A stretch of 47,903 nucleotides of DNA from Thermodesulfobacteriota bacterium (GTDB lineage Bacteria; Desulfobacterota; WTBG01; CAIYCZ01; CAIRTM01), in the NCBI GenBank assembly GCA_028282925.1, contig JANQGV010000101.1:1-47903 (forward strand), in the 5' to 3' direction. A model generated the notes under the pieces. That model did not search any database. It worked only from the letters and a program-made list of their open reading frames with translations, and was not told where the DNA came from. Below, piece by piece: positions 1 through 47,903 of the stretch (the stretch's first letter is position 1; every line of letters starts with the position of its first letter). A program made the position numbers and the translations under genes.

Positions 1-260
1 TGCAACGCAGCCGAGTGCAGCGATTTCAGGAGGAGATAAGGGTCGACATGTTTGAGCCCCGCTTTTCAGGGGCGAGTTTGTTGACCCGCCGACTGAAATT
101 GTGCCGCGAGGGTATCCCGCCTTGGTGGGACAAGTTGCAGGGCGCCTTTTCTTTTGCCTACTTTTCTTTGGAGCGAGCAAAGAAAAGTAGGAGAAGACGC
201 GTAGCGTCTTATGGAATTCTATATCTCCCCGGAACCATAGAATATTTCCAAGAATGCTAG
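1..260. repeat. Dispersed hairpin repeat (non-coding)
   Basis: The block carries a perfect 14-bp inverted repeat, CCTACTTTTCTTTG and its complement, near positions 155-190 around a loop of about 7 bases, with weaker pairing outside it. The translated pattern FAYFSLERAKKS is a familiar by-product of a repeat scattered through many proteobacterial genomes, so the 81-codon open frame here is probably not a gene. The rest, up to the FmdB gene at 340, shows only AT-rich sequence and a ribosome binding site. The left edge is cut by the window, so the full repeat unit cannot be defined. Confidence 0.55.
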
Positions 261-339
261 AGTCAATGAGTTTATTATTAAACAACTTATTATCGTCAAA
301 TACGGGGCTCAAAAAAAACGACTAACAGGAGTCATTCTC

Positions 340-822
340 GTGCCGATTTATGAATTTTACTGCGAAAAGTGCAATACCATATTCAACTTCTTTTCAAAAA
401 CCGTCAATGTATCCAAAAAACCGAAATGTCCCCGCTGCAAAGGGAGGCTCGAGCGCCGCATGTCGGTTTTTTCCTGTATCGGCAAAGCAAAAGAGGCTGA
501 TGGTCCCGGCGATCTCCCGATTGATGAGAGCACCCTTGAAAACGCCATGGGCAAACTGGCAACTGAGGCCGAAAACATCAACGAGGAGGACCCTCGCCAG
601 GCTGCCGACCTGATGCGTAAATTCACTGAAATGACCGGCATGAAACTGGGCGACGGCATGCAGGAAGCCCTGGACCGCATGGAAGCCGGCGAAGACCCTG
701 AAAAAATCGAAGCTGAGATGGGGGATATCCTGGAAAACGAGGACCCCTTTGCCCTGGAATCCAAAAAAGGCAAAACCAAAAAGCAGGACCCCTTCCGGGA
801 TGAAACCCTGTATGAAATGTAA
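340..822 (+). CDS. FmdB family zinc-ribbon protein
   Basis: The product has 160 residues and starts at a GTG preceded by AGGAG about 8 bases upstream. The N-terminus MPIYEFYCEKC with a second CPRC pair near residue 30 forms the four-Cys zinc ribbon typical of FmdB/CxxC_CxxC_SSSS proteins. The family is named for a putative regulator of formamidase genes, but its function is not established. The acidic, methionine-rich C-terminal half (about residues 55-150) looks partly helical and has no recognised domain. It is longer than the common 70-110 residue members. The gene converges on nuoN and has no operon partner in view. Confidence 0.85.
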   Translation: MPIYEFYCEKCNTIFNFFSKTVNVSKKPKCPRCKGRLERRMSVFSCIGKAKEADGPGDLPIDESTLENAMGKLATEAENINEEDPRQAADLMRKFTEMTGMKLGDGMQEALDRMEAGEDPEKIEAEMGDILENEDPFALESKKGKTKKQDPFRDETLYEM

Positions 823-866
823 CGGTAAGAAGTTGTTGCCCCTTGTGGGAAATGAAACCCGCCGCC

Positions 867-2288
867 CTACAAGATCAATCCGATTACCTCTTTTGTCAGG
901 CTGATAAAATTCTGGGGTAGAATGCCCCCGATGATAATTGCGGCAATAATAACCAGGCCCAGCACAACAGCCTGGACAGGCAGCCGCACGCGGGGACCGG
1001 GTTCATCCACACTGCTGTAGGCGGCCCGTACCAGTCTCAGGTAGTAAAAAGCTGAAATACAGACATTACCCACCGCAAACAGCACCAGCCAGTAGTACTC
1101 TTTTTGCAGCGCCGCCGTGAAGATAAGGAACTTGCCGGTAAACCCGATTGTGGGCGGAATGCCGGACAGGCCCATGGCTCCCAGAGCCAGCGTGACCGCC
1201 AGCAGGGGCGACCGTTTATACAGGCCTTTTAAATCGGCAAAGCCGAGGTTCTCACCTTCCGGGGCCAGGTTATATATCACATAAAAGCAGGCGATGTTCA
1301 TCAACAGATAACCGTAAATATAGTAGACCGAGGCTGTCAGTCCCAACTGATTAAGCGCCAGAATGCCCACCATAATGTATCCGGCATGGGCGATGCTGGA
1401 ATAGGCCAGCAGGCGCTTGATATCGTCCTGCCCCAGGGCCGACAGATTCCCAAGGGTCATGGACAGTATCGCCATGACCGACAGGACCCAGCTGAGTTGC
1501 TGGGCATCGGCACCGCCAAGGGCGATAATCCTGATCAGCAGTGCCACCGCACCAACCTTCGGCAGCGTGGCGACAAAGCAGGTGGTTTCGTTCGAGGCCC
1601 CCACATACACATCCGGCATCCAGAAGTGCATGGGAAACAGGGCCAGCTTATAAAACAGGCCGCACAGCATCATTACCAGTCCAATCACAGCCAGCGGCTG
1701 CGTTGCAAGCAATCCGGGCAGCACCACTGCAAGCTCAGACAGGTAGGTGGTATGAGCCAACCCGAAGATATAGCTCATGCCGTACAGGCTGATACCGGTG
1801 GCCACGCCGCCGAACAAAATATATTTAATACTGGCTTCCAGCGGTTCGCGCAGGGCCTTCTGGGTTCTCAGCGGAATAAGCACATACAAGGCATAGGAAG
1901 CAATCTCCAGGCTGATCATGATGGTCAAAAGCTCAACTGCGCTGGTCATGATCATAAGGCCCAGGCAGCTCAACCCCAGGCACATATAATACTCGGGGCG
2001 AAAGGTGCTTTTGACCCCCTTGAGCCCGGCACCCAGCCACAGTATCAATAGCAGGCCAAGCGAGATCATGACCTTGAACGTCTGGGAGAACGCGTCAACC
2101 CGGTATACGCCATAAAAACCGCTCTCGGTAATGCCATAGGTCGCTCCCGAGGCAATCAGGGCCAGTCCTGCACACACCATGGCTGTTTTGCCGAGCAGAT
2201 CACGGCGCAGGCCTCCAAGCGAGGCGACAAAAAACACCAGCACCATGAATACAAGCGAAATTTCAGGTAATAGGGCAATATAATTCAT
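867..2288 (-). CDS. nuoN: NADH-quinone oxidoreductase subunit N
   Basis: A 473-residue membrane protein of about 14 helices, the usual length of NuoN, one of the antiporter-like proton channels in the membrane arm of complex I. The conserved helix-5 Glu lies in LEIASYALYVL, and LFPMHFWMPDVYVGAS with the following LPKVGAVALL gives the proton-antiporter signature with its Lys residues. It is the last gene of the nuo operon, 184 bp after nuoM, and that gap is largely filled by a 121-bp palindromic element. No clear Shine-Dalgarno precedes the ATG, so translation may depend on upstream coupling or local RNA structure. Confidence 0.95.
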   Translation of the reverse strand: MNYIALLPEISLVFMVLVFFVASLGGLRRDLLGKTAMVCAGLALIASGATYGITESGFYGVYRVDAFSQTFKVMISLGLLLILWLGAGLKGVKSTFRPEYYMCLGLSCLGLMIMTSAVELLTIMISLEIASYALYVLIPLRTQKALREPLEASIKYILFGGVATGISLYGMSYIFGLAHTTYLSELAVVLPGLLATQPLAVIGLVMMLCGLFYKLALFPMHFWMPDVYVGASNETTCFVATLPKVGAVALLIRIIALGGADAQQLSWVLSVMAILSMTLGNLSALGQDDIKRLLAYSSIAHAGYIMVGILALNQLGLTASVYYIYGYLLMNIACFYVIYNLAPEGENLGFADLKGLYKRSPLLAVTLALGAMGLSGIPPTIGFTGKFLIFTAALQKEYYWLVLFAVGNVCISAFYYLRLVRAAYSSVDEPGPRVRLPVQAVVLGLVIIAAIIIGGILPQNFISLTKEVIGLIL

Positions 2289-2351
2289 TTTCTGTATATT
2301 CGACCGCGTAAAAATTAAAAAAAAATCTGGCTCAAATCAATTCAAGGCCTA

Positions 2352-2472
2352 CAGGCTTAAAAAAAATGCTTAGATGCAAGGCGTGTGATATCGTGAGGCA
2401 TGAGGCGTACTTTTTCGTACGCCGCAGTAACGAACGATTCACACAACACCGCAGATGAGCGTCTTAAGCCTG
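2352..2472 (-). repeat. 121-bp palindromic element, copy 1 (nuoM/nuoN gap)
   Basis: The element starts with CAGGCTTAA and ends with the complement TTAAGCCTG, the last base abutting the nuoM stop codon. Its core, from GATGCAAGGCGTGTGATATC through GGCGTAC-TTTTTC-GTACGCC to CGAACGATTCACACAAC, is nearly identical to the copy at 7539-7659, which is also 121 bp. The arms can pair into one long imperfect hairpin with a central short stem. It behaves like a REP/BIME-type or MITE-like element. In the nuo transcript it would form a strong structure between nuoM and nuoN, which could affect mRNA stability or relative expression. Confidence 0.8.
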
Positions 2473-3978
2473 CTACCCGCCTACTTGACGAAGTAGATGC
2501 ATGATACTACTGTCCATAACCTCAATCAGCGGACCCGGGTTCAACCCGATCCAGAACACAAAAATCGTCAGCACCACCAGCATACATCCTTCCCGCCAGG
2601 TTATATCACTGAGTGCCGGCTTATCGCAGTGTACAGGGTGAACACTGTGCCCGTCGGAGTCGGCCCAGATCATTTTCTGAAGCATCCGCAGCATATACGC
2701 AGCCGACAAAACCGCTCCCGGTATCAGCAACACTCCCACAAGGGTATTCCGCGTAAAAGCAGCTATGATGATAAAAAATTCACCCACAAACCCGTTTGTC
2801 CCGGGGAACCCCAGTGCGGACAAAGCGAAAATAGACATAAATGCTATATACAGCGGCATCACCATACCCAATGCCGAGTTGACCCGCAGGTCGCGGCTGC
2901 CGGTACGCTCGTAAATAATACCGATACAGATAAACAGGGCGCCGGTTGTAATACCGTGATTGATCATCTCAAGCAAGGCCCCGCGCAGTCCCTGCTCGTT
3001 GCAGAGAAAAATTCCCAGAGATACAAAGCCCATATGGGCCACGCTGGAATAGGCGATAAGCCGCTTGATGTCCTGCTGCCCCAGGGCCAGATATCCGCCG
3101 ATAATAACTGCCGTCAGCGACAACCCCAGCAGCACCGGCATGCAGTACAGGGCCGCGTCCGGAGCCATGGGCAGACAAAACCGCAGGAATCCGTAACCAC
3201 CCATTTTCAGCAGCACGCTTGCCAGAATCACGCTGCCGGCGGTTGGTGCCTCTACGTGCGCGGCCGGAAGCCAGGTATGAAAAGGGTACATGGGTATCTT
3301 GATGGCAAAAGCAATGCAGCACCCGATAAAAATAAACATCTGGTTGATAAATGAAAACGGGTGATCCATCAACTGTGGAATAAAGAAGGTACCTGCCTGG
3401 ATATACAGCATGATCATGGCAACCAGCAGGAAAACGCTTCCCACAAGAGTATACAGAAAAAACTTGATGGATGCATAATCCTTGCCGGGTCCTCCCCACA
3501 CCGCGATGAGCAGATACATGGGAATCAGCATACCCTCCCAGAAAATATAAAACAGCACGGTATTCAGGCTGACAAAAACCCCGATCATGGACGACTCCAT
3601 CAAAAGCAGCACGAAGATGAACTCGGCCAGGCGTTCCCGGATGGCATTCCAGGAGCAGAGAATACACATGGGCATCAGGCAGGTGGTCAGCAGGAGCAGC
3701 AGCAGGCTGATGCCGTCGATACCCACCACATAATCAAGCTTGAGAGCCGGAATCCAGTGCCGCAGTTCCGCGAACTGATACTTGTAGGTTCCCCGGTCAA
3801 ACAGAAAATAGAGCGGCAGCGACAGCAGCATGGTTACAACGGTCACCGCCAGGCCCCATACCTTGAGCAACAGCTCCCTGCGTATAAACAGGCTGAAAAC
3901 AGCTCCGGCCAACGGCACCAGCAGCAGGATGCTGAGAATGGGAAAACCGGAACTGTTGAAAACAAGATACTTTTCCAT
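2473..3978 (-). CDS. nuoM: NADH-quinone oxidoreductase subunit M
   Basis: A 501-residue membrane protein of the NuoM family, the middle proton-translocating subunit of the complex I membrane arm. Visible signatures are the helix-5 Glu in FYIFWEGMLIPMYLL, the helix-7 Lys in AIKIPMYPFHTWLPAAH with VEAPTAGSVILA following, and LLKMGGYGFLRF. These are textbook NuoM motifs, and the length matches the family (about 490-510). It lies 41 bp downstream of the NuoL-like subunit. The stop codon directly abuts a 121-bp palindromic element that separates it from nuoN. Confidence 0.96.
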   Translation of the reverse strand: MEKYLVFNSSGFPILSILLLVPLAGAVFSLFIRRELLLKVWGLAVTVVTMLLSLPLYFLFDRGTYKYQFAELRHWIPALKLDYVVGIDGISLLLLLLTTCLMPMCILCSWNAIRERLAEFIFVLLLMESSMIGVFVSLNTVLFYIFWEGMLIPMYLLIAVWGGPGKDYASIKFFLYTLVGSVFLLVAMIMLYIQAGTFFIPQLMDHPFSFINQMFIFIGCCIAFAIKIPMYPFHTWLPAAHVEAPTAGSVILASVLLKMGGYGFLRFCLPMAPDAALYCMPVLLGLSLTAVIIGGYLALGQQDIKRLIAYSSVAHMGFVSLGIFLCNEQGLRGALLEMINHGITTGALFICIGIIYERTGSRDLRVNSALGMVMPLYIAFMSIFALSALGFPGTNGFVGEFFIIIAAFTRNTLVGVLLIPGAVLSAAYMLRMLQKMIWADSDGHSVHPVHCDKPALSDITWREGCMLVVLTIFVFWIGLNPGPLIEVMDSSIMHLLRQVGG

Positions 3979-4019
3979 TACGTATGTATTCTAAAGAATA
4001 TTCCTTTATCAAAATTTCT

Positions 4020-5783
4020 TTAAAACAGCACAAACGCGATCAGCAGCAGAAAGAGAAAAATAAAGGCAGCGCCGATATAGTGCTGAATTTTTCCGGTCTG
4101 GACTTTTCGAAGCTGTTCGCCCACAATCATCACATGGCGGGCCGATCCGTCGATAAAACGATCAATCCCGTTTTTGTCAAAGCTGCTCAGGACCCGGGCG
4201 GTTGCAACCGTTGAGCGCAGCCCAACGGTCTTATACACCTCACCGACTGCGTCGTTGATACGGCTGACCGGGTTGGCGGCCAGCCACAGAACCACGCGGC
4301 TGCCTTTCCGGTAGAACCAGTCGAGATCAAGATGCAGTACCGGCTTCGGCGCCAGTATTTTCCGCAACAGATAAAAGCCAAGCCCGGTACATGCCAGCAC
4401 CTGCAGGGTTTCCCACAGGTGATACACCGTATAGGGTTCGTACTGCACCGCAAACGGCAGCAAACGGTACAGATACTGCGGATAACACCCGATCAGGAAA
4501 CACATGCCGGCAGCTACCAGCATTGCCAGCTGCATATTCCAGGGCGGATCTTTCGCTTCAACACCGCTGTCTTTGCCGAACCAGATACAATAGGGAAGCT
4601 TGATACCCACAGACAGAAAGGTTCCCACCGATGCCAGCATCAGCATAAGAAAAATAATCAGATAATGGCTCTCTCCGGCGGCGGCAACCACCATGGACTT
4701 GCTGACGAATCCGCTGGTCAGGGGAAAGCCGGAAATCGAAACACCCCCGATCACCGTAAAAACCAGGGCCAGCGGCATACGACGCCACAGCCCGCCCAGC
4801 TCGGACAGTTTGGACCGGCCCGTCATTTCCAGCACAGCCCCGACCCCCATGAACAGCAGGGCCTTGTAAATAATATGGGCATAGGCATGAGCACAGGCAC
4901 CATTGACACCCATGGCCGTGCCGATTCCTATGCCGCACACCATGTAACCCACCTGGCTGACAATATGATAAGCCAGTATGCGGCGGGCGTCGTTTTCAAT
5001 CACCGCATATATAACACCATACAGGGCCATACAGGCCCCCAGCACGGTCAGGACCTCGCTGCCGGGAAAGGCCCGGGCCAGCACATATACGGCGGTTTTG
5101 GTGGTAAAGGCACACAGGAACACTGCTCCGCCCACCGTTGCTTCCGGATAGGCATCGGGCAGCCATGCATGCAGAGGCGGCACAGCTGCATTTAGCATAA
5201 ACCCGGCCATAATAAGATAATCAGGCAATCCCATAGCCGTTACCGGCACCTGTACAAACGACAGGTCCCGGGTCATCTGATATTTCAGAAAGATTCCGGC
5301 CAGCAGCACCAGCCCACCGAACGTATGCATCAGCAGGTAACGGAATCCCGCCCCGGAGGACCTGCGTGAGCGGCGAAACCATATCAAAAAAACAGAGGAC
5401 ACGGCCATGAGTTCCCAGAAGATAAAAAGCGAGACATAATCACCGCTCAGGGTCACGCCCAGAGCACCGGCCACATACAGATACGCCGCGCTATGCTCAA
5501 GAGGGTCGGACATGTGCAGGTTGTATAACGAGCCGATCAGGGCCATTACTACAAAAACATGCAAAAACAGGTAAGTCATCTGATCGACCCGGCCGAAGGT
5601 CAGCTCCATTCCTAAATACGAGCAGACACCGAATGTCTCAGGCAGACGCCCAAGCACATACCACGCAACAAGCGGGGTTGCCGCAAGGCTGATTTTCTGG
5701 AGACCCAGGCGTTTCAGCAGGGGCATCAGCAGCGCTGCCGTAATAAATATTGAGGCCGGGTGCATAAAAATGGTACTACTCAT
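4020..5783 (-). CDS. NuoL-like proton antiporter subunit (atypical)
   Basis: About 587 residues from the ATG at 5783, which has GAGGAG 9 bases upstream and overlaps the previous stop. An ATG at 5801 is possible but lies deeper in the preceding gene. The helix-5 Glu is present in LFIFWELMAVSS. The helix-7 region reads MLNAAVPPLHAWLPDAYPEA, with Asn where NuoL/M and most MrpD proteins have Lys (usual AKAAxxPLH). After the antiporter core comes a roughly 150-residue tail with amphipathic stretches ending in RKVQTGKIQHYIGAA plus a final membrane helix, as at the end of NuoL. It probably takes the distal NuoL position. An MrpD-type subunit is the alternative name. Confidence 0.85.
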   Translation of the reverse strand: MSSTIFMHPASIFITAALLMPLLKRLGLQKISLAATPLVAWYVLGRLPETFGVCSYLGMELTFGRVDQMTYLFLHVFVVMALIGSLYNLHMSDPLEHSAAYLYVAGALGVTLSGDYVSLFIFWELMAVSSVFLIWFRRSRRSSGAGFRYLLMHTFGGLVLLAGIFLKYQMTRDLSFVQVPVTAMGLPDYLIMAGFMLNAAVPPLHAWLPDAYPEATVGGAVFLCAFTTKTAVYVLARAFPGSEVLTVLGACMALYGVIYAVIENDARRILAYHIVSQVGYMVCGIGIGTAMGVNGACAHAYAHIIYKALLFMGVGAVLEMTGRSKLSELGGLWRRMPLALVFTVIGGVSISGFPLTSGFVSKSMVVAAAGESHYLIIFLMLMLASVGTFLSVGIKLPYCIWFGKDSGVEAKDPPWNMQLAMLVAAGMCFLIGCYPQYLYRLLPFAVQYEPYTVYHLWETLQVLACTGLGFYLLRKILAPKPVLHLDLDWFYRKGSRVVLWLAANPVSRINDAVGEVYKTVGLRSTVATARVLSSFDKNGIDRFIDGSARHVMIVGEQLRKVQTGKIQHYIGAAFIFLFLLLIAFVLF

Positions 5784-5985
5784 TATTATAGTACTCCTCA
5801 TCCCGCTTCAGCAGCGGGCTCAGCAGCCATTTGCCGAGCAACCCCAGAACCAGGCAGCCGACCAGCCCAAACAGCGACCAGAATACCGGTATTGTGTCAA
5901 TGGCAAAATGGGGCTCATGCCGCGGCACAAAAACGTCCAGCGCGGCCAAAATAATTACTCCTGCAAAAAAAACTTTTTTCAGCAT
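5776..5985 (-). CDS. Small two-helix membrane protein in nuo operon
   Basis: A 69-residue protein with two predicted membrane helices (about residues 5-22 and 33-55), separated by a short loop containing FVPRHEPHFAIDTIP and ending in a charged tail, KRDEEYYNNE. It lies between the two NuoL-like genes, 25 bp after the first, and its stop overlaps the start of the second by 8 bases, so translation is probably coupled. I recognise no family. Its place suggests an accessory or assembly subunit for one of the extra antiporter-like proteins, which is inference from gene order only. Confidence 0.75.
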   Translation of the reverse strand: MLKKVFFAGVIILAALDVFVPRHEPHFAIDTIPVFWSLFGLVGCLVLGLLGKWLLSPLLKRDEEYYNNE

Positions 5986-6010
5986 ACGAGAAAACCGCCT
6001 TGATACACAA

Positions 6011-7489
6011 TTACGACCCGACCTGCAGACGAATAATATTCATAAAAAAATCCGGGTACAGCCCCCACACCACCGACAGCACAGCCGTTACCAGCAGCGG
6101 CACAACCATCAACAGCATCAGGGGTTTTCGTTCCAGGCGCTTTGGCACAGCGTCCCCGGACGGGGTGCCGAAAAACGCCCGTACAAACACTTCGCCGAAA
6201 TAGACCGCGTTCAGCAGGCTGCTGAACAGAACAACGCACAGCAGCACCACGCTGCTGCGATCCAGCGTTCCCAGGGCCAGGTACCACTTGGTCACAAACC
6301 CGCTTACCGGCGGCACACCGATCATGCTGAGAGACGCCAGTCCGAACGCCGCCATGGTTACGGGCATACAATAGCCGAGTCCGCCCATATCGCGGATATC
6401 CTTTTTACCGGTTGCCGCCAGGATTGCCCCGGCACAGAAAAAGAGTGTAATCTTGGCAAAGGCATGGTTGGGAATATGGATAAGCCCCCCCACTAGGCCG
6501 TTGGGCGCCAGCAGGGCAACACCCAGGACGATATAGGAAAGCTGACTTACCGTGGAATAGGCCAGGCGGGCCTTCAAATCTGTTTTGGTCATGGCAATAA
6601 CCGAGGCGACAATAATGGTACATCCGGCAACATAGGCCGTAATGAGTCCCAGACCGTACTGGACAAGAAGTTCGGTGCCGAACACAGAAAGCATCACCCG
6701 GCATATTGAAAACACACCGACCTTTACCACCACCACGGCATGCAGCAATGCGCTTACCGGCGTCGGGGCCACCATGGCTGCCGGCAGCCAGCTGTGCAGG
6801 GGCATGATGGCGGCTTTTGCAAAACCCAGTAAACACAAAGCGTACGTGACACTGACCAGCACCCGGCTGCCCCCTGCAGGGAATATTCCCTTATGAATAT
6901 CGCTCACGGCAAAATCGAGGGTGCCGCATTGCACATAGATCAGGGCCATGGCCGGCAACAAACAGGCCTTGGAAGCAAACATCAGGTAGACAAGATACTT
7001 GCGAGCACCTGAATAGCCTGCCGCATCCTGGTGATGGGCTACAAGGGGGTAGGTAAAAATAGTGATTATCTCATAGAACAGGTACAGGGTGAAAAAATTG
7101 GCCGAACAGGCCGCCCCCAGGGCACTGCCCACCGCCACTGCATAGCACACGTAAAACCGCGTCTGGGCGTGTTCGTCAAGCGAGCGCATGTATCCGATAC
7201 AATACAACGAAGCGAGAACCCAGAGACCCGATGCCGTGCCCGCAAAAAGCAGTCCCAAACCGTCGAGGCTGAAGGCAACGGTTATTCCCGGGTACAGCGT
7301 AAAGAGCGTTCCCGCACAGGTGCCGCCCTGCATCACATGGGGAACCAGGCTCAGCACCGATCCAAAGGTCAGCACCGCTCCGGCAACAGGCACACAATCC
7401 CGCACAGACGGCCTGCTGCGCAGCAGCATTACCAGCACCGCTGCAACAAAGGGAACACAAATAGGTATCAACAACACACTGCTATTCAT
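6011..7489 (-). CDS. NuoL/MrpD-like proton antiporter subunit
   Basis: A 492-residue membrane protein of the proton-conducting antiporter family (NuoL/MrpD/HyfB type). The helix-5 Glu lies in LFYEIITIFTYPLV and the helix-7 Lys in FAKAAIMPLHSWLPAAMVAP, followed by TPVSALLHAVVVVKVGVF with a second conserved Lys. MTKTDLKARLAYSTVSQLSY and GVPPVSGFVTKWYLA are also typical. It lacks the long NuoL C-terminal extension, which makes it MrpD-like in size. It is separated from nuoK by a 176-bp gap holding a 121-bp palindromic element. Together with the downstream NuoL-like protein, NuoM and NuoN it gives four antiporter-type subunits instead of the usual three. Confidence 0.88.
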   Translation of the reverse strand: MNSSVLLIPICVPFVAAVLVMLLRSRPSVRDCVPVAGAVLTFGSVLSLVPHVMQGGTCAGTLFTLYPGITVAFSLDGLGLLFAGTASGLWVLASLYCIGYMRSLDEHAQTRFYVCYAVAVGSALGAACSANFFTLYLFYEIITIFTYPLVAHHQDAAGYSGARKYLVYLMFASKACLLPAMALIYVQCGTLDFAVSDIHKGIFPAGGSRVLVSVTYALCLLGFAKAAIMPLHSWLPAAMVAPTPVSALLHAVVVVKVGVFSICRVMLSVFGTELLVQYGLGLITAYVAGCTIIVASVIAMTKTDLKARLAYSTVSQLSYIVLGVALLAPNGLVGGLIHIPNHAFAKITLFFCAGAILAATGKKDIRDMGGLGYCMPVTMAAFGLASLSMIGVPPVSGFVTKWYLALGTLDRSSVVLLCVVLFSSLLNAVYFGEVFVRAFFGTPSGDAVPKRLERKPLMLLMVVPLLVTAVLSVVWGLYPDFFMNIIRLQVGS

Positions 7490-7538
7490 AAAAACAGATC
7501 AACTAAAAATGTTTTCACCTGATTAATTGCCGCATTCA

Positions 7539-7659
7539 GGCTGTTCGAAAATGTCCGGATGCAAGGCATGTGATATCGTGAGGAATGAGGCGTACTTTTT
7601 TGTACGTCGCAGTGACGAACGATTCACATAACGCCGCAGATGGCCGTTTTCCAACAGCC
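7539..7659 (-). repeat. 121-bp palindromic element, copy 2 (nuoK/antiporter gap)
   Basis: Second copy of the element seen at 2352-2472, of identical length. It begins GGCTGTTCGAAAATG and ends with the near-complement CCGTTTTCCAACAGCC. The terminal arms differ in sequence from copy 1, yet within each copy the two ends still pair, as expected when the stem rather than the sequence is conserved. The core again holds GGCGTAC-TTTTTT-GTACGTC and ATGTGATATCGTG opposite CGAACGATTCACAT. It separates nuoK from the first NuoL-like gene in the same operon. Confidence 0.8.
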
Positions 7660-7665
7660 GTTTTT

Positions 7666-7980
7666 TTACCTTTTAAGCGATGACAGCCTCGTCGGATCTA
7701 TTGTTCGAAATTTCTTATACACTGCCAGAATAAAGCTAACCCCGATAGCCGCTTCGGCCGCCGCAATCCCCATGATAATCAGGGTAATAACCTGCCCTAC
7801 GGCCGGATCGGGCGACAAAAACCGGTTAAAGGCCATGAAGTTCAAGCCGGCGCCGTTCAAAATCAACTCAGCCGATATGAGCATGCCGATAAAGGTTCGC
7901 TTCTGCACAATGCCGTATATACCGATAATCAAAAGAAATGCGGCAACGGTTAAATAAGCCATCAGGCTGTTGCTTGCCAT
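7666..7980 (-). CDS. nuoK: NADH-quinone oxidoreductase subunit K
   Basis: A 104-residue protein with three membrane helices, the standard NuoK size (about 100). LTVAAFLLIIGIYGI, LISAELILNGAGLNFMAF with the functionally important helix-2 Glu (SAELILN), and IAAAEAAIGVSFILAVYK with the helix-3 Glu match the family. NuoK couples quinone chemistry to proton movement near the membrane-arm junction. The start has an AGGAGG-like sequence overlapping the end of nuoJ, whose stop lies 3 bases upstream. The gene is followed directly by a 121-bp palindromic element. Confidence 0.95.
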   Translation of the reverse strand: MASNSLMAYLTVAAFLLIIGIYGIVQKRTFIGMLISAELILNGAGLNFMAFNRFLSPDPAVGQVITLIIMGIAAAEAAIGVSFILAVYKKFRTIDPTRLSSLKR

Positions 7981-7983
7981 TTG

Positions 7984-8496
7984 TTAGTCCTCCTGGCTGT
8001 TCACCACGATAATGGCGCCCACCACTGCTATGAGCAGCAGCACCGAAATCAATTCAAAGGCAAGGCAAAAATCGTACAGCAGGGCCTTGCCCACGCTCTT
8101 CAACGCAAAATCATTAATCCGCTCCGGGGCCGACGCCCATTCGGTCCTGCCGATGGCGATCCAGAGCATTGCAAACCCGGCCAGACAGGTCGGCACCGCC
8201 AGCAGCACGTTTTCACCCCGTATTTTTTCTTCAACCACCTGGCGCGGAGTATAGCCGACCATCACACCGAATACCAGCACGATCCCGATGGCACCCAGGT
8301 ATATCAAAATCTGCATCATGGAAAGAAAAATACTGCCGAGGTACAGGTACAATCCGGCCACTCCCAGAAACGTTACCGCCAGGCCCAGCACCGAATGCAT
8401 CAGCACCCGTGCTTTCACCGCCAGCAATCCACCGAAAAGGGTCAGCACCACCAATAGAAAAAAGAAAACCTCGGAAACATATTGATAGACGATCAT
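7984..8496 (-). CDS. nuoJ: NADH-quinone oxidoreductase subunit J
   Basis: A 170-residue membrane protein with five predicted helices, matching NuoJ length. Family signatures are VKARVLMHSVLGLAVTFLG, YLGSIFLSMMQILIYLGAIG (helix 3, with its pi-bulge region) and VLVFGVMVGY. NuoJ lies next to NuoK and NuoA in complex I and links the quinone site to the proton channels. The start overlaps the nuoI stop by 4 bases (ATGA), indicating coupled translation. Confidence 0.95.
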   Translation of the reverse strand: MIVYQYVSEVFFFLLVVLTLFGGLLAVKARVLMHSVLGLAVTFLGVAGLYLYLGSIFLSMMQILIYLGAIGIVLVFGVMVGYTPRQVVEEKIRGENVLLAVPTCLAGFAMLWIAIGRTEWASAPERINDFALKSVGKALLYDFCLAFELISVLLLIAVVGAIIVVNSQED

Positions 8497-8933
8497 TTTT
8501 GCACTCCCGCTCGTTTAAGCACATCAATCATAAACTCTTCCCGGGTATAGCCTGCCTGGCCGTACACCCGCGAAAAGCGAAGAGCCGTTACCGGGCACAC
8601 CTCAACACACGTACCGCACAGGCTGCAGCGGGTAAAATCCAGCTGAAAGCGTGCCAGCTCTTTGCGCTTGCCGCCTTCGGGTTTTTCTCCCTTCACCTCG
8701 ATACAGCGCGACGGGCAGGTTCTGGCACAGGTACCGCAGGAAATACACCGGTGGCTGCCGGACTCCTCATCAATAATCAGTTCAATGTGGCCACGATATC
8801 CGGCCGACACCGGAATGGTCTCCCGGGGATACTGCACCGTTACCGGAGGCGACAGCAGGGCCTTCAGCGTAACCCCGAACCCTTCTATCAGGCTGCGGGC
8901 CCCGTTCAGCAAATCTGAGAAATACTGATTCAC
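8493..8933 (-). CDS. nuoI: NADH-quinone oxidoreductase subunit I
   Basis: The ferredoxin-like subunit with two [4Fe-4S] clusters (N6a/N6b). The two motifs are CISCGTCARTCPSRC and CSLCGTCVEVCPVTA, which pass electrons to NuoB. I prefer the GTG start at 8933 (VNQYFSDLL), which overlaps the nuoH stop as GTGA and gives about 146 residues. An ATG at 8996 would run 67 bp into nuoH. With no NuoE/F/G in the operon, these clusters are the probable entry point for electrons from an unknown donor such as ferredoxin or another soluble partner. Confidence 0.93.
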   Translation of the reverse strand: MNQYFSDLLNGARSLIEGFGVTLKALLSPPVTVQYPRETIPVSAGYRGHIELIIDEESGSHRCISCGTCARTCPSRCIEVKGEKPEGGKRKELARFQLDFTRCSLCGTCVEVCPVTALRFSRVYGQAGYTREEFMIDVLKRAGVQK

Positions 8934-9916
8934 AGTTTCACCACAATTGCGGTTAGTAACAGGTTTACCATTGAAAACGGTATTAAATATTTCCATGAAA
9001 AATTCATCAGCTGATCAAAACGCACCCGGGGGAATGTCCAGCGGCACCAGACGATTACAAACATAAGCAGATAGGTCTTCATCAGAAACCAGATACAGGA
9101 GCTGTACTCGCCGAATGGTAAGGGAATGCCGTGCCAGCCCCCGAAAAACAAAACGGTTGCCAGTGCGCAGTTGATGAAAATATAGGTATATTCGGCAATC
9201 ATAAACATGCTGAAAGCTATGCCGCTGTACTCGGTATGAAATCCGGCGGTCAGCTCGCTTTCGGCCTCGGGCAGGTCGAAAGGCGCCCGGTTGGTTTCCG
9301 CAATGCCTGCTATGAAAAAAATCAGAAAAGCTACGGGCTGAACCAGCACGAACCAGAACCGGCTCTGCTCCAGTACAATTGTTTTCAGACTGAATGAGTT
9401 TGTAATAAGCACTATAGACAGCACCGAAAGCAGAATGGGAATTTCATATGAAATGTTCTGGGCCACCGAACGCATGGCCCCCAGCATGGAGTAATTATTA
9501 TTGGAACTCCATCCGCCCAGGAACACGGCAATGGTATTGAATGATATCATGGCAATAATAAACAGCAGGCCCACGTCAAGGTCGATCACCTGCAGGTGCG
9601 GGCTGAACGGAATCACCAGAAACGGCAGGGCGACCGGTGTCATGGCAATCAGCGGCGAAAGGTAAAAAACGATGCCCCCCACATTATTGGGCTCGGTGAG
9701 CTGCTTGCCGATCAGCTTCAAACCGTCCACCGGCATCTGCAGAAGCCCGTGAAACCCGACCTCCATGGGGCCCAGGCGACGCTGAAACCGGCCGGCCAGC
9801 TTGCGTTCCAGGTATCCCATGACCGTGGCGTTTGCAAAAACAAAACCGATAACCACGGCAGCGGCAATAACGATGCGGATACATTCCGGGGGCAGTTGTT
9901 GCAGTAACGTCATCAT
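8930..9916 (-). CDS. nuoH: NADH-quinone oxidoreductase subunit H
   Basis: An integral membrane protein of about 328 residues from the ATG-ATG at 9916, which lies 4 bases after the nuoD stop with CAGG upstream. An in-frame ATG at 9952 would overlap nuoD by 32 bp. NuoH forms much of the quinone-binding chamber. Signatures include LGPMEVGFHGLLQMPVDG, the acidic loop DLPEAESELTAGFHTEYSG and GWSSNNNYSMLGAMRSVAQ. Length and motifs are standard. The stop overlaps the probable nuoI start by four bases. Confidence 0.94.
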   Translation of the reverse strand: MMTLLQQLPPECIRIVIAAAVVIGFVFANATVMGYLERKLAGRFQRRLGPMEVGFHGLLQMPVDGLKLIGKQLTEPNNVGGIVFYLSPLIAMTPVALPFLVIPFSPHLQVIDLDVGLLFIIAMISFNTIAVFLGGWSSNNNYSMLGAMRSVAQNISYEIPILLSVLSIVLITNSFSLKTIVLEQSRFWFVLVQPVAFLIFFIAGIAETNRAPFDLPEAESELTAGFHTEYSGIAFSMFMIAEYTYIFINCALATVLFFGGWHGIPLPFGEYSSCIWFLMKTYLLMFVIVWCRWTFPRVRFDQLMNFSWKYLIPFSMVNLLLTAIVVKL

Positions 9917-9920
9917 GGCA

Positions 9921-11039
9921 CTACCTGTCCACCTCGGGTATAACAAGGTCAAGGCTCCCCATGGTCGCGATCAAATCGGCCAGCAGCATGTCCTCGCAAA
10001 GCTCTTCCAGCAGGCTCAGATTGGAAAAGCAGGGGGAGCGTACTTTTAAACGATAGGGGGTCTCGGTACCATCCCCCGCCACATAATAGGTAACATCGCC
10101 CCGGGCACCCTCAGTGGTAGAGGTTACATCACCCGGGGGCAGGTTCAACTTTTTCGGCGTTTTGGTGCGCACATCGCCGCCCGGCATCCGCTCCAATGCC
10201 TGCTCGATAATGCGCAGGCTTTGACGCATTTCTTCCACCCGTACCAGATAGCGGTCGTAGCAGTCGCCGTTTTGCCCGGTGGGAACATCAAAATCAAGCT
10301 CGGGGTACACCGAATACGGCTCAGCCTTACGTATGTCGTGGGCAATGCCGCTGCCCCGCAGCACCGGGCCGGTCACCCCGTAGCGCACCGCCATGTCGCG
10401 GTCTATGATGCCGATATCTTTTGTGCGCTTTATAAAAATGATGTTTTTGGTTACCAGTTTGTCATACATTTCAAAACGGGATCGCATGCGCTTGATACAG
10501 GCCCGCACCGCGGGTTCAAAGCTATCGTCAACGTCCTGCACCACCCCGCCAGCCCGGAAATAGCAGTGGGTCAGGCGTGAGCCGGTAACGTTTTCCAGAA
10601 TGTCGAGAATATGCTCCCGGTCGTCAAACGTATAGAGTATCGGGGTAAAGGCCCCCAGGTCCAGGAGAAAAGCGCCCAGCCACAGCAGGTGGCTGACTAC
10701 CCGGTTCAGCTCGGTGGTGATAACCCGCAGATATTCGGCCCGTTCCGGTACGGCAACGCCGGTCATACGCTCGATGGCCCGTACATAGGCATGCTGGTGC
10801 GGCAGGGCACAGGCATAATCCATACGGGCCGTGTTGGGCAGGAACGCCTGCCAGGGGCGCGACTCCCCCATTTTCTCGTGCATGCGGTGTCCGTATCCGA
10901 TGATGGGCTCGATACTCAGCACGTACTCACCATACATGCCGATCACCACCCGCAGCACGCCATGGGTGCTGGGATGCTGCGGTCCCATATTGAGAAAATA
11001 GCGGTAATGTATGGGCTTGTTTTTCTTACCGGCCTGCAT
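9921..11039 (-). CDS. nuoD: NADH-quinone oxidoreductase subunit D
   Basis: A 372-residue protein of the 49-kDa/NuoD family, the quinone-site subunit related to the large subunit of NiFe hydrogenases. The loop MGPQHPSTHGVLR carries the His of the quinone pocket, and YGHRMHEKMGE, LLDLGAFTPILYTFDDRE and GARGDVTYYVAGDG are recognisable family motifs. The NiFe-ligand cysteines of hydrogenases are absent, as expected. It is a separate gene, not fused to NuoC, and its start overlaps the nuoC end by 14 bp. Confidence 0.95.
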   Translation of the reverse strand: MQAGKKNKPIHYRYFLNMGPQHPSTHGVLRVVIGMYGEYVLSIEPIIGYGHRMHEKMGESRPWQAFLPNTARMDYACALPHQHAYVRAIERMTGVAVPERAEYLRVITTELNRVVSHLLWLGAFLLDLGAFTPILYTFDDREHILDILENVTGSRLTHCYFRAGGVVQDVDDSFEPAVRACIKRMRSRFEMYDKLVTKNIIFIKRTKDIGIIDRDMAVRYGVTGPVLRGSGIAHDIRKAEPYSVYPELDFDVPTGQNGDCYDRYLVRVEEMRQSLRIIEQALERMPGGDVRTKTPKKLNLPPGDVTSTTEGARGDVTYYVAGDGTETPYRLKVRSPCFSNLSLLEELCEDMLLADLIATMGSLDLVIPEVDR

Positions 11040-11535
11040 CGTCGCTCTCCGGCGCTGTCAGCCCGGTCTCATCGGGCCAAAGGGCACTGCGTTCTTTTAC
11101 CAGCTCGTCCCGCTTCAGGAGCGGTCTCATTTTACGGTCTTCACGCGCAAAGATGAGCGGCTTCAAATGGGGATGCCCCTCAAAAACAATGCCGTAAAAA
11201 TCATGAATTTCCCGCTCGTGCCAGTCGGCACCCCGGTATACCGGGGCAATACTCGGCAGTTTGCCGTCGGACTGTACAGATGTCCTGACCAGTACCCGGC
11301 AGGGGGTATCAAAGTGGGCAAACTGATACAGCACTTCCGGCACCGGGCTGACATGCACCGCGGTTATAAACACCAGGTACATACCGTGATCATACATGCT
11401 GCGCGCGCACTCCTGAACCTGATCGGGCGACAGGTGCACCTCAATGGTGTATCCGCATGCACCTGGCTGCGGCTCCGCCACGTTTTGGGAGCACGCCCGT
11501 ATGTCTGTAACGAGTCTACCGGTATCAAGCGCCAT
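11026..11535 (-). CDS. nuoC: NADH-quinone oxidoreductase subunit C
   Basis: A 169-residue NuoC (30-kDa) subunit. The diagnostic stretch GADWHEREIHDFYGIVFEG followed by HPHLKPLI corresponds to the family signature around ADWxEREVxDxFGIxFxGHP. NuoC helps anchor NuoD in the Q-module. The C-terminal tail (LTAPESDDAGR) is variable. It lies 3 bp downstream of nuoB and overlaps nuoD by 14 bp. Confidence 0.94.
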   Translation of the reverse strand: MALDTGRLVTDIRACSQNVAEPQPGACGYTIEVHLSPDQVQECARSMYDHGMYLVFITAVHVSPVPEVLYQFAHFDTPCRVLVRTSVQSDGKLPSIAPVYRGADWHEREIHDFYGIVFEGHPHLKPLIFAREDRKMRPLLKRDELVKERSALWPDETGLTAPESDDAGR

Positions 11536-11538
11536 ACA

Positions 11539-12111
11539 CTATTCACCATGCCTGTTCTGGGGAAACGGATGCCGCTTCCCGCTGATTTTTTCCTGCAACT
11601 TCAAAATGCCCTCTATCAAACCCTCGGGCCGGGGCGGACATCCGGGCACATACACATCCACCGGTATCAGCCGGTCGACGCCTTCAACAACATAGTAATT
11701 ATCCTCACCGGCAAATGGTCCGCCGGACACCGCACAGTTGCCGAGCGCTATAACCCACTTCGGAGAAGGCATCTGCTCATACAGGGTGATAACCGATTCG
11801 GCCATCTTTTTATTGACCGTCCCGGCCACAATCATCAGGTCGGACTGCCGCGGCGACGGCCTGAACACCTCGGCCCCGTACCGCGCAATATCAAAGCGTG
11901 CCATACCGGCACTCATCATCTCGATGGCGCAGCAGGACAGCCCGAACGTCAGGGGCCACAGGGAGTTTGCCCGGCAATGCTTGAGAATTGTTTCCGTCAG
12001 ATGCAGGCGGGCCAGCGGCGCCGGTTCCGTTGTCTCGGCGTCATCGGTCCGCCACCGCAGCCAGGCGGCATATTCATTAATGCTTAATAGATCTTTTTTT
12101 CGCTGCTCCAC
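11539..12111 (-). CDS. nuoB: NADH-quinone oxidoreductase subunit B
   Basis: A 190-residue PSST/NuoB subunit carrying the terminal cluster N2 that reduces quinone. The four ligand Cys are visible: the tandem pair in [14 protein letters not shown], one in [14 protein letters not shown], and one in [16 protein letters not shown]. The [20 protein letters not shown] stretch is typical. The ATG at 12111 lies 28 bp inside nuoA. Length and motifs are normal. Confidence 0.95.
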
Positions 12112-12479
12112 TGAAAAACCCCTTTTTTCCAGGCATAAATAAGACCAAGGGACAATATGGCCAGAAACACCGTAAAGGCGATGATACCGTGCAGACTGGA
12201 AACGGTATCAAAGGCCGTTGCAACCGGATACAGGTAGAGCACATCCACCTCAAAGGCCAGAAACATCAACGCATATAAATAATAGGCAACGCCGTGACGA
12301 AAATCCCATGACTGCCCGAATGGAATAATGCCGCACTCATAGGTCTGAAGTGTTTTAGACGAAACCCTGGTTGCGGGTCTCAACAGACGGGATAAGACAA
12401 ATGGTGCGCAGGCTGCAGCCAGTCCGCCTGCGAAGAAAAAACAGATGTAGATATAGGAAATCAAGTCCTGTTTAAGCAT
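12084..12479 (-). CDS. nuoA: NADH-quinone oxidoreductase subunit A
   Basis: A 131-residue membrane protein with three helices, the first gene of the nuo operon. The loop after helix 1 holds [20 protein letters not shown], matching the conserved YECGxxP motif whose Cys lies near the quinone channel, followed by [20 protein letters not shown] with its conserved acidic residues. It overlaps nuoB and is preceded by a 79-bp gap with a sigma-70-like promoter. Confidence 0.95.
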
Positions 12480-12539
12480 GGTAGCACTAACTATTAGTGT
12501 TCAAAAAGTACTGTCTGTTTTGATCCCTGAAAGGTAATA

Positions 12540-12569
12540 ACCATACACTTCTGTATCACTAATTGTCAA
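12540..12569 (-). promoter_or_regulatory. Candidate sigma-70 promoter of the nuo operon
   Basis: On the minus strand, TTGACA (complement of 12564-12569) is followed after 18 bases by TATGGT (complement of 12540-12545). The -35 box overlaps the last codons and stop of the MFS gene, and nuoA starts about 60 bases downstream of the -10. This is the only good promoter-like pair seen in the gap. The call rests on consensus matching only. Confidence 0.45.
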
Positions 12570-13956
12570 TAGCGGCATACGTTACTGCACCCGACCCACT
12601 GCGTTTCTGTTCCGCCGCAATTTTTTTGCCTGCCACACACAGCCAGAGCGCCAGCGCAAGATTAGAAGCTCCTTTTAAGCCAAACGTCCAGCCCGGACCG
12701 AGCCGGTCGAACAAAAGCCCACCGACCTGAAGATAAAACAGCATTCCCAGGGGGTACATGGTATTCAGCCCGCCCATGATGGTTCCTCGTATATCATGGG
12801 GCGCGGCATCGGTTGCAAGGGTATTGGTACCGGCCAGGATGCCGGCCGCACCAAAACCCACAAGCACAACAGCTAACAGCGTCCCGGCCGCAAAAGGACT
12901 GCTTCCCAGAGCAATGACGAGTATCCCAACGCCTGAACACACCAGCGAAACCAGAAGCGTTGCCACCCTGCCCCACCGGTCAAGCATCCTCCCCACAACC
13001 GGAAAAGAAATGAAGCTGACTGTGCTTAATATAATCATCGGCAGGGCTCCTTTCTGGGTTGCCGCTTCGGATGGCAACCCGGCCTGCTCCCCCGCTCTTA
13101 CCGCCCAGGCAATAATAAAGGTTGCCATAATGGGCATGTCGGCCCTGCCGATAAGTGCGCAAAGGTAGCTTGTCTTTAATGCGGAGCTTCCCATCACAAC
13201 CCGGCAGGCCTTGCGCAGGCTTACCGCTTCGCACTGTATTGTACGGGGCCGCCGGTCTTTTAAAAAAATCATCGTCCCCAGGCCCCCGACAACTGCCAGA
13301 AGCGATGCAACAACAAAAAGGCCTTCAACCCCCCGGCTGTTCCCGATGGGAACTATTGCCGCAAATACGATGATGCTCGCCAGCCCCAGCATAATACCGT
13401 TCAGGGCCATACCCTTTCCGCGGTCCCCCGCGCCGGTATAATCGGCAACCATGGTAATAAACTGTGGGTAGGCCAGAATAATACCGATACCAAGCATCAC
13501 CCGCATTGCATACGCAACCAGCAGCCCCGGCGCAAATCCGGCAAAAGCATCTGCCGCGGAAGGCGTAAAACTCAATGCGGCACACACCTTTGACGAAAAT
13601 CCGACAGGAATCTGCAGAAACGCGGCAATACCGGCCGACTGCCCCATCAGATAATAAAAAACAGCCAGAACGACAAACCCGGAAACCGCGAGTATTTTCC
13701 GACCGACCTTATCGGAGATGACCCCGATGAGACCCACGAAGAACAATGTTGCCAGCTGGCTCATGCTCTGCAGAAACCCGTTGATATAACCGAAATACTC
13801 AGGGGAAACGTTTAAGACGTCTTTTAAAAAAGCAGGCTGCAGGATAGCCGGCATAACCAGAAGAATGCCTATGATCAGGGTGTTCTGATATAAAAAGAAA
13901 AAATGTCTGCGTGTAAGATCGGGGGCAACGGTGATCCCGATAAATGTCTTATTCAT
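12559..13956 (-). CDS. MFS transporter
   Basis: About 465 residues from the ATG at 13956 (MNKTFIGITV), which has AGGA 8 bases upstream. An in-frame ATG at 13992 would add 12 residues but lacks a clear ribosome site. Twelve membrane helices are expected. The loop 2-3 motif GVISDKVGRKILAVSG is the classical MFS motif A (GxxxDxxGRK), with a second copy after helix 8 (GRMLDRWGRVATLLV). The substrate cannot be read from sequence. The first helix pair is separated from the core by a longer loop with alternating hydrophobic segments. It is an isolated gene upstream of nuoA and downstream of a hairpin with a T-run. Confidence 0.88.
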   Translation of the reverse strand: MNKTFIGITVAPDLTRRHFFFLYQNTLIIGILLVMPAILQPAFLKDVLNVSPEYFGYINGFLQSMSQLATLFFVGLIGVISDKVGRKILAVSGFVVLAVFYYLMGQSAGIAAFLQIPVGFSSKVCAALSFTPSAADAFAGFAPGLLVAYAMRVMLGIGIILAYPQFITMVADYTGAGDRGKGMALNGIMLGLASIIVFAAIVPIGNSRGVEGLFVVASLLAVVGGLGTMIFLKDRRPRTIQCEAVSLRKACRVVMGSSALKTSYLCALIGRADMPIMATFIIAWAVRAGEQAGLPSEAATQKGALPMIILSTVSFISFPVVGRMLDRWGRVATLLVSLVCSGVGILVIALGSSPFAAGTLLAVVLVGFGAAGILAGTNTLATDAAPHDIRGTIMGGLNTMYPLGMLFYLQVGGLLFDRLGPGWTFGLKGASNLALALWLCVAGKKIAAEQKRSGSGAVTYAAIDN

Positions 13957-13990
13957 CTGAAATCCTGACCGTTTCTTTGCAGCTGAACGC

Positions 13991-14059
13991 AAAAAAAAAG
14001 TCGTTCAGAAGGCGGGATAGTATGCGGGGGACATGAAGATCTCTTTCCTTCTGAACGAC
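13991..14059 (-). terminator. Long-loop hairpin with T-run between PilZ gene and MFS gene
   Basis: A perfect 13-bp inverted repeat, GTCGTTCAGAAGG at 14000-14012 and its complement at 14047-14059, encloses a 34-base loop. On the minus strand it is followed by nine T (A-run 13991-13999). It can end PilZ transcription. It also lies 35 bp upstream of the MFS start, so it could act as a leader attenuator for that gene. Confidence 0.65.
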
Positions 14060-14116
14060 ATTGCTATGATAAAATACGTATAGATATTCCTGCTTGTTAC
14101 AAAAACCTATCGCACT

Positions 14117-14725
14117 CTATGACACGTTCGTATCTGTATACACATCAATAAACTGCTGCATCTGTCGTGACTGCTCTTCAGACAGGGTGCCGAACTGCAG
14201 TACACATTTTTTTGTTACCACGTCGACCGAGGTAACCGTTTGCTTTCGGACCGGCATAACAGACACAATACTGCAGGGGATATTGACCAGCCGGAACGGC
14301 GTATCCTCCACGAAAATGTGCATCCGCGTATACACCTCATTGTCGCCGTTCAATTCCGCAACCAGCTCCATGGAGAGCCCGGCATCATCCACATCAATAA
14401 TGCTGCCTATAACCACAAGGCCCTGCCCCAACGCGGCGTATGCACCCGGCCGTGCCCTGTACCGTAGACATTTCCTTTTCTCGATATGCAAACCGCTCTC
14501 TCTGTATGTACCCGCCCTGTTCGCTGAACCTGCTGAAAAGGTTCTCTTTTTATTGCCGTACTGTGAGCCCCTGTCGGTTATTAACGCTTTCACTGCCGAT
14601 GTACCTCTCAACTGGAACAGACACATATTATCCGATAGGATTACTTCCATTAGAATAATACCATTAGGCTTATTTGTCAACCCCATTTGCACTTTTTTAA
14701 CAAACACACTGCATGACCCTAACAT
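14117..14725 (-). CDS. PilZ domain protein
   Basis: Up to 202 residues. The middle carries EKRKCLRYRAR (RxxxR-type) followed about 25 residues on by DVDDAGLSM, together the c-di-GMP-binding pattern of PilZ domains (RxxxR and D/NxSxxG). PilZ proteins act as cytoplasmic c-di-GMP receptors. The N-terminal 70 residues match nothing I know. Several starts are possible (ATG at 14725, 14686 or 14650, or a GTG further in, preceded by GAGAGG), so the real protein may be shorter. It stands alone on the minus strand with a hairpin terminator downstream. Confidence 0.7.
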   Translation of the reverse strand: MLGSCSVFVKKVQMGLTNKPNGIILMEVILSDNMCLFQLRGTSAVKALITDRGSQYGNKKRTFSAGSANRAGTYRESGLHIEKRKCLRYRARPGAYAALGQGLVVIGSIIDVDDAGLSMELVAELNGDNEVYTRMHIFVEDTPFRLVNIPCSIVSVMPVRKQTVTSVDVVTKKCVLQFGTLSEEQSRQMQQFIDVYTDTNVS

Positions 14726-14834
14726 ACCGATTTATTTAATGATTTTAGTTAGCATCGGCATGGCGGACGAAAATCCACTCGGCAGAAAACAGAGGGTAGG
14801 ACATGATGAATAGGTCACGAGCTGTAATGGGGAT

Positions 14835-16304
14835 TCAGGACGCTGGAAAAATCTTCTTGTATATGCTTTTGAAAAGCATAATGCCGTTTCCAGCCATCAG
14901 TACCAGAAATGCGCCGTCGAGCGGAAAGCGGAATCGGTTGTTCTCGCCGAATTCAATCAGCGACGACACTCCCAGGGTATACCCGTGGACCAGCAGGCAA
15001 AACAGGCATACAACAGCCGTACCAGGAGGGAAAGGATTTTTTTTGCGGAACAACCCCCGCAGGGTGCCGGCATATACCAAAAGGAGCAGAAGGCTGTAGA
15101 CCCCCGTCCTGATCCACATGCCGGGGTGAGCATGCTTGCTGGTTATGCCGAGAAAGCCGAAGTGCATAAACCGGTAGAGCTTCTCCAGCTTTTGCAATAT
15201 GGCCATATTATCCTGAAACAGGCCGTGCACCGAATCTGAAGCATGCCAGAGCGTCAGGCTGAAGGAGGATGCCGTAAAAAAGGCAAACATACCCGGATCA
15301 TATGCAATCACCGAACGTGCGTCCTGCATGAGCTGTCTGGAAACCTGAACGTATCCGGCATGATTAAAGTTGTTTCTGCCTGTGCTGCGCCGTGTAGTAC
15401 AGTCTGCCGGGTGATGACAGGTAATTGCCTCAATTTCCGGTTCGGAATAATAGTAAGAAAGGGGCTGAAACGCCTGAAGCTCGGCCTTAAGGGCTGTTTC
15501 ACTTACAACGCCCTGCTCGTAGAGCTCTTCAAGCTTGTCCGGGCTGAAACCGTTGGCTTTGGTCCACAGGCTCATACCGGTCCAGGACGTGGTACCGAAA
15601 AATCCGTACACAGCCATATTTTTCACACAGACCGCCACCATTACCAGCAGCACCACTGCCGCGCACACTGTAAATTGCCGGGCCGCCTGTCTTGCACCAT
15701 ACCTTCGAAGCAGATACAGTGCCGTCACAACCCCGATAATCAGAAAAAACACCGGGTGAAACAGGGAGCGCATCAACCCCAGGCTCAAAAGCCCCACCCA
15801 GAAGAGCAGCAAATCTGCCGTTCGTTTCCCGGCACACCAGCGCTGAAGAAAAAAGACCGCCCCAAGCACCAGAAACCCCTCAATAAAGGTGTAGTACAGC
15901 AAATGCTCATACAAAAAAACCGTGGGATTCAGCAAAAAAACAATCGCCACTCCGGCAGCCAGCCACCGGTTCAGCCCCAGTCCTGCCAGCGTACCGAATA
16001 AAAACAGAACCATAAGCAGCCCGGCTGTTTTATACAGCAGCGCAAAGCTGATCTCCGGGTGGGGTGACACCTTCAGGACCACCCCCAGGAAACAGTTGAA
16101 CAGGGGCGGCTGAATATGCAAATACAGCAAGCTGTGCAAAAGGTCCTCTTTCAACAGCACGGGATCAAGATACTGCATGGCAAACGTAATGGGCCGGGCC
16201 AGAAACGCACCGCCCTTCAGCACAAAGACGATGCGGGTTACGGCATACACCACAGCAACCAGCAACGCAGGTGCCGTCTGCTTGTCTTTAAAAAATTGTT
16301 TCAT
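14835..16304 (-). CDS. Membrane glycosyltransferase-like protein (GT-C/PMT type)
   Basis: A 489-residue integral membrane protein with about ten or more helices, starting at an ATG with AGGAAG upstream. The arrangement, a first helix, then a loop with the acidic residues of YLDPVLLKEDLLHSLL and HIQPPLFNCFLGVVLK, then many short helices such as FLLNPTVFLYEHLLYYTFIE, resembles GT-C enzymes (PMT/ArnT-like, family 39) that use lipid-linked sugars. The large hydrophilic segment near residues 235-310 would face the periplasm. The match is by pattern, not by a diagnostic motif, so the acceptor and donor are unknown. A terminator from the upstream gene shows it is transcribed separately. Confidence 0.55.
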   Translation of the reverse strand: MKQFFKDKQTAPALLVAVVYAVTRIVFVLKGGAFLARPITFAMQYLDPVLLKEDLLHSLLYLHIQPPLFNCFLGVVLKVSPHPEISFALLYKTAGLLMVLFLFGTLAGLGLNRWLAAGVAIVFLLNPTVFLYEHLLYYTFIEGFLVLGAVFFLQRWCAGKRTADLLLFWVGLLSLGLMRSLFHPVFFLIIGVVTALYLLRRYGARQAARQFTVCAAVVLLVMVAVCVKNMAVYGFFGTTSWTGMSLWTKANGFSPDKLEELYEQGVVSETALKAELQAFQPLSYYYSEPEIEAITCHHPADCTTRRSTGRNNFNHAGYVQVSRQLMQDARSVIAYDPGMFAFFTASSFSLTLWHASDSVHGLFQDNMAILQKLEKLYRFMHFGFLGITSKHAHPGMWIRTGVYSLLLLLVYAGTLRGLFRKKNPFPPGTAVVCLFCLLVHGYTLGVSSLIEFGENNRFRFPLDGAFLVLMAGNGIMLFKSIYKKIFPAS

Positions 16305-16377
16305 GTATTCACTTCCTGCACATTACTCACATTCCAAGGACTTAATAGATGCTATCATAAAAATCGGTATCGACAAT

Positions 16378-16405
16378 AAAAAAACGGCCCGATGTTCTCG
16401 GGCCG
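16378..16405 (-). terminator. Intrinsic terminator of the DUF3795 gene
   Basis: CGGCCCGA and TCGGGCCG pair around a 5-base loop, and the minus strand continues into six or more T. It lies 59 bp after the DUF3795 stop codon. Confidence 0.8.
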
Positions 16406-16463
16406 CTGTATGTTCCTCATAACTTCCTGAGGTATCAGCCGGACTGCTTCCCCGCCGGATGCA

Positions 16464-16811
16464 TCATAATCCCTGCTTCTTCCTCAGCGCATCAAGACGC
16501 TCTTTGCACTTATGGTCGTGCTGGTGAATCATTGTCACTTTATCACAGGCGTACGCATCACACATCGCACAACTTTCCAGTTCTTTTTTCATGCCGCATT
16601 TCCTTATCTCACACACCCTGCAATACCCGCTGTGAACACCTTCGGCCACACAGCCGTCGCAATTGATGTCTTCGGGCTTCATATCCATTTTAAACTGCTT
16701 AGACCACTGCTCGGCCGTCCTTTTTCGCAACTCATCATTGTCTTCCTGCTTGGCGATATAGGCCGGGCATTCATTACAGAGGAGCCCGCAAAATGATATC
16801 ATCGGTTCCAT
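16464..16811 (-). CDS. DUF3795 cysteine-rich protein
   Basis: A 115-residue Cys-rich protein starting with MISFCGLLCNECPAYIAKQ. The pattern CGLxCxxCPAY, then CDGCVAEG, CRVCEIRKCGM and CAMCDAYACDKV, matches DUF3795, a family of small proteins that probably bind zinc or Fe-S and whose function is unknown. AGGAG lies 6 bases upstream of the ATG. A second ATG four bases upstream is out of frame. The gene is monocistronic with its own terminator. Confidence 0.85.
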   Translation of the reverse strand: MEPMISFCGLLCNECPAYIAKQEDNDELRKRTAEQWSKQFKMDMKPEDINCDGCVAEGVHSGYCRVCEIRKCGMKKELESCAMCDAYACDKVTMIHQHDHKCKERLDALRKKQGL

Positions 16812-17509
16812 TCATGTCTCCTTTCATTGAAGGTAACCTTTCATGGCATACTTGGAAAACTATACCCCAGCTTGGCACCGATTTCAAGGTCCGGGCTAGG
16901 GGAAAAGACACATCGCTTTTGAAGGCGGTAGAGCGATCACCGGCCCACAAGGCAGGTATACTCTCGTATAAACGGCACAAATTTTAATAATCGGTTAATC
17001 TATCAACAGTTTGTGTGCAAAACCTGTTGATAACCAAGTGGAAATCTTCGAAACAGGCCTAAAATAAAGGGTTTTGAGCAATGTGCTTCATTTTTGAGCA
17101 CATGCAATAAAGTATAGCTATTTCAGATAGTTAAGAAAAAAAACGGCTGTTTCATCAGCATAAATGGTCGGTTCCGGGAAAGACCAAAGGGATTTCAACA
17201 GGATAAAAAATGAATACATGAAGGTACACGAAAAGGCATGCATTTACTGCATAAATTTGCATATACGCCATTTTATGAGTATATTTTTGTATATAGTAGC
17301 ATTTTATTGCACATAATACCACCTGCTACCACGGTACACCTTTAATAAAGTACTTCATTTCTTTGGAGGTTTACTTTTACCAGTCTGATGTGGTACGGTC
17401 ATATGCATCCCTTCAAGGAGATACTACGACTGATCCCCCTGCAATGTCTCGGGGATAGACGGATATTCCTGACAAAGCAACGATTACTCATTTACAGAAA
17501 GGACGAATC
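16812..17509. other. Intergenic region upstream of the PurF-like gene
   Basis: About 700 bp without a credible gene. The part at 17200-17350 is AT-rich with repeated GCATTT/GCATAT-like stretches. Around 16999-17034 a 9-bp inverted repeat (TATCAACAG opposite CTGTTGATA) forms a hairpin, and at 17079-17107 ATGTGCT pairs with AGCACAT. A small stem (ATCCCC opposite GGGGAT, 17431-17458) lies in the probable leader before the ribosome site AGGA at about 17500. The gap may hold an unrecognised regulatory element. I see no known riboswitch. Confidence 0.4.
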
Positions 17510-18913
17510 ATGGGTGGTTTTTTTGGCACGGTATCAAAACAGGATTGCGTACCGAACCTTTTTTACGGCACAGATTATCATTCGCACCTGGGCACCAGGC
17601 GGGGCGGCCTGGCAACGCTTGATAATGGAAGTTTTATCAGATACATACACGACATTACCAACACGCAATTCAGAAGCAAATTTGAAAACGACATTGAAAA
17701 AATATCAGGCTGCACCGGAATCGGCGTTATCAGCGACTATGAAGACCAGCCCCTTATTATCGGCTCGCATCTGGGTCGCTACGCCATTGTAACCGTTGGC
17801 GTAATAAAAAATGTGGACGAAATTGCCCAAAAAGCCTTCGGCAAGCGGGGGGGCATTCACTTTTCTGAAATGAGCGGCAACGAGATCAACCCCACCGAAC
17901 TGATCGCGACCCTGATCAATGAAGAAGAGAACTTTGTGAACGGCATCAAAAACGCCCAGGAAAGCATCGAAGGCTCCTGCTCCATCCTCCTCCTGACAGA
18001 AGAAGGCATTTACGCTGCCCGTGACAAGCTCGGCAGAACCCCGGTCATTATCGGCAAAGGCGACAACGGGTATGCTGCAACCATGGAATCATGCGCCCTG
18101 CCCAACCTCGGCTACACCCATGTAAAAGATCTGGGCCCGGGCGAAATAGTTCTTCTGACCCCTGAAGGCGTCGAGCAGAAAAACCCTCCGGGTGAGCAGA
18201 TGCAGATTTGCAGCTTCCTCTGGATATACTACGGGTATCCGGCATCAAGCTATGAGGGCATCAATGTGGAGGCTTCCCGCTACCGGTGCGGTGCGGCCCT
18301 GGCCGATAACGACGATGTAGAACTTGACTGCGTAGCCGGCATCCCCGATTCCGGAACCGCCCATGCCCTGGGGTATGCCGCCCGGGCAAATGTGACCTAT
18401 TGCCGCCCGTTTGTAAAATACACCCCCACCTGGCCCCGCAGCTTTATGCCGCAACAGCAGAACATCCGCGATCTTGTGGCGAAGATGAAGCTGATCCCGA
18501 TCAAGGAACTGACCGAAGGCAAACGGATACTTTTCTGCGACGACTCAATTGTGCGCGGCACCCAGATGAAAGACACCCTGCAGCGCATTTACGATTACGG
18601 CGCCCGGGAAATTCATATGCGCCCGGCCTGCCCGCCGCTGGTTTTCGGGTGTAAGTTTCTCAATTTCTCCCGCTCGCGCTCCGAGCTCGACCTGGCGGCC
18701 CGCAAAGCGATCAGCGAACTGGAAGGCCAGAAGGAAGCTCCCCTGGAAGAATATTCCGACGACAGCACGGAAAAATTCAACGCCATGGTAAACAGGATCG
18801 GCCAGAAAATGGGGGTAACAACACTAAAGTATCAAAAGCTCGATCATATGGTCGACGCCATAGGAATGCCCAGGGACAAAGTGTGCACCTACTGCTGGAA
18901 CGGTAAAGAGTAG
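17510..18913 (+). CDS. Amidophosphoribosyltransferase-like protein, N-terminal Cys missing
   Basis: 467 residues in two domains: an Ntn-hydrolase glutaminase domain (about 1-230) and a phosphoribosyltransferase domain. The PRPP-binding loop RILFCDDSIVRGTQ and IPDSGTAHALGYA match PurF. The four Cys that bind the Fe-S cluster in the B. subtilis-type enzyme have counterparts in QICSFLWIYYG, PLVFGCKFL and CTYCWNGKE. The N-terminus reads MGGFFGTVSKQDC where PurF has (M)CGIFGI, so the catalytic Cys1 is Gly. HLGTRRGG resembles the glutamine-site loop. It is probably an ammonia-dependent or regulatory PurF paralogue. ATG has AGGA upstream, and the gene stands alone before a terminator. Confidence 0.85.
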   Translation: MGGFFGTVSKQDCVPNLFYGTDYHSHLGTRRGGLATLDNGSFIRYIHDITNTQFRSKFENDIEKISGCTGIGVISDYEDQPLIIGSHLGRYAIVTVGVIKNVDEIAQKAFGKRGGIHFSEMSGNEINPTELIATLINEEENFVNGIKNAQESIEGSCSILLLTEEGIYAARDKLGRTPVIIGKGDNGYAATMESCALPNLGYTHVKDLGPGEIVLLTPEGVEQKNPPGEQMQICSFLWIYYGYPASSYEGINVEASRYRCGAALADNDDVELDCVAGIPDSGTAHALGYAARANVTYCRPFVKYTPTWPRSFMPQQQNIRDLVAKMKLIPIKELTEGKRILFCDDSIVRGTQMKDTLQRIYDYGAREIHMRPACPPLVFGCKFLNFSRSRSELDLAARKAISELEGQKEAPLEEYSDDSTEKFNAMVNRIGQKMGVTTLKYQKLDHMVDAIGMPRDKVCTYCWNGKE

Positions 18914-18943
18914 GTACCTTCCGGTTTACAGAAACAGTACAGA

Positions 18944-18978
18944 AAAGGCCGACACCCTTTGCAGGTGCCGGCCTTTTT
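18944..18978 (+). terminator. Intrinsic terminator after the PurF-like gene
   Basis: AGGCCGACACC pairs with GGTGCCGGCCT around a 7-base loop and is followed by TTTTTATTT. It lies 30 bp after the stop codon. An A-run on the other side may also help end minus-strand transcription. Confidence 0.85.
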
Positions 18979-19032
18979 ATTTCTGCTTTTTGATCGGATG
19001 AACGCCGGCTGAAGTGCAGGCGCCTTACTTTT

Positions 19033-20301
19033 TTATTTTACGGGTTCCAGCGTTATTTCCATATCGATTTGCTTCATCTCCCCGCTGCCGAGGGTCAGTG
19101 GCTCGGCATCGAGGCCCCAATAGTAGTCACCCTCTTTGGGTATCGGCATCGCCGTGGGCTCCATAATAAGAGCAACGTAGAGATGGTACTCGCCATTCAG
19201 ACACTTTTCGCGGTAGTACGTACAGCCGGGAACACTCATCTGATAAGGCTTGTCGCTATCGATCTCAGGATATTCCACCTGGTTATAGTCGGTACCGCCG
19301 TCCGGCGGGCCCATGGGCGGAAAGTTTTCAACCGCGTACAGAAACGCCACCAACTGATACGGCGGATGGGAAAGCTTCTCGGGAACTTTTATGGTGAGGT
19401 TTACCGTGTCGCACTGCTCGGAAACATCTGTAATAGGCGGCGACGGCTCAAACCCGGTACACTCGCAGGGACCCCAGCAGGAGCCGTTATCGCCGCACAC
19501 CCGGGCGCCCTTTTTGCCGTCATCACACTCACACGGCTGCGTATCTCCCGGCGTACACGTTTCGGCGGTATCATCGTCACAGCTCACCGGCACAGAGGGC
19601 GCATCCCGCACGCAGCGCACATCTCCGTAGCTGTTCACATGGTTATAGCCCACCACGCCGCTGTCGAATGCCACAAAGGCTATCCAGTGTTCGGGGTCGT
19701 CGGCGGCCCCGTCCGTGGCCCAGTACTCAAGGGGATGCTGCAGCGCATAAGGGTCCTGCTTGTCGCAGGTGCCGCTCAGCTCTGCCGGCCAGTAGCAGCC
19801 GCCAGGGGCGGGTCCTCCCCATTCCTCTCCGCCCATACAGCGCTCATCACCGTTATATTCCGTGCCGGTTCCTTCGGTTATGGGACAGTCTCCTCCGGTT
19901 TCAGTAGACGGACTACCCCGAATCAGGGTCCGGAGTTCATCGATGTCGGGAAGCCGCCAGTCGTCATACCCGCCAAGCTCCAGCTCTTGGCAGTACCGGA
20001 CCGCATCCTGCGATACAACGCCGATATCCTCATAGTCGTAGGCGTCTTTTTGCGGGGTCTGCCAGCACAGTCCGGTGTTGTTGTCACACCACACGCTGTA
20101 CTCCGTGCATTCACAGGCCTCCCACCCGCTGCCGTTATCGCTGCAGGACTGAAGGCCAACTGAACCATCGGAGCAATAGCACAACTGGTTTTGCCACGGG
20201 CTGCATGAATCGCCTTCATGCTTGCAGCCGAGCCAAAACCAGCAACAGATACCGACAGCAATTACAGCAATAGATAGAAACCGCCCACACGCTTTTTTCA
20301 T
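19033..20301 (-). CDS. DUF1566 lipoprotein with Cys-rich repeats
   Basis: About 422 residues from the ATG at 20301, which is placed by AAGGAGGGG just upstream. The N-terminus is a lipoprotein signal ending in WFWLGC. The mature part has a short Cys repeat (PWQNQLCYCSDGSVGLQSC), then a DUF1566/Lcl domain (YCQELELGGYDDWRLPDIDE and YWATDGAADDPEHWIAF), then a second Cys repeat (CTPGDTQPCECDDGKKGARV) and a C-terminal beta-rich region. Similar Cys modules occur in surface lipoproteins of myxobacteria and Desulfobacterota. The function is unknown. It is divergent from the Tat-exported gene, sharing a 190-bp intergenic region. Confidence 0.8.
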   Translation of the reverse strand: MKKACGRFLSIAVIAVGICCWFWLGCKHEGDSCSPWQNQLCYCSDGSVGLQSCSDNGSGWEACECTEYSVWCDNNTGLCWQTPQKDAYDYEDIGVVSQDAVRYCQELELGGYDDWRLPDIDELRTLIRGSPSTETGGDCPITEGTGTEYNGDERCMGGEEWGGPAPGGCYWPAELSGTCDKQDPYALQHPLEYWATDGAADDPEHWIAFVAFDSGVVGYNHVNSYGDVRCVRDAPSVPVSCDDDTAETCTPGDTQPCECDDGKKGARVCGDNGSCWGPCECTGFEPSPPITDVSEQCDTVNLTIKVPEKLSHPPYQLVAFLYAVENFPPMGPPDGGTDYNQVEYPEIDSDKPYQMSVPGCTYYREKCLNGEYHLYVALIMEPTAMPIPKEGDYYWGLDAEPLTLGSGEMKQIDMEITLEPVK

Positions 20302-20380
20302 CATCCCCTCCTTCATCGGTGCAACTACCCGCACCGGATTATTAAACCACACCCTGTAATCAATTTCATAATTTACGATA

Positions 20381-20409
20381 TTGACTATATATTACGAATA
20401 TAGTATACT
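20381..20409 (+). promoter_or_regulatory. Strong candidate sigma-70 promoter
   Basis: TTGACT (20381-20386), a 17-base spacer, and TATACT (20404-20409). It lies in a very AT-rich stretch with overlapping inverted repeats (TACGATA near 20374 and TATCGTA near 20421), about 85 bases upstream of the Tat-protein start. The palindromic surroundings could hold an operator shared with the divergent lipoprotein gene. Confidence 0.6.
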
Positions 20410-20492
20410 TTATAATATATCGTATGTCAAGCGGGGTGTACAAACAAACTCTGACACCCCTCAACACCTTTTCCACAAAAGGAGATACTACA

Positions 20493-21299
20493 TTGAAACG
20501 ACGTGATTTTATCAAGACGGTTGGTTTGGGATGTCTTGGGTGCTGTTGCAGGCCTTTGTCATTGTCGGCGCAGGAACCCCCACCGCACCCAGGAACGCGC
20601 AGTCAGGGTCCCACATGGCTGCCGAGCTCAAACGGAAAAACCTACGACAGCGCTGTTTTGATGAACCGCTACGACGGCCTGCTGGAGTCGAAACGAGCGC
20701 TCTACGTAACCGTATTCGGCGAATCGGAAATCGACGGGATCATGCAGGAAATGCGCGACTCCTTTGAATCAATCATACCGGACATCCCCTATATCGGGCG
20801 CCGGAACTACCACCTTCAATACCTGGTTCCCAACGCCGAAGACATTGCCGAATATCTCGTGGCCGACAAGTACGGCATGACGGCTGCGTCTTTCGGAAAG
20901 CTGCGCTGGGAGCATACCTATGAAGAGATCATGACCATGCCGGAAGACCTCAGATCCAATATCGGCCGGTCGACCTTCGGGCTGCTGTCTTTGCTTAAAA
21001 TGCGCTGGGTGGCCTACCGCTCACAGAACAGTCCGCATGAAGATGATTCCGTCTGCTATTTCCTGCCTGCCGACGGTGATGCGTATGACTGGGGCATGGA
21101 TTACACCCAGTGCTGCACAAACATCCTGGCCCAGCAGTATGATGCCGCGGATTTGATGACCAATCTGATCTGCAACTATGACTACATCCCCGGCGAAGCA
21201 TTCAACATCGGTTATTTCCGGACCCAGACCGTGGCCGAAGGTGCCGACACATGCGATCTGCGCTGGAAATGGGGCAAAGAGGTTACAATCCCCGAGTAG
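20493..21299 (+). CDS. Tat-exported protein of the ATC hydrolase family
   Basis: About 268 residues from a TTG at 20493 with GGAGA upstream. An in-frame ATG at 20424 would place the signal internally. The N-terminus KRRDFIKTVGLGCLGCCC is a twin-arginine signal, and the cysteines after the hydrophobic core could serve as a lipobox. The C-terminal half, with DYTQCCTNILAQQYDAADL, LICNYDYIPGEAFNIGYFRT and GADTCDLRWKW, resembles L-2-amino-thiazoline-4-carboxylate hydrolase family proteins, whose members share a Cys, a central Asp/Tyr pattern and a final CDFR. The export signal is unusual for that family. The substrate is unknown and the family assignment is from memory of motifs. Confidence 0.65.
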   Translation: MKRRDFIKTVGLGCLGCCCRPLSLSAQEPPPHPGTRSQGPTWLPSSNGKTYDSAVLMNRYDGLLESKRALYVTVFGESEIDGIMQEMRDSFESIIPDIPYIGRRNYHLQYLVPNAEDIAEYLVADKYGMTAASFGKLRWEHTYEEIMTMPEDLRSNIGRSTFGLLSLLKMRWVAYRSQNSPHEDDSVCYFLPADGDAYDWGMDYTQCCTNILAQQYDAADLMTNLICNYDYIPGEAFNIGYFRTQTVAEGADTCDLRWKWGKEVTIPE

Positions 21300-21358
21300 C
21301 GCGTGCGGCTGTATCAGGGTTTAAGGCCGGGCAGGGCAACGCCTTACCGTTATTTAGC

Positions 21359-21385
21359 TTGACACAAAAGGGCTTACGGTATACT
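21359..21385 (+). promoter_or_regulatory. Candidate promoter of the RRM gene leader
   Basis: TTGACA at 21359-21364 and TATACT at 21380-21385, both near consensus, with a short 15-base spacer. Transcription would begin near 21392 and run through the hairpin at 21453-21482 before reaching the RRM gene at 21562. Confidence 0.45.
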
Positions 21386-21452
21386 GTCAAGAATATAACC
21401 GAAGAGCATACCTCTTAGCTTAGAAACCCAGAGATGTATTGCACAATCAAAC

Positions 21453-21482
21453 CCTTGGACTTTCTAGAGTCTAAGGTTTTTT
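21453..21482 (+). terminator. Leader terminator before the RRM gene
   Basis: CCTTGGACTT pairs with GAGTCTAAGG (two G-U wobbles) around a 4-base loop, followed directly by six T. It lies about 80 bases upstream of the RRM start and about 90 bases after the predicted transcription start. It would give either a small RNA of about 90 nt or an attenuated leader. Confidence 0.6.
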
Positions 21483-21561
21483 CATTGTATTCTTTCATAC
21501 ACGTGCGTGCGTATCTGCTCGAATGTACAGCCGGAAACCCGCAGCCACAGGAGGAAAGTAC

Positions 21562-21855
21562 ATGTCCAACAAACTATATGTCGGCAACCTGTCTGATGAT
21601 ACTACCGAAGATGATCTTCTGTATAACTTCGGCGATCTGGGCAAATGTCTTTCGGCAACAATCATTAAAGATAAGCACACCGGCAAATCAAAAGGCTATG
21701 CATTTGTTGAAATGTCCACCGAAGCGGAAGCCCGCGATGTAATCAGGATATGCAAAGGGGTCGAGCTTGACGGCAACAAACTCATTGTCAGCGAAGCAAA
21801 ACCTCAAAAAGACGGCCGCTCTTCCGGCACACCCGGAAAACGCAAACGAAAGTAA
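21562..21855 (+). CDS. RRM-type RNA-binding protein
   Basis: 97 residues from the ATG at 21562, preceded by AGGAGGAAAG. An upstream in-frame ATG at 21523 lacks a ribosome site. It is a single RNA recognition motif with RNP2 as LYVGNL (residues 5-10) and RNP1 as KGYAFVEM (about 45-52), followed by a basic tail ending GKRKRK. Small stand-alone RRM proteins of this kind occur in cyanobacteria and many Desulfobacterota and are often cold- or stress-induced. It is cytoplasmic and its targets are unknown. The leader terminator upstream suggests attenuation, perhaps by the protein itself. Confidence 0.92.
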   Translation: MSNKLYVGNLSDDTTEDDLLYNFGDLGKCLSATIIKDKHTGKSKGYAFVEMSTEAEARDVIRICKGVELDGNKLIVSEAKPQKDGRSSGTPGKRKRK

Positions 21856-22258
21856 CCCTCCCCGTTATCGACACCTTGGGGCTGCTGCCCGCAGCAGGCA
21901 CCCCTTTTCAAAAAAGCAGTTCCTCCCTTTTTTTCATCTTAGACAACCTGCAAGACAGGATAGACCCTCTCCGGAACGCACACATCGACATGCACCCAAC
22001 GCAATTGTTGCAGCAACCGCACAAGGCTTTCCCTGGGAGTTTATCGGATTATCTTCGTAAGGGGAGGCCGTTGGAGAATGTTCAGACACAAGGCGCGCGA
22101 TACCCTTTGGCGGCACAACGACAAAGGGTGAGCGCAACGCAGGAGCCGGACGTTAGCCGGTAGCCTCCTCTGTTTAGAGGTTGACCCGCACGACAAATCT
22201 TTCTATACTGTGCCGGGGTGGTACACATGATACTGTAACATAAGGACACACTGAACCA
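21856..22258 (+). other. Gap between RRM and rhomboid genes
   Basis: The first 60 bases hold a hairpin (CTGCTG-CCCG-CAGCAG inside GGGG/CCCC) followed by CCCCTTTT, a plausible terminator of the RRM gene. A palindromic element at 22061-22170 follows. No credible gene is present. The rhomboid ATG at 22259 has only a weak upstream site (AAGGACAC). Confidence 0.5.
22061..22170. repeat. Palindromic element related in design to the nuo-gap repeats
   Basis: Starts GGGGAGGC and ends GCCTCCTC, with an inner stem ACCCTTTG opposite CAAAGGGT and the block CACAAGGCGCGCGATA. It shares the layout of the 121-bp elements (paired ends, CAAGGCG near the left arm, a central stem, GCGCAACGCAG near the right arm) but little further sequence. 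It may be a divergent family member or an independent palindrome. Confidence 0.4.
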
Positions 22259-23719
22259 ATGGTTATTATTCCGCTGACAGGAAAACCAAGCTGGAAAAAC
22301 CCTCCCATTATCACCATAGCCCTGATTGTCATCAACTGCTGTGTCTACTTTCTGCTGCAAACCGACCAGGATGAAAGATATATGCAGGCCATGGATTACT
22401 ACTTTAATTCGGGCCTGGCACAGATTGAAATACCACTGTATGAGACATATCTGCAGCAGCAGAACAGAACGCCCAAAGCAGGCGCCTATTCCGAAAACAT
22501 GGACGGCGAAACCGCCTACCTCTGGCATCAGGAACTTGCGTACGATTACAGCTTTCAACAGGAATTGCAGGCCCGACGAGTGGTCACGCCGGAGGATGAA
22601 CACTTTGCCCGGTGGGAGCAACTGCGGACACAGTATGAAGAGAAATTTTCCAGCGTTATACTGATCCGCTACGGATTCAGACCCGCCTACCACCGCCCGG
22701 TGACCTTCATCACCTCGATGTTCATGCACGGCAGTGTCATGCATCTTGTCGGCAACATGTTTTTCCTCTGGATTGTCGGGTGTGCCTTGGAGCTTGGTTG
22801 CGGACGCCTGCAATACGTTTTCGGCTATATTCTTTCGGGGCTGGGCGCAATGTGTTTTTTCTGGCTGACGTACAGCGACAGCCTCGTGCCCTGCATCGGC
22901 GCATCCGGCGCCATTGCAGGTCTCATGGGGGCCTATTCCGTGCTGTACGGCCGGACCCGGGTCTCCTTTTTCCTTTCCCTGGGGTTCTATTTCAACACAT
23001 ACCGGCTGCCCGGCATTCTTCTGCTTCCGGCCTGGGTGGGCAATGAACTTGCCATGCTTTTTTTCGGGGGCGAGAGCAGCACGGCCTACATGGCCCACGT
23101 GGGCGGGCTTGTCTGCGGCGGGGGCTTGGGGTTTCTACGGCTCTGCTGTACCGGCACGCAGGACCGGGATGCCTTCTCCGAAGAGCCAGAAGATGAGATC
23201 ACCCCCCTGTTCGACAAAGCCATGGCGCATATCGGACGCCTTGAGTTGCCGAAGGCCCGACTCCTGCTCATGCAGATCATTGCAAAAGACCCCGACAACC
23301 TCAAAGCAATGCAACAGCTTGTAACCATCGATAAACACGAACCCGAGCACAATAACTTCCATGAATCAGCAAGCAGGCTGCTGCACTACCATGTAAAAAA
23401 CCCCAGAACTCCCAAAACGGCCTATGATCTCTATAAAGAGTATACCGCCGCAACAAAGCAACCCCGGCTGTCGGGAGAGCTGTACATAGGCCTGTGCCGG
23501 CTTTTCATCCGCATCGATCAGCTCGATGAGAGCGCACGCATTATCAATGCCTTGCTGAAGTTGAAACCGGACATCCCCGGGCTTCCCGCCTGTTTGCTCG
23601 GGCTGTCCCAGGCGTACCGGCAAAAGGGGCGGCACAAACAGGGGGAAAGCTGCGGTACGGTATTGCTGTCCCTGTTCCCCGAGTCTTCCGAAGCCCGGAT
23701 ACTGCGGCAGGATCTCTGA
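22259..23719 (+). CDS. Rhomboid family intramembrane protease with TPR-like tail
   Basis: 486 residues. After an N-terminal helix and an extramembrane segment (about 40-145), the rhomboid core shows HGSVMHLVGNMFFLWIVG, the catalytic Ser in IGASGAIAGLMGAY and the catalytic His in YMAHVGGLVCGG. The C-terminal 180 residues are helical, TPR-like (ELPKARLLLMQIIAKDPDN and DQLDESARIINALLKLKPD), and probably cytoplasmic. Rhomboids cleave membrane-spanning substrates within the bilayer, and the tail may recruit partners. It converges on the next gene with only 4 bp between stops. Confidence 0.9.
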   Translation: MVIIPLTGKPSWKNPPIITIALIVINCCVYFLLQTDQDERYMQAMDYYFNSGLAQIEIPLYETYLQQQNRTPKAGAYSENMDGETAYLWHQELAYDYSFQQELQARRVVTPEDEHFARWEQLRTQYEEKFSSVILIRYGFRPAYHRPVTFITSMFMHGSVMHLVGNMFFLWIVGCALELGCGRLQYVFGYILSGLGAMCFFWLTYSDSLVPCIGASGAIAGLMGAYSVLYGRTRVSFFLSLGFYFNTYRLPGILLLPAWVGNELAMLFFGGESSTAYMAHVGGLVCGGGLGFLRLCCTGTQDRDAFSEEPEDEITPLFDKAMAHIGRLELPKARLLLMQIIAKDPDNLKAMQQLVTIDKHEPEHNNFHESASRLLHYHVKNPRTPKTAYDLYKEYTAATKQPRLSGELYIGLCRLFIRIDQLDESARIINALLKLKPDIPGLPACLLGLSQAYRQKGRHKQGESCGTVLLSLFPESSEARILRQDL

Positions 23720-23723
23720 ACCG

Positions 23724-25178
23724 CTAAAGACGCATATGGGCCAGATAGTGCTGCACATGCGGCACAATCTCATGGTGGGGATATTTTTTCAGCAGACCTT
23801 CCAGAATTGATTTTGCCTTGGCGGTATTCTGCAAAGCGTCATGCATAATCTGGGCGCCCTTAAAAAAGGCATCCGGCACAAGCGGGTCTCCGGAATGCAC
23901 TTTGGTAAGCATGCTGTAGGCCTGCAGCGCTTCCTGGGGTTTTCCGGCATCACTGAGCCACTGCCCGGCCTTAAAGAGCGTTTCCGGCCCGGGCCGGAAC
24001 CCGTTTCCCTGCCTGCATTCGAGAAAAAGCTCACAGGCTTTTTTCCGTTTATTGTCTTTGACCAGGATATCCATGTAGTGGGCGGCATGTTCCGACAGTT
24101 CATCGTCTCTCTTGGTCATCTTCAGCAGTTTGTAGTACCGCTCTGCCAGAGCCGGATCGGTCATATGGATAAGATCGACCTTCCGTTGTATAAAGGTAAT
24201 TGCCTCTTCGAGCTTCATCTCTTTTATCAGCACGTCCACCCGGTTGATCACCTCGTCGTCTCCTTTTGGTGCAGCAGCCGGCTGCTGGGACTCCGATTCC
24301 GTAAAGTGTTCGTAATACACCGTATAGCCGATTTGCTGGTGGTACTGCAGCAGGACATATCCCATGAGGTGGTAACTGATAATGGTGTAATACTTCTGAG
24401 CCATCCCTACGATGAAAAACTGTAGAAACGAAGGCAGAAAATGCAGAACATAGTTCGATATCACGGCCGGAGCACCGCCCAGCAGGAAGAGGAAAAAATA
24501 CATTGTCAAATACCCGCTGCCGATCCGGCTGATCAGGGTTATGGACTTTGCCGGGTTCAGGGCGCTTCCCAGGTCCTCGTTAACCACCAGTAGAATAATC
24601 ATGGCAGGCAGGCAAAAAAGCGCCGCCAGCAGAAAAACAAAGCCGACAACAACATACGTTTTACTCGCCAGCACAAAATAGACGATCACGATCAGGAGAT
24701 ACAGCACGCCCTGTTTCAGCACCGGCCCGAAATGACCCATAAGGGTATCTCCGTCGGTGGGCGGCGGGGTCATATTGCCCTTTGCCGTGCGCTGCAATGC
24801 GGCAAAAGAATACTGCAATATACACAGCCATACCAGCAATGCTATCAGGCCGCCCCCGAAGGCCAGCATTAAAAAAACAAACTCCAGCAGCGTCGTAGAG
24901 ACAATCAGCACCAGGGGAATCCCCGACAGCGGGTACTTGAAAAACGCCCCCATCCTGGTCCAGAACGGTTCCACAACATTGGCCGCCCCGATCCACTCCA
25001 GGCCCTGTTTACAGGATGGGCAGTGATACTCATACACTCCCGACAATGCCAGCTTTTCCTGTTTTACCACACAGGCCGGACAGAATGTTTCACCGCATTC
25101 CGTACATTTCCAGTGGGCCGGTTGTGCGGGATGGTATTTGCAGGTTTGTTTTTTTGCAGGCATGGACATGGACCCCAT
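23724..25178 (-). CDS. Zinc-ribbon/B-box-like membrane protein with TPR tail
   Basis: About 484 residues (starts at 25178, 25169 or 25163 are possible). The N-terminus holds CKYHPAQPAHWKCTECGETF, then CPACVVKQ and HCPSCKQGLEW, a Cys/His-rich zinc site of B-box/ribbon type. Five or so membrane helices follow (about 85-290), then a helical TPR-like region (from about 320) with repeats such as EEAITFIQRKVDLIHMTDPA and AGKPQEALQAYSMLTKVHSG. The layout, zinc ribbon plus membrane plus TPR, mirrors the convergent rhomboid gene, which also joins a membrane core to a TPR tail. Function unknown. Confidence 0.65.
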   Translation of the reverse strand: MGSMSMPAKKQTCKYHPAQPAHWKCTECGETFCPACVVKQEKLALSGVYEYHCPSCKQGLEWIGAANVVEPFWTRMGAFFKYPLSGIPLVLIVSTTLLEFVFLMLAFGGGLIALLVWLCILQYSFAALQRTAKGNMTPPPTDGDTLMGHFGPVLKQGVLYLLIVIVYFVLASKTYVVVGFVFLLAALFCLPAMIILLVVNEDLGSALNPAKSITLISRIGSGYLTMYFFLFLLGGAPAVISNYVLHFLPSFLQFFIVGMAQKYYTIISYHLMGYVLLQYHQQIGYTVYYEHFTESESQQPAAAPKGDDEVINRVDVLIKEMKLEEAITFIQRKVDLIHMTDPALAERYYKLLKMTKRDDELSEHAAHYMDILVKDNKRKKACELFLECRQGNGFRPGPETLFKAGQWLSDAGKPQEALQAYSMLTKVHSGDPLVPDAFFKGAQIMHDALQNTAKAKSILEGLLKKYPHHEIVPHVQHYLAHMRL

Positions 25179-25276
25179 ACGGTATTGTGGATGTGCCCCG
25201 GATAATGTACACGTACCTTTCTCATCGAAAAAATCACCCTCCGGCTTTACTTTTTTTTACAGTACGATAAAAAACA

Positions 25277-25307
25277 AAGCGGTTTCAGCAACATACTGAA
25301 ACCGCTT
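25277..25307 (-). terminator. Intrinsic terminator of the yqeB operon
   Basis: AAGCGGTTTCAG pairs perfectly with CTGAAACCGCTT around a 7-base loop. On the minus strand it is followed by TGTTTTTT. It lies about 110 bp after the yqeB stop. Confidence 0.8.
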
Positions 25308-25419
25308 CACTTTTCAGAAACACCCGAGCCCAGTCACCCTGCTGCATCTCCCGTAAAAGATAATCAGCCATGATGCGCTGCGGCTTTTGTTGAAAGCGCT
25401 GTTTGTTGAATCAGCGCAT

Positions 25420-26274
25420 TCAATACAGTGGAACCTCAACCCGCGGGTCCTTTGCCCCAGGACGCGCATACTGTCCTCCACGATACAGATACAGAATCGC
25501 TTCAAGCACTCCTCCTCCGATTGCACGGGCCTTGTCGAAAATGGTATAGCAGTAGCTTTGCACCCCATGGGGATCAACATCGCCGACCTTTATATCTTTC
25601 GTAACATGCATACCGTTCTGTATTAATCCGCGCACAACCCCTCCGATTTCCGCCCGCACAGGTACGCCCCCTACCCGTGCCACCACATCGCCTTTTTTTA
25701 CCACTTGGCCGATATCCACTACATGTTCAATTGTTCCGGTGCAGGGTGCCCGCAACACCCGCTCGGCGGCAAAGCCCAAAAGCGGCACAGGCACGCCCGT
25801 GTCGGGCTGAGCGGCCCCTGCCAGTATCAGGCTCCCCAGGGCGTGCCCTTCAAGGGTTTCGATCACAATGTCGACATCTTTACCGGCTTCAAAACCTGGT
25901 CCCAGTGCAATGGTCACCGGTGCCATATCGCGGTGCGTACCCGTGTTTCTTTTCGCCATGGTTCCGTCCACAACGATATCGGGCTGCAGGAGGGTGATGC
26001 TTTCTCCTCCGGGGTCAACAAGTACCGGCACGGCATTTTGCCCCCATACCCGGTACACTTCTTCAATACTATCAATCCGCACCGCCCGTACATCTTCCAC
26101 CATTACCGAACCTTCAACAATTGCCTGTGCAAAGGCAACCGTACGCCTCACCACCAGCGGTTGCGGCAGTTCAAGCACCAGCACTCGGAATCCGCAGCGG
26201 TACAGCCGATGGATTGTTCCCGACACCACATCTCCGCCGCCGCGGACAACAACAGTTGCATCAACATGAACCAT
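25420..26274 (-). CDS. yqeB: Selenium-dependent Mo hydroxylase system protein YqeB
   Basis: 284 residues, ATG with GAGGAG upstream. It starts with a nucleotide-binding-like VVVRGGGDVVSGTIHRLYR, followed by a long beta-rich region with PDIVVDGTMAKRNTG and ALGPGFEAGKDVDIVIET, and ends with IGGGVLEAILYL. This is the YqeB/EF2563 family, which travels with molybdenum hydroxylases that need a labile selenium and is thought to help load selenium into the cofactor. Here it is the last gene of the operon, 131 bp after the Mo subunit and behind a strong hairpin. No YqeC partner lies nearby. Confidence 0.9.
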   Translation of the reverse strand: MVHVDATVVVRGGGDVVSGTIHRLYRCGFRVLVLELPQPLVVRRTVAFAQAIVEGSVMVEDVRAVRIDSIEEVYRVWGQNAVPVLVDPGGESITLLQPDIVVDGTMAKRNTGTHRDMAPVTIALGPGFEAGKDVDIVIETLEGHALGSLILAGAAQPDTGVPVPLLGFAAERVLRAPCTGTIEHVVDIGQVVKKGDVVARVGGVPVRAEIGGVVRGLIQNGMHVTKDIKVGDVDPHGVQSYCYTIFDKARAIGGGVLEAILYLYRGGQYARPGAKDPRVEVPLY

Positions 26275-26356
26275 ATTTTTTCTCCTCTATAAAATAAAAT
26301 TATTTGTACAGGAGCACATGCCACATTGAGAGTCGTAACACTGCTTTTGCAAGAAA

Positions 26357-26390
26357 TGCACAGGCGTCCCTATGAAGGGACTCCTGTGCA
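26357..26390 (-). other. Stable 15-bp hairpin between Mo subunit and yqeB genes
   Basis: TGCACAGGCGTCCCT and AGGGACTCCTGTGCA form a 15-bp stem with one mismatch and a 4-base loop. No T-run follows on either strand, so it is more likely an RNA-processing or stability element, or a weak attenuator, than a terminator. Confidence 0.7.
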
Positions 26391-26405
26391 CACAAAGCGG
26401 GTGCA

Positions 26406-28787
26406 CTATTTCACACCGCCGTTTTTCTTGATGGCAGCCAAAACGCGCTCTGGCGTAACGGGTGCATCGGTGATCTGAATGCCGATTGCATCATAAATGG
26501 CGTTCGCCACCGAACCGATGGGGCCCATCAGAGCCGACTCGCCGCAACTTTTGGCGCCGAAAGGTCCAATGTCGTCCGGTGCGGATTCCACCAGCGTCAC
26601 ATAATTTTCAGCCGGCATGTCAGAGGCGCCGAACATTTTGTAATCGGTGAAGTCATTATTCAGACACAGGCCTTTATCATCATAGTAAATATCTTCACTC
26701 AGGATGTACCCCAGGCCCTGGTGTGCACCACCCTCAAGCTGGCCTTCCACCGAAGGAGGATGGATGGCCTTGCCGATATCGTGGGCGTTGGACAGGCAAA
26801 GAACTTTCACCTCGCCGGTTTCGATATCAACTTCAACCTCTGCACAGCATGCGGCAAAAGGAGGCGAACAGTGCTTCACGAAATCGCTGTAGTGGGCCAC
26901 CATCTGTCCCGGGATACCGATGGTTTTTCCGGTCGCCGGATCGTCAAAGCTGTAAATGCTCTGCTCGGCAATGGTACGACAGTTGATACGCTTGCTGGAA
27001 TCCCATGTACAGACAATTTCCTTGTCTTCCGCAAACTCCACATCCTCCAACTTCAACTGCAGGTTTTGCGCGGCACGCTCCAGCAGCTGTTTTTTCAAGT
27101 CCGCTGCAGTCTGCATAACCGCCCGGCCGACACAATAAATGGTCCGGCTGGCATGGGCGCCGATATCAAAACCGTTTACGTCCGAATCGCAGCATTTTAA
27201 ATGCACATCGTCAATCGGCCATCCCAGCGCTTCCGCAGCCATCTGTGTAACGGCGGTGTGGGCACCAGTACCCAGATCGGAAACCGAGGCCATTATTTCA
27301 ACGGTGCAGTCCTCATTAAGGCGCATGATCACATTGGAGTGCTCAAGCAGCATGGGCCAGGCTCCGCTGGTATGCTGCATGATGCCGATACCGACCCCGC
27401 GGCGTTTAACGCCCTTCTGGTTGGCATACTGTTTTTTCTTTTTGTCCCAGCCTATTTTTTTCTTGGCTTCCTTGACGCAATCATCAAGTCCGGAGGATAC
27501 GAAGTTTACACCCTTCAGCCACGACTCATCGCCGATGCCCTTGGCCCATTTTTTGCGCCATCCAATCGGGTCGATGCCCAGCTTGTTGCAGGCACGATCC
27601 ACCAACTGCTCAACGCCGAAGGTGTTTTCAGGGTTGCCGTATCCGCGGTACGCACCGAAAGGAACCATATTGTTGAACCAGATATCGGCTTTGCATCCCA
27701 TAGCCTGCCATTTGTACATGCCGTGCATAAAAGCCGCCGTACAGAAAGGAGGCCCTGAACCGTGGGTATAGTAACCTCCCTTGAGCACCTGGTAGTCGCC
27801 GTAGCATGCCACAGGCGTTCCGTCTTTCTTGAATCCCGCCTTGACGTAAAAATGCCCGGAAGCGCGGCTTTCCGATGCCACCCAGTCTTCCTCGCGCAGG
27901 TATTCAATTTTAACCGGGATGCCCGGTACTGCCATTGCCATGGCGCATGCGTGCGGTTCGGCGATCATTCCCAGTCGGCAACCGAAACCGCCGCCGATAG
28001 GTGTCTGCACCAGGCGCACCCGCGTCAGCGGAAGCTCAAAAAGTTCGCCGATCAGATTCTGCACCAGTTTGGGCATCTGGGTTGACGTCCAGCAGTTCAG
28101 TCTTCCGCGGTCGTCGTACAGGGCCACATAGGCGTGGTTCTCCATCTGTACCTGTTTCTGGCGCGGTACGTAAAAGGTATCCTCGACTACCAGATCCGCA
28201 TCCTTGAATTTTTGATGTACGGTTTTCCCGTCTTCGGCGTTCCAGCCGTACTCGTTGTTCGGGAAAAAGGAATCCGGGAAATTTGCGGCCAGGTTACCCG
28301 GTTTGAGCGGGGTAAACTGAATGGCGTTTTTCTTTTTCGACTCTTCAGCGGTCATGATAACCGGCAGTGGCTTATACTCGATCTTTACCTTTTCAGCAGC
28401 ACGCTCTGCAGCCTTTTCGGTCTTGGCGATAATACCGCACACAACGTCACCCTGGTGCTTGACGCGGGCGTTAAAAATGTTCAGGTCCGCAATTTCACCG
28501 AACACATCGGAAAAAACCGCCGGCACCAACAGTTTCATGATGGTCGTGTTGTAATTTTTCCGTGTTACGTCTTTAGGTCCCAGGCATTTAACGACACCGG
28601 GAACTTTTCGGGCTTCGCTGAAGTCGATTTTTACCACCTCGGCATGCGCGTAATCCCAGCAGCGTACAAGTTTCCCGTACAGCATGCCTTCCATACGCAT
28701 ATCGCCGGCATATTTACAGCGCCCGGTTACTTTTTCACGGGCATCCAGCTTGGGAATACGCTGTCCGATAACAGAATATTCACTCAT
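26406..28787 (-). CDS. Xanthine dehydrogenase family, molybdopterin subunit
   Basis: About 793 residues from the ATG at 28787, placed by AAGGAGA. An in-frame ATG at 28805 would lack a site. It is the large subunit of a molybdenum hydroxylase, with TPIGGGFGCRLG (the GGGFG loop), GAYRGYGNPE, GIGIMQHTSGAW, IGAHASRTIY and, near the C-terminus, SCGESALMGPIGS with the presumed catalytic Glu. These hydroxylases use water to hydroxylate purines, aldehydes or N-heterocycles in the cytoplasm. The neighbouring YqeB points to the selenium-dependent purine hydroxylase group, but the substrate cannot be fixed from sequence. The FAD partner lacks the Cys insert of 4-hydroxybenzoyl-CoA reductase. Confidence 0.9.
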   Translation of the reverse strand: MSEYSVIGQRIPKLDAREKVTGRCKYAGDMRMEGMLYGKLVRCWDYAHAEVVKIDFSEARKVPGVVKCLGPKDVTRKNYNTTIMKLLVPAVFSDVFGEIADLNIFNARVKHQGDVVCGIIAKTEKAAERAAEKVKIEYKPLPVIMTAEESKKKNAIQFTPLKPGNLAANFPDSFFPNNEYGWNAEDGKTVHQKFKDADLVVEDTFYVPRQKQVQMENHAYVALYDDRGRLNCWTSTQMPKLVQNLIGELFELPLTRVRLVQTPIGGGFGCRLGMIAEPHACAMAMAVPGIPVKIEYLREEDWVASESRASGHFYVKAGFKKDGTPVACYGDYQVLKGGYYTHGSGPPFCTAAFMHGMYKWQAMGCKADIWFNNMVPFGAYRGYGNPENTFGVEQLVDRACNKLGIDPIGWRKKWAKGIGDESWLKGVNFVSSGLDDCVKEAKKKIGWDKKKKQYANQKGVKRRGVGIGIMQHTSGAWPMLLEHSNVIMRLNEDCTVEIMASVSDLGTGAHTAVTQMAAEALGWPIDDVHLKCCDSDVNGFDIGAHASRTIYCVGRAVMQTAADLKKQLLERAAQNLQLKLEDVEFAEDKEIVCTWDSSKRINCRTIAEQSIYSFDDPATGKTIGIPGQMVAHYSDFVKHCSPPFAACCAEVEVDIETGEVKVLCLSNAHDIGKAIHPPSVEGQLEGGAHQGLGYILSEDIYYDDKGLCLNNDFTDYKMFGASDMPAENYVTLVESAPDDIGPFGAKSCGESALMGPIGSVANAIYDAIGIQITDAPVTPERVLAAIKKNGGVK

Positions 28788-28814
28788 AGGTATTCTCCTT
28801 TTCAATAATAAAGA

Positions 28815-29315
28815 TTACTTTCCGGCTGCCATAACCTTGCCGGCCTGCTTTGCTGCTTCCACAATCTTTGTGTATCCTGTGCAACGACAGATGTTTCCTT
28901 CGAGACCTTCACGGATTTCAGCTTCGCCTGCCTTCGCGTTGTTCTCGAGGATATCAACGGTTTTCATTATCATACCGCCCGAACAAAAGCCGCACTGTAC
29001 CGCTCCCTGTTCCACAAAGGCCTCCTGCACCGGGTGCAACGTACCGCCTTTTTCAAGTCCGCCGACCGTGTAGATGCGTTTGCCGTCCATCATTGCGGCC
29101 AAAGACAGGCATGAATTGATGATTTTCTTGCCGGTCGGATATCGGTCGTCTTCTACCTGAACCGTACAGGCGCCGCACTCCCCGCGTCCGCAGCAGTGCT
29201 TGAGATCCGTCAGGTTGAGTTGATTCCTGATGACTTGTGTCAGGGTTTCGTCCGCATCTACGGTTATGTTGTATTCATCCCCGTTGATAAACAGGGTGAT
29301 CGCTCTTTTCTTCAT
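28815..29315 (-). CDS. Mo hydroxylase 2Fe-2S subunit
   Basis: 166 residues. The N-terminal plant-ferredoxin fold holds CCGRGECGACTV plus a later Cys (INSCLSLA), giving the first [2Fe-2S] site. The C-terminal helical domain holds QCGFCSGGMIM and NICRCTGYTKIV, giving the second. Size and motifs match XdhC/HcrC/CoxS-type subunits, which pass electrons from the Mo site to FAD. ATG has AAGGAG upstream. It sits 27 bp before the Mo subunit and 30 bp after the FAD subunit. Confidence 0.95.
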   Translation of the reverse strand: MKKRAITLFINGDEYNITVDADETLTQVIRNQLNLTDLKHCCGRGECGACTVQVEDDRYPTGKKIINSCLSLAAMMDGKRIYTVGGLEKGGTLHPVQEAFVEQGAVQCGFCSGGMIMKTVDILENNAKAGEAEIREGLEGNICRCTGYTKIVEAAKQAGKVMAAGK

Positions 29316-29345
29316 AAATACTCTCCTTAAGCATTACCTCTTCGG

Positions 29346-30218
29346 TTACACATTACATGCAGCTTTGATAACCCGCTTTGCCAGAACACCGGAAACCTCG
29401 CGCCGGTAATCGGCTGTTGAGCGGACATCATCGATCGGTTTTACCTGCCTTGAAACCGTGGCTGCTACATCCGATAAGAGTTTCTCGGTTATTGTGACCC
29501 CTTCCAGCATCGTCTCGGCTTTTTTAATCCGTATGGCTGTCGGCGCAACGGCCCCCATGGCCATCCGGACCGCTTTGCATTTCTTACCGGACATCTGTAA
29601 TGAAACGGCTGCGCTTACTTTTGAAAGATCAAAGGTCATTCGTGTCATCCGCAGGAATGCAGATGTAGAGGCGTCTTCAACCGGCGGCAGTTTCAGCTCA
29701 ACTGCAATTTCATCCTCCCGCCGTTCGATCTTCCCGTAGTCGATAAAAAAATCGTCGATTGAAACTTCGCGCCTGCCCGACGTGCTTTCCAGCACTACGC
29801 TTCCCCCCAGTGCCAGCATGGCACAGCAGCAGTCTCCTGAAGGAGAGGCCCGCAGGATGTTACCGACTATTGTTGCGGCATTTCTGATTTGCGGCGATCC
29901 CAGGCTTGCGGCAGCCTGCCACAGTGCCGGATACTTTTTTTTCACCTTCTTGTCCTGCACCAACTGGTAAGCTGTTGCAAGTGCGCCGATGGTCAGACCG
30001 TCGGCTTTGGAGTAAGTGATATAGTCAAGGTCCGGGATTTCACCCAGGGCAATAACGTACTCGGGCTTGACGGCATTTTTTTCGAGCATAATAATTACAT
30101 CTGTTCCGCCGGCCAGCACGGTTGCCCTGTCGCCGTAGCGGGCAGCCATATCTACTGCCTCTGACATGGTTTTGGGAGCCAGCAGTTCGAATTCCGGCAG
30201 AATTCGGCTATTACTCAT
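29346..30218 (-). CDS. Mo hydroxylase FAD-binding subunit
   Basis: 290 residues of the XdhB/CoxM FAD-binding type. VLAGGTDVIIML is the pyrophosphate-contact loop and AATIVGNILRASPSGD the second FAD loop. The C-terminal CO-dehydrogenase flavoprotein domain starts near residue 175. There is no [4Fe-4S] insertion of the type that distinguishes 4-hydroxybenzoyl-CoA reductase. ATG is preceded by AAGGAGG. It is the first structural gene of the operon, behind the probable molybdenum cofactor riboswitch. Confidence 0.94.
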   Translation of the reverse strand: MSNSRILPEFELLAPKTMSEAVDMAARYGDRATVLAGGTDVIIMLEKNAVKPEYVIALGEIPDLDYITYSKADGLTIGALATAYQLVQDKKVKKKYPALWQAAASLGSPQIRNAATIVGNILRASPSGDCCCAMLALGGSVVLESTSGRREVSIDDFFIDYGKIERREDEIAVELKLPPVEDASTSAFLRMTRMTFDLSKVSAAVSLQMSGKKCKAVRMAMGAVAPTAIRIKKAETMLEGVTITEKLLSDVAATVSRQVKPIDDVRSTADYRREVSGVLAKRVIKAACNV

Positions 30219-30304
30219 GATCGTACCTCCTTGGTTAGAAAATTATTCACTTTACGCTTCTGTCTCCCCCGTGCCGGCTTGCTTGCAACACACCTCCTTT
30301 CCAA

Positions 30305-30336
30305 TAAAAAACCGGTCCCCGATGAAATGAGACCGG
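30305..30336 (-). terminator. Riboswitch-associated intrinsic terminator
   Basis: On the minus strand CCGGTCTC pairs with GGGACCGG (one G-U) around about 8 bases, followed by TTTTTTATT. It sits directly downstream of the aptamer-like region and 87 bp before the FAD-subunit start, so its formation would decide operon expression. Confidence 0.75.
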
Positions 30337-30339
30337 CTT

Positions 30340-30452
30340 ACAATCCGACTGCAACACTCTCCTTTCCATCGCGGGAGGCACACCCTTTCAGCGTGTACCC
30401 TGTCGGTCATGCGTTCATAGGCAATCACCCTTAGACAACATGACTCGGAGAA
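30340..30452 (-). promoter_or_regulatory. Probable molybdenum cofactor (Moco/Tuco) riboswitch
   Basis: The minus strand shows TCCGA near the start and TCGGA near the end as a possible P1, an internal hairpin ACACGCTGAAAGGGTGT with a GAAA loop region, and TGCCTCCC followed by GGAAAGGAGAG. TGCCTCCC and GAAAGGAG recall the conserved blocks of the Moco RNA motif. Its place in front of molybdenum hydroxylase genes and just upstream of a terminator is where that riboswitch class occurs in Deltaproteobacteria. I matched it from memory. A covariance-model hit to the Moco family (Rfam RF01055) would settle it. Confidence 0.65.
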
Positions 30453-30488
30453 ACATACGAACAAATCTGCTCTGTTGTTCAGATTTCT

Positions 30489-30518
30489 AAAATAATTTTT
30501 CCACCCGGATAAGTCCAA
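30489..30518 (-). promoter_or_regulatory. Weak candidate promoter of the Mo hydroxylase operon
   Basis: TTGGAC (complement of 30513-30518), an 18-base spacer, and TATTTT (complement of 30489-30494). It would start transcription about 30 bases upstream of the aptamer. Consensus match only. Confidence 0.35.
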
Positions 30519-30772
30519 TTGATAATATCCATGTGCGTTTCAACCGAAATTGAAAGACCCCTCAGTATAAACAGAGTCGCTCCGTAAGCGTGCACGAAAC
30601 ACTCAATCATAATCAGAACAACTCTTTTTCCCGGGAAAACGCACAACGGCACGCACCGGCACCACACCGCTGCTCTATCCTTTAAAAATATAACCTATTG
30701 AAAGAAAGCAAAGGCTACCCATTAAAACGGCAGGTCATTACAAGGGATGATTTGCTACATGAAAGGAGATAA

Positions 30773-30792
30773 AAAGCCTACAGATAGGCTTT
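30773..30792 (-). terminator. Intrinsic terminator of the LysR gene
   Basis: AAAGCCTA and TAGGCTTT pair around CAGA on the plus strand (TCTG on the minus), overlapping the LysR stop codon, with TTTTTA at the minus-strand 3' side. It separates the regulator from the operon it faces. Confidence 0.65.
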
Positions 30793-31691
30793 CACATTTT
30801 TGAACGCACTTTAAGAAACTTCACAAAGGCCGAACTAACAGGCGACGGTGTCCTGCCGGATTCCCGTACCAGGTATATCCACCGGCTGCACACAAAATTC
30901 CTGACCGGGACGTGCTTGAACACTTTATATTTCAATTCTTTCTCAATCGAAAGCCGGGAAACAAAAGAAATACCTAAACCCGATTCCACAGCCTCTTTAA
31001 CCGCCGTTGTGGTCCCCACCTCGGCAACCACATGTAAATCGACCGGGTCGATTCCTATACTCTGGAGCTTTCGACCCAACTCCATACGGGTACCAGACCC
31101 GCTTTCACGCATTACGAAGGGCTCCCTGATTACATCCTTCATCTCAATTTTTGAAGCCTTCCACCACCTGTGACCTTTCGGCACAATCAGCACAAGTTCA
31201 TCAGGCATTAACGGGGTAAATACAAGGCCCCGCTGCTTCAGTTCGGCCCCGACAACAGCCAGGTCGACCGAACGATCCAGAAGCATTTTAACCACCTGTT
31301 CGGTGTCGGTGATACGGACAGAAATTTTAAGATCAGGGCATATGTCCCGAAATTCCCCCAGCAGCTCCATTAAAATGTGCTCGCCGGGAATCGTGCTGGC
31401 CCCCAGCCGCAACCGGCCGATCTTTTTACCTTTGTACAATTCAAGCGACTGGAAAAGAACATCGAACAGGGCGGTTATTTCCTTGGCGTGACGATAGAGA
31501 ATTTCGCCGGCGCCGGTCAAATACAAGTCCTTCCCCCGTCGGTCAAAAAGCTTCAGCCCCAGGAACCCCTCAAGGGCCGCAACATGCTGGCTCACCGTAG
31601 GCTGGGTCAGCATGCAGGACTTGGCTGCAAGGGTAAAACTTTTCAATTCGGCAATCTTTACAAATATTCTAAGCCGATGAACATCAACCAT
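30792..31691 (-). CDS. LysR regulator, selenium-metabolism-associated type
   Basis: 299 residues. The N-terminal winged helix-turn-helix (about 1-60) reads LRIFVKIAELKSFTLAAKSC then LTQPTVSQHVAALE. The effector domain (about 90-295) begins RLRLGASTIPGEHILMELL, a pattern I associate with the selenium-metabolism LysR group. It lies upstream of a selenium-linked Mo hydroxylase operon in the same direction, with a terminator between them. It may regulate that operon or selenium supply, and the effector is unknown. Confidence 0.8.
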   Translation of the reverse strand: MVDVHRLRIFVKIAELKSFTLAAKSCMLTQPTVSQHVAALEGFLGLKLFDRRGKDLYLTGAGEILYRHAKEITALFDVLFQSLELYKGKKIGRLRLGASTIPGEHILMELLGEFRDICPDLKISVRITDTEQVVKMLLDRSVDLAVVGAELKQRGLVFTPLMPDELVLIVPKGHRWWKASKIEMKDVIREPFVMRESGSGTRMELGRKLQSIGIDPVDLHVVAEVGTTTAVKEAVESGLGISFVSRLSIEKELKYKVFKHVPVRNFVCSRWIYLVRESGRTPSPVSSAFVKFLKVRSKM

Positions 31692-32262
31692 TACAAAGCA
31701 CTTTCAGAGAAACTTTTCAGGCAAACAGCCAACATGCTCACGCTGCCTCTTACTTGCTCTCCGGCCGCAGACCGCAACTACCAACTAGGGCCTGATTATT
31801 TATAGAACAGTGCTCTTCAATAAGGCAAATTCATAATGTCGATGATTACTATAATACACATTGATTTTAGCTATCAATTGAAGGAATGAACCATCTGGAA
31901 GCATTACCCCGGAACAATCGGGGGCGGCAGCGGTCGAGACGACCAGGAAATCTCTTCGATGGCCATGCGGCACAGGTCGGTCGGAAAAATGGGGAAAAGC
32001 CCCTCCCTGTCACATGCAGCCCCGAGGGACACATAACAGCCCGGGCACATGAACACCATGGCCGCAGCATTGTGGGTGCGGCAATTATCAGTTCGTCATG
32101 CTGCGGCAATGCATTCTTTTATTATTGCTTTCCAAACCCTGTACAAGGATCAAAAAAGCTGTTATAGACTAAACAAACGGACCTGAAAAAGTCCGGCATC
32201 AAGCGTGGTTGCCTCTGGTTGCTCGATAAACAAGACATATTTTCGAACAGCAAGGGATATTC
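31692..32262. other. Gap holding a Cys-rich ORF remnant
   Basis: About 570 bp between the divergent LysR and propeller-like genes. It holds LysR upstream sequence (31692-31890), the minus-strand Cys-rich reading frame at 31904-32149, a small CGGACCTG/AAGTCCGG hairpin near 32179, and the AAGGGA ribosome site of the next gene. No other credible gene is seen. Confidence 0.5.
31904..32149 (-). pseudogene. Cys-rich ORF with in-frame TGA (remnant or selenoprotein fragment)
   Basis: The minus strand reads YRVWKAIIKECIAAA, then TGA (32096-32098), then RTDNCRTHNAAAMVFMCPGC, then YVSLGAACDREGLFPIFPTD, then LCRMAIEEISW before a TAA. The text is protein-like and the CPGCY...TDLCRMAIEEI pattern recalls Fe-S/CCG-type proteins of the heterodisulfide reductase kind. 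No start codon with a ribosome site is clear, and stop codons bound the frame. It is most likely a decayed gene fragment. A Sec codon is possible given the selenium-related neighbours, but the loop after TGA lacks the usual GGU. Confidence 0.35.
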
Positions 32263-33657
32263 ATGAATCAATCTCTTTCTAAAACAGTACCGGTCTGCTT
32301 GTTTCTTTACGCCCTGTTAACCGTTTCCGCTCCCGGTCCCGCCCGTTGCAACACCTTTATGCCGGTCAGCGAGCAGGGGTTTGACGCAACCGACAACCGG
32401 CGGGATTTCAACGATTATCCCTGGTCCATGGTGCACTACGACCCCCTTGATGACGGCCGTGGATACATATATGTCGGCACCGGCAACAGCATGATGAACC
32501 TGATCATGGACCGCCTTGGCATAAACGTTTCCGTATCGCCGCTCAAGCGTCCGCCGGAAATCAGGCGCTTTCCTGTGGATCAGGATACCGCCTCATGGGA
32601 ACGGATTTTTGATTACCGCGACATTGAAACCGAAGACCAGTGGGAAACATCGGGCATCAGGGCTTTGGCGACCTACACCGCCGCTTCCGACGGCACCCCG
32701 TACATATACGCAGGCACCCTCGGCACCCGACCGGCCCTCTGGCGTAGTGCAACGGGAGATAACGGCACCTGGGAAAAGGTGCTGTCGGTGCCCGTGGAAG
32801 GCTCCATCAGAGCCCTGGCGGAACACAACGGCCTGCTGTATATCGCCGTGACCCATGAATTTCTCGACCCGCCGCCTCCCGGCGAACTGTACGTTACCGA
32901 CGGCCAAACGGTTTCCCTGGTTAACGACGACGGCTTCGGCAATGAAAAAAACAGCGGCGTCTTCTCACTGGCATCATTCAACGGATGGCTGTATGCCGGC
33001 ACCAGTAACCGCGAACAGGGTTTCGAGGTATGGAAACTTGCCGGACCAGGGGACGATTCAGCGCCGGTACGCGTGGTTTCGGCCGGGGGTCCCTTTAAAG
33101 GCAACCAGGCCGCCGCAACAATGCAGGTATTTCAGCATGCCCTGTACGTGGGCGGTATTATCTTTGCGGGCATCAACACCGCAGGAGGCTTTCCCATTCG
33201 CGGGGCCGATATGATCCGCATATATCCCGACGACTCCTGGGCGACGGTTGTCGGCCCTGATTCGACGGGCGGCACGGGATCGGGCTTTGATAAAATAACA
33301 AACGCCTATCTCTGGTCTGCTGCCGTACACGACGGGTATCTCTATTTCGGAACGTGGGATTCGGCCAGCTTTGTTCCGGTTACGCAAAAATATCTGCCCG
33401 ACATCCGGCGCACCATCTGGCAGTTCCTGTTCGGGACCTATGCCGCAAACGGCGTGCCGACTCTTTATGATGTGCTGACCGGAAACGGGGCCGAGCTATA
33501 CCGATCGAAAAACGGGGAAGACTGGGAGGCGGTTTTCAAAGACGGTCTCGGCAATCCGGACAACTACGGCGTCCGGACCCTTACAACAACCGAAACAGGA
33601 CTGTTCATAGGACTGGCAAACATCGATCAGGGGCTTCAGGTCTGGCGCATGGACTGA
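32263..33657 (+). CDS. Secreted propeller-like repeat protein
   Basis: 464 residues. The first 29 residues form a Sec signal peptide (MNQSLSKTVPVCLFLYALL, cleaved near GPARC). The rest has repeated units of the form xxYxGTxxx...W: YIYVGTGNSMMNLI, YIYAGTLGTRPALWRS, WLYAGTSNREQGFEVWKL, YLYFGTWDSASF and LFIGLANIDQGLQVWRMD. Such spacing suggests a beta-propeller of about six to seven blades, although no known family is clear to me. It is probably periplasmic or outside the cell. ATG has AAGGGA upstream. Monocistronic, function unknown. Confidence 0.7.
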   Translation: MNQSLSKTVPVCLFLYALLTVSAPGPARCNTFMPVSEQGFDATDNRRDFNDYPWSMVHYDPLDDGRGYIYVGTGNSMMNLIMDRLGINVSVSPLKRPPEIRRFPVDQDTASWERIFDYRDIETEDQWETSGIRALATYTAASDGTPYIYAGTLGTRPALWRSATGDNGTWEKVLSVPVEGSIRALAEHNGLLYIAVTHEFLDPPPPGELYVTDGQTVSLVNDDGFGNEKNSGVFSLASFNGWLYAGTSNREQGFEVWKLAGPGDDSAPVRVVSAGGPFKGNQAAATMQVFQHALYVGGIIFAGINTAGGFPIRGADMIRIYPDDSWATVVGPDSTGGTGSGFDKITNAYLWSAAVHDGYLYFGTWDSASFVPVTQKYLPDIRRTIWQFLFGTYAANGVPTLYDVLTGNGAELYRSKNGEDWEAVFKDGLGNPDNYGVRTLTTTETGLFIGLANIDQGLQVWRMD

Positions 33658-33762
33658 AAGAGAGCACGGCATACGGGACCACTGGCGGAACCCTTGAAAC
33701 ACAAACAGTCCCTTTTGACATACTGCACTGCCACCATGATATAAACTCTTAAAAAAAGTGTC

Positions 33763-34983
33763 ATGCACTGGATTGCATTCATACGCCTGATACGAGACAT
33801 CTTCGGACCCGGACTGCCGGATCTGGACAAGATCCAGGAGCAGGGCCTGCTGGCAATTAAAATAGCCCAGGTATTCGCCCTGCGGATCGATTTTCTTAAC
33901 GAAGATACCTGCCGTCACCTTTCCCGCTTGTACCGGCACACCCTTGAGTTACCGGCTGAAGAGGTCGACCTGCTGCTGAAAAAATATACCGATGCATCTT
34001 TTCGTAGCGAGTTTGCCGACATCGATACACGACCCCTTGCTACGGCCTCGGTGGGACAGGTACACCGGGCCCGGTTGCAAAACGGGACGGAGGTGGTGGT
34101 CAAACTGATCAAGCAGGATTTCAGCCGAAAATTCGTCCGGGACGTTCGCAGCCTGGAGAGGCTTTTTCGCCTGATAATATTCTTTTATCCCAAGCTGCAA
34201 AAGGTGGCCGATCCGGTCGGGATTTTAAAAAATATCGAGGAATATACAACCACGGAACTGAACCTGCTCAACGAAATTGCAGGACAAACGATTCTCAGGG
34301 ACATCCACACCAGCCAAAAAGATCGTTTCGACCTTTCGCGCCTGCGGTTTGCAGATTTTCACCGGAACCTGTGCAACGAGAACATCCTGGTATCTGAATA
34401 CATCGAGGGTCGCACCTTCGACGAACTCCTCGAAGAAGGTCTTTTACCGTACGAAAAAATGCTGCAACTGTTCCATGTTCACGGTTTTTACATGTTCGCG
34501 GTGGGTATCTTCCATGGTGACATACACCCGGGAAACATTATACTGAAAGACAAAGATCTCTATTTCGTCGACACCAGCGCCATCAGCCGGGTGGGCCCGA
34601 AAATCAGACGGGGACTTTTTAATTTTTTTAAGGCCCTGGCATATTGGGACTATGAAAAATGCGCCTATTTCTTGAATAAAATGGCCGATGTGGAAATTGA
34701 GGGCCGCCGGTATGACACTTTTTCAAAGAAAATGCTGACCCTTTATGCCGACTTCACCGACAGCACCGTATCCCAGGTCAGCCTTACCCGGCGCATGATG
34801 GAAACCATCAAGCTGGGCGTTCACAGCGGCATGGTTTTCGAAAAGGGCATGTACGCCATTATCAAAAGCCTTATGTACCTCGACGGCATGGCCATACGCT
34901 GTAACCCGGATGCCGTTCTCATGCGGGACATGCGGCCCTTTATCTCCGAGATGGAATCTCTAATCGAGACAGGTGAACCATAA
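33763..34983 (+). CDS. UbiB/ABC1 (AarF) family kinase-like protein
   Basis: 406 residues. The family-specific N-terminal motif (KxGQ) appears as LLAIKIAQVFALRIDFL. ATASVGQVHRARLQNG replaces the usual AxAS loop, VVVKLIKQDF holds the Lys, and HGDIHPGNIILKDKDLYFVD gives the catalytic loop and DFG-like metal site (here VDTSA). UbiB-type proteins are atypical kinases or ATPases that support isoprenoid quinone synthesis in the membrane. A menaquinone role would fit an anaerobe. The C-terminal membrane helices typical of UbiB are weak, so it could be a soluble paralogue. No strong ribosome site precedes the ATG. Confidence 0.85.
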   Translation: MHWIAFIRLIRDIFGPGLPDLDKIQEQGLLAIKIAQVFALRIDFLNEDTCRHLSRLYRHTLELPAEEVDLLLKKYTDASFRSEFADIDTRPLATASVGQVHRARLQNGTEVVVKLIKQDFSRKFVRDVRSLERLFRLIIFFYPKLQKVADPVGILKNIEEYTTTELNLLNEIAGQTILRDIHTSQKDRFDLSRLRFADFHRNLCNENILVSEYIEGRTFDELLEEGLLPYEKMLQLFHVHGFYMFAVGIFHGDIHPGNIILKDKDLYFVDTSAISRVGPKIRRGLFNFFKALAYWDYEKCAYFLNKMADVEIEGRRYDTFSKKMLTLYADFTDSTVSQVSLTRRMMETIKLGVHSGMVFEKGMYAIIKSLMYLDGMAIRCNPDAVLMRDMRPFISEMESLIETGEP

Positions 34984-34989
34984 AGAACT

Positions 34990-35211
34990 ATCAGCATTAT
35001 TCATAATCGACAAAACCATGCCCCGGATGAAAGGGTATGAGCCGGACCGCGAGCTACAAAACATCCGCCCCGACATACCGATCATCCTCTGTAGCGGTTT
35101 CAAAGAGAAATCCGGCAAAAACTCGGCATCGACACAATCATCATGAAGCCGGTCGACATGCACAACAGAGCCGTCGCGGTTCGCAACGCCCTTGACGGCA
35201 GGAAAGGGTGA
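34990..35211 (+). pseudogene. Frameshifted response-regulator receiver remnant
   Basis: In one frame the plus strand reads SALFIIDKTMPRMKGYEPD, then RELQNIRPDIPIILCSGFKE. After KSGK the match continues in another frame as KLGIDTIIMKPVDMHNRAVA, then VRNALDGRKG and a stop at 35211. Together these give the second half of a receiver domain: the phospho-Asp region D-x-x-MP, the conserved Ser/Thr strand (IILCSGF) and the Lys in MKPVDM. The first third of the domain is missing and a frameshift splits the rest, so the gene is broken. No start codon is evident. Confidence 0.75.
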
Positions 35212-35239
35212 TACGGCAAAAATTTCTTCCGCCACCAAA

Positions 35240-35270
35240 AAAGGGCCGGCAAACAGCATACCGGCCCTTT
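35240..35270 (-). terminator. Intrinsic terminator of the rhodanese-like gene
   Basis: AAAGGGCCGG pairs perfectly with CCGGCCCTTT around an 11-base loop, and the minus strand continues into six T. It could also partly stop plus-strand transcription from the UbiB side. Confidence 0.85.
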
Positions 35271-35296
35271 ACACAGAGAAAAAACAGCTTTGCCGT

Positions 35297-36484
35297 TTAA
35301 TCTACAATTTCCACTTTTACTTTCAGTGCAGTACCCGAATCAGGCAAGATGTCGACGCGTGGATAAAAACGGCCGGCATAGTAGTTTCGCAGGTCTTCGG
35401 GGTAGTTCATCAAATCATATATACCGCCGTCGGCAAACCACGTGTGATCATTCACTTTGGCATTGCTGGTTATTCCGCACACACATGAGTAGGAGCAGTA
35501 AATACACCCCGGGTTCCAGTTGATATTTGAATCGCGGGTGCCGCCGATGCGCGGCTCAATACCATACGTTGTAAAGTCTTCCGGATCGGGCTGGTAGGCA
35601 GACGGCTTTTCTTCCAGCAGTTCTGCAAGCGTATAATATTTCTCAGCACCTTCCCAGGTGATACTGTAATCGATTCGCTGGCCGTCCACATGCTTGTCCG
35701 ACCACTCATCCATTGCACCGAAATCAATCCCATCGGCCATATTACCATCGGGATCGGCGCCAAGATAGGTCAACAGTTCCTGGAAACAGAACGGGGGCGT
35801 CTTAAGCTGAAACATACCCATAGCATGCGATCCGCCGCCCTCGTAAATAATGCAGTTGTGGGTTCCGTAGGTGGAAACATTATCATAGTTGGTACTGTTG
35901 ATATAACCGTTCATGACAAACGTGCCGTTTTCTTCATCCACCTGGGCAATACCGGGCACATACTGCGCGGTATATTCGCTGTTGGCCGCTGCCCAGTCTG
36001 CATATGCAGCATTGAGGTATGAAACATCGGTGAATCCGGCTTTCAGGGCGACTTCGAACGCATTTTTTGCATTGGCTGCCGTATCGGCATAAAAAATAAT
36101 TTCCGAATCCCGGTAGGTCGACTGATAGTCGTTCACCAACTGGTTTATCAGCAAATGACACAGCCACGATGCGGAAATATCCGTTGCTGCAGTAGTGCTC
36201 ACTTCATCAACGCCGTTGGTATAAAGAGGCGATCCGTTTTCGGCAATCATGCTTAAGGGTACGTTGAGTGCGTCGGTTATGTGCCCGGCGATATAGTCTT
36301 CACTCGACCGGGCATCAACCACCAACACCCGGTTATCCGTTCCGGCTGACGTGGTACCGCTTGCAATTGCGGACTGCAGATAGTCCATAGATACGGCCGA
36401 CTGATCGCTGCACCCGGTACACAGTATAACTACCAGCACAAAGGCCGCTCCCGATAAAAAAATTCCTTTACTTACTTTCTTCAT
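35297..36484 (-). CDS. Rhodanese-like lipoprotein with Cys cluster, Cys-less active site
   Basis: About 395 residues from the ATG at 36484 (AAGGAGA upstream). The signal ends in VILCTGC, a lipobox. A rhodanese-like domain (about 30-150) has VVDARSSEDYIAGHITDALN, but the active-site strand reads EIIFYADTAANAKNAF, with Ala at the catalytic Cys position, so sulfur transfer by this domain is unlikely. The middle part (MNGYINSTNYDN and CIIYEGGGSHAMGMF) resembles YdjY-type domains. The C-terminus has GCIYCSYSCVCG, a compact Cys cluster that could bind a metal. Exported, function unknown. Confidence 0.7.
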   Translation of the reverse strand: MKKVSKGIFLSGAAFVLVVILCTGCSDQSAVSMDYLQSAIASGTTSAGTDNRVLVVDARSSEDYIAGHITDALNVPLSMIAENGSPLYTNGVDEVSTTAATDISASWLCHLLINQLVNDYQSTYRDSEIIFYADTAANAKNAFEVALKAGFTDVSYLNAAYADWAAANSEYTAQYVPGIAQVDEENGTFVMNGYINSTNYDNVSTYGTHNCIIYEGGGSHAMGMFQLKTPPFCFQELLTYLGADPDGNMADGIDFGAMDEWSDKHVDGQRIDYSITWEGAEKYYTLAELLEEKPSAYQPDPEDFTTYGIEPRIGGTRDSNINWNPGCIYCSYSCVCGITSNAKVNDHTWFADGGIYDLMNYPEDLRNYYAGRFYPRVDILPDSGTALKVKVEIVD

Positions 36485-37144
36485 TGTTACTTCTCCTTCT
36501 GTTTGCAATGTCAAAAAAATTCGCGATATCCTTACATGACAGGATATCGAAAACACGGCACTTCAACAAATTGATTATCTCGATTACGTACTATTACCTA
36601 TATTGACAGCAACTATACTCTTTTTAAAAAAGGCAACCCTCCCCCCATCTTCCATAGATGTTTATTTAAATACGCGCAAAACGGTTATTTGGCGATTACC
36701 CTCGCGCAATATCAATCTGGCTATTTTTTATGTTTATTTAACATAAATATCATGAGTATATTTACCGTTGCTTTAATTATTATTTAATAAATTTAGACAT
36801 CTTATATGCATTTAATGCTTTATTAGTATAAATAAATGATGTACAATACCTGTGTATGTACAATTAAAAGGTACGTGTAGTTCCATAGGGGCAAAAACGT
36901 CTGTAGCTGTTCTCTTCCGGGAGTTACATTCCTGCTTGAGGGGCATCCTGCATTCATCCCGAACAATAGGTCAGCCGGTGCGGTTCCTGAAAAAGACCCA
37001 GGTCCCATTTTCAGATATCGTACCGTCAAAGAAGCCTGTTGAACCGGAACCTGAAATACAGTGTTCGACCGATTACATCAAAACCCCGGACATCAGACGC
37101 CTCGCAGAAAATCAATCCGACAACAGGGAAAAGGAGGCTGTTTC
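36485..37144. other. Divergent gap upstream of the caspase-like gene
   Basis: Between the rhodanese-like and caspase-like genes. The stretch 36590-36860 is very AT-rich and probably carries promoters for both directions, with two TGTACA palindromes at about 36840-36862. From 36860 to 37144 the base content rises and a 107-codon plus-strand frame (36852-37175) overlaps the caspase start. It has no known domain and no ribosome site, so I do not call it a gene. The region would be a leader of up to about 290 bases. Confidence 0.4.
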
Positions 37145-38449
37145 ATGGTACGATTTCACAACGCGGTCAAACTAATGGTATGTATTCTGGCGGCACTGCA
37201 GGTAGTCGGTTGCATCAGCATGAGCAGATCCGATCAGATGGCGCTCAGGCAACTGAAAAGTTACGGCATCGGCGAAACAGAACAGGGAACCAAGCATCCT
37301 GCCGTCGCAGCCGGTCTTAATCTGCTTCCCGGCATTGGAAATTTTTATCTTGCCGTGGGTACGGAACACCCGACCCAGTGGACTATCGGATTTATCAATC
37401 TTCTGTTCTGGCCCTGTTCGGTTGTTTGGGGCATTCCCCAAGGCGCAATAGATGCCAACACCATCAACAAAATGGAAACCGTTTATTACTACAAACACGA
37501 CCTCCAGGGCAAACGAGAATTTGCAACCTTGAGAGCCCAGGCCGAGGCTTTGGACGCCGAGCTTGCGGCAGCTACGTATCACCGTCCCGCTGCTGCACAC
37601 AACGGTCTCGGTGCAGGCAGTACTGCAACCGGACCGGTCGTGCGCCCCAACGCAATTCCTCCCTCCTGGCGCGCCCCTAAAAACACGCGATTGTTGTCCG
37701 TCGGCGTAGGCTCTTTCAAGGACCCCTCAATCCCAAAAGTCAGTCACGCCCACGACGATGCCCGGCAGATGGCCGGCTATCTGCAGTCCTGCGGAGTCCC
37801 CCGGGCCAACATAACCCATTTGTCCGACACACAGGCAACCCGCAGCAACATCACCGAAGCCTTAATGAAATTGAAACTGGCCACCACCGAAGAATCGGAA
37901 ACATCCATCTTTTATTTTTCAGGGCACGGGGCACCCATCCTTGAGGACGGCAAAATAGTCGATGCCGCCCTTATTCCCTACGACGCCTTTGAAAACAGCC
38001 TGGACTACACCGGCATTAAAGTCTCAACCCTTAATAATATGCTTGCCGATACCCACGGTAACTTCATTGTTATACTCGACGCCTGTTTCAGCGGCAAGGA
38101 AGGACGCAGCATCATGGCGAAAAACATAAAAAGCATCGCCGTGGTGCCCAGGGACTTCAGTGTAATACCCGAAACAAACGGCAGGTCCTGGTGGGTCACC
38201 TCAACCAGCGGCAATAATTTCGCAAATGTTTTTCCCCAAATGCAGCAGGGGCTTTTCACCTACTATTTTATCAAGTCGCTGGACGGCGCCGACGGTGTCG
38301 ACGCCAACAGCGACGGCCTTGTCAGCCTGAAAGAAGCATTTCAATGGACAAAAACCAATGTTGCCTCGGTTTCAGCCAAAACCCTCGGCAGGCTCCAGAT
38401 ACCGGAAATGAGAGGACCCGGTGATATTATTTTGACGATTCCACGGTAG
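37145..38449 (+). CDS. Caspase-like (peptidase C14) lipoprotein
   Basis: 434 residues from the ATG at 37145, with AAGGAGG 6 bases upstream. The N-terminus ends in LQVVGC, a lipobox. Next is a hydrophobic module (about 45-110) with LLPGIGNFYLAVGTEHPTQW and LLFWPCSVVWGIPQGAIDA. The caspase fold (about 180-430) has the catalytic His in FYFSGHGAPI and the Cys in VILDACFSGKEG, with DDARQMAGYL before them. It should sit in the envelope facing the periplasm, unlike the cytoplasmic caspases of plasmid or defence systems. The substrate is unknown. It converges on the kinase gene, stops 67 bp apart. Confidence 0.9.
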   Translation: MVRFHNAVKLMVCILAALQVVGCISMSRSDQMALRQLKSYGIGETEQGTKHPAVAAGLNLLPGIGNFYLAVGTEHPTQWTIGFINLLFWPCSVVWGIPQGAIDANTINKMETVYYYKHDLQGKREFATLRAQAEALDAELAAATYHRPAAAHNGLGAGSTATGPVVRPNAIPPSWRAPKNTRLLSVGVGSFKDPSIPKVSHAHDDARQMAGYLQSCGVPRANITHLSDTQATRSNITEALMKLKLATTEESETSIFYFSGHGAPILEDGKIVDAALIPYDAFENSLDYTGIKVSTLNNMLADTHGNFIVILDACFSGKEGRSIMAKNIKSIAVVPRDFSVIPETNGRSWWVTSTSGNNFANVFPQMQQGLFTYYFIKSLDGADGVDANSDGLVSLKEAFQWTKTNVASVSAKTLGRLQIPEMRGPGDIILTIPR

Positions 38450-38516
38450 GGTAAAAGAGCTGCTATCGGAGAGGGTGGGCAACGTCCGGAGCGGAACGGG
38501 TATATGCCGAAACACC

Positions 38517-40442
38517 TTAACGAAAGCAATAAAAAGTTCCGCTGCTGCACCCGGCGTACAGATTACTCTCCACAGCAGCAGGCGAGGAAAGAACGGCGCC
38601 GGCCGTTTCGATGCGGCTGATTTCGCTGCCCTGTATTGCATCCAGCAGTACAAGCAGGCCGCTTTCCGTGCCGACTATCACGCACGCGTCGGTTATGCAG
38701 GGTGATGCCGACACCCTGCTGCCGGCATCCCAGGTCCAGAGAATTGATCCCCGGACCGCATCAAGGGCATGCAGCCTGCCGTTGCGGGTCACGGTATAGA
38801 CCATGTCTTTGCGCACGGCCGCCGTTGACGTAATCCAGTCGCTGCAAGCATATGCCCATTTTCGATCACCGGCTTCCGCGCCAAAACAGTAGAGGCGTCC
38901 ATCATAGGAACCGACATATACCAGTCCGCCGGCATACGTCGCAGAAGAGTCTATCATATTGCCCGCAGCGGTTTTCCAGAGCAGATTGCCGCTCTGAACA
39001 TCAAGTGCGTACAGATGACCGTCCTGAGAACCGCAATAGACCGTTCCAGCAACCACCAGGGGCGACGATTCGATAACGGCCCTGCTGGAAAAACACCAGC
39101 GTTTTACACCGCTACGGGCATCCAGACAGTACAAATTACCGTCGTAGCAGCCGAACACAACATCACTCCCCCGAACGGCGGGAGATGAACTGACCGGCCC
39201 CGGGCAGGTAAACGTCCATTGCAGTGCCCCGCTTTCACCATCGATTGCATACAGCACACCGTCATATGACCCGGCAAATACCGTCCCGCCTGCAATGGCC
39301 GGAGAAGCATACACACTGTCGCCGGTGGTAAAACGCCATATACGGTTACCCAGTGATGCATCAAGGCAGTGAATCTCGCCGTTGTTCGTGCCGAATACAA
39401 TCCGCCCTCCCGACCATGCCGGGGATGATAGAACGGCAGACCCCGCACGGTATGCCCATTGCTCATGGAGTTCCTGACCCGGTGCGGCATGCAGGCTGCC
39501 GCTACGGGCCGCATCTCCCCGGAAACACGGCCAGGAAACGCCAATGATGGTTTTATGCGTCTCAGACTCTTTCCGGTCGTCAAAACAGCGCTTCAGATCA
39601 CCAAGAAGCTCCGGGGCCGAAGGGTAGCGTCCGGCAGGGTCTTTCTCAAGCAATCGGCCGATTATCGTCCCAAGCCCCGGATACATCAGTGTGCCGTTTA
39701 TATCCGGCGCTTTCTCATTTTTGATCCTCTTGATAACGTCCCACTGGTTTTTTCCGTCAAAGGCAAGGCTTCCGGTCAGCATCTCGTAAAACACTGCTCC
39801 CAGTGACCACAGGTCGGTCTGCACCGTTACCGCGCCGTCAATTTGTTCAGGGGCCATATAGTTCGGTGTACCTGAAATGCGCGACGGCAACACCCGGCCT
39901 CCTTCCAGCATGCGGGCCAGGCCGAAATCGGCCATTTTCACCCTCCCCCCGCTATTCACCAGCAGATTTTCCGGCTTGAGGTCCTGGTGTACCACACGCT
40001 GCCCATGGGCATAGACCAACGCCTCACACATTTGCACCGCAAGGCCTTTAAAGCGGTCGGGAGAAAGCCTCCCATCGCGGGCAAGCATGTTCCGCAGGCT
40101 TTCGCCCTCAACATACTCCATAACAATAAAAAAAATACTGCCGTCCCGCTCGGCATCAATAATCTGCACAATACCGGGATGATTCAGTCGGGCTTGAAGC
40201 ACTGCCTCACGCACCTGCCGCCCCAGCGCAAAATCCTGCTGAAAAGGAACCTTGATTGCCCGGTGGATATTCAACTCCGGGTGCAGGGCTTTGTACACTT
40301 CGCCGCACGATCCCCGTCCCAGGCTGTGGAGTATTCGATATTTACCGAGAGTGTCTATCATGGCGATCATCATCGGTGATACATGAGGCAGGGCACTCAA
40401 AAGATTGCAAATCCATCGAAAAGAGGGAGCAGGCTGCGGCAT
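38517..40442 (-). CDS. Ser/Thr protein kinase with PQQ-type propeller
   Basis: Up to 641 residues. The start is uncertain (40442 or ATGs near 40370 to 40361, the last giving MIDTLGKYRIL). The kinase domain (about 30-295) shows the Gly loop LGRGSCGEVYKA, Lys in RAIKVPF, VVHQDLKPENLL (HQD in place of HRD), ADFGLARML and YMAPEQIDG. The C-terminal 330 residues hold about seven to eight PQQ-like blades (GGRIVFGTNNGEIHCLDA and similar). No membrane helix is visible, so the propeller may sense a cytoplasmic ligand. It is the last gene of a minus-strand series after the sigma and anti-sigma genes, with 17 bp to the anti-sigma stop. Confidence 0.92.
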   Translation of the reverse strand: MPQPAPSFRWICNLLSALPHVSPMMIAMIDTLGKYRILHSLGRGSCGEVYKALHPELNIHRAIKVPFQQDFALGRQVREAVLQARLNHPGIVQIIDAERDGSIFFIVMEYVEGESLRNMLARDGRLSPDRFKGLAVQMCEALVYAHGQRVVHQDLKPENLLVNSGGRVKMADFGLARMLEGGRVLPSRISGTPNYMAPEQIDGAVTVQTDLWSLGAVFYEMLTGSLAFDGKNQWDVIKRIKNEKAPDINGTLMYPGLGTIIGRLLEKDPAGRYPSAPELLGDLKRCFDDRKESETHKTIIGVSWPCFRGDAARSGSLHAAPGQELHEQWAYRAGSAVLSSPAWSGGRIVFGTNNGEIHCLDASLGNRIWRFTTGDSVYASPAIAGGTVFAGSYDGVLYAIDGESGALQWTFTCPGPVSSSPAVRGSDVVFGCYDGNLYCLDARSGVKRWCFSSRAVIESSPLVVAGTVYCGSQDGHLYALDVQSGNLLWKTAAGNMIDSSATYAGGLVYVGSYDGRLYCFGAEAGDRKWAYACSDWITSTAAVRKDMVYTVTRNGRLHALDAVRGSILWTWDAGSRVSASPCITDACVIVGTESGLLVLLDAIQGSEISRIETAGAVLSSPAAVESNLYAGCSSGTFYCFR

Positions 40443-40459
40443 ACATGTCGGTTCGCCGG

Positions 40460-41098
40460 TTATTCATTCTCTTTCCCGGATTTTGGTTCGTCGTTTCCAT
40501 CAGCGCTTTTTTTATTGCTTTCCTCGCGGTCCTTAGGAGCATATTTTTTTTGCACATCTGCCGCGTTTTTCCGCACAGCGGCCTGCGGCACGGCACCGGG
40601 CGTGAGCAGGTTTTTAAGCACACGGTCAACCGTACCGGAACCTTTTTGCAGTTCATCAGAACCTTTTTGCACAAAAGTTTCAATGGATTTGACCAGCCTG
40701 TCTTTCAGGGTGGTGTCGCGTAACCGCCTGAGACTTGCAACAACGGCTTCGGGAAGCTCGCTTTCTACCGGCTCAATCCTTTCCGCAACCTGCTCAAAGG
40801 TTTTAAGCAGTACAAGCTTCTCGCGGCAGATTGAACATTTTTCAAAGTGGGCCTTCAGTTCGTCACGCTCACCATGCGGAAGTTCGTTGTAAAAATAGCT
40901 ACTGATCTTTTCCGGGCTCAGGCAGTCGGATCGCAAGCCCCTCCAGATGTTTGTTAATGCCTCCAGTGCCGAAAGTATGGCTTCATACTGCTCTGCACAG
41001 CTCCGGCACGTTCGGAGGTGTTCCCGCACAGCTTGTTCTTCGGCATCCGATAATTGCTTGTCATAATACGCGATCAGATCTATTTCCTTACATTTCAT
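40460..41098 (-). CDS. Anti-sigma factor with two ZAS-type zinc motifs
   Basis: 212 residues. Two zinc-binding anti-sigma motifs are visible: REHLRTCRSC (about residue 26) and KAHFEKCSIC (about 85), each in the HxxxCxxC form with an upstream helix (LIAYYDKQLSDAEEQAV and ISSYFYNELPHGERDELK). A single motif is usual. The C-terminal part is a charged helical stretch and a Lys/Glu-rich tail with no membrane helix, so the protein should be cytoplasmic. It probably holds the sigma factor of the upstream gene. A redox or phosphorylation trigger is possible. Confidence 0.82.
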   Translation of the reverse strand: MKCKEIDLIAYYDKQLSDAEEQAVREHLRTCRSCAEQYEAILSALEALTNIWRGLRSDCLSPEKISSYFYNELPHGERDELKAHFEKCSICREKLVLLKTFEQVAERIEPVESELPEAVVASLRRLRDTTLKDRLVKSIETFVQKGSDELQKGSGTVDRVLKNLLTPGAVPQAAVRKNAADVQKKYAPKDREESNKKSADGNDEPKSGKENE

Positions 41099-41219
41099 GG
41101 CTTAAACTTTCTTCGCGATGTGTAATATACCTGCGTGTGTGATCCTCTTCCCGTTTCCCTTGTTTTCTTGGGATATCCCGATCTTTTTTGGCGCGAGACA
41201 CACCCGCAGCCGAAACCTG

Positions 41220-41834
41220 TTACCGGCATTCCACAAGCACCTTAAAGTCGCGGTGTTTACGCATTCCCTCAAGGCAGCGTTTTATCTGTACCGACACAGT
41301 ATTGATTGAAAGGCTCAAGCGGTCCGCCATTTCCCGGTAACTCTCTACACGGCCGATCTGGTATTCGAGGTACAGTTTCATCAGCTCCCGGCAGTAGGGC
41401 GGCAGACATTCGATAATGCCCAACGACACTTCCACGATTTCATCGTGCACGATTTTGTCCTCCGCAACCGAACCCGTCTGGTGCCCTTCACTGTCATGAT
41501 TCATCAGGGCGGCTACACCCCGGTCGTCATCGGGCAACGCAACCGCTTGCCGCCCCTTATAAGAATCGAGAATCCTGTTGATGGTCACCCTTTTAACAAA
41601 TGCGCGAAACTGTTTTGGTTCCTTCACCATGCCGAGTCCCTTTTCAATCAGGGACACGATTACCTGTTGCGTTACATCTTCAGCGGTATCGATCAGGTTC
41701 CAGCGTTTCCAGCGCGTTATACCCAGCACAAAACCGTATACATACGACCAGGCTGCTTCATCGCCTTTTTTGCAGAAAGCATACAGGTTTTCATCAGGCA
41801 TGTCTTTGAAGTCGGCGTTTACTGAGTTCGCCAT
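41220..41834 (-). CDS. ECF-type RNA polymerase sigma factor
   Basis: 204 residues. Region 2 (about 15-90) has DEAAWSYVYGFVLGITRW, then TAEDVTQQVIVSLIEKGL and FVKRVTINRILDSYKG. Region 4 (about 135-200) has LPPYCRELMKLYLEYQ, then YREMADRLSLSINTVSVQI, a clear helix-turn-helix. It has no region 1.1 or 3. The start has only a weak AAGGG upstream. The gene lies 121 bp before the anti-sigma gene and two genes before the Ser/Thr kinase. ECF factors linked to kinases are known in other bacteria (for example EcfP/PknT in Vibrio parahaemolyticus). Confidence 0.92.
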   Translation of the reverse strand: MANSVNADFKDMPDENLYAFCKKGDEAAWSYVYGFVLGITRWKRWNLIDTAEDVTQQVIVSLIEKGLGMVKEPKQFRAFVKRVTINRILDSYKGRQAVALPDDDRGVAALMNHDSEGHQTGSVAEDKIVHDEIVEVSLGIIECLPPYCRELMKLYLEYQIGRVESYREMADRLSLSINTVSVQIKRCLEGMRKHRDFKVLVECR

Positions 41835-42065
41835 TATCGTTTGTACCCTTGGACCAAGATTATTAAAACGAACACTTTTAAGTAAGACCGGTCGGGCAGA
41901 GTATACACGAATGTAGTCGGCCTGCCTCTGTGGCAGACCAGTGCAGGAGAAGGCCGATATGCTTCATACTCTCCTTTATTGTCCGGAAACCGGTGTGGAT
42001 ACAATGTGATGTATATGCCCCTTATCGCTTCCCCTGCCCGGGGGGGGAAGCGTGATATCGTTTTT

Positions 42066-43301
42066 TTACCGGCAGCAGTGGTGCGGCAGCCACTCTTTCC
42101 AGGCCTGCTCAAGCTCTTCACAGGAGAGGTGCACACGCCCCAGCGCTCCGGGCACCTCTTCTCCGCTTCCGAATGCACCCAGCACGGCCCGAATACCGCT
42201 CCATGAATACCGCTGCAATAGAAAGGTTACTATACTATATGCCTCAACATAGGCAAAGTCAATCAACTCAGCATACTCCAGCGCAGAAAAATCATGCTGC
42301 AAAATCTCCAGGGGCAAAAACGCATCATTATCAAGAGCTCTCTGTAAAAGCTCCTCGGTGCCGGCCGGTGCATTCTGGGTTTCAACCTGGGCTATTCCTT
42401 CCTCCAGCCAGAGCGGGCACTTTCCGCCGGTCATGTGACGCACGGCGTAATGCACATATTCATGGGTAAGCATCAAGTACAGAAACTGCGGCTCTCTCAA
42501 TGTATCGTCGTCGGTATTGATACGGATCTTTTCATCACACATCCCGGCGGCCCAGTCCGGTGCAGCGCAACCATTCAGGCCGGTTACGCCCTGTAGCTCT
42601 TCCTGTGAGGTATACACCTCCACCTCCACCCGCTCAGGATACACCTCAAGGTGCCTGCCGACCAGATCGTAAGCCCGTTTAAGCGTTTTAAATATCTCCT
42701 TTATCAGATGGGCATCACGGGATATATGAAACCGGATCTCAAAAGGGGCTGCGTTGAGGCTGACAAAGTCATCCGGGCCGACAATGGACAGCGTATCTTT
42801 TTTCCCCGGCACAACAAGGCTTTCAAGCTTGCGATACATGTTTTTCTTCCGCGCAATACGGTCCTGCAGTTGGAGCGCCTGAGAGTTGCCCTGTTCCATG
42901 AGCAGTGCCTTTTGCACGGCGGATTCGGCTGAATCCCAGCGCCCGTGCATGAGGTGGCGGTCGGCTTCAGTGAGCACCTTCGCCACGTTTTCATCATCGG
43001 CACCTTCCTTTGCACAAAACGACTCAAACCGAATGGTATTTCGGCATATGGATATTACATCACCCCCCTGCACCGGGCTCCTGTTTATCTTTATATGGTT
43101 GAGATACGTACCGTTGGTACTGTTGCGGTCTTCAATAAAAAAACCTCCTCCGTCACAATATAATGCAGCATGGTATGCCGACACATCTTCATCATTGAAG
43201 GTAATGACGTTGTCCCAGGCCCGCCCGATTGTGCAACCGGTTTCCGGGACATCAACTGTTTTCTCAACAAAACCCGAGGTTGTAATATGCAAAACCGGCA
43301 T
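42066..43301 (-). CDS. FHA domain fused to a gluzincin metallopeptidase
   Basis: 411 residues, start with AAAGGTG upstream. The FHA domain (about 1-100) has GCTIGRAWDNVITFND, VSAYHAALYC and DRNSTNGTYLNHIKI, with the Arg, Ser, His and Asn that bind phosphothreonine. A linker with a helical pair follows (about 110-165). The C-terminal domain (about 190-410) contains LTHEYVHYAVRHMTGGKC and, 19 residues after the second His, WLEEGIAQVE, the HExxH plus E pattern of peptidase MA-like gluzincins. It has no signal peptide, so it is probably cytoplasmic and could dock on a protein phosphorylated by the neighbouring kinase. Confidence 0.88.
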   Translation of the reverse strand: MPVLHITTSGFVEKTVDVPETGCTIGRAWDNVITFNDEDVSAYHAALYCDGGGFFIEDRNSTNGTYLNHIKINRSPVQGGDVISICRNTIRFESFCAKEGADDENVAKVLTEADRHLMHGRWDSAESAVQKALLMEQGNSQALQLQDRIARKKNMYRKLESLVVPGKKDTLSIVGPDDFVSLNAAPFEIRFHISRDAHLIKEIFKTLKRAYDLVGRHLEVYPERVEVEVYTSQEELQGVTGLNGCAAPDWAAGMCDEKIRINTDDDTLREPQFLYLMLTHEYVHYAVRHMTGGKCPLWLEEGIAQVETQNAPAGTEELLQRALDNDAFLPLEILQHDFSALEYAELIDFAYVEAYSIVTFLLQRYSWSGIRAVLGAFGSGEEVPGALGRVHLSCEELEQAWKEWLPHHCCR

Positions 43302-43360
43302 GTTACACCTTTAACCCGTTTGTCATGACACGCCCCCTGTCGGCTCGGACCCAAACAAGC

Positions 43361-44869
43361 TCATTTGATGAGCACACTGCACCGGGCTTCACTCCACCCT
43401 TTTTGTATCCGGTCGAGCCCCGTCTTCATATCATCCAGATCTTTTGCCCGGGAAACGTCGCGGAAAACCGTTTGCGTAAAGTCATACTCTTGCAGAGAAA
43501 TGTTTTCCAGGGTTGCTATGGCTTTAATATGCTCGGTGCCCCGTGGACCCAGTACTTTGTACTCAAAACCGTAGTCATCCTCAGGCACACGGTAGGTGAC
43601 GCCTCCGTAAATAAAATTATCGGGATGAAAGCGGTTGGGGAATAAAATAGTTATCTTACCGTTCACGGCAATGTCGATGAGGGTCAGGTAACAGTCGCGC
43701 TCGCTTTTGAAGTTGAAAGCAATCGTATCACCAACGGCGTACTCCTTTTTGTCGGCCCACAGTTGAACGTTGAACGGCGGGGTTGCCTGCTGCATGGCCG
43801 TCATTCGCCTCAGCATCAGGTTTTTATCATCCATGCAGCCTTGGCCGTCGGCACTTTTGCGCAGCTCAACGGTAATCGCCGTGTCCTGTGCCAGGTCTAT
43901 TTCCATGTCCTCAGGGCAATAGCCATCGGAGCCGCTCACCAGTATGGTATGCGGACCGTTGGAAAGCTGCACTGAAAGGATACCCTCGTGAGTTTGCTGC
44001 TTCCTGATACCGTCGATCATGACAACGGCATCACGGGGGGTCAGTTGAAGGGTCAGGTTTGCCGATTGCGCTTTCATATTGACGATGTGGCTTTGATCTC
44101 CGGCAATGTATATATTTTCCGTTACCGTACCATACCCCAGGGCCGACACCACGATGGTACAGCTTCCATGGGGAACAGTGCGGAACACAGCCGTCCCGTG
44201 GCGTATTCTCTGGTTTTGCGTGCCGACTGAAACCCGCGCTATACGGCGAATAGTTTCAAATCCGCTCTCTTCATCTTCTTCAACAAGGGTTATGGTAAGG
44301 GTCGACGTCAAAACATCTTCAAGCATCTCCCTGGTATCGTCGCTGTTGCCCAACTGGGTTTCGGCAACCGCCAGAATTTCACCGGTTTTGCTGTCGATCA
44401 GGCGGGCATTGATATCGACCACGGCACCCATAACCTTTATCGTACCGGCAACGATTGCCCCGGCCCCGGCCTTGCGCCCGATATCGGCAAGCGTACCTTC
44501 ATCAAAATGGCCGCTGCGTTCCAGCTTCTGCTGCATAAGCACTTGCTTCAAAAGGCTTCGCTCTACGATTTTTTCAAACCTTCCGGTTTTAAAAAGCCGG
44601 GTCACCAGTTTCTCCGAAATACCTGCTCCCAGCCGGGTCAGTTTATCGTCCGGCCCGACAAAATCGACCACACCGATAACCGGTTTCTTATCCATCGGCA
44701 GATTCTGCGCAAGCTGCAGCACCAGGCCGTCGAGCGAAGCAAGCAGTTTAGCCGAACCGCCCGTTTGCCCACCCGGGAAGGCTGCACAGGATACCAACAG
44801 GGTTGCGATACTGAACAACGCTCCAAAGCGTATATGCCGCTTGATCTTCAAAGCAATTCCTTCATGCAT
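43361..44869 (-). CDS. CsgG-like/PEGA/DUF4384 lipoprotein
   Basis: About 502 residues. The N-terminus ends in TLLVSCAAF, a lipobox. A TTG at 44851 with GAAGGA upstream may be the true start, which would remove six residues. The first part (about 45-200) resembles CsgG/FlgO-like domains (VIGVVDFVGPDDKLTRLGAG and FEKIVERSLLKQVLMQQKLE, GAIVAGTIKVMG). Two PEGA-like repeats follow (about 205-335), and DUF4384 closes the protein (LWADKKEYAVGDTIAFNFKS, CYLTLIDIAVNGKITILFPN). DUF4384 often accompanies caspase-like proteins. It should be anchored in the envelope, and it is the first gene of the minus-strand series. Confidence 0.85.
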   Translation of the reverse strand: MHEGIALKIKRHIRFGALFSIATLLVSCAAFPGGQTGGSAKLLASLDGLVLQLAQNLPMDKKPVIGVVDFVGPDDKLTRLGAGISEKLVTRLFKTGRFEKIVERSLLKQVLMQQKLERSGHFDEGTLADIGRKAGAGAIVAGTIKVMGAVVDINARLIDSKTGEILAVAETQLGNSDDTREMLEDVLTSTLTITLVEEDEESGFETIRRIARVSVGTQNQRIRHGTAVFRTVPHGSCTIVVSALGYGTVTENIYIAGDQSHIVNMKAQSANLTLQLTPRDAVVMIDGIRKQQTHEGILSVQLSNGPHTILVSGSDGYCPEDMEIDLAQDTAITVELRKSADGQGCMDDKNLMLRRMTAMQQATPPFNVQLWADKKEYAVGDTIAFNFKSERDCYLTLIDIAVNGKITILFPNRFHPDNFIYGGVTYRVPEDDYGFEYKVLGPRGTEHIKAIATLENISLQEYDFTQTVFRDVSRAKDLDDMKTGLDRIQKGWSEARCSVLIK

Positions 44870-45376
44870 TCTCTTGCTGCTGTTGATAAATACAGGCAGG
44901 TTGTACAGGTGGTCGTGAACTACATGCCCCTTTTTTATACGTCTCGCTGCCCCGGTACCGCACCAGGTGCGGCAAAAAAAAGTATCCGGTATTCTACCAT
45001 CCGGCCTTCGGTCTACATCTGTTTCACTGCGTGTCTTTACACTATACCATCTTGAATAAAAAGGTCAATAGTTCCATACCGTTCTTCTATTGTTCCGCCG
45101 ATTCGTTTCCCGGATAAACTCCGACAAGCATTCAACGTGCAGCCGCCGGTTTCATATCAAACGCAACGCCACCCTCCTTCAACACCTGTCCGGCAAAAAC
45201 CAATCAGAAGTTTTACTCATGACAAGCTGTTTTTTGCTTAATACCGTGAGGTTGGGTAAGCGCGAAGAGGCAGATGGATGATATCTCTTTGTCAAAACGC
45301 TTTTCATTGACAATAGACACTAAGACAGGTACATACATCTATACAACAAAAAATCAACCCTACACAAAGAGCACCA
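44870..45376. other. Divergent gap between the two lipid- and membrane-protein genes
   Basis: About 500 bp separates the CsgG-like gene from the TPR gene. It should hold promoters for both, but no sequence matches consensus well enough to name. No gene or strong hairpin is seen. Confidence 0.4.
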
Positions 45377-46231
45377 ATGCCATTGACTCCCCGTCTCATT
45401 GAACGCATCAAACTCCATCAGCGTGAAGTCGGCCCGGCAAACACGTCCGGCAATACGGCATTGCTCAACATACAGGTGTTTCCGGAACACGATAATGACC
45501 TTGCAACAATTAAAACCACCCTTAAAAGCCGAGGACTTACCCGTATTGTCGTCAACAGGAAAGCCGATGCCGTTACCGCCCAGGGCTCGCCTGAAGCGGT
45601 TGTGGAATTACGTGGCCTGCCTCATCTTGTAGACTATGCCGACACCGGAACCGCAACGCGCCCCGATAATCGAACTTCACGATTCCTTCCGGCAACAATA
45701 ATCGGCGTCATTATTTTGGCTTTACTATTTACGGCTGATTTCCTGCCGAAAATCCCACGTTTGCTTGTCGAACACATAAACAGTACAGGCACACAGGTCA
45801 ATACAGGACTTTCCTCACAAAATCAAAACCGTGCATACGCCGAAAAAAAAGGAACAACCCCCGACTCTTCTCCTTTTGATATTTCAGCCGCCGAACGGCT
45901 GCTGCAACAAAAAAAATATCGCGATGCACTGCCGTTGCTCATTGAAGCCCGCAAAAGGGATAGAAACAACCCTGTCCTTGCTTTCAAGGCCGGTCTGGCC
46001 CATTACCATACCGGCAACCTGACCGAAAGCATACAACTGTTCTCAACCGCCGTCGCCGGTGCGCCGGATAACCTCTCTTTTCATCTCATGCTGGCCCGGG
46101 CATTCATTGAAGCAGGCCAACCGGACCGTGCCCTTCAGGTCTATGAAAACATGCTTGCCCTCGATCCTGAAAACAGTGCAGCCCAAGCCGCCGTGATCCG
46201 GCTCCAGGCCGGTGACCGTGGTTTCGACTGA
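45377..46231 (+). CDS. TPR protein with one membrane helix
   Basis: 284 residues. The N-terminal 90 residues are cytoplasmic, a single helix follows (about 95-116, LPATIIGVIILALLFTADFL), then a linker and TPR-like units in the rest (SAAERLLQQKKYRDALPLL, LAFKAGLAHYHTGNLTESI, LARAFIEAGQPDRALQVYE). The orientation probably places the TPRs in the periplasm, where they could bind the envelope proteins made by neighbouring genes. No known full-length family. ATG has only a weak upstream site. The gene stands between the divergent gap and the trypsin-like gene. Confidence 0.7.
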   Translation: MPLTPRLIERIKLHQREVGPANTSGNTALLNIQVFPEHDNDLATIKTTLKSRGLTRIVVNRKADAVTAQGSPEAVVELRGLPHLVDYADTGTATRPDNRTSRFLPATIIGVIILALLFTADFLPKIPRLLVEHINSTGTQVNTGLSSQNQNRAYAEKKGTTPDSSPFDISAAERLLQQKKYRDALPLLIEARKRDRNNPVLAFKAGLAHYHTGNLTESIQLFSTAVAGAPDNLSFHLMLARAFIEAGQPDRALQVYENMLALDPENSAAQAAVIRLQAGDRGFD

Positions 46232-46571
46232 TTTTTACTTTCAATATGCATGCCGCTATGCTAGACTGGTTACATTGACACAGAAAGAAACTGTTTAAAA
46301 AATCCAGGGGCACGCTGCTACTACCCAGAAACCATCCAAACTGTAATCCAATACCATCAGCCGGTATTATCTGCGGTTTCTAGTCTCTGCGGCAAAAACC
46401 TCACACAACTTGTACGGGGCAACACAAGTATATTTTCAACCGTAAAAAACACCCGCGCAACCATTGGATTTTACGCGTCCTCCTGTATTGTAAGAATGGC
46501 ATCCATCTATTCGTCAAAGGAGTAATAAACAATATATAGCCACACAATGTATAAACCGGGGAGATTTTGCA
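46232..46571 (+). other. Gap between TPR and trypsin-like genes
   Basis: About 340 bp. A nested inverted repeat (AGAAACC...GGTTTCT, about 46329-46380, enclosing AATACC-ATCAGCC-GGTATT) may form a stem, without a T-run. No gene is seen. The trypsin-like ATG has GGGGAGA upstream. Confidence 0.4.
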
Positions 46572-47447
46572 ATGACTCACAAGAAAATGTTTGCGGCAAT
46601 TTCGTTCTTTTTAATTATGGCATTGTTATTTGTTTTTCAGGGACCAGTCTGCGCGGCTGACCAGCCATCCGGCGGCTCATACGAACATGTCGATCTCGGC
46701 GACGATGCTCTTAAAAATAAATCAAAAAAACCGTCCACCAAAAAGAAGCCGTCGGCAAAACCTTCTAAAACCCCCTCAACAAATTCATCTTCAGGTCAAA
46801 CCCTTTCAGCCGCCCAGGTATATGAGCGCAACAACAAGGCTGTTGTGACAATAACCGCAGAGATTCCTGGAGTGGGGGGTGGGCATGGTTCTGGTTTTTT
46901 TGTTTCAGCCAATGGTTTTATCATGACCAACCAGCATGTGCTTGACATGAGCAAATTCAGCGAAGTGGAACACTTGACTGTTTATCAGGTAATTACCTCT
47001 GATGGACGTAAGCACACTCCTCAAATCATTAAAACCGACTCCGAACTTGACATAGCCTTGATAAAAATAGATGGCAAGGGTTTTCCCTATGTCAACCTTG
47101 GCAACATGTCCGAAGCAAAAGTCGGAGAACCTGTGTATATTGTCGGCACACCAGTCAGGCTTGAGTTCCGCAGTTCAATAACCGAAGGCATCATAAGCGG
47201 TTTTAACCGTAGCGATGGACACATTCAAACATCTGCTGTGACACACGGGGGTAACAGCGGCGGTCCGGCATTCAACAATCGTGGCGAGGTTATTGGTATT
47301 TTAGTTGCTGGTGCTGCCAGGTTAAATCCTAAAACGTTTTTTATTGATGGAGAAAAAACAATTATACCCGTCAAAGAAGACGTTGCCGGCATTAGTTATC
47401 TTATTCCGATTAACTTTGCGAAAGGCATTATGAATCTCGCTTACTAA
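46572..47447 (+). CDS. Secreted trypsin-like serine protease
   Basis: 291 residues. The first 30 residues form a signal peptide (LIMALLFVFQGPVCAA), followed by a Lys/Pro/Ser-rich linker (about 48-75). The chymotrypsin-like fold shows His in FIMTNQHVLDM, Asp in DSELDIALIKID and Ser in HGGNSGGPAFNN. There is no PDZ domain, so it is simpler than DegP. The GHGSGFFVSANGF strand is standard. It probably acts in the periplasm or outside. It ends the plus-strand part of the cluster. Confidence 0.9.
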   Translation: MTHKKMFAAISFFLIMALLFVFQGPVCAADQPSGGSYEHVDLGDDALKNKSKKPSTKKKPSAKPSKTPSTNSSSGQTLSAAQVYERNNKAVVTITAEIPGVGGGHGSGFFVSANGFIMTNQHVLDMSKFSEVEHLTVYQVITSDGRKHTPQIIKTDSELDIALIKIDGKGFPYVNLGNMSEAKVGEPVYIVGTPVRLEFRSSITEGIISGFNRSDGHIQTSAVTHGGNSGGPAFNNRGEVIGILVAGAARLNPKTFFIDGEKTIIPVKEDVAGISYLIPINFAKGIMNLAY

Positions 47448-47551
47448 TGTCTGCTGGGTAAAAAATTTGGGGGTTTTTGAAAAAAACGGCAGGGCGCGGC
47501 CCTAGGTCACGTGTGTAGTGGAACGCACTCTAAGGTTGACACTGAGCAGGA

Positions 47552-47902
47552 TCAATCAAAGCCACCATCAAACACAACTTCAACCGAATACTTGCCGGTT
47601 TCCTTTACTCGGATCGGTTTTATGCCGTTTCTCTTAAAATTATAGCGCAGTTCTGCTTTCAGTTCGGCCATGTTGCCCCAGCAGGTAATGTTGTAACAAA
47701 TACATTCCTTCTTTTCGCCGCAAAGCTCCGTACTGCGCACAACGCTTCTGATGCGCGGGACATCGTCAAGGATGGTATAGATCCGGTCTGCATTCTCTCC
47801 CTGAAATGCATAAAAACAGGTGGTGTATGGTGTTGCACAGCCTGCCAGAAGCATCAGCACCATACACAGCATCGGTATTGATATAAATTTCACGTAATGC
47901 AT
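47552..47902 (-). CDS. Small lipoprotein (at window edge)
   Basis: About 113-116 residues. The signal ends in LLAGCATPY, a lipobox. The mature part has five further Cys, including ELCGEKKECICYNITCWG, and ends KYSVEVVFDGGFD. The start is uncertain (ATG at 47902 or GTG at 47893), and an upstream start beyond the window cannot be excluded. No family recognised. It may belong with the envelope genes, or with an operon outside the window. Confidence 0.7.
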   Translation of the reverse strand: MHYVKFISIPMLCMVLMLLAGCATPYTTCFYAFQGENADRIYTILDDVPRIRSVVRSTELCGEKKECICYNITCWGNMAELKAELRYNFKRNGIKPIRVKETGKYSVEVVFDGGFD

Positions 47903-47903
47903 A

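Follow-up and report, generated by a model that had tools for sequence, protein, structure and literature searches.

The window, by which we mean the whole 47,903 bp stretch analysed, is the entire contig C125 of a 5.6 Mb draft genome (G000) and carries an array of signalling and protease genes laid out over 10 kb with several strand switches. All genes that an initial annotation had named in this array (caspase, kinase, anti-sigma, ECF sigma factor, FHA-metallopeptidase, CsgG lipoprotein, TPR protein and trypsin) were found close to where it had placed them, as judged by Pfam and by intact catalytic motifs. On the minus strand, the gene for a lipoprotein with a CsgG/FlgO domain and a C-terminal DUF4384 domain (43361..44869; Pfam DUF4384, 2.8e-23; lipobox LVSC) is followed by those for an FHA plus Peptidase_MA_2 gluzincin metallopeptidase (42066..43301; Pfam, 1.7e-15 and 1e-13), a divergent ECF sigma factor with sigma-70 regions 2 and 4 (41220..41834), a soluble anti-sigma protein with tandem ZAS motifs (2 x HxxxCxxC; 40460..41098; Pfam zf-HC2, 2.3e-14, in two stretches) and a Ser/Thr kinase with a C-terminal PQQ-type beta-propeller (38517..40442; Pfam Pkinase, 6.9e-51). 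The intergenic gaps, from CsgG to kinase, are 59, 231, 121 and 17 bp; those of 231 bp (FHA-gluzincin to ECF) and 121 bp (ECF to anti-sigma) leave room for separate promoters, and we propose the CsgG gene as the first gene of the minus-strand unit (44869-38517). Its product had also been credited with a PEGA domain, which is a sub-threshold match only, whereas the CsgG/FlgO and DUF4384 domains stand. On the plus strand, the gene for an accessory caspase lipoprotein (37145..38449; Peptidase_C14, Pfam 2.1e-12; lipobox VVGC) converges on the kinase gene, and the genes for a single-TM TPR protein (45377..46231; Pfam) and for an exported HtrA-type protease without PDZ domain (46572..47447; Trypsin_2, Pfam 3.7e-33) diverge from the CsgG gene; we treat the latter two as neighbours of the unit. 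A small lipoprotein is encoded at the contig end (47552-47902), and the array may continue past this right end on an unlinked contig.

The two ZAS motifs of the soluble protein, HLRTCRSC and HFEKCSIC, lie at residues 27 and 84, and its gene comes next after that of the ECF; with an HxxxCxxC protein thus encoded beside an ECF, its sequence predicts it to be the anti-sigma factor of the adjoining ECF. The ECF itself comprises regions 2 and 4 only and matches the ECF model TIGR02937 at 55.5 bits (NCBIfam cut-off, 42.9), the Pfam models of sigma-70 regions 2 and 4 scoring below their cut-offs. The catalytic site of the FHA-gluzincin (HEYVH...EEG) is intact, and the HExxH motif with its downstream E-G is conserved in five proteins, which together with the fold places the window enzyme in clan MA; in an AlphaFold model of moderate confidence (pLDDT 57 overall, poor over the FHA half), the best Foldseek matches of the gluzincin fold are collagenase H and LTA4H. 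The kinase keeps HQDLKPEN and DFG motifs, and an alternative start is possible at an ATG at 40373. It is a non-RD kinase, as is that of the G144 genome described below (HHDIKPEN, L050 12052-13806), and HRD occurs in the G230 kinases and in one G343 kinase. The motifs of the caspase (SGHG/DACFSG) and of the trypsin (H/D/GNSGG) are likewise intact. By hydropathy, the anti-sigma, the ECF and the FHA-gluzincin have no membrane segment or signal peptide, and the kinase has no convincing TM or signal, its best 19-residue window falling in the propeller; the caspase and CsgG proteins carry lipoboxes and the trypsin a signal peptide-like N-terminus. Sigma, anti-sigma, FHA-gluzincin and kinase are accordingly predicted to be cytosolic, and caspase, trypsin and CsgG to be exported.

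To look for this gene set elsewhere, we ran FHA-gluzincin, ECF and anti-sigma profiles against 395 genomes sampled from the phylum. In the contig scan for the FHA-gluzincin, a single-sequence query gave no match and an alignment query did; among the 395 genomes, matches spanning both FHA and gluzincin came only from the window, from G144 (JAHDOV010000007.1, Deltaproteobacteria; locus L050) and from G048 (WFSG01000047.1), whose contig stops 339 bp past the FHA-gluzincin gene. The phosphothreonine-binding residues of the FHA domain (G26-R27/S41/H44/N63) are invariant in three FHA-gluzincin fusions. A further candidate fusion, L090, was rejected on finding two separate ORFs, and the gluzincin matches in ~50 other genomes were stand-alone or TPR-linked, with no matching ECF in the fetched loci. 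In G144, the FHA-gluzincin, the tandem-ZAS anti-sigma (28% identical to that of the window, 1e-17), the ECF and the kinase (40% identical over the kinase domain) lie within 5.5 kb in an order rearranged relative to the window, the other three genes coming immediately downstream of the FHA-gluzincin, with a DUF4384 protein encoded 3.5 kb and a caspase 7 kb upstream of the module. Several FGE-sulfatase-like (SUMF1-type) genes also surround the G144 module (L050 1792-7593 and 15192-17489), one of them confirmed by Pfam.

The ECF profile search led to two more loci, in G230 (L191) and G343 (L192), both of one genus. Their operons run from a CsgG-TM protein through a zinc-ribbon protein (SPFH/band-7 in G230) and one or more kinases to the gluzincin, the ECF and the ZAS anti-sigma, so that the CsgG, gluzincin, ECF, anti-sigma order of the window is kept in both. 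Both genomes also have a kinase gene immediately before that of the gluzincin; only G343 retains one behind the anti-sigma as well, the two G230 kinases both being encoded upstream of the gluzincin. The gluzincin lacks an FHA domain in G230 and G343; the G343 operon has separate FHA proteins, of which the fetched G230 stretch showed none. The window CsgG protein is homologous to those of G343 (2.5e-7) and G230 (1.9e-5) in pairwise comparison, and the window and G230 proteins match an LpoB model at 0.0014 and 2.4e-4, respectively, both below the cut-off. As in the window and G144, the anti-sigmas of both genomes have no hydrophobic segment; in G332, G116 and G100, by contrast, the anti-sigma is anchored in the membrane. 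Membrane segments were found in the G144 kinase and in one kinase each of G230 and G343, kinases that could sense the envelope directly. One kinase at the G230 locus (L191 5094-8243) carries, behind a single TM, a DctP (TRAP) solute-binding domain at its C-terminus and is possibly a ligand-sensing Ser/Thr kinase.

Downstream of the ZAS anti-sigma, G343 encodes an FhaA-like protein, an FHA protein, a PP2C phosphatase, a kinase and a SEDS protein, and G230 a SEDS protein followed by a PBP transpeptidase. These neighbourhoods resemble the actinobacterial fhaA-fhaB-pstP-rodA-pbpA-pknA-pknB locus (PMC6554272), to which G343 corresponds largely, matching its order with FhaA_N+FHA, further FHA proteins, PP2C, kinase and SEDS, and G230 partly, sharing kinases, SEDS and PBP; the ECF/anti-sigma/gluzincin module of the relatives is additional to it. 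The window, by comparison, has no SEDS, PBP, PP2C or FhaA_N gene, and the two SEDS genes of its genome lie on other contigs. Within the G343 locus (L192, G343:C91:1-18500), positions 2006-18173 encode FhaA_N/FHA proteins, a second FHA protein, PP2C, a kinase and a divergent SEDS protein, in the order of fhaA-fhaB-pstP-rodA.

The ECFs of the window, G144, G230 and G343 group in a single clade (support 100/98; long branches in two of the four rows, identities to the window ECF 23-35%), apart from the genome's own sigma factors and from six other ECF relatives, which are without the protease. A kinase gene lies nearby in 4/4 loci of this clade vs. 1/21 other ECF loci (p = 4e-4), and the chance expectation of a gluzincin within 5 kb of an ECF match, judged by density, is ~5e-4 per match. 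Since G230 and G343 belong to one genus, the loci represent three independent lineages (the window, G144 and G230/G343). The recurrence of the ECF/anti-sigma/gluzincin/kinase set in genomes this distant shows clustering beyond chance, and we consider it very probable that CsgG, FHA-gluzincin, ECF, anti-sigma and kinase constitute a conserved functional unit, in agreement with the initial annotation, which had grouped these proteins in one envelope-linked neighbourhood. The distribution is patchy: ECF and gluzincin adjoin in only 4/395 sampled genomes, the module occurs in 2/46 genomes of G230's order, and no gluzincin or FHA neighbour was seen in the ECF-profile loci fetched from 284 Planctomycetota genomes (G440's phylum) and 266 Myxococcota genomes (G438's phylum).

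A common promoter motif for the ECF, which had been proposed as a check on the array, was not found; a search of upstream regions for two-box words, with shuffles as control, turned up no convincing word common to three independent regions, and the apparent two-box excess was mostly the csgG/tpr intergenic region counted on both strands. This is a weak test, and the targets of the ECF may mostly lie elsewhere; sigma-70 and terminator scans were at chance level. The missing motif, the strand changes within 10 kb and the presence in so few genomes are what one would expect if a sigma/anti-sigma pair had merely come to lie beside unrelated signalling genes, but an arrangement conserved in distant families and a well-supported ECF clade defined by its neighbourhood make such chance neighbours very improbable.

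What recurs is this core rather than the full set, in which caspase, trypsin and TPR protein had been included. Nothing in the G144, G230 or G343 stretches corresponds to the trypsin, the TPR protein or the small lipoprotein, and a caspase lies near the module in 1/3 related loci (the G144 counterpart, 28%, 7e-16 pairwise). The window caspase is the only C14 match listed in its genome, in a search whose counts are lower bounds, as the G144 caspase known at C20:42-43.3 kb was not among its matches. Caspase or CHAT peptidases do occur at separate but related ECF/tandem-ZAS loci, in C127 of the same genome and in G332 and G116, which resemble the window in having an ECF followed by a tandem-ZAS anti-sigma, a clan-CD peptidase and CsgG or DUF4384 domains, and differ from it in the absence of gluzincin, FHA and kinase from the 18-20 kb fetched, in ECFs that fall outside the gluzincin-linked clade and, for G332 and G116, in the membrane anchor of the anti-sigma. 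Because these peptidases occur in such separate loci, clan-CD peptidases appear to associate repeatedly with the wider ECF/ZAS group and not specifically with the gluzincin-linked clade. The C127 locus (L040, G000:C127:8000-26000) encodes, at 3535-9328, a second ECF and tandem-ZAS anti-sigma and then a CHAT-CsgG fusion and a TPR/CsgG lipoprotein; in L193 (5656-9918) and L194 (9698-17670), an ECF and a membrane tandem-ZAS anti-sigma are encoded next to caspase-ankyrin or caspase-DUF4384 and TPR-CHAT proteins.

The initial annotation had arranged caspase, FHA-gluzincin and trypsin in series, as a single cascade ending in envelope protein processing. In its favour, related ECF/tandem-ZAS pairs have caspase and CHAT peptidases as companions in C127 and in f60 genomes, and a caspase-like protease controls an anti-sigma in type III-E CRISPR (PMC10028731). 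The caspase and trypsin nevertheless carry export signals, and the soluble cytosolic anti-sigma, the ECF, the FHA-gluzincin and the kinase carry none; the three proteases are thus split over two compartments, which argues against a single cascade. With related loci that lack trypsin and TPR and mostly lack the caspase, and with no shared promoter motif found, we regard such a series as improbable, and the caspase and trypsin as at most accessories of the switch. The CRISPR parallel is itself partial: in type III-E Craspase (Csx29-Csx30-CASP-sigma), a caspase-family peptidase and an ECF share one locus, as in the window, and the protease is proposed to free the ECF from its inhibitor, but the window caspase is an exported lipoprotein and its cytosolic protease a gluzincin, the CAS_III-E_sigma model gives 19.1 bits (cut-off, 100), and no array protein has a CHAT domain.

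We reasoned that the minus-strand genes (44869-38517) could encode a switch of kinase, anti-sigma and ECF that lies in the cytosol, is linked to an envelope lipoprotein and acts via kinase-triggered, FHA-guided inactivation of the anti-sigma, a reading that we rank first, at slightly less than an even chance. At rest, the soluble tandem-ZAS protein would hold the ECF; upon envelope or cell-wall stress, the Ser/Thr kinase would phosphorylate the anti-sigma (or itself), the FHA domain would bind the phosphothreonine and so bring the metallopeptidase to the anti-sigma, and the latter would be cleaved or displaced by this recruitment. The freed ECF, its core-RNAP-binding acidic motif intact, would then transcribe an envelope regulon, with the caspase as an optional periplasmic output and the trypsin and TPR protein as bystanders. 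An envelope output is suggested by the CsgG/LpoB-like partner and by the cell-wall operon context in G230 and G343, and is more tentative for the window itself. Among the parts of this scheme, the anti-sigma is probably the control point; FHA-guided proteolysis of the anti-sigma is a more tentative proposal, and a dedicated phospho-reader protease, leading from kinase through FHA-protease to sigma release and wired in the relatives into a deltaproteobacterial FhaA/PstP/RodA/PbpA cell-wall operon, is a speculative one that we think rather unlikely in full.

The closest precedents are the mycobacterial PknB-RseA/SigE and RshA/SigH systems (PMC10027907, PMC8999054), in which, as in the proposed switch, an ECF is set free when a Ser/Thr kinase targets a soluble ZAS anti-sigma. 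There, RseA is phosphorylated by PknB and afterwards broken down by ClpC1P2 (PMC10027907), no FHA-linked protein being dedicated to the system, whereas the window has an FHA-gluzincin adjoining the ECF and, unlike the mycobacterial system, two ZAS motifs in its anti-sigma. The single RseA phosphoresidue reported is a tyrosine (PMC10027907), so that this precedent offers no example of phosphothreonine reading by an FHA domain. Other STPK-linked ECFs, those of ECF43, are without the DAED motif (PMC8999054); the Vibrio pair EcfP/PknT shares with the window an ECF encoded next to a Ser/Thr kinase, but there DAED is lost and direct phosphorylation activates the ECF, whereas the window places a ZAS anti-sigma gene between ECF and kinase and retains the acidic region-2.2 motif (TAED; DPED in G230 and EVED in G343, diverging in G144 in the alignment). 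With the motif retained and an anti-sigma present, direct phosphorylation of the ECF is disfavoured. Regulated intramembrane proteolysis of the RseA/DegS/RseP type involves a membrane-spanning anti-sigma, and that of the window has no hydrophobic segment.

The kinase might also act directly on the ECF/anti-sigma pair without any proteolysis, through phosphorylation or through zinc loss and oxidation at the ZAS motifs, either of which would release the ECF, with the FHA-gluzincin as a downstream cytosolic effector or regulon member that has another substrate. Soluble ZAS anti-sigmas such as RshA and RseA are redox-responsive and phosphorylation by PknB releases the sigma factor (PMC8999054), the window anti-sigma carries tandem HxxxCxxC motifs, and the gluzincins of G230 and G343 have no FHA domain. 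We hold this to be a serious possibility, somewhat short of even odds; against it, the gluzincin adjoins the ECF/anti-sigma pair in 4/4 loci and is the clade's most constant companion, beyond what would be expected of an arbitrary regulon member.

As far as we have searched, the locus with its proposed FHA-guided switch is a previously undescribed variant of ECF/anti-sigma signalling under kinase control, one that has a dedicated FHA-gluzincin; full-text searches of open-access papers returned no description of it, in keeping with the earlier impression that the full gene set had not been reported. Most known cases in which a kinase controls sigma release come either from Actinobacteria, whose phosphorylated anti-sigma is cleared by a Clp protease of general function, or from ECF43, where no anti-sigma is needed. 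If the proposed switch holds true, the conserved cassette would couple Ser/Thr phosphorylation to transcription in a new way, through a phospho-reader metallopeptidase of its own, and its placement in an FhaA/PP2C/kinase/SEDS/PBP operon in Deltaproteobacteria would carry the actinobacterial cell-wall signalling locus over to Gram-negative bacteria.
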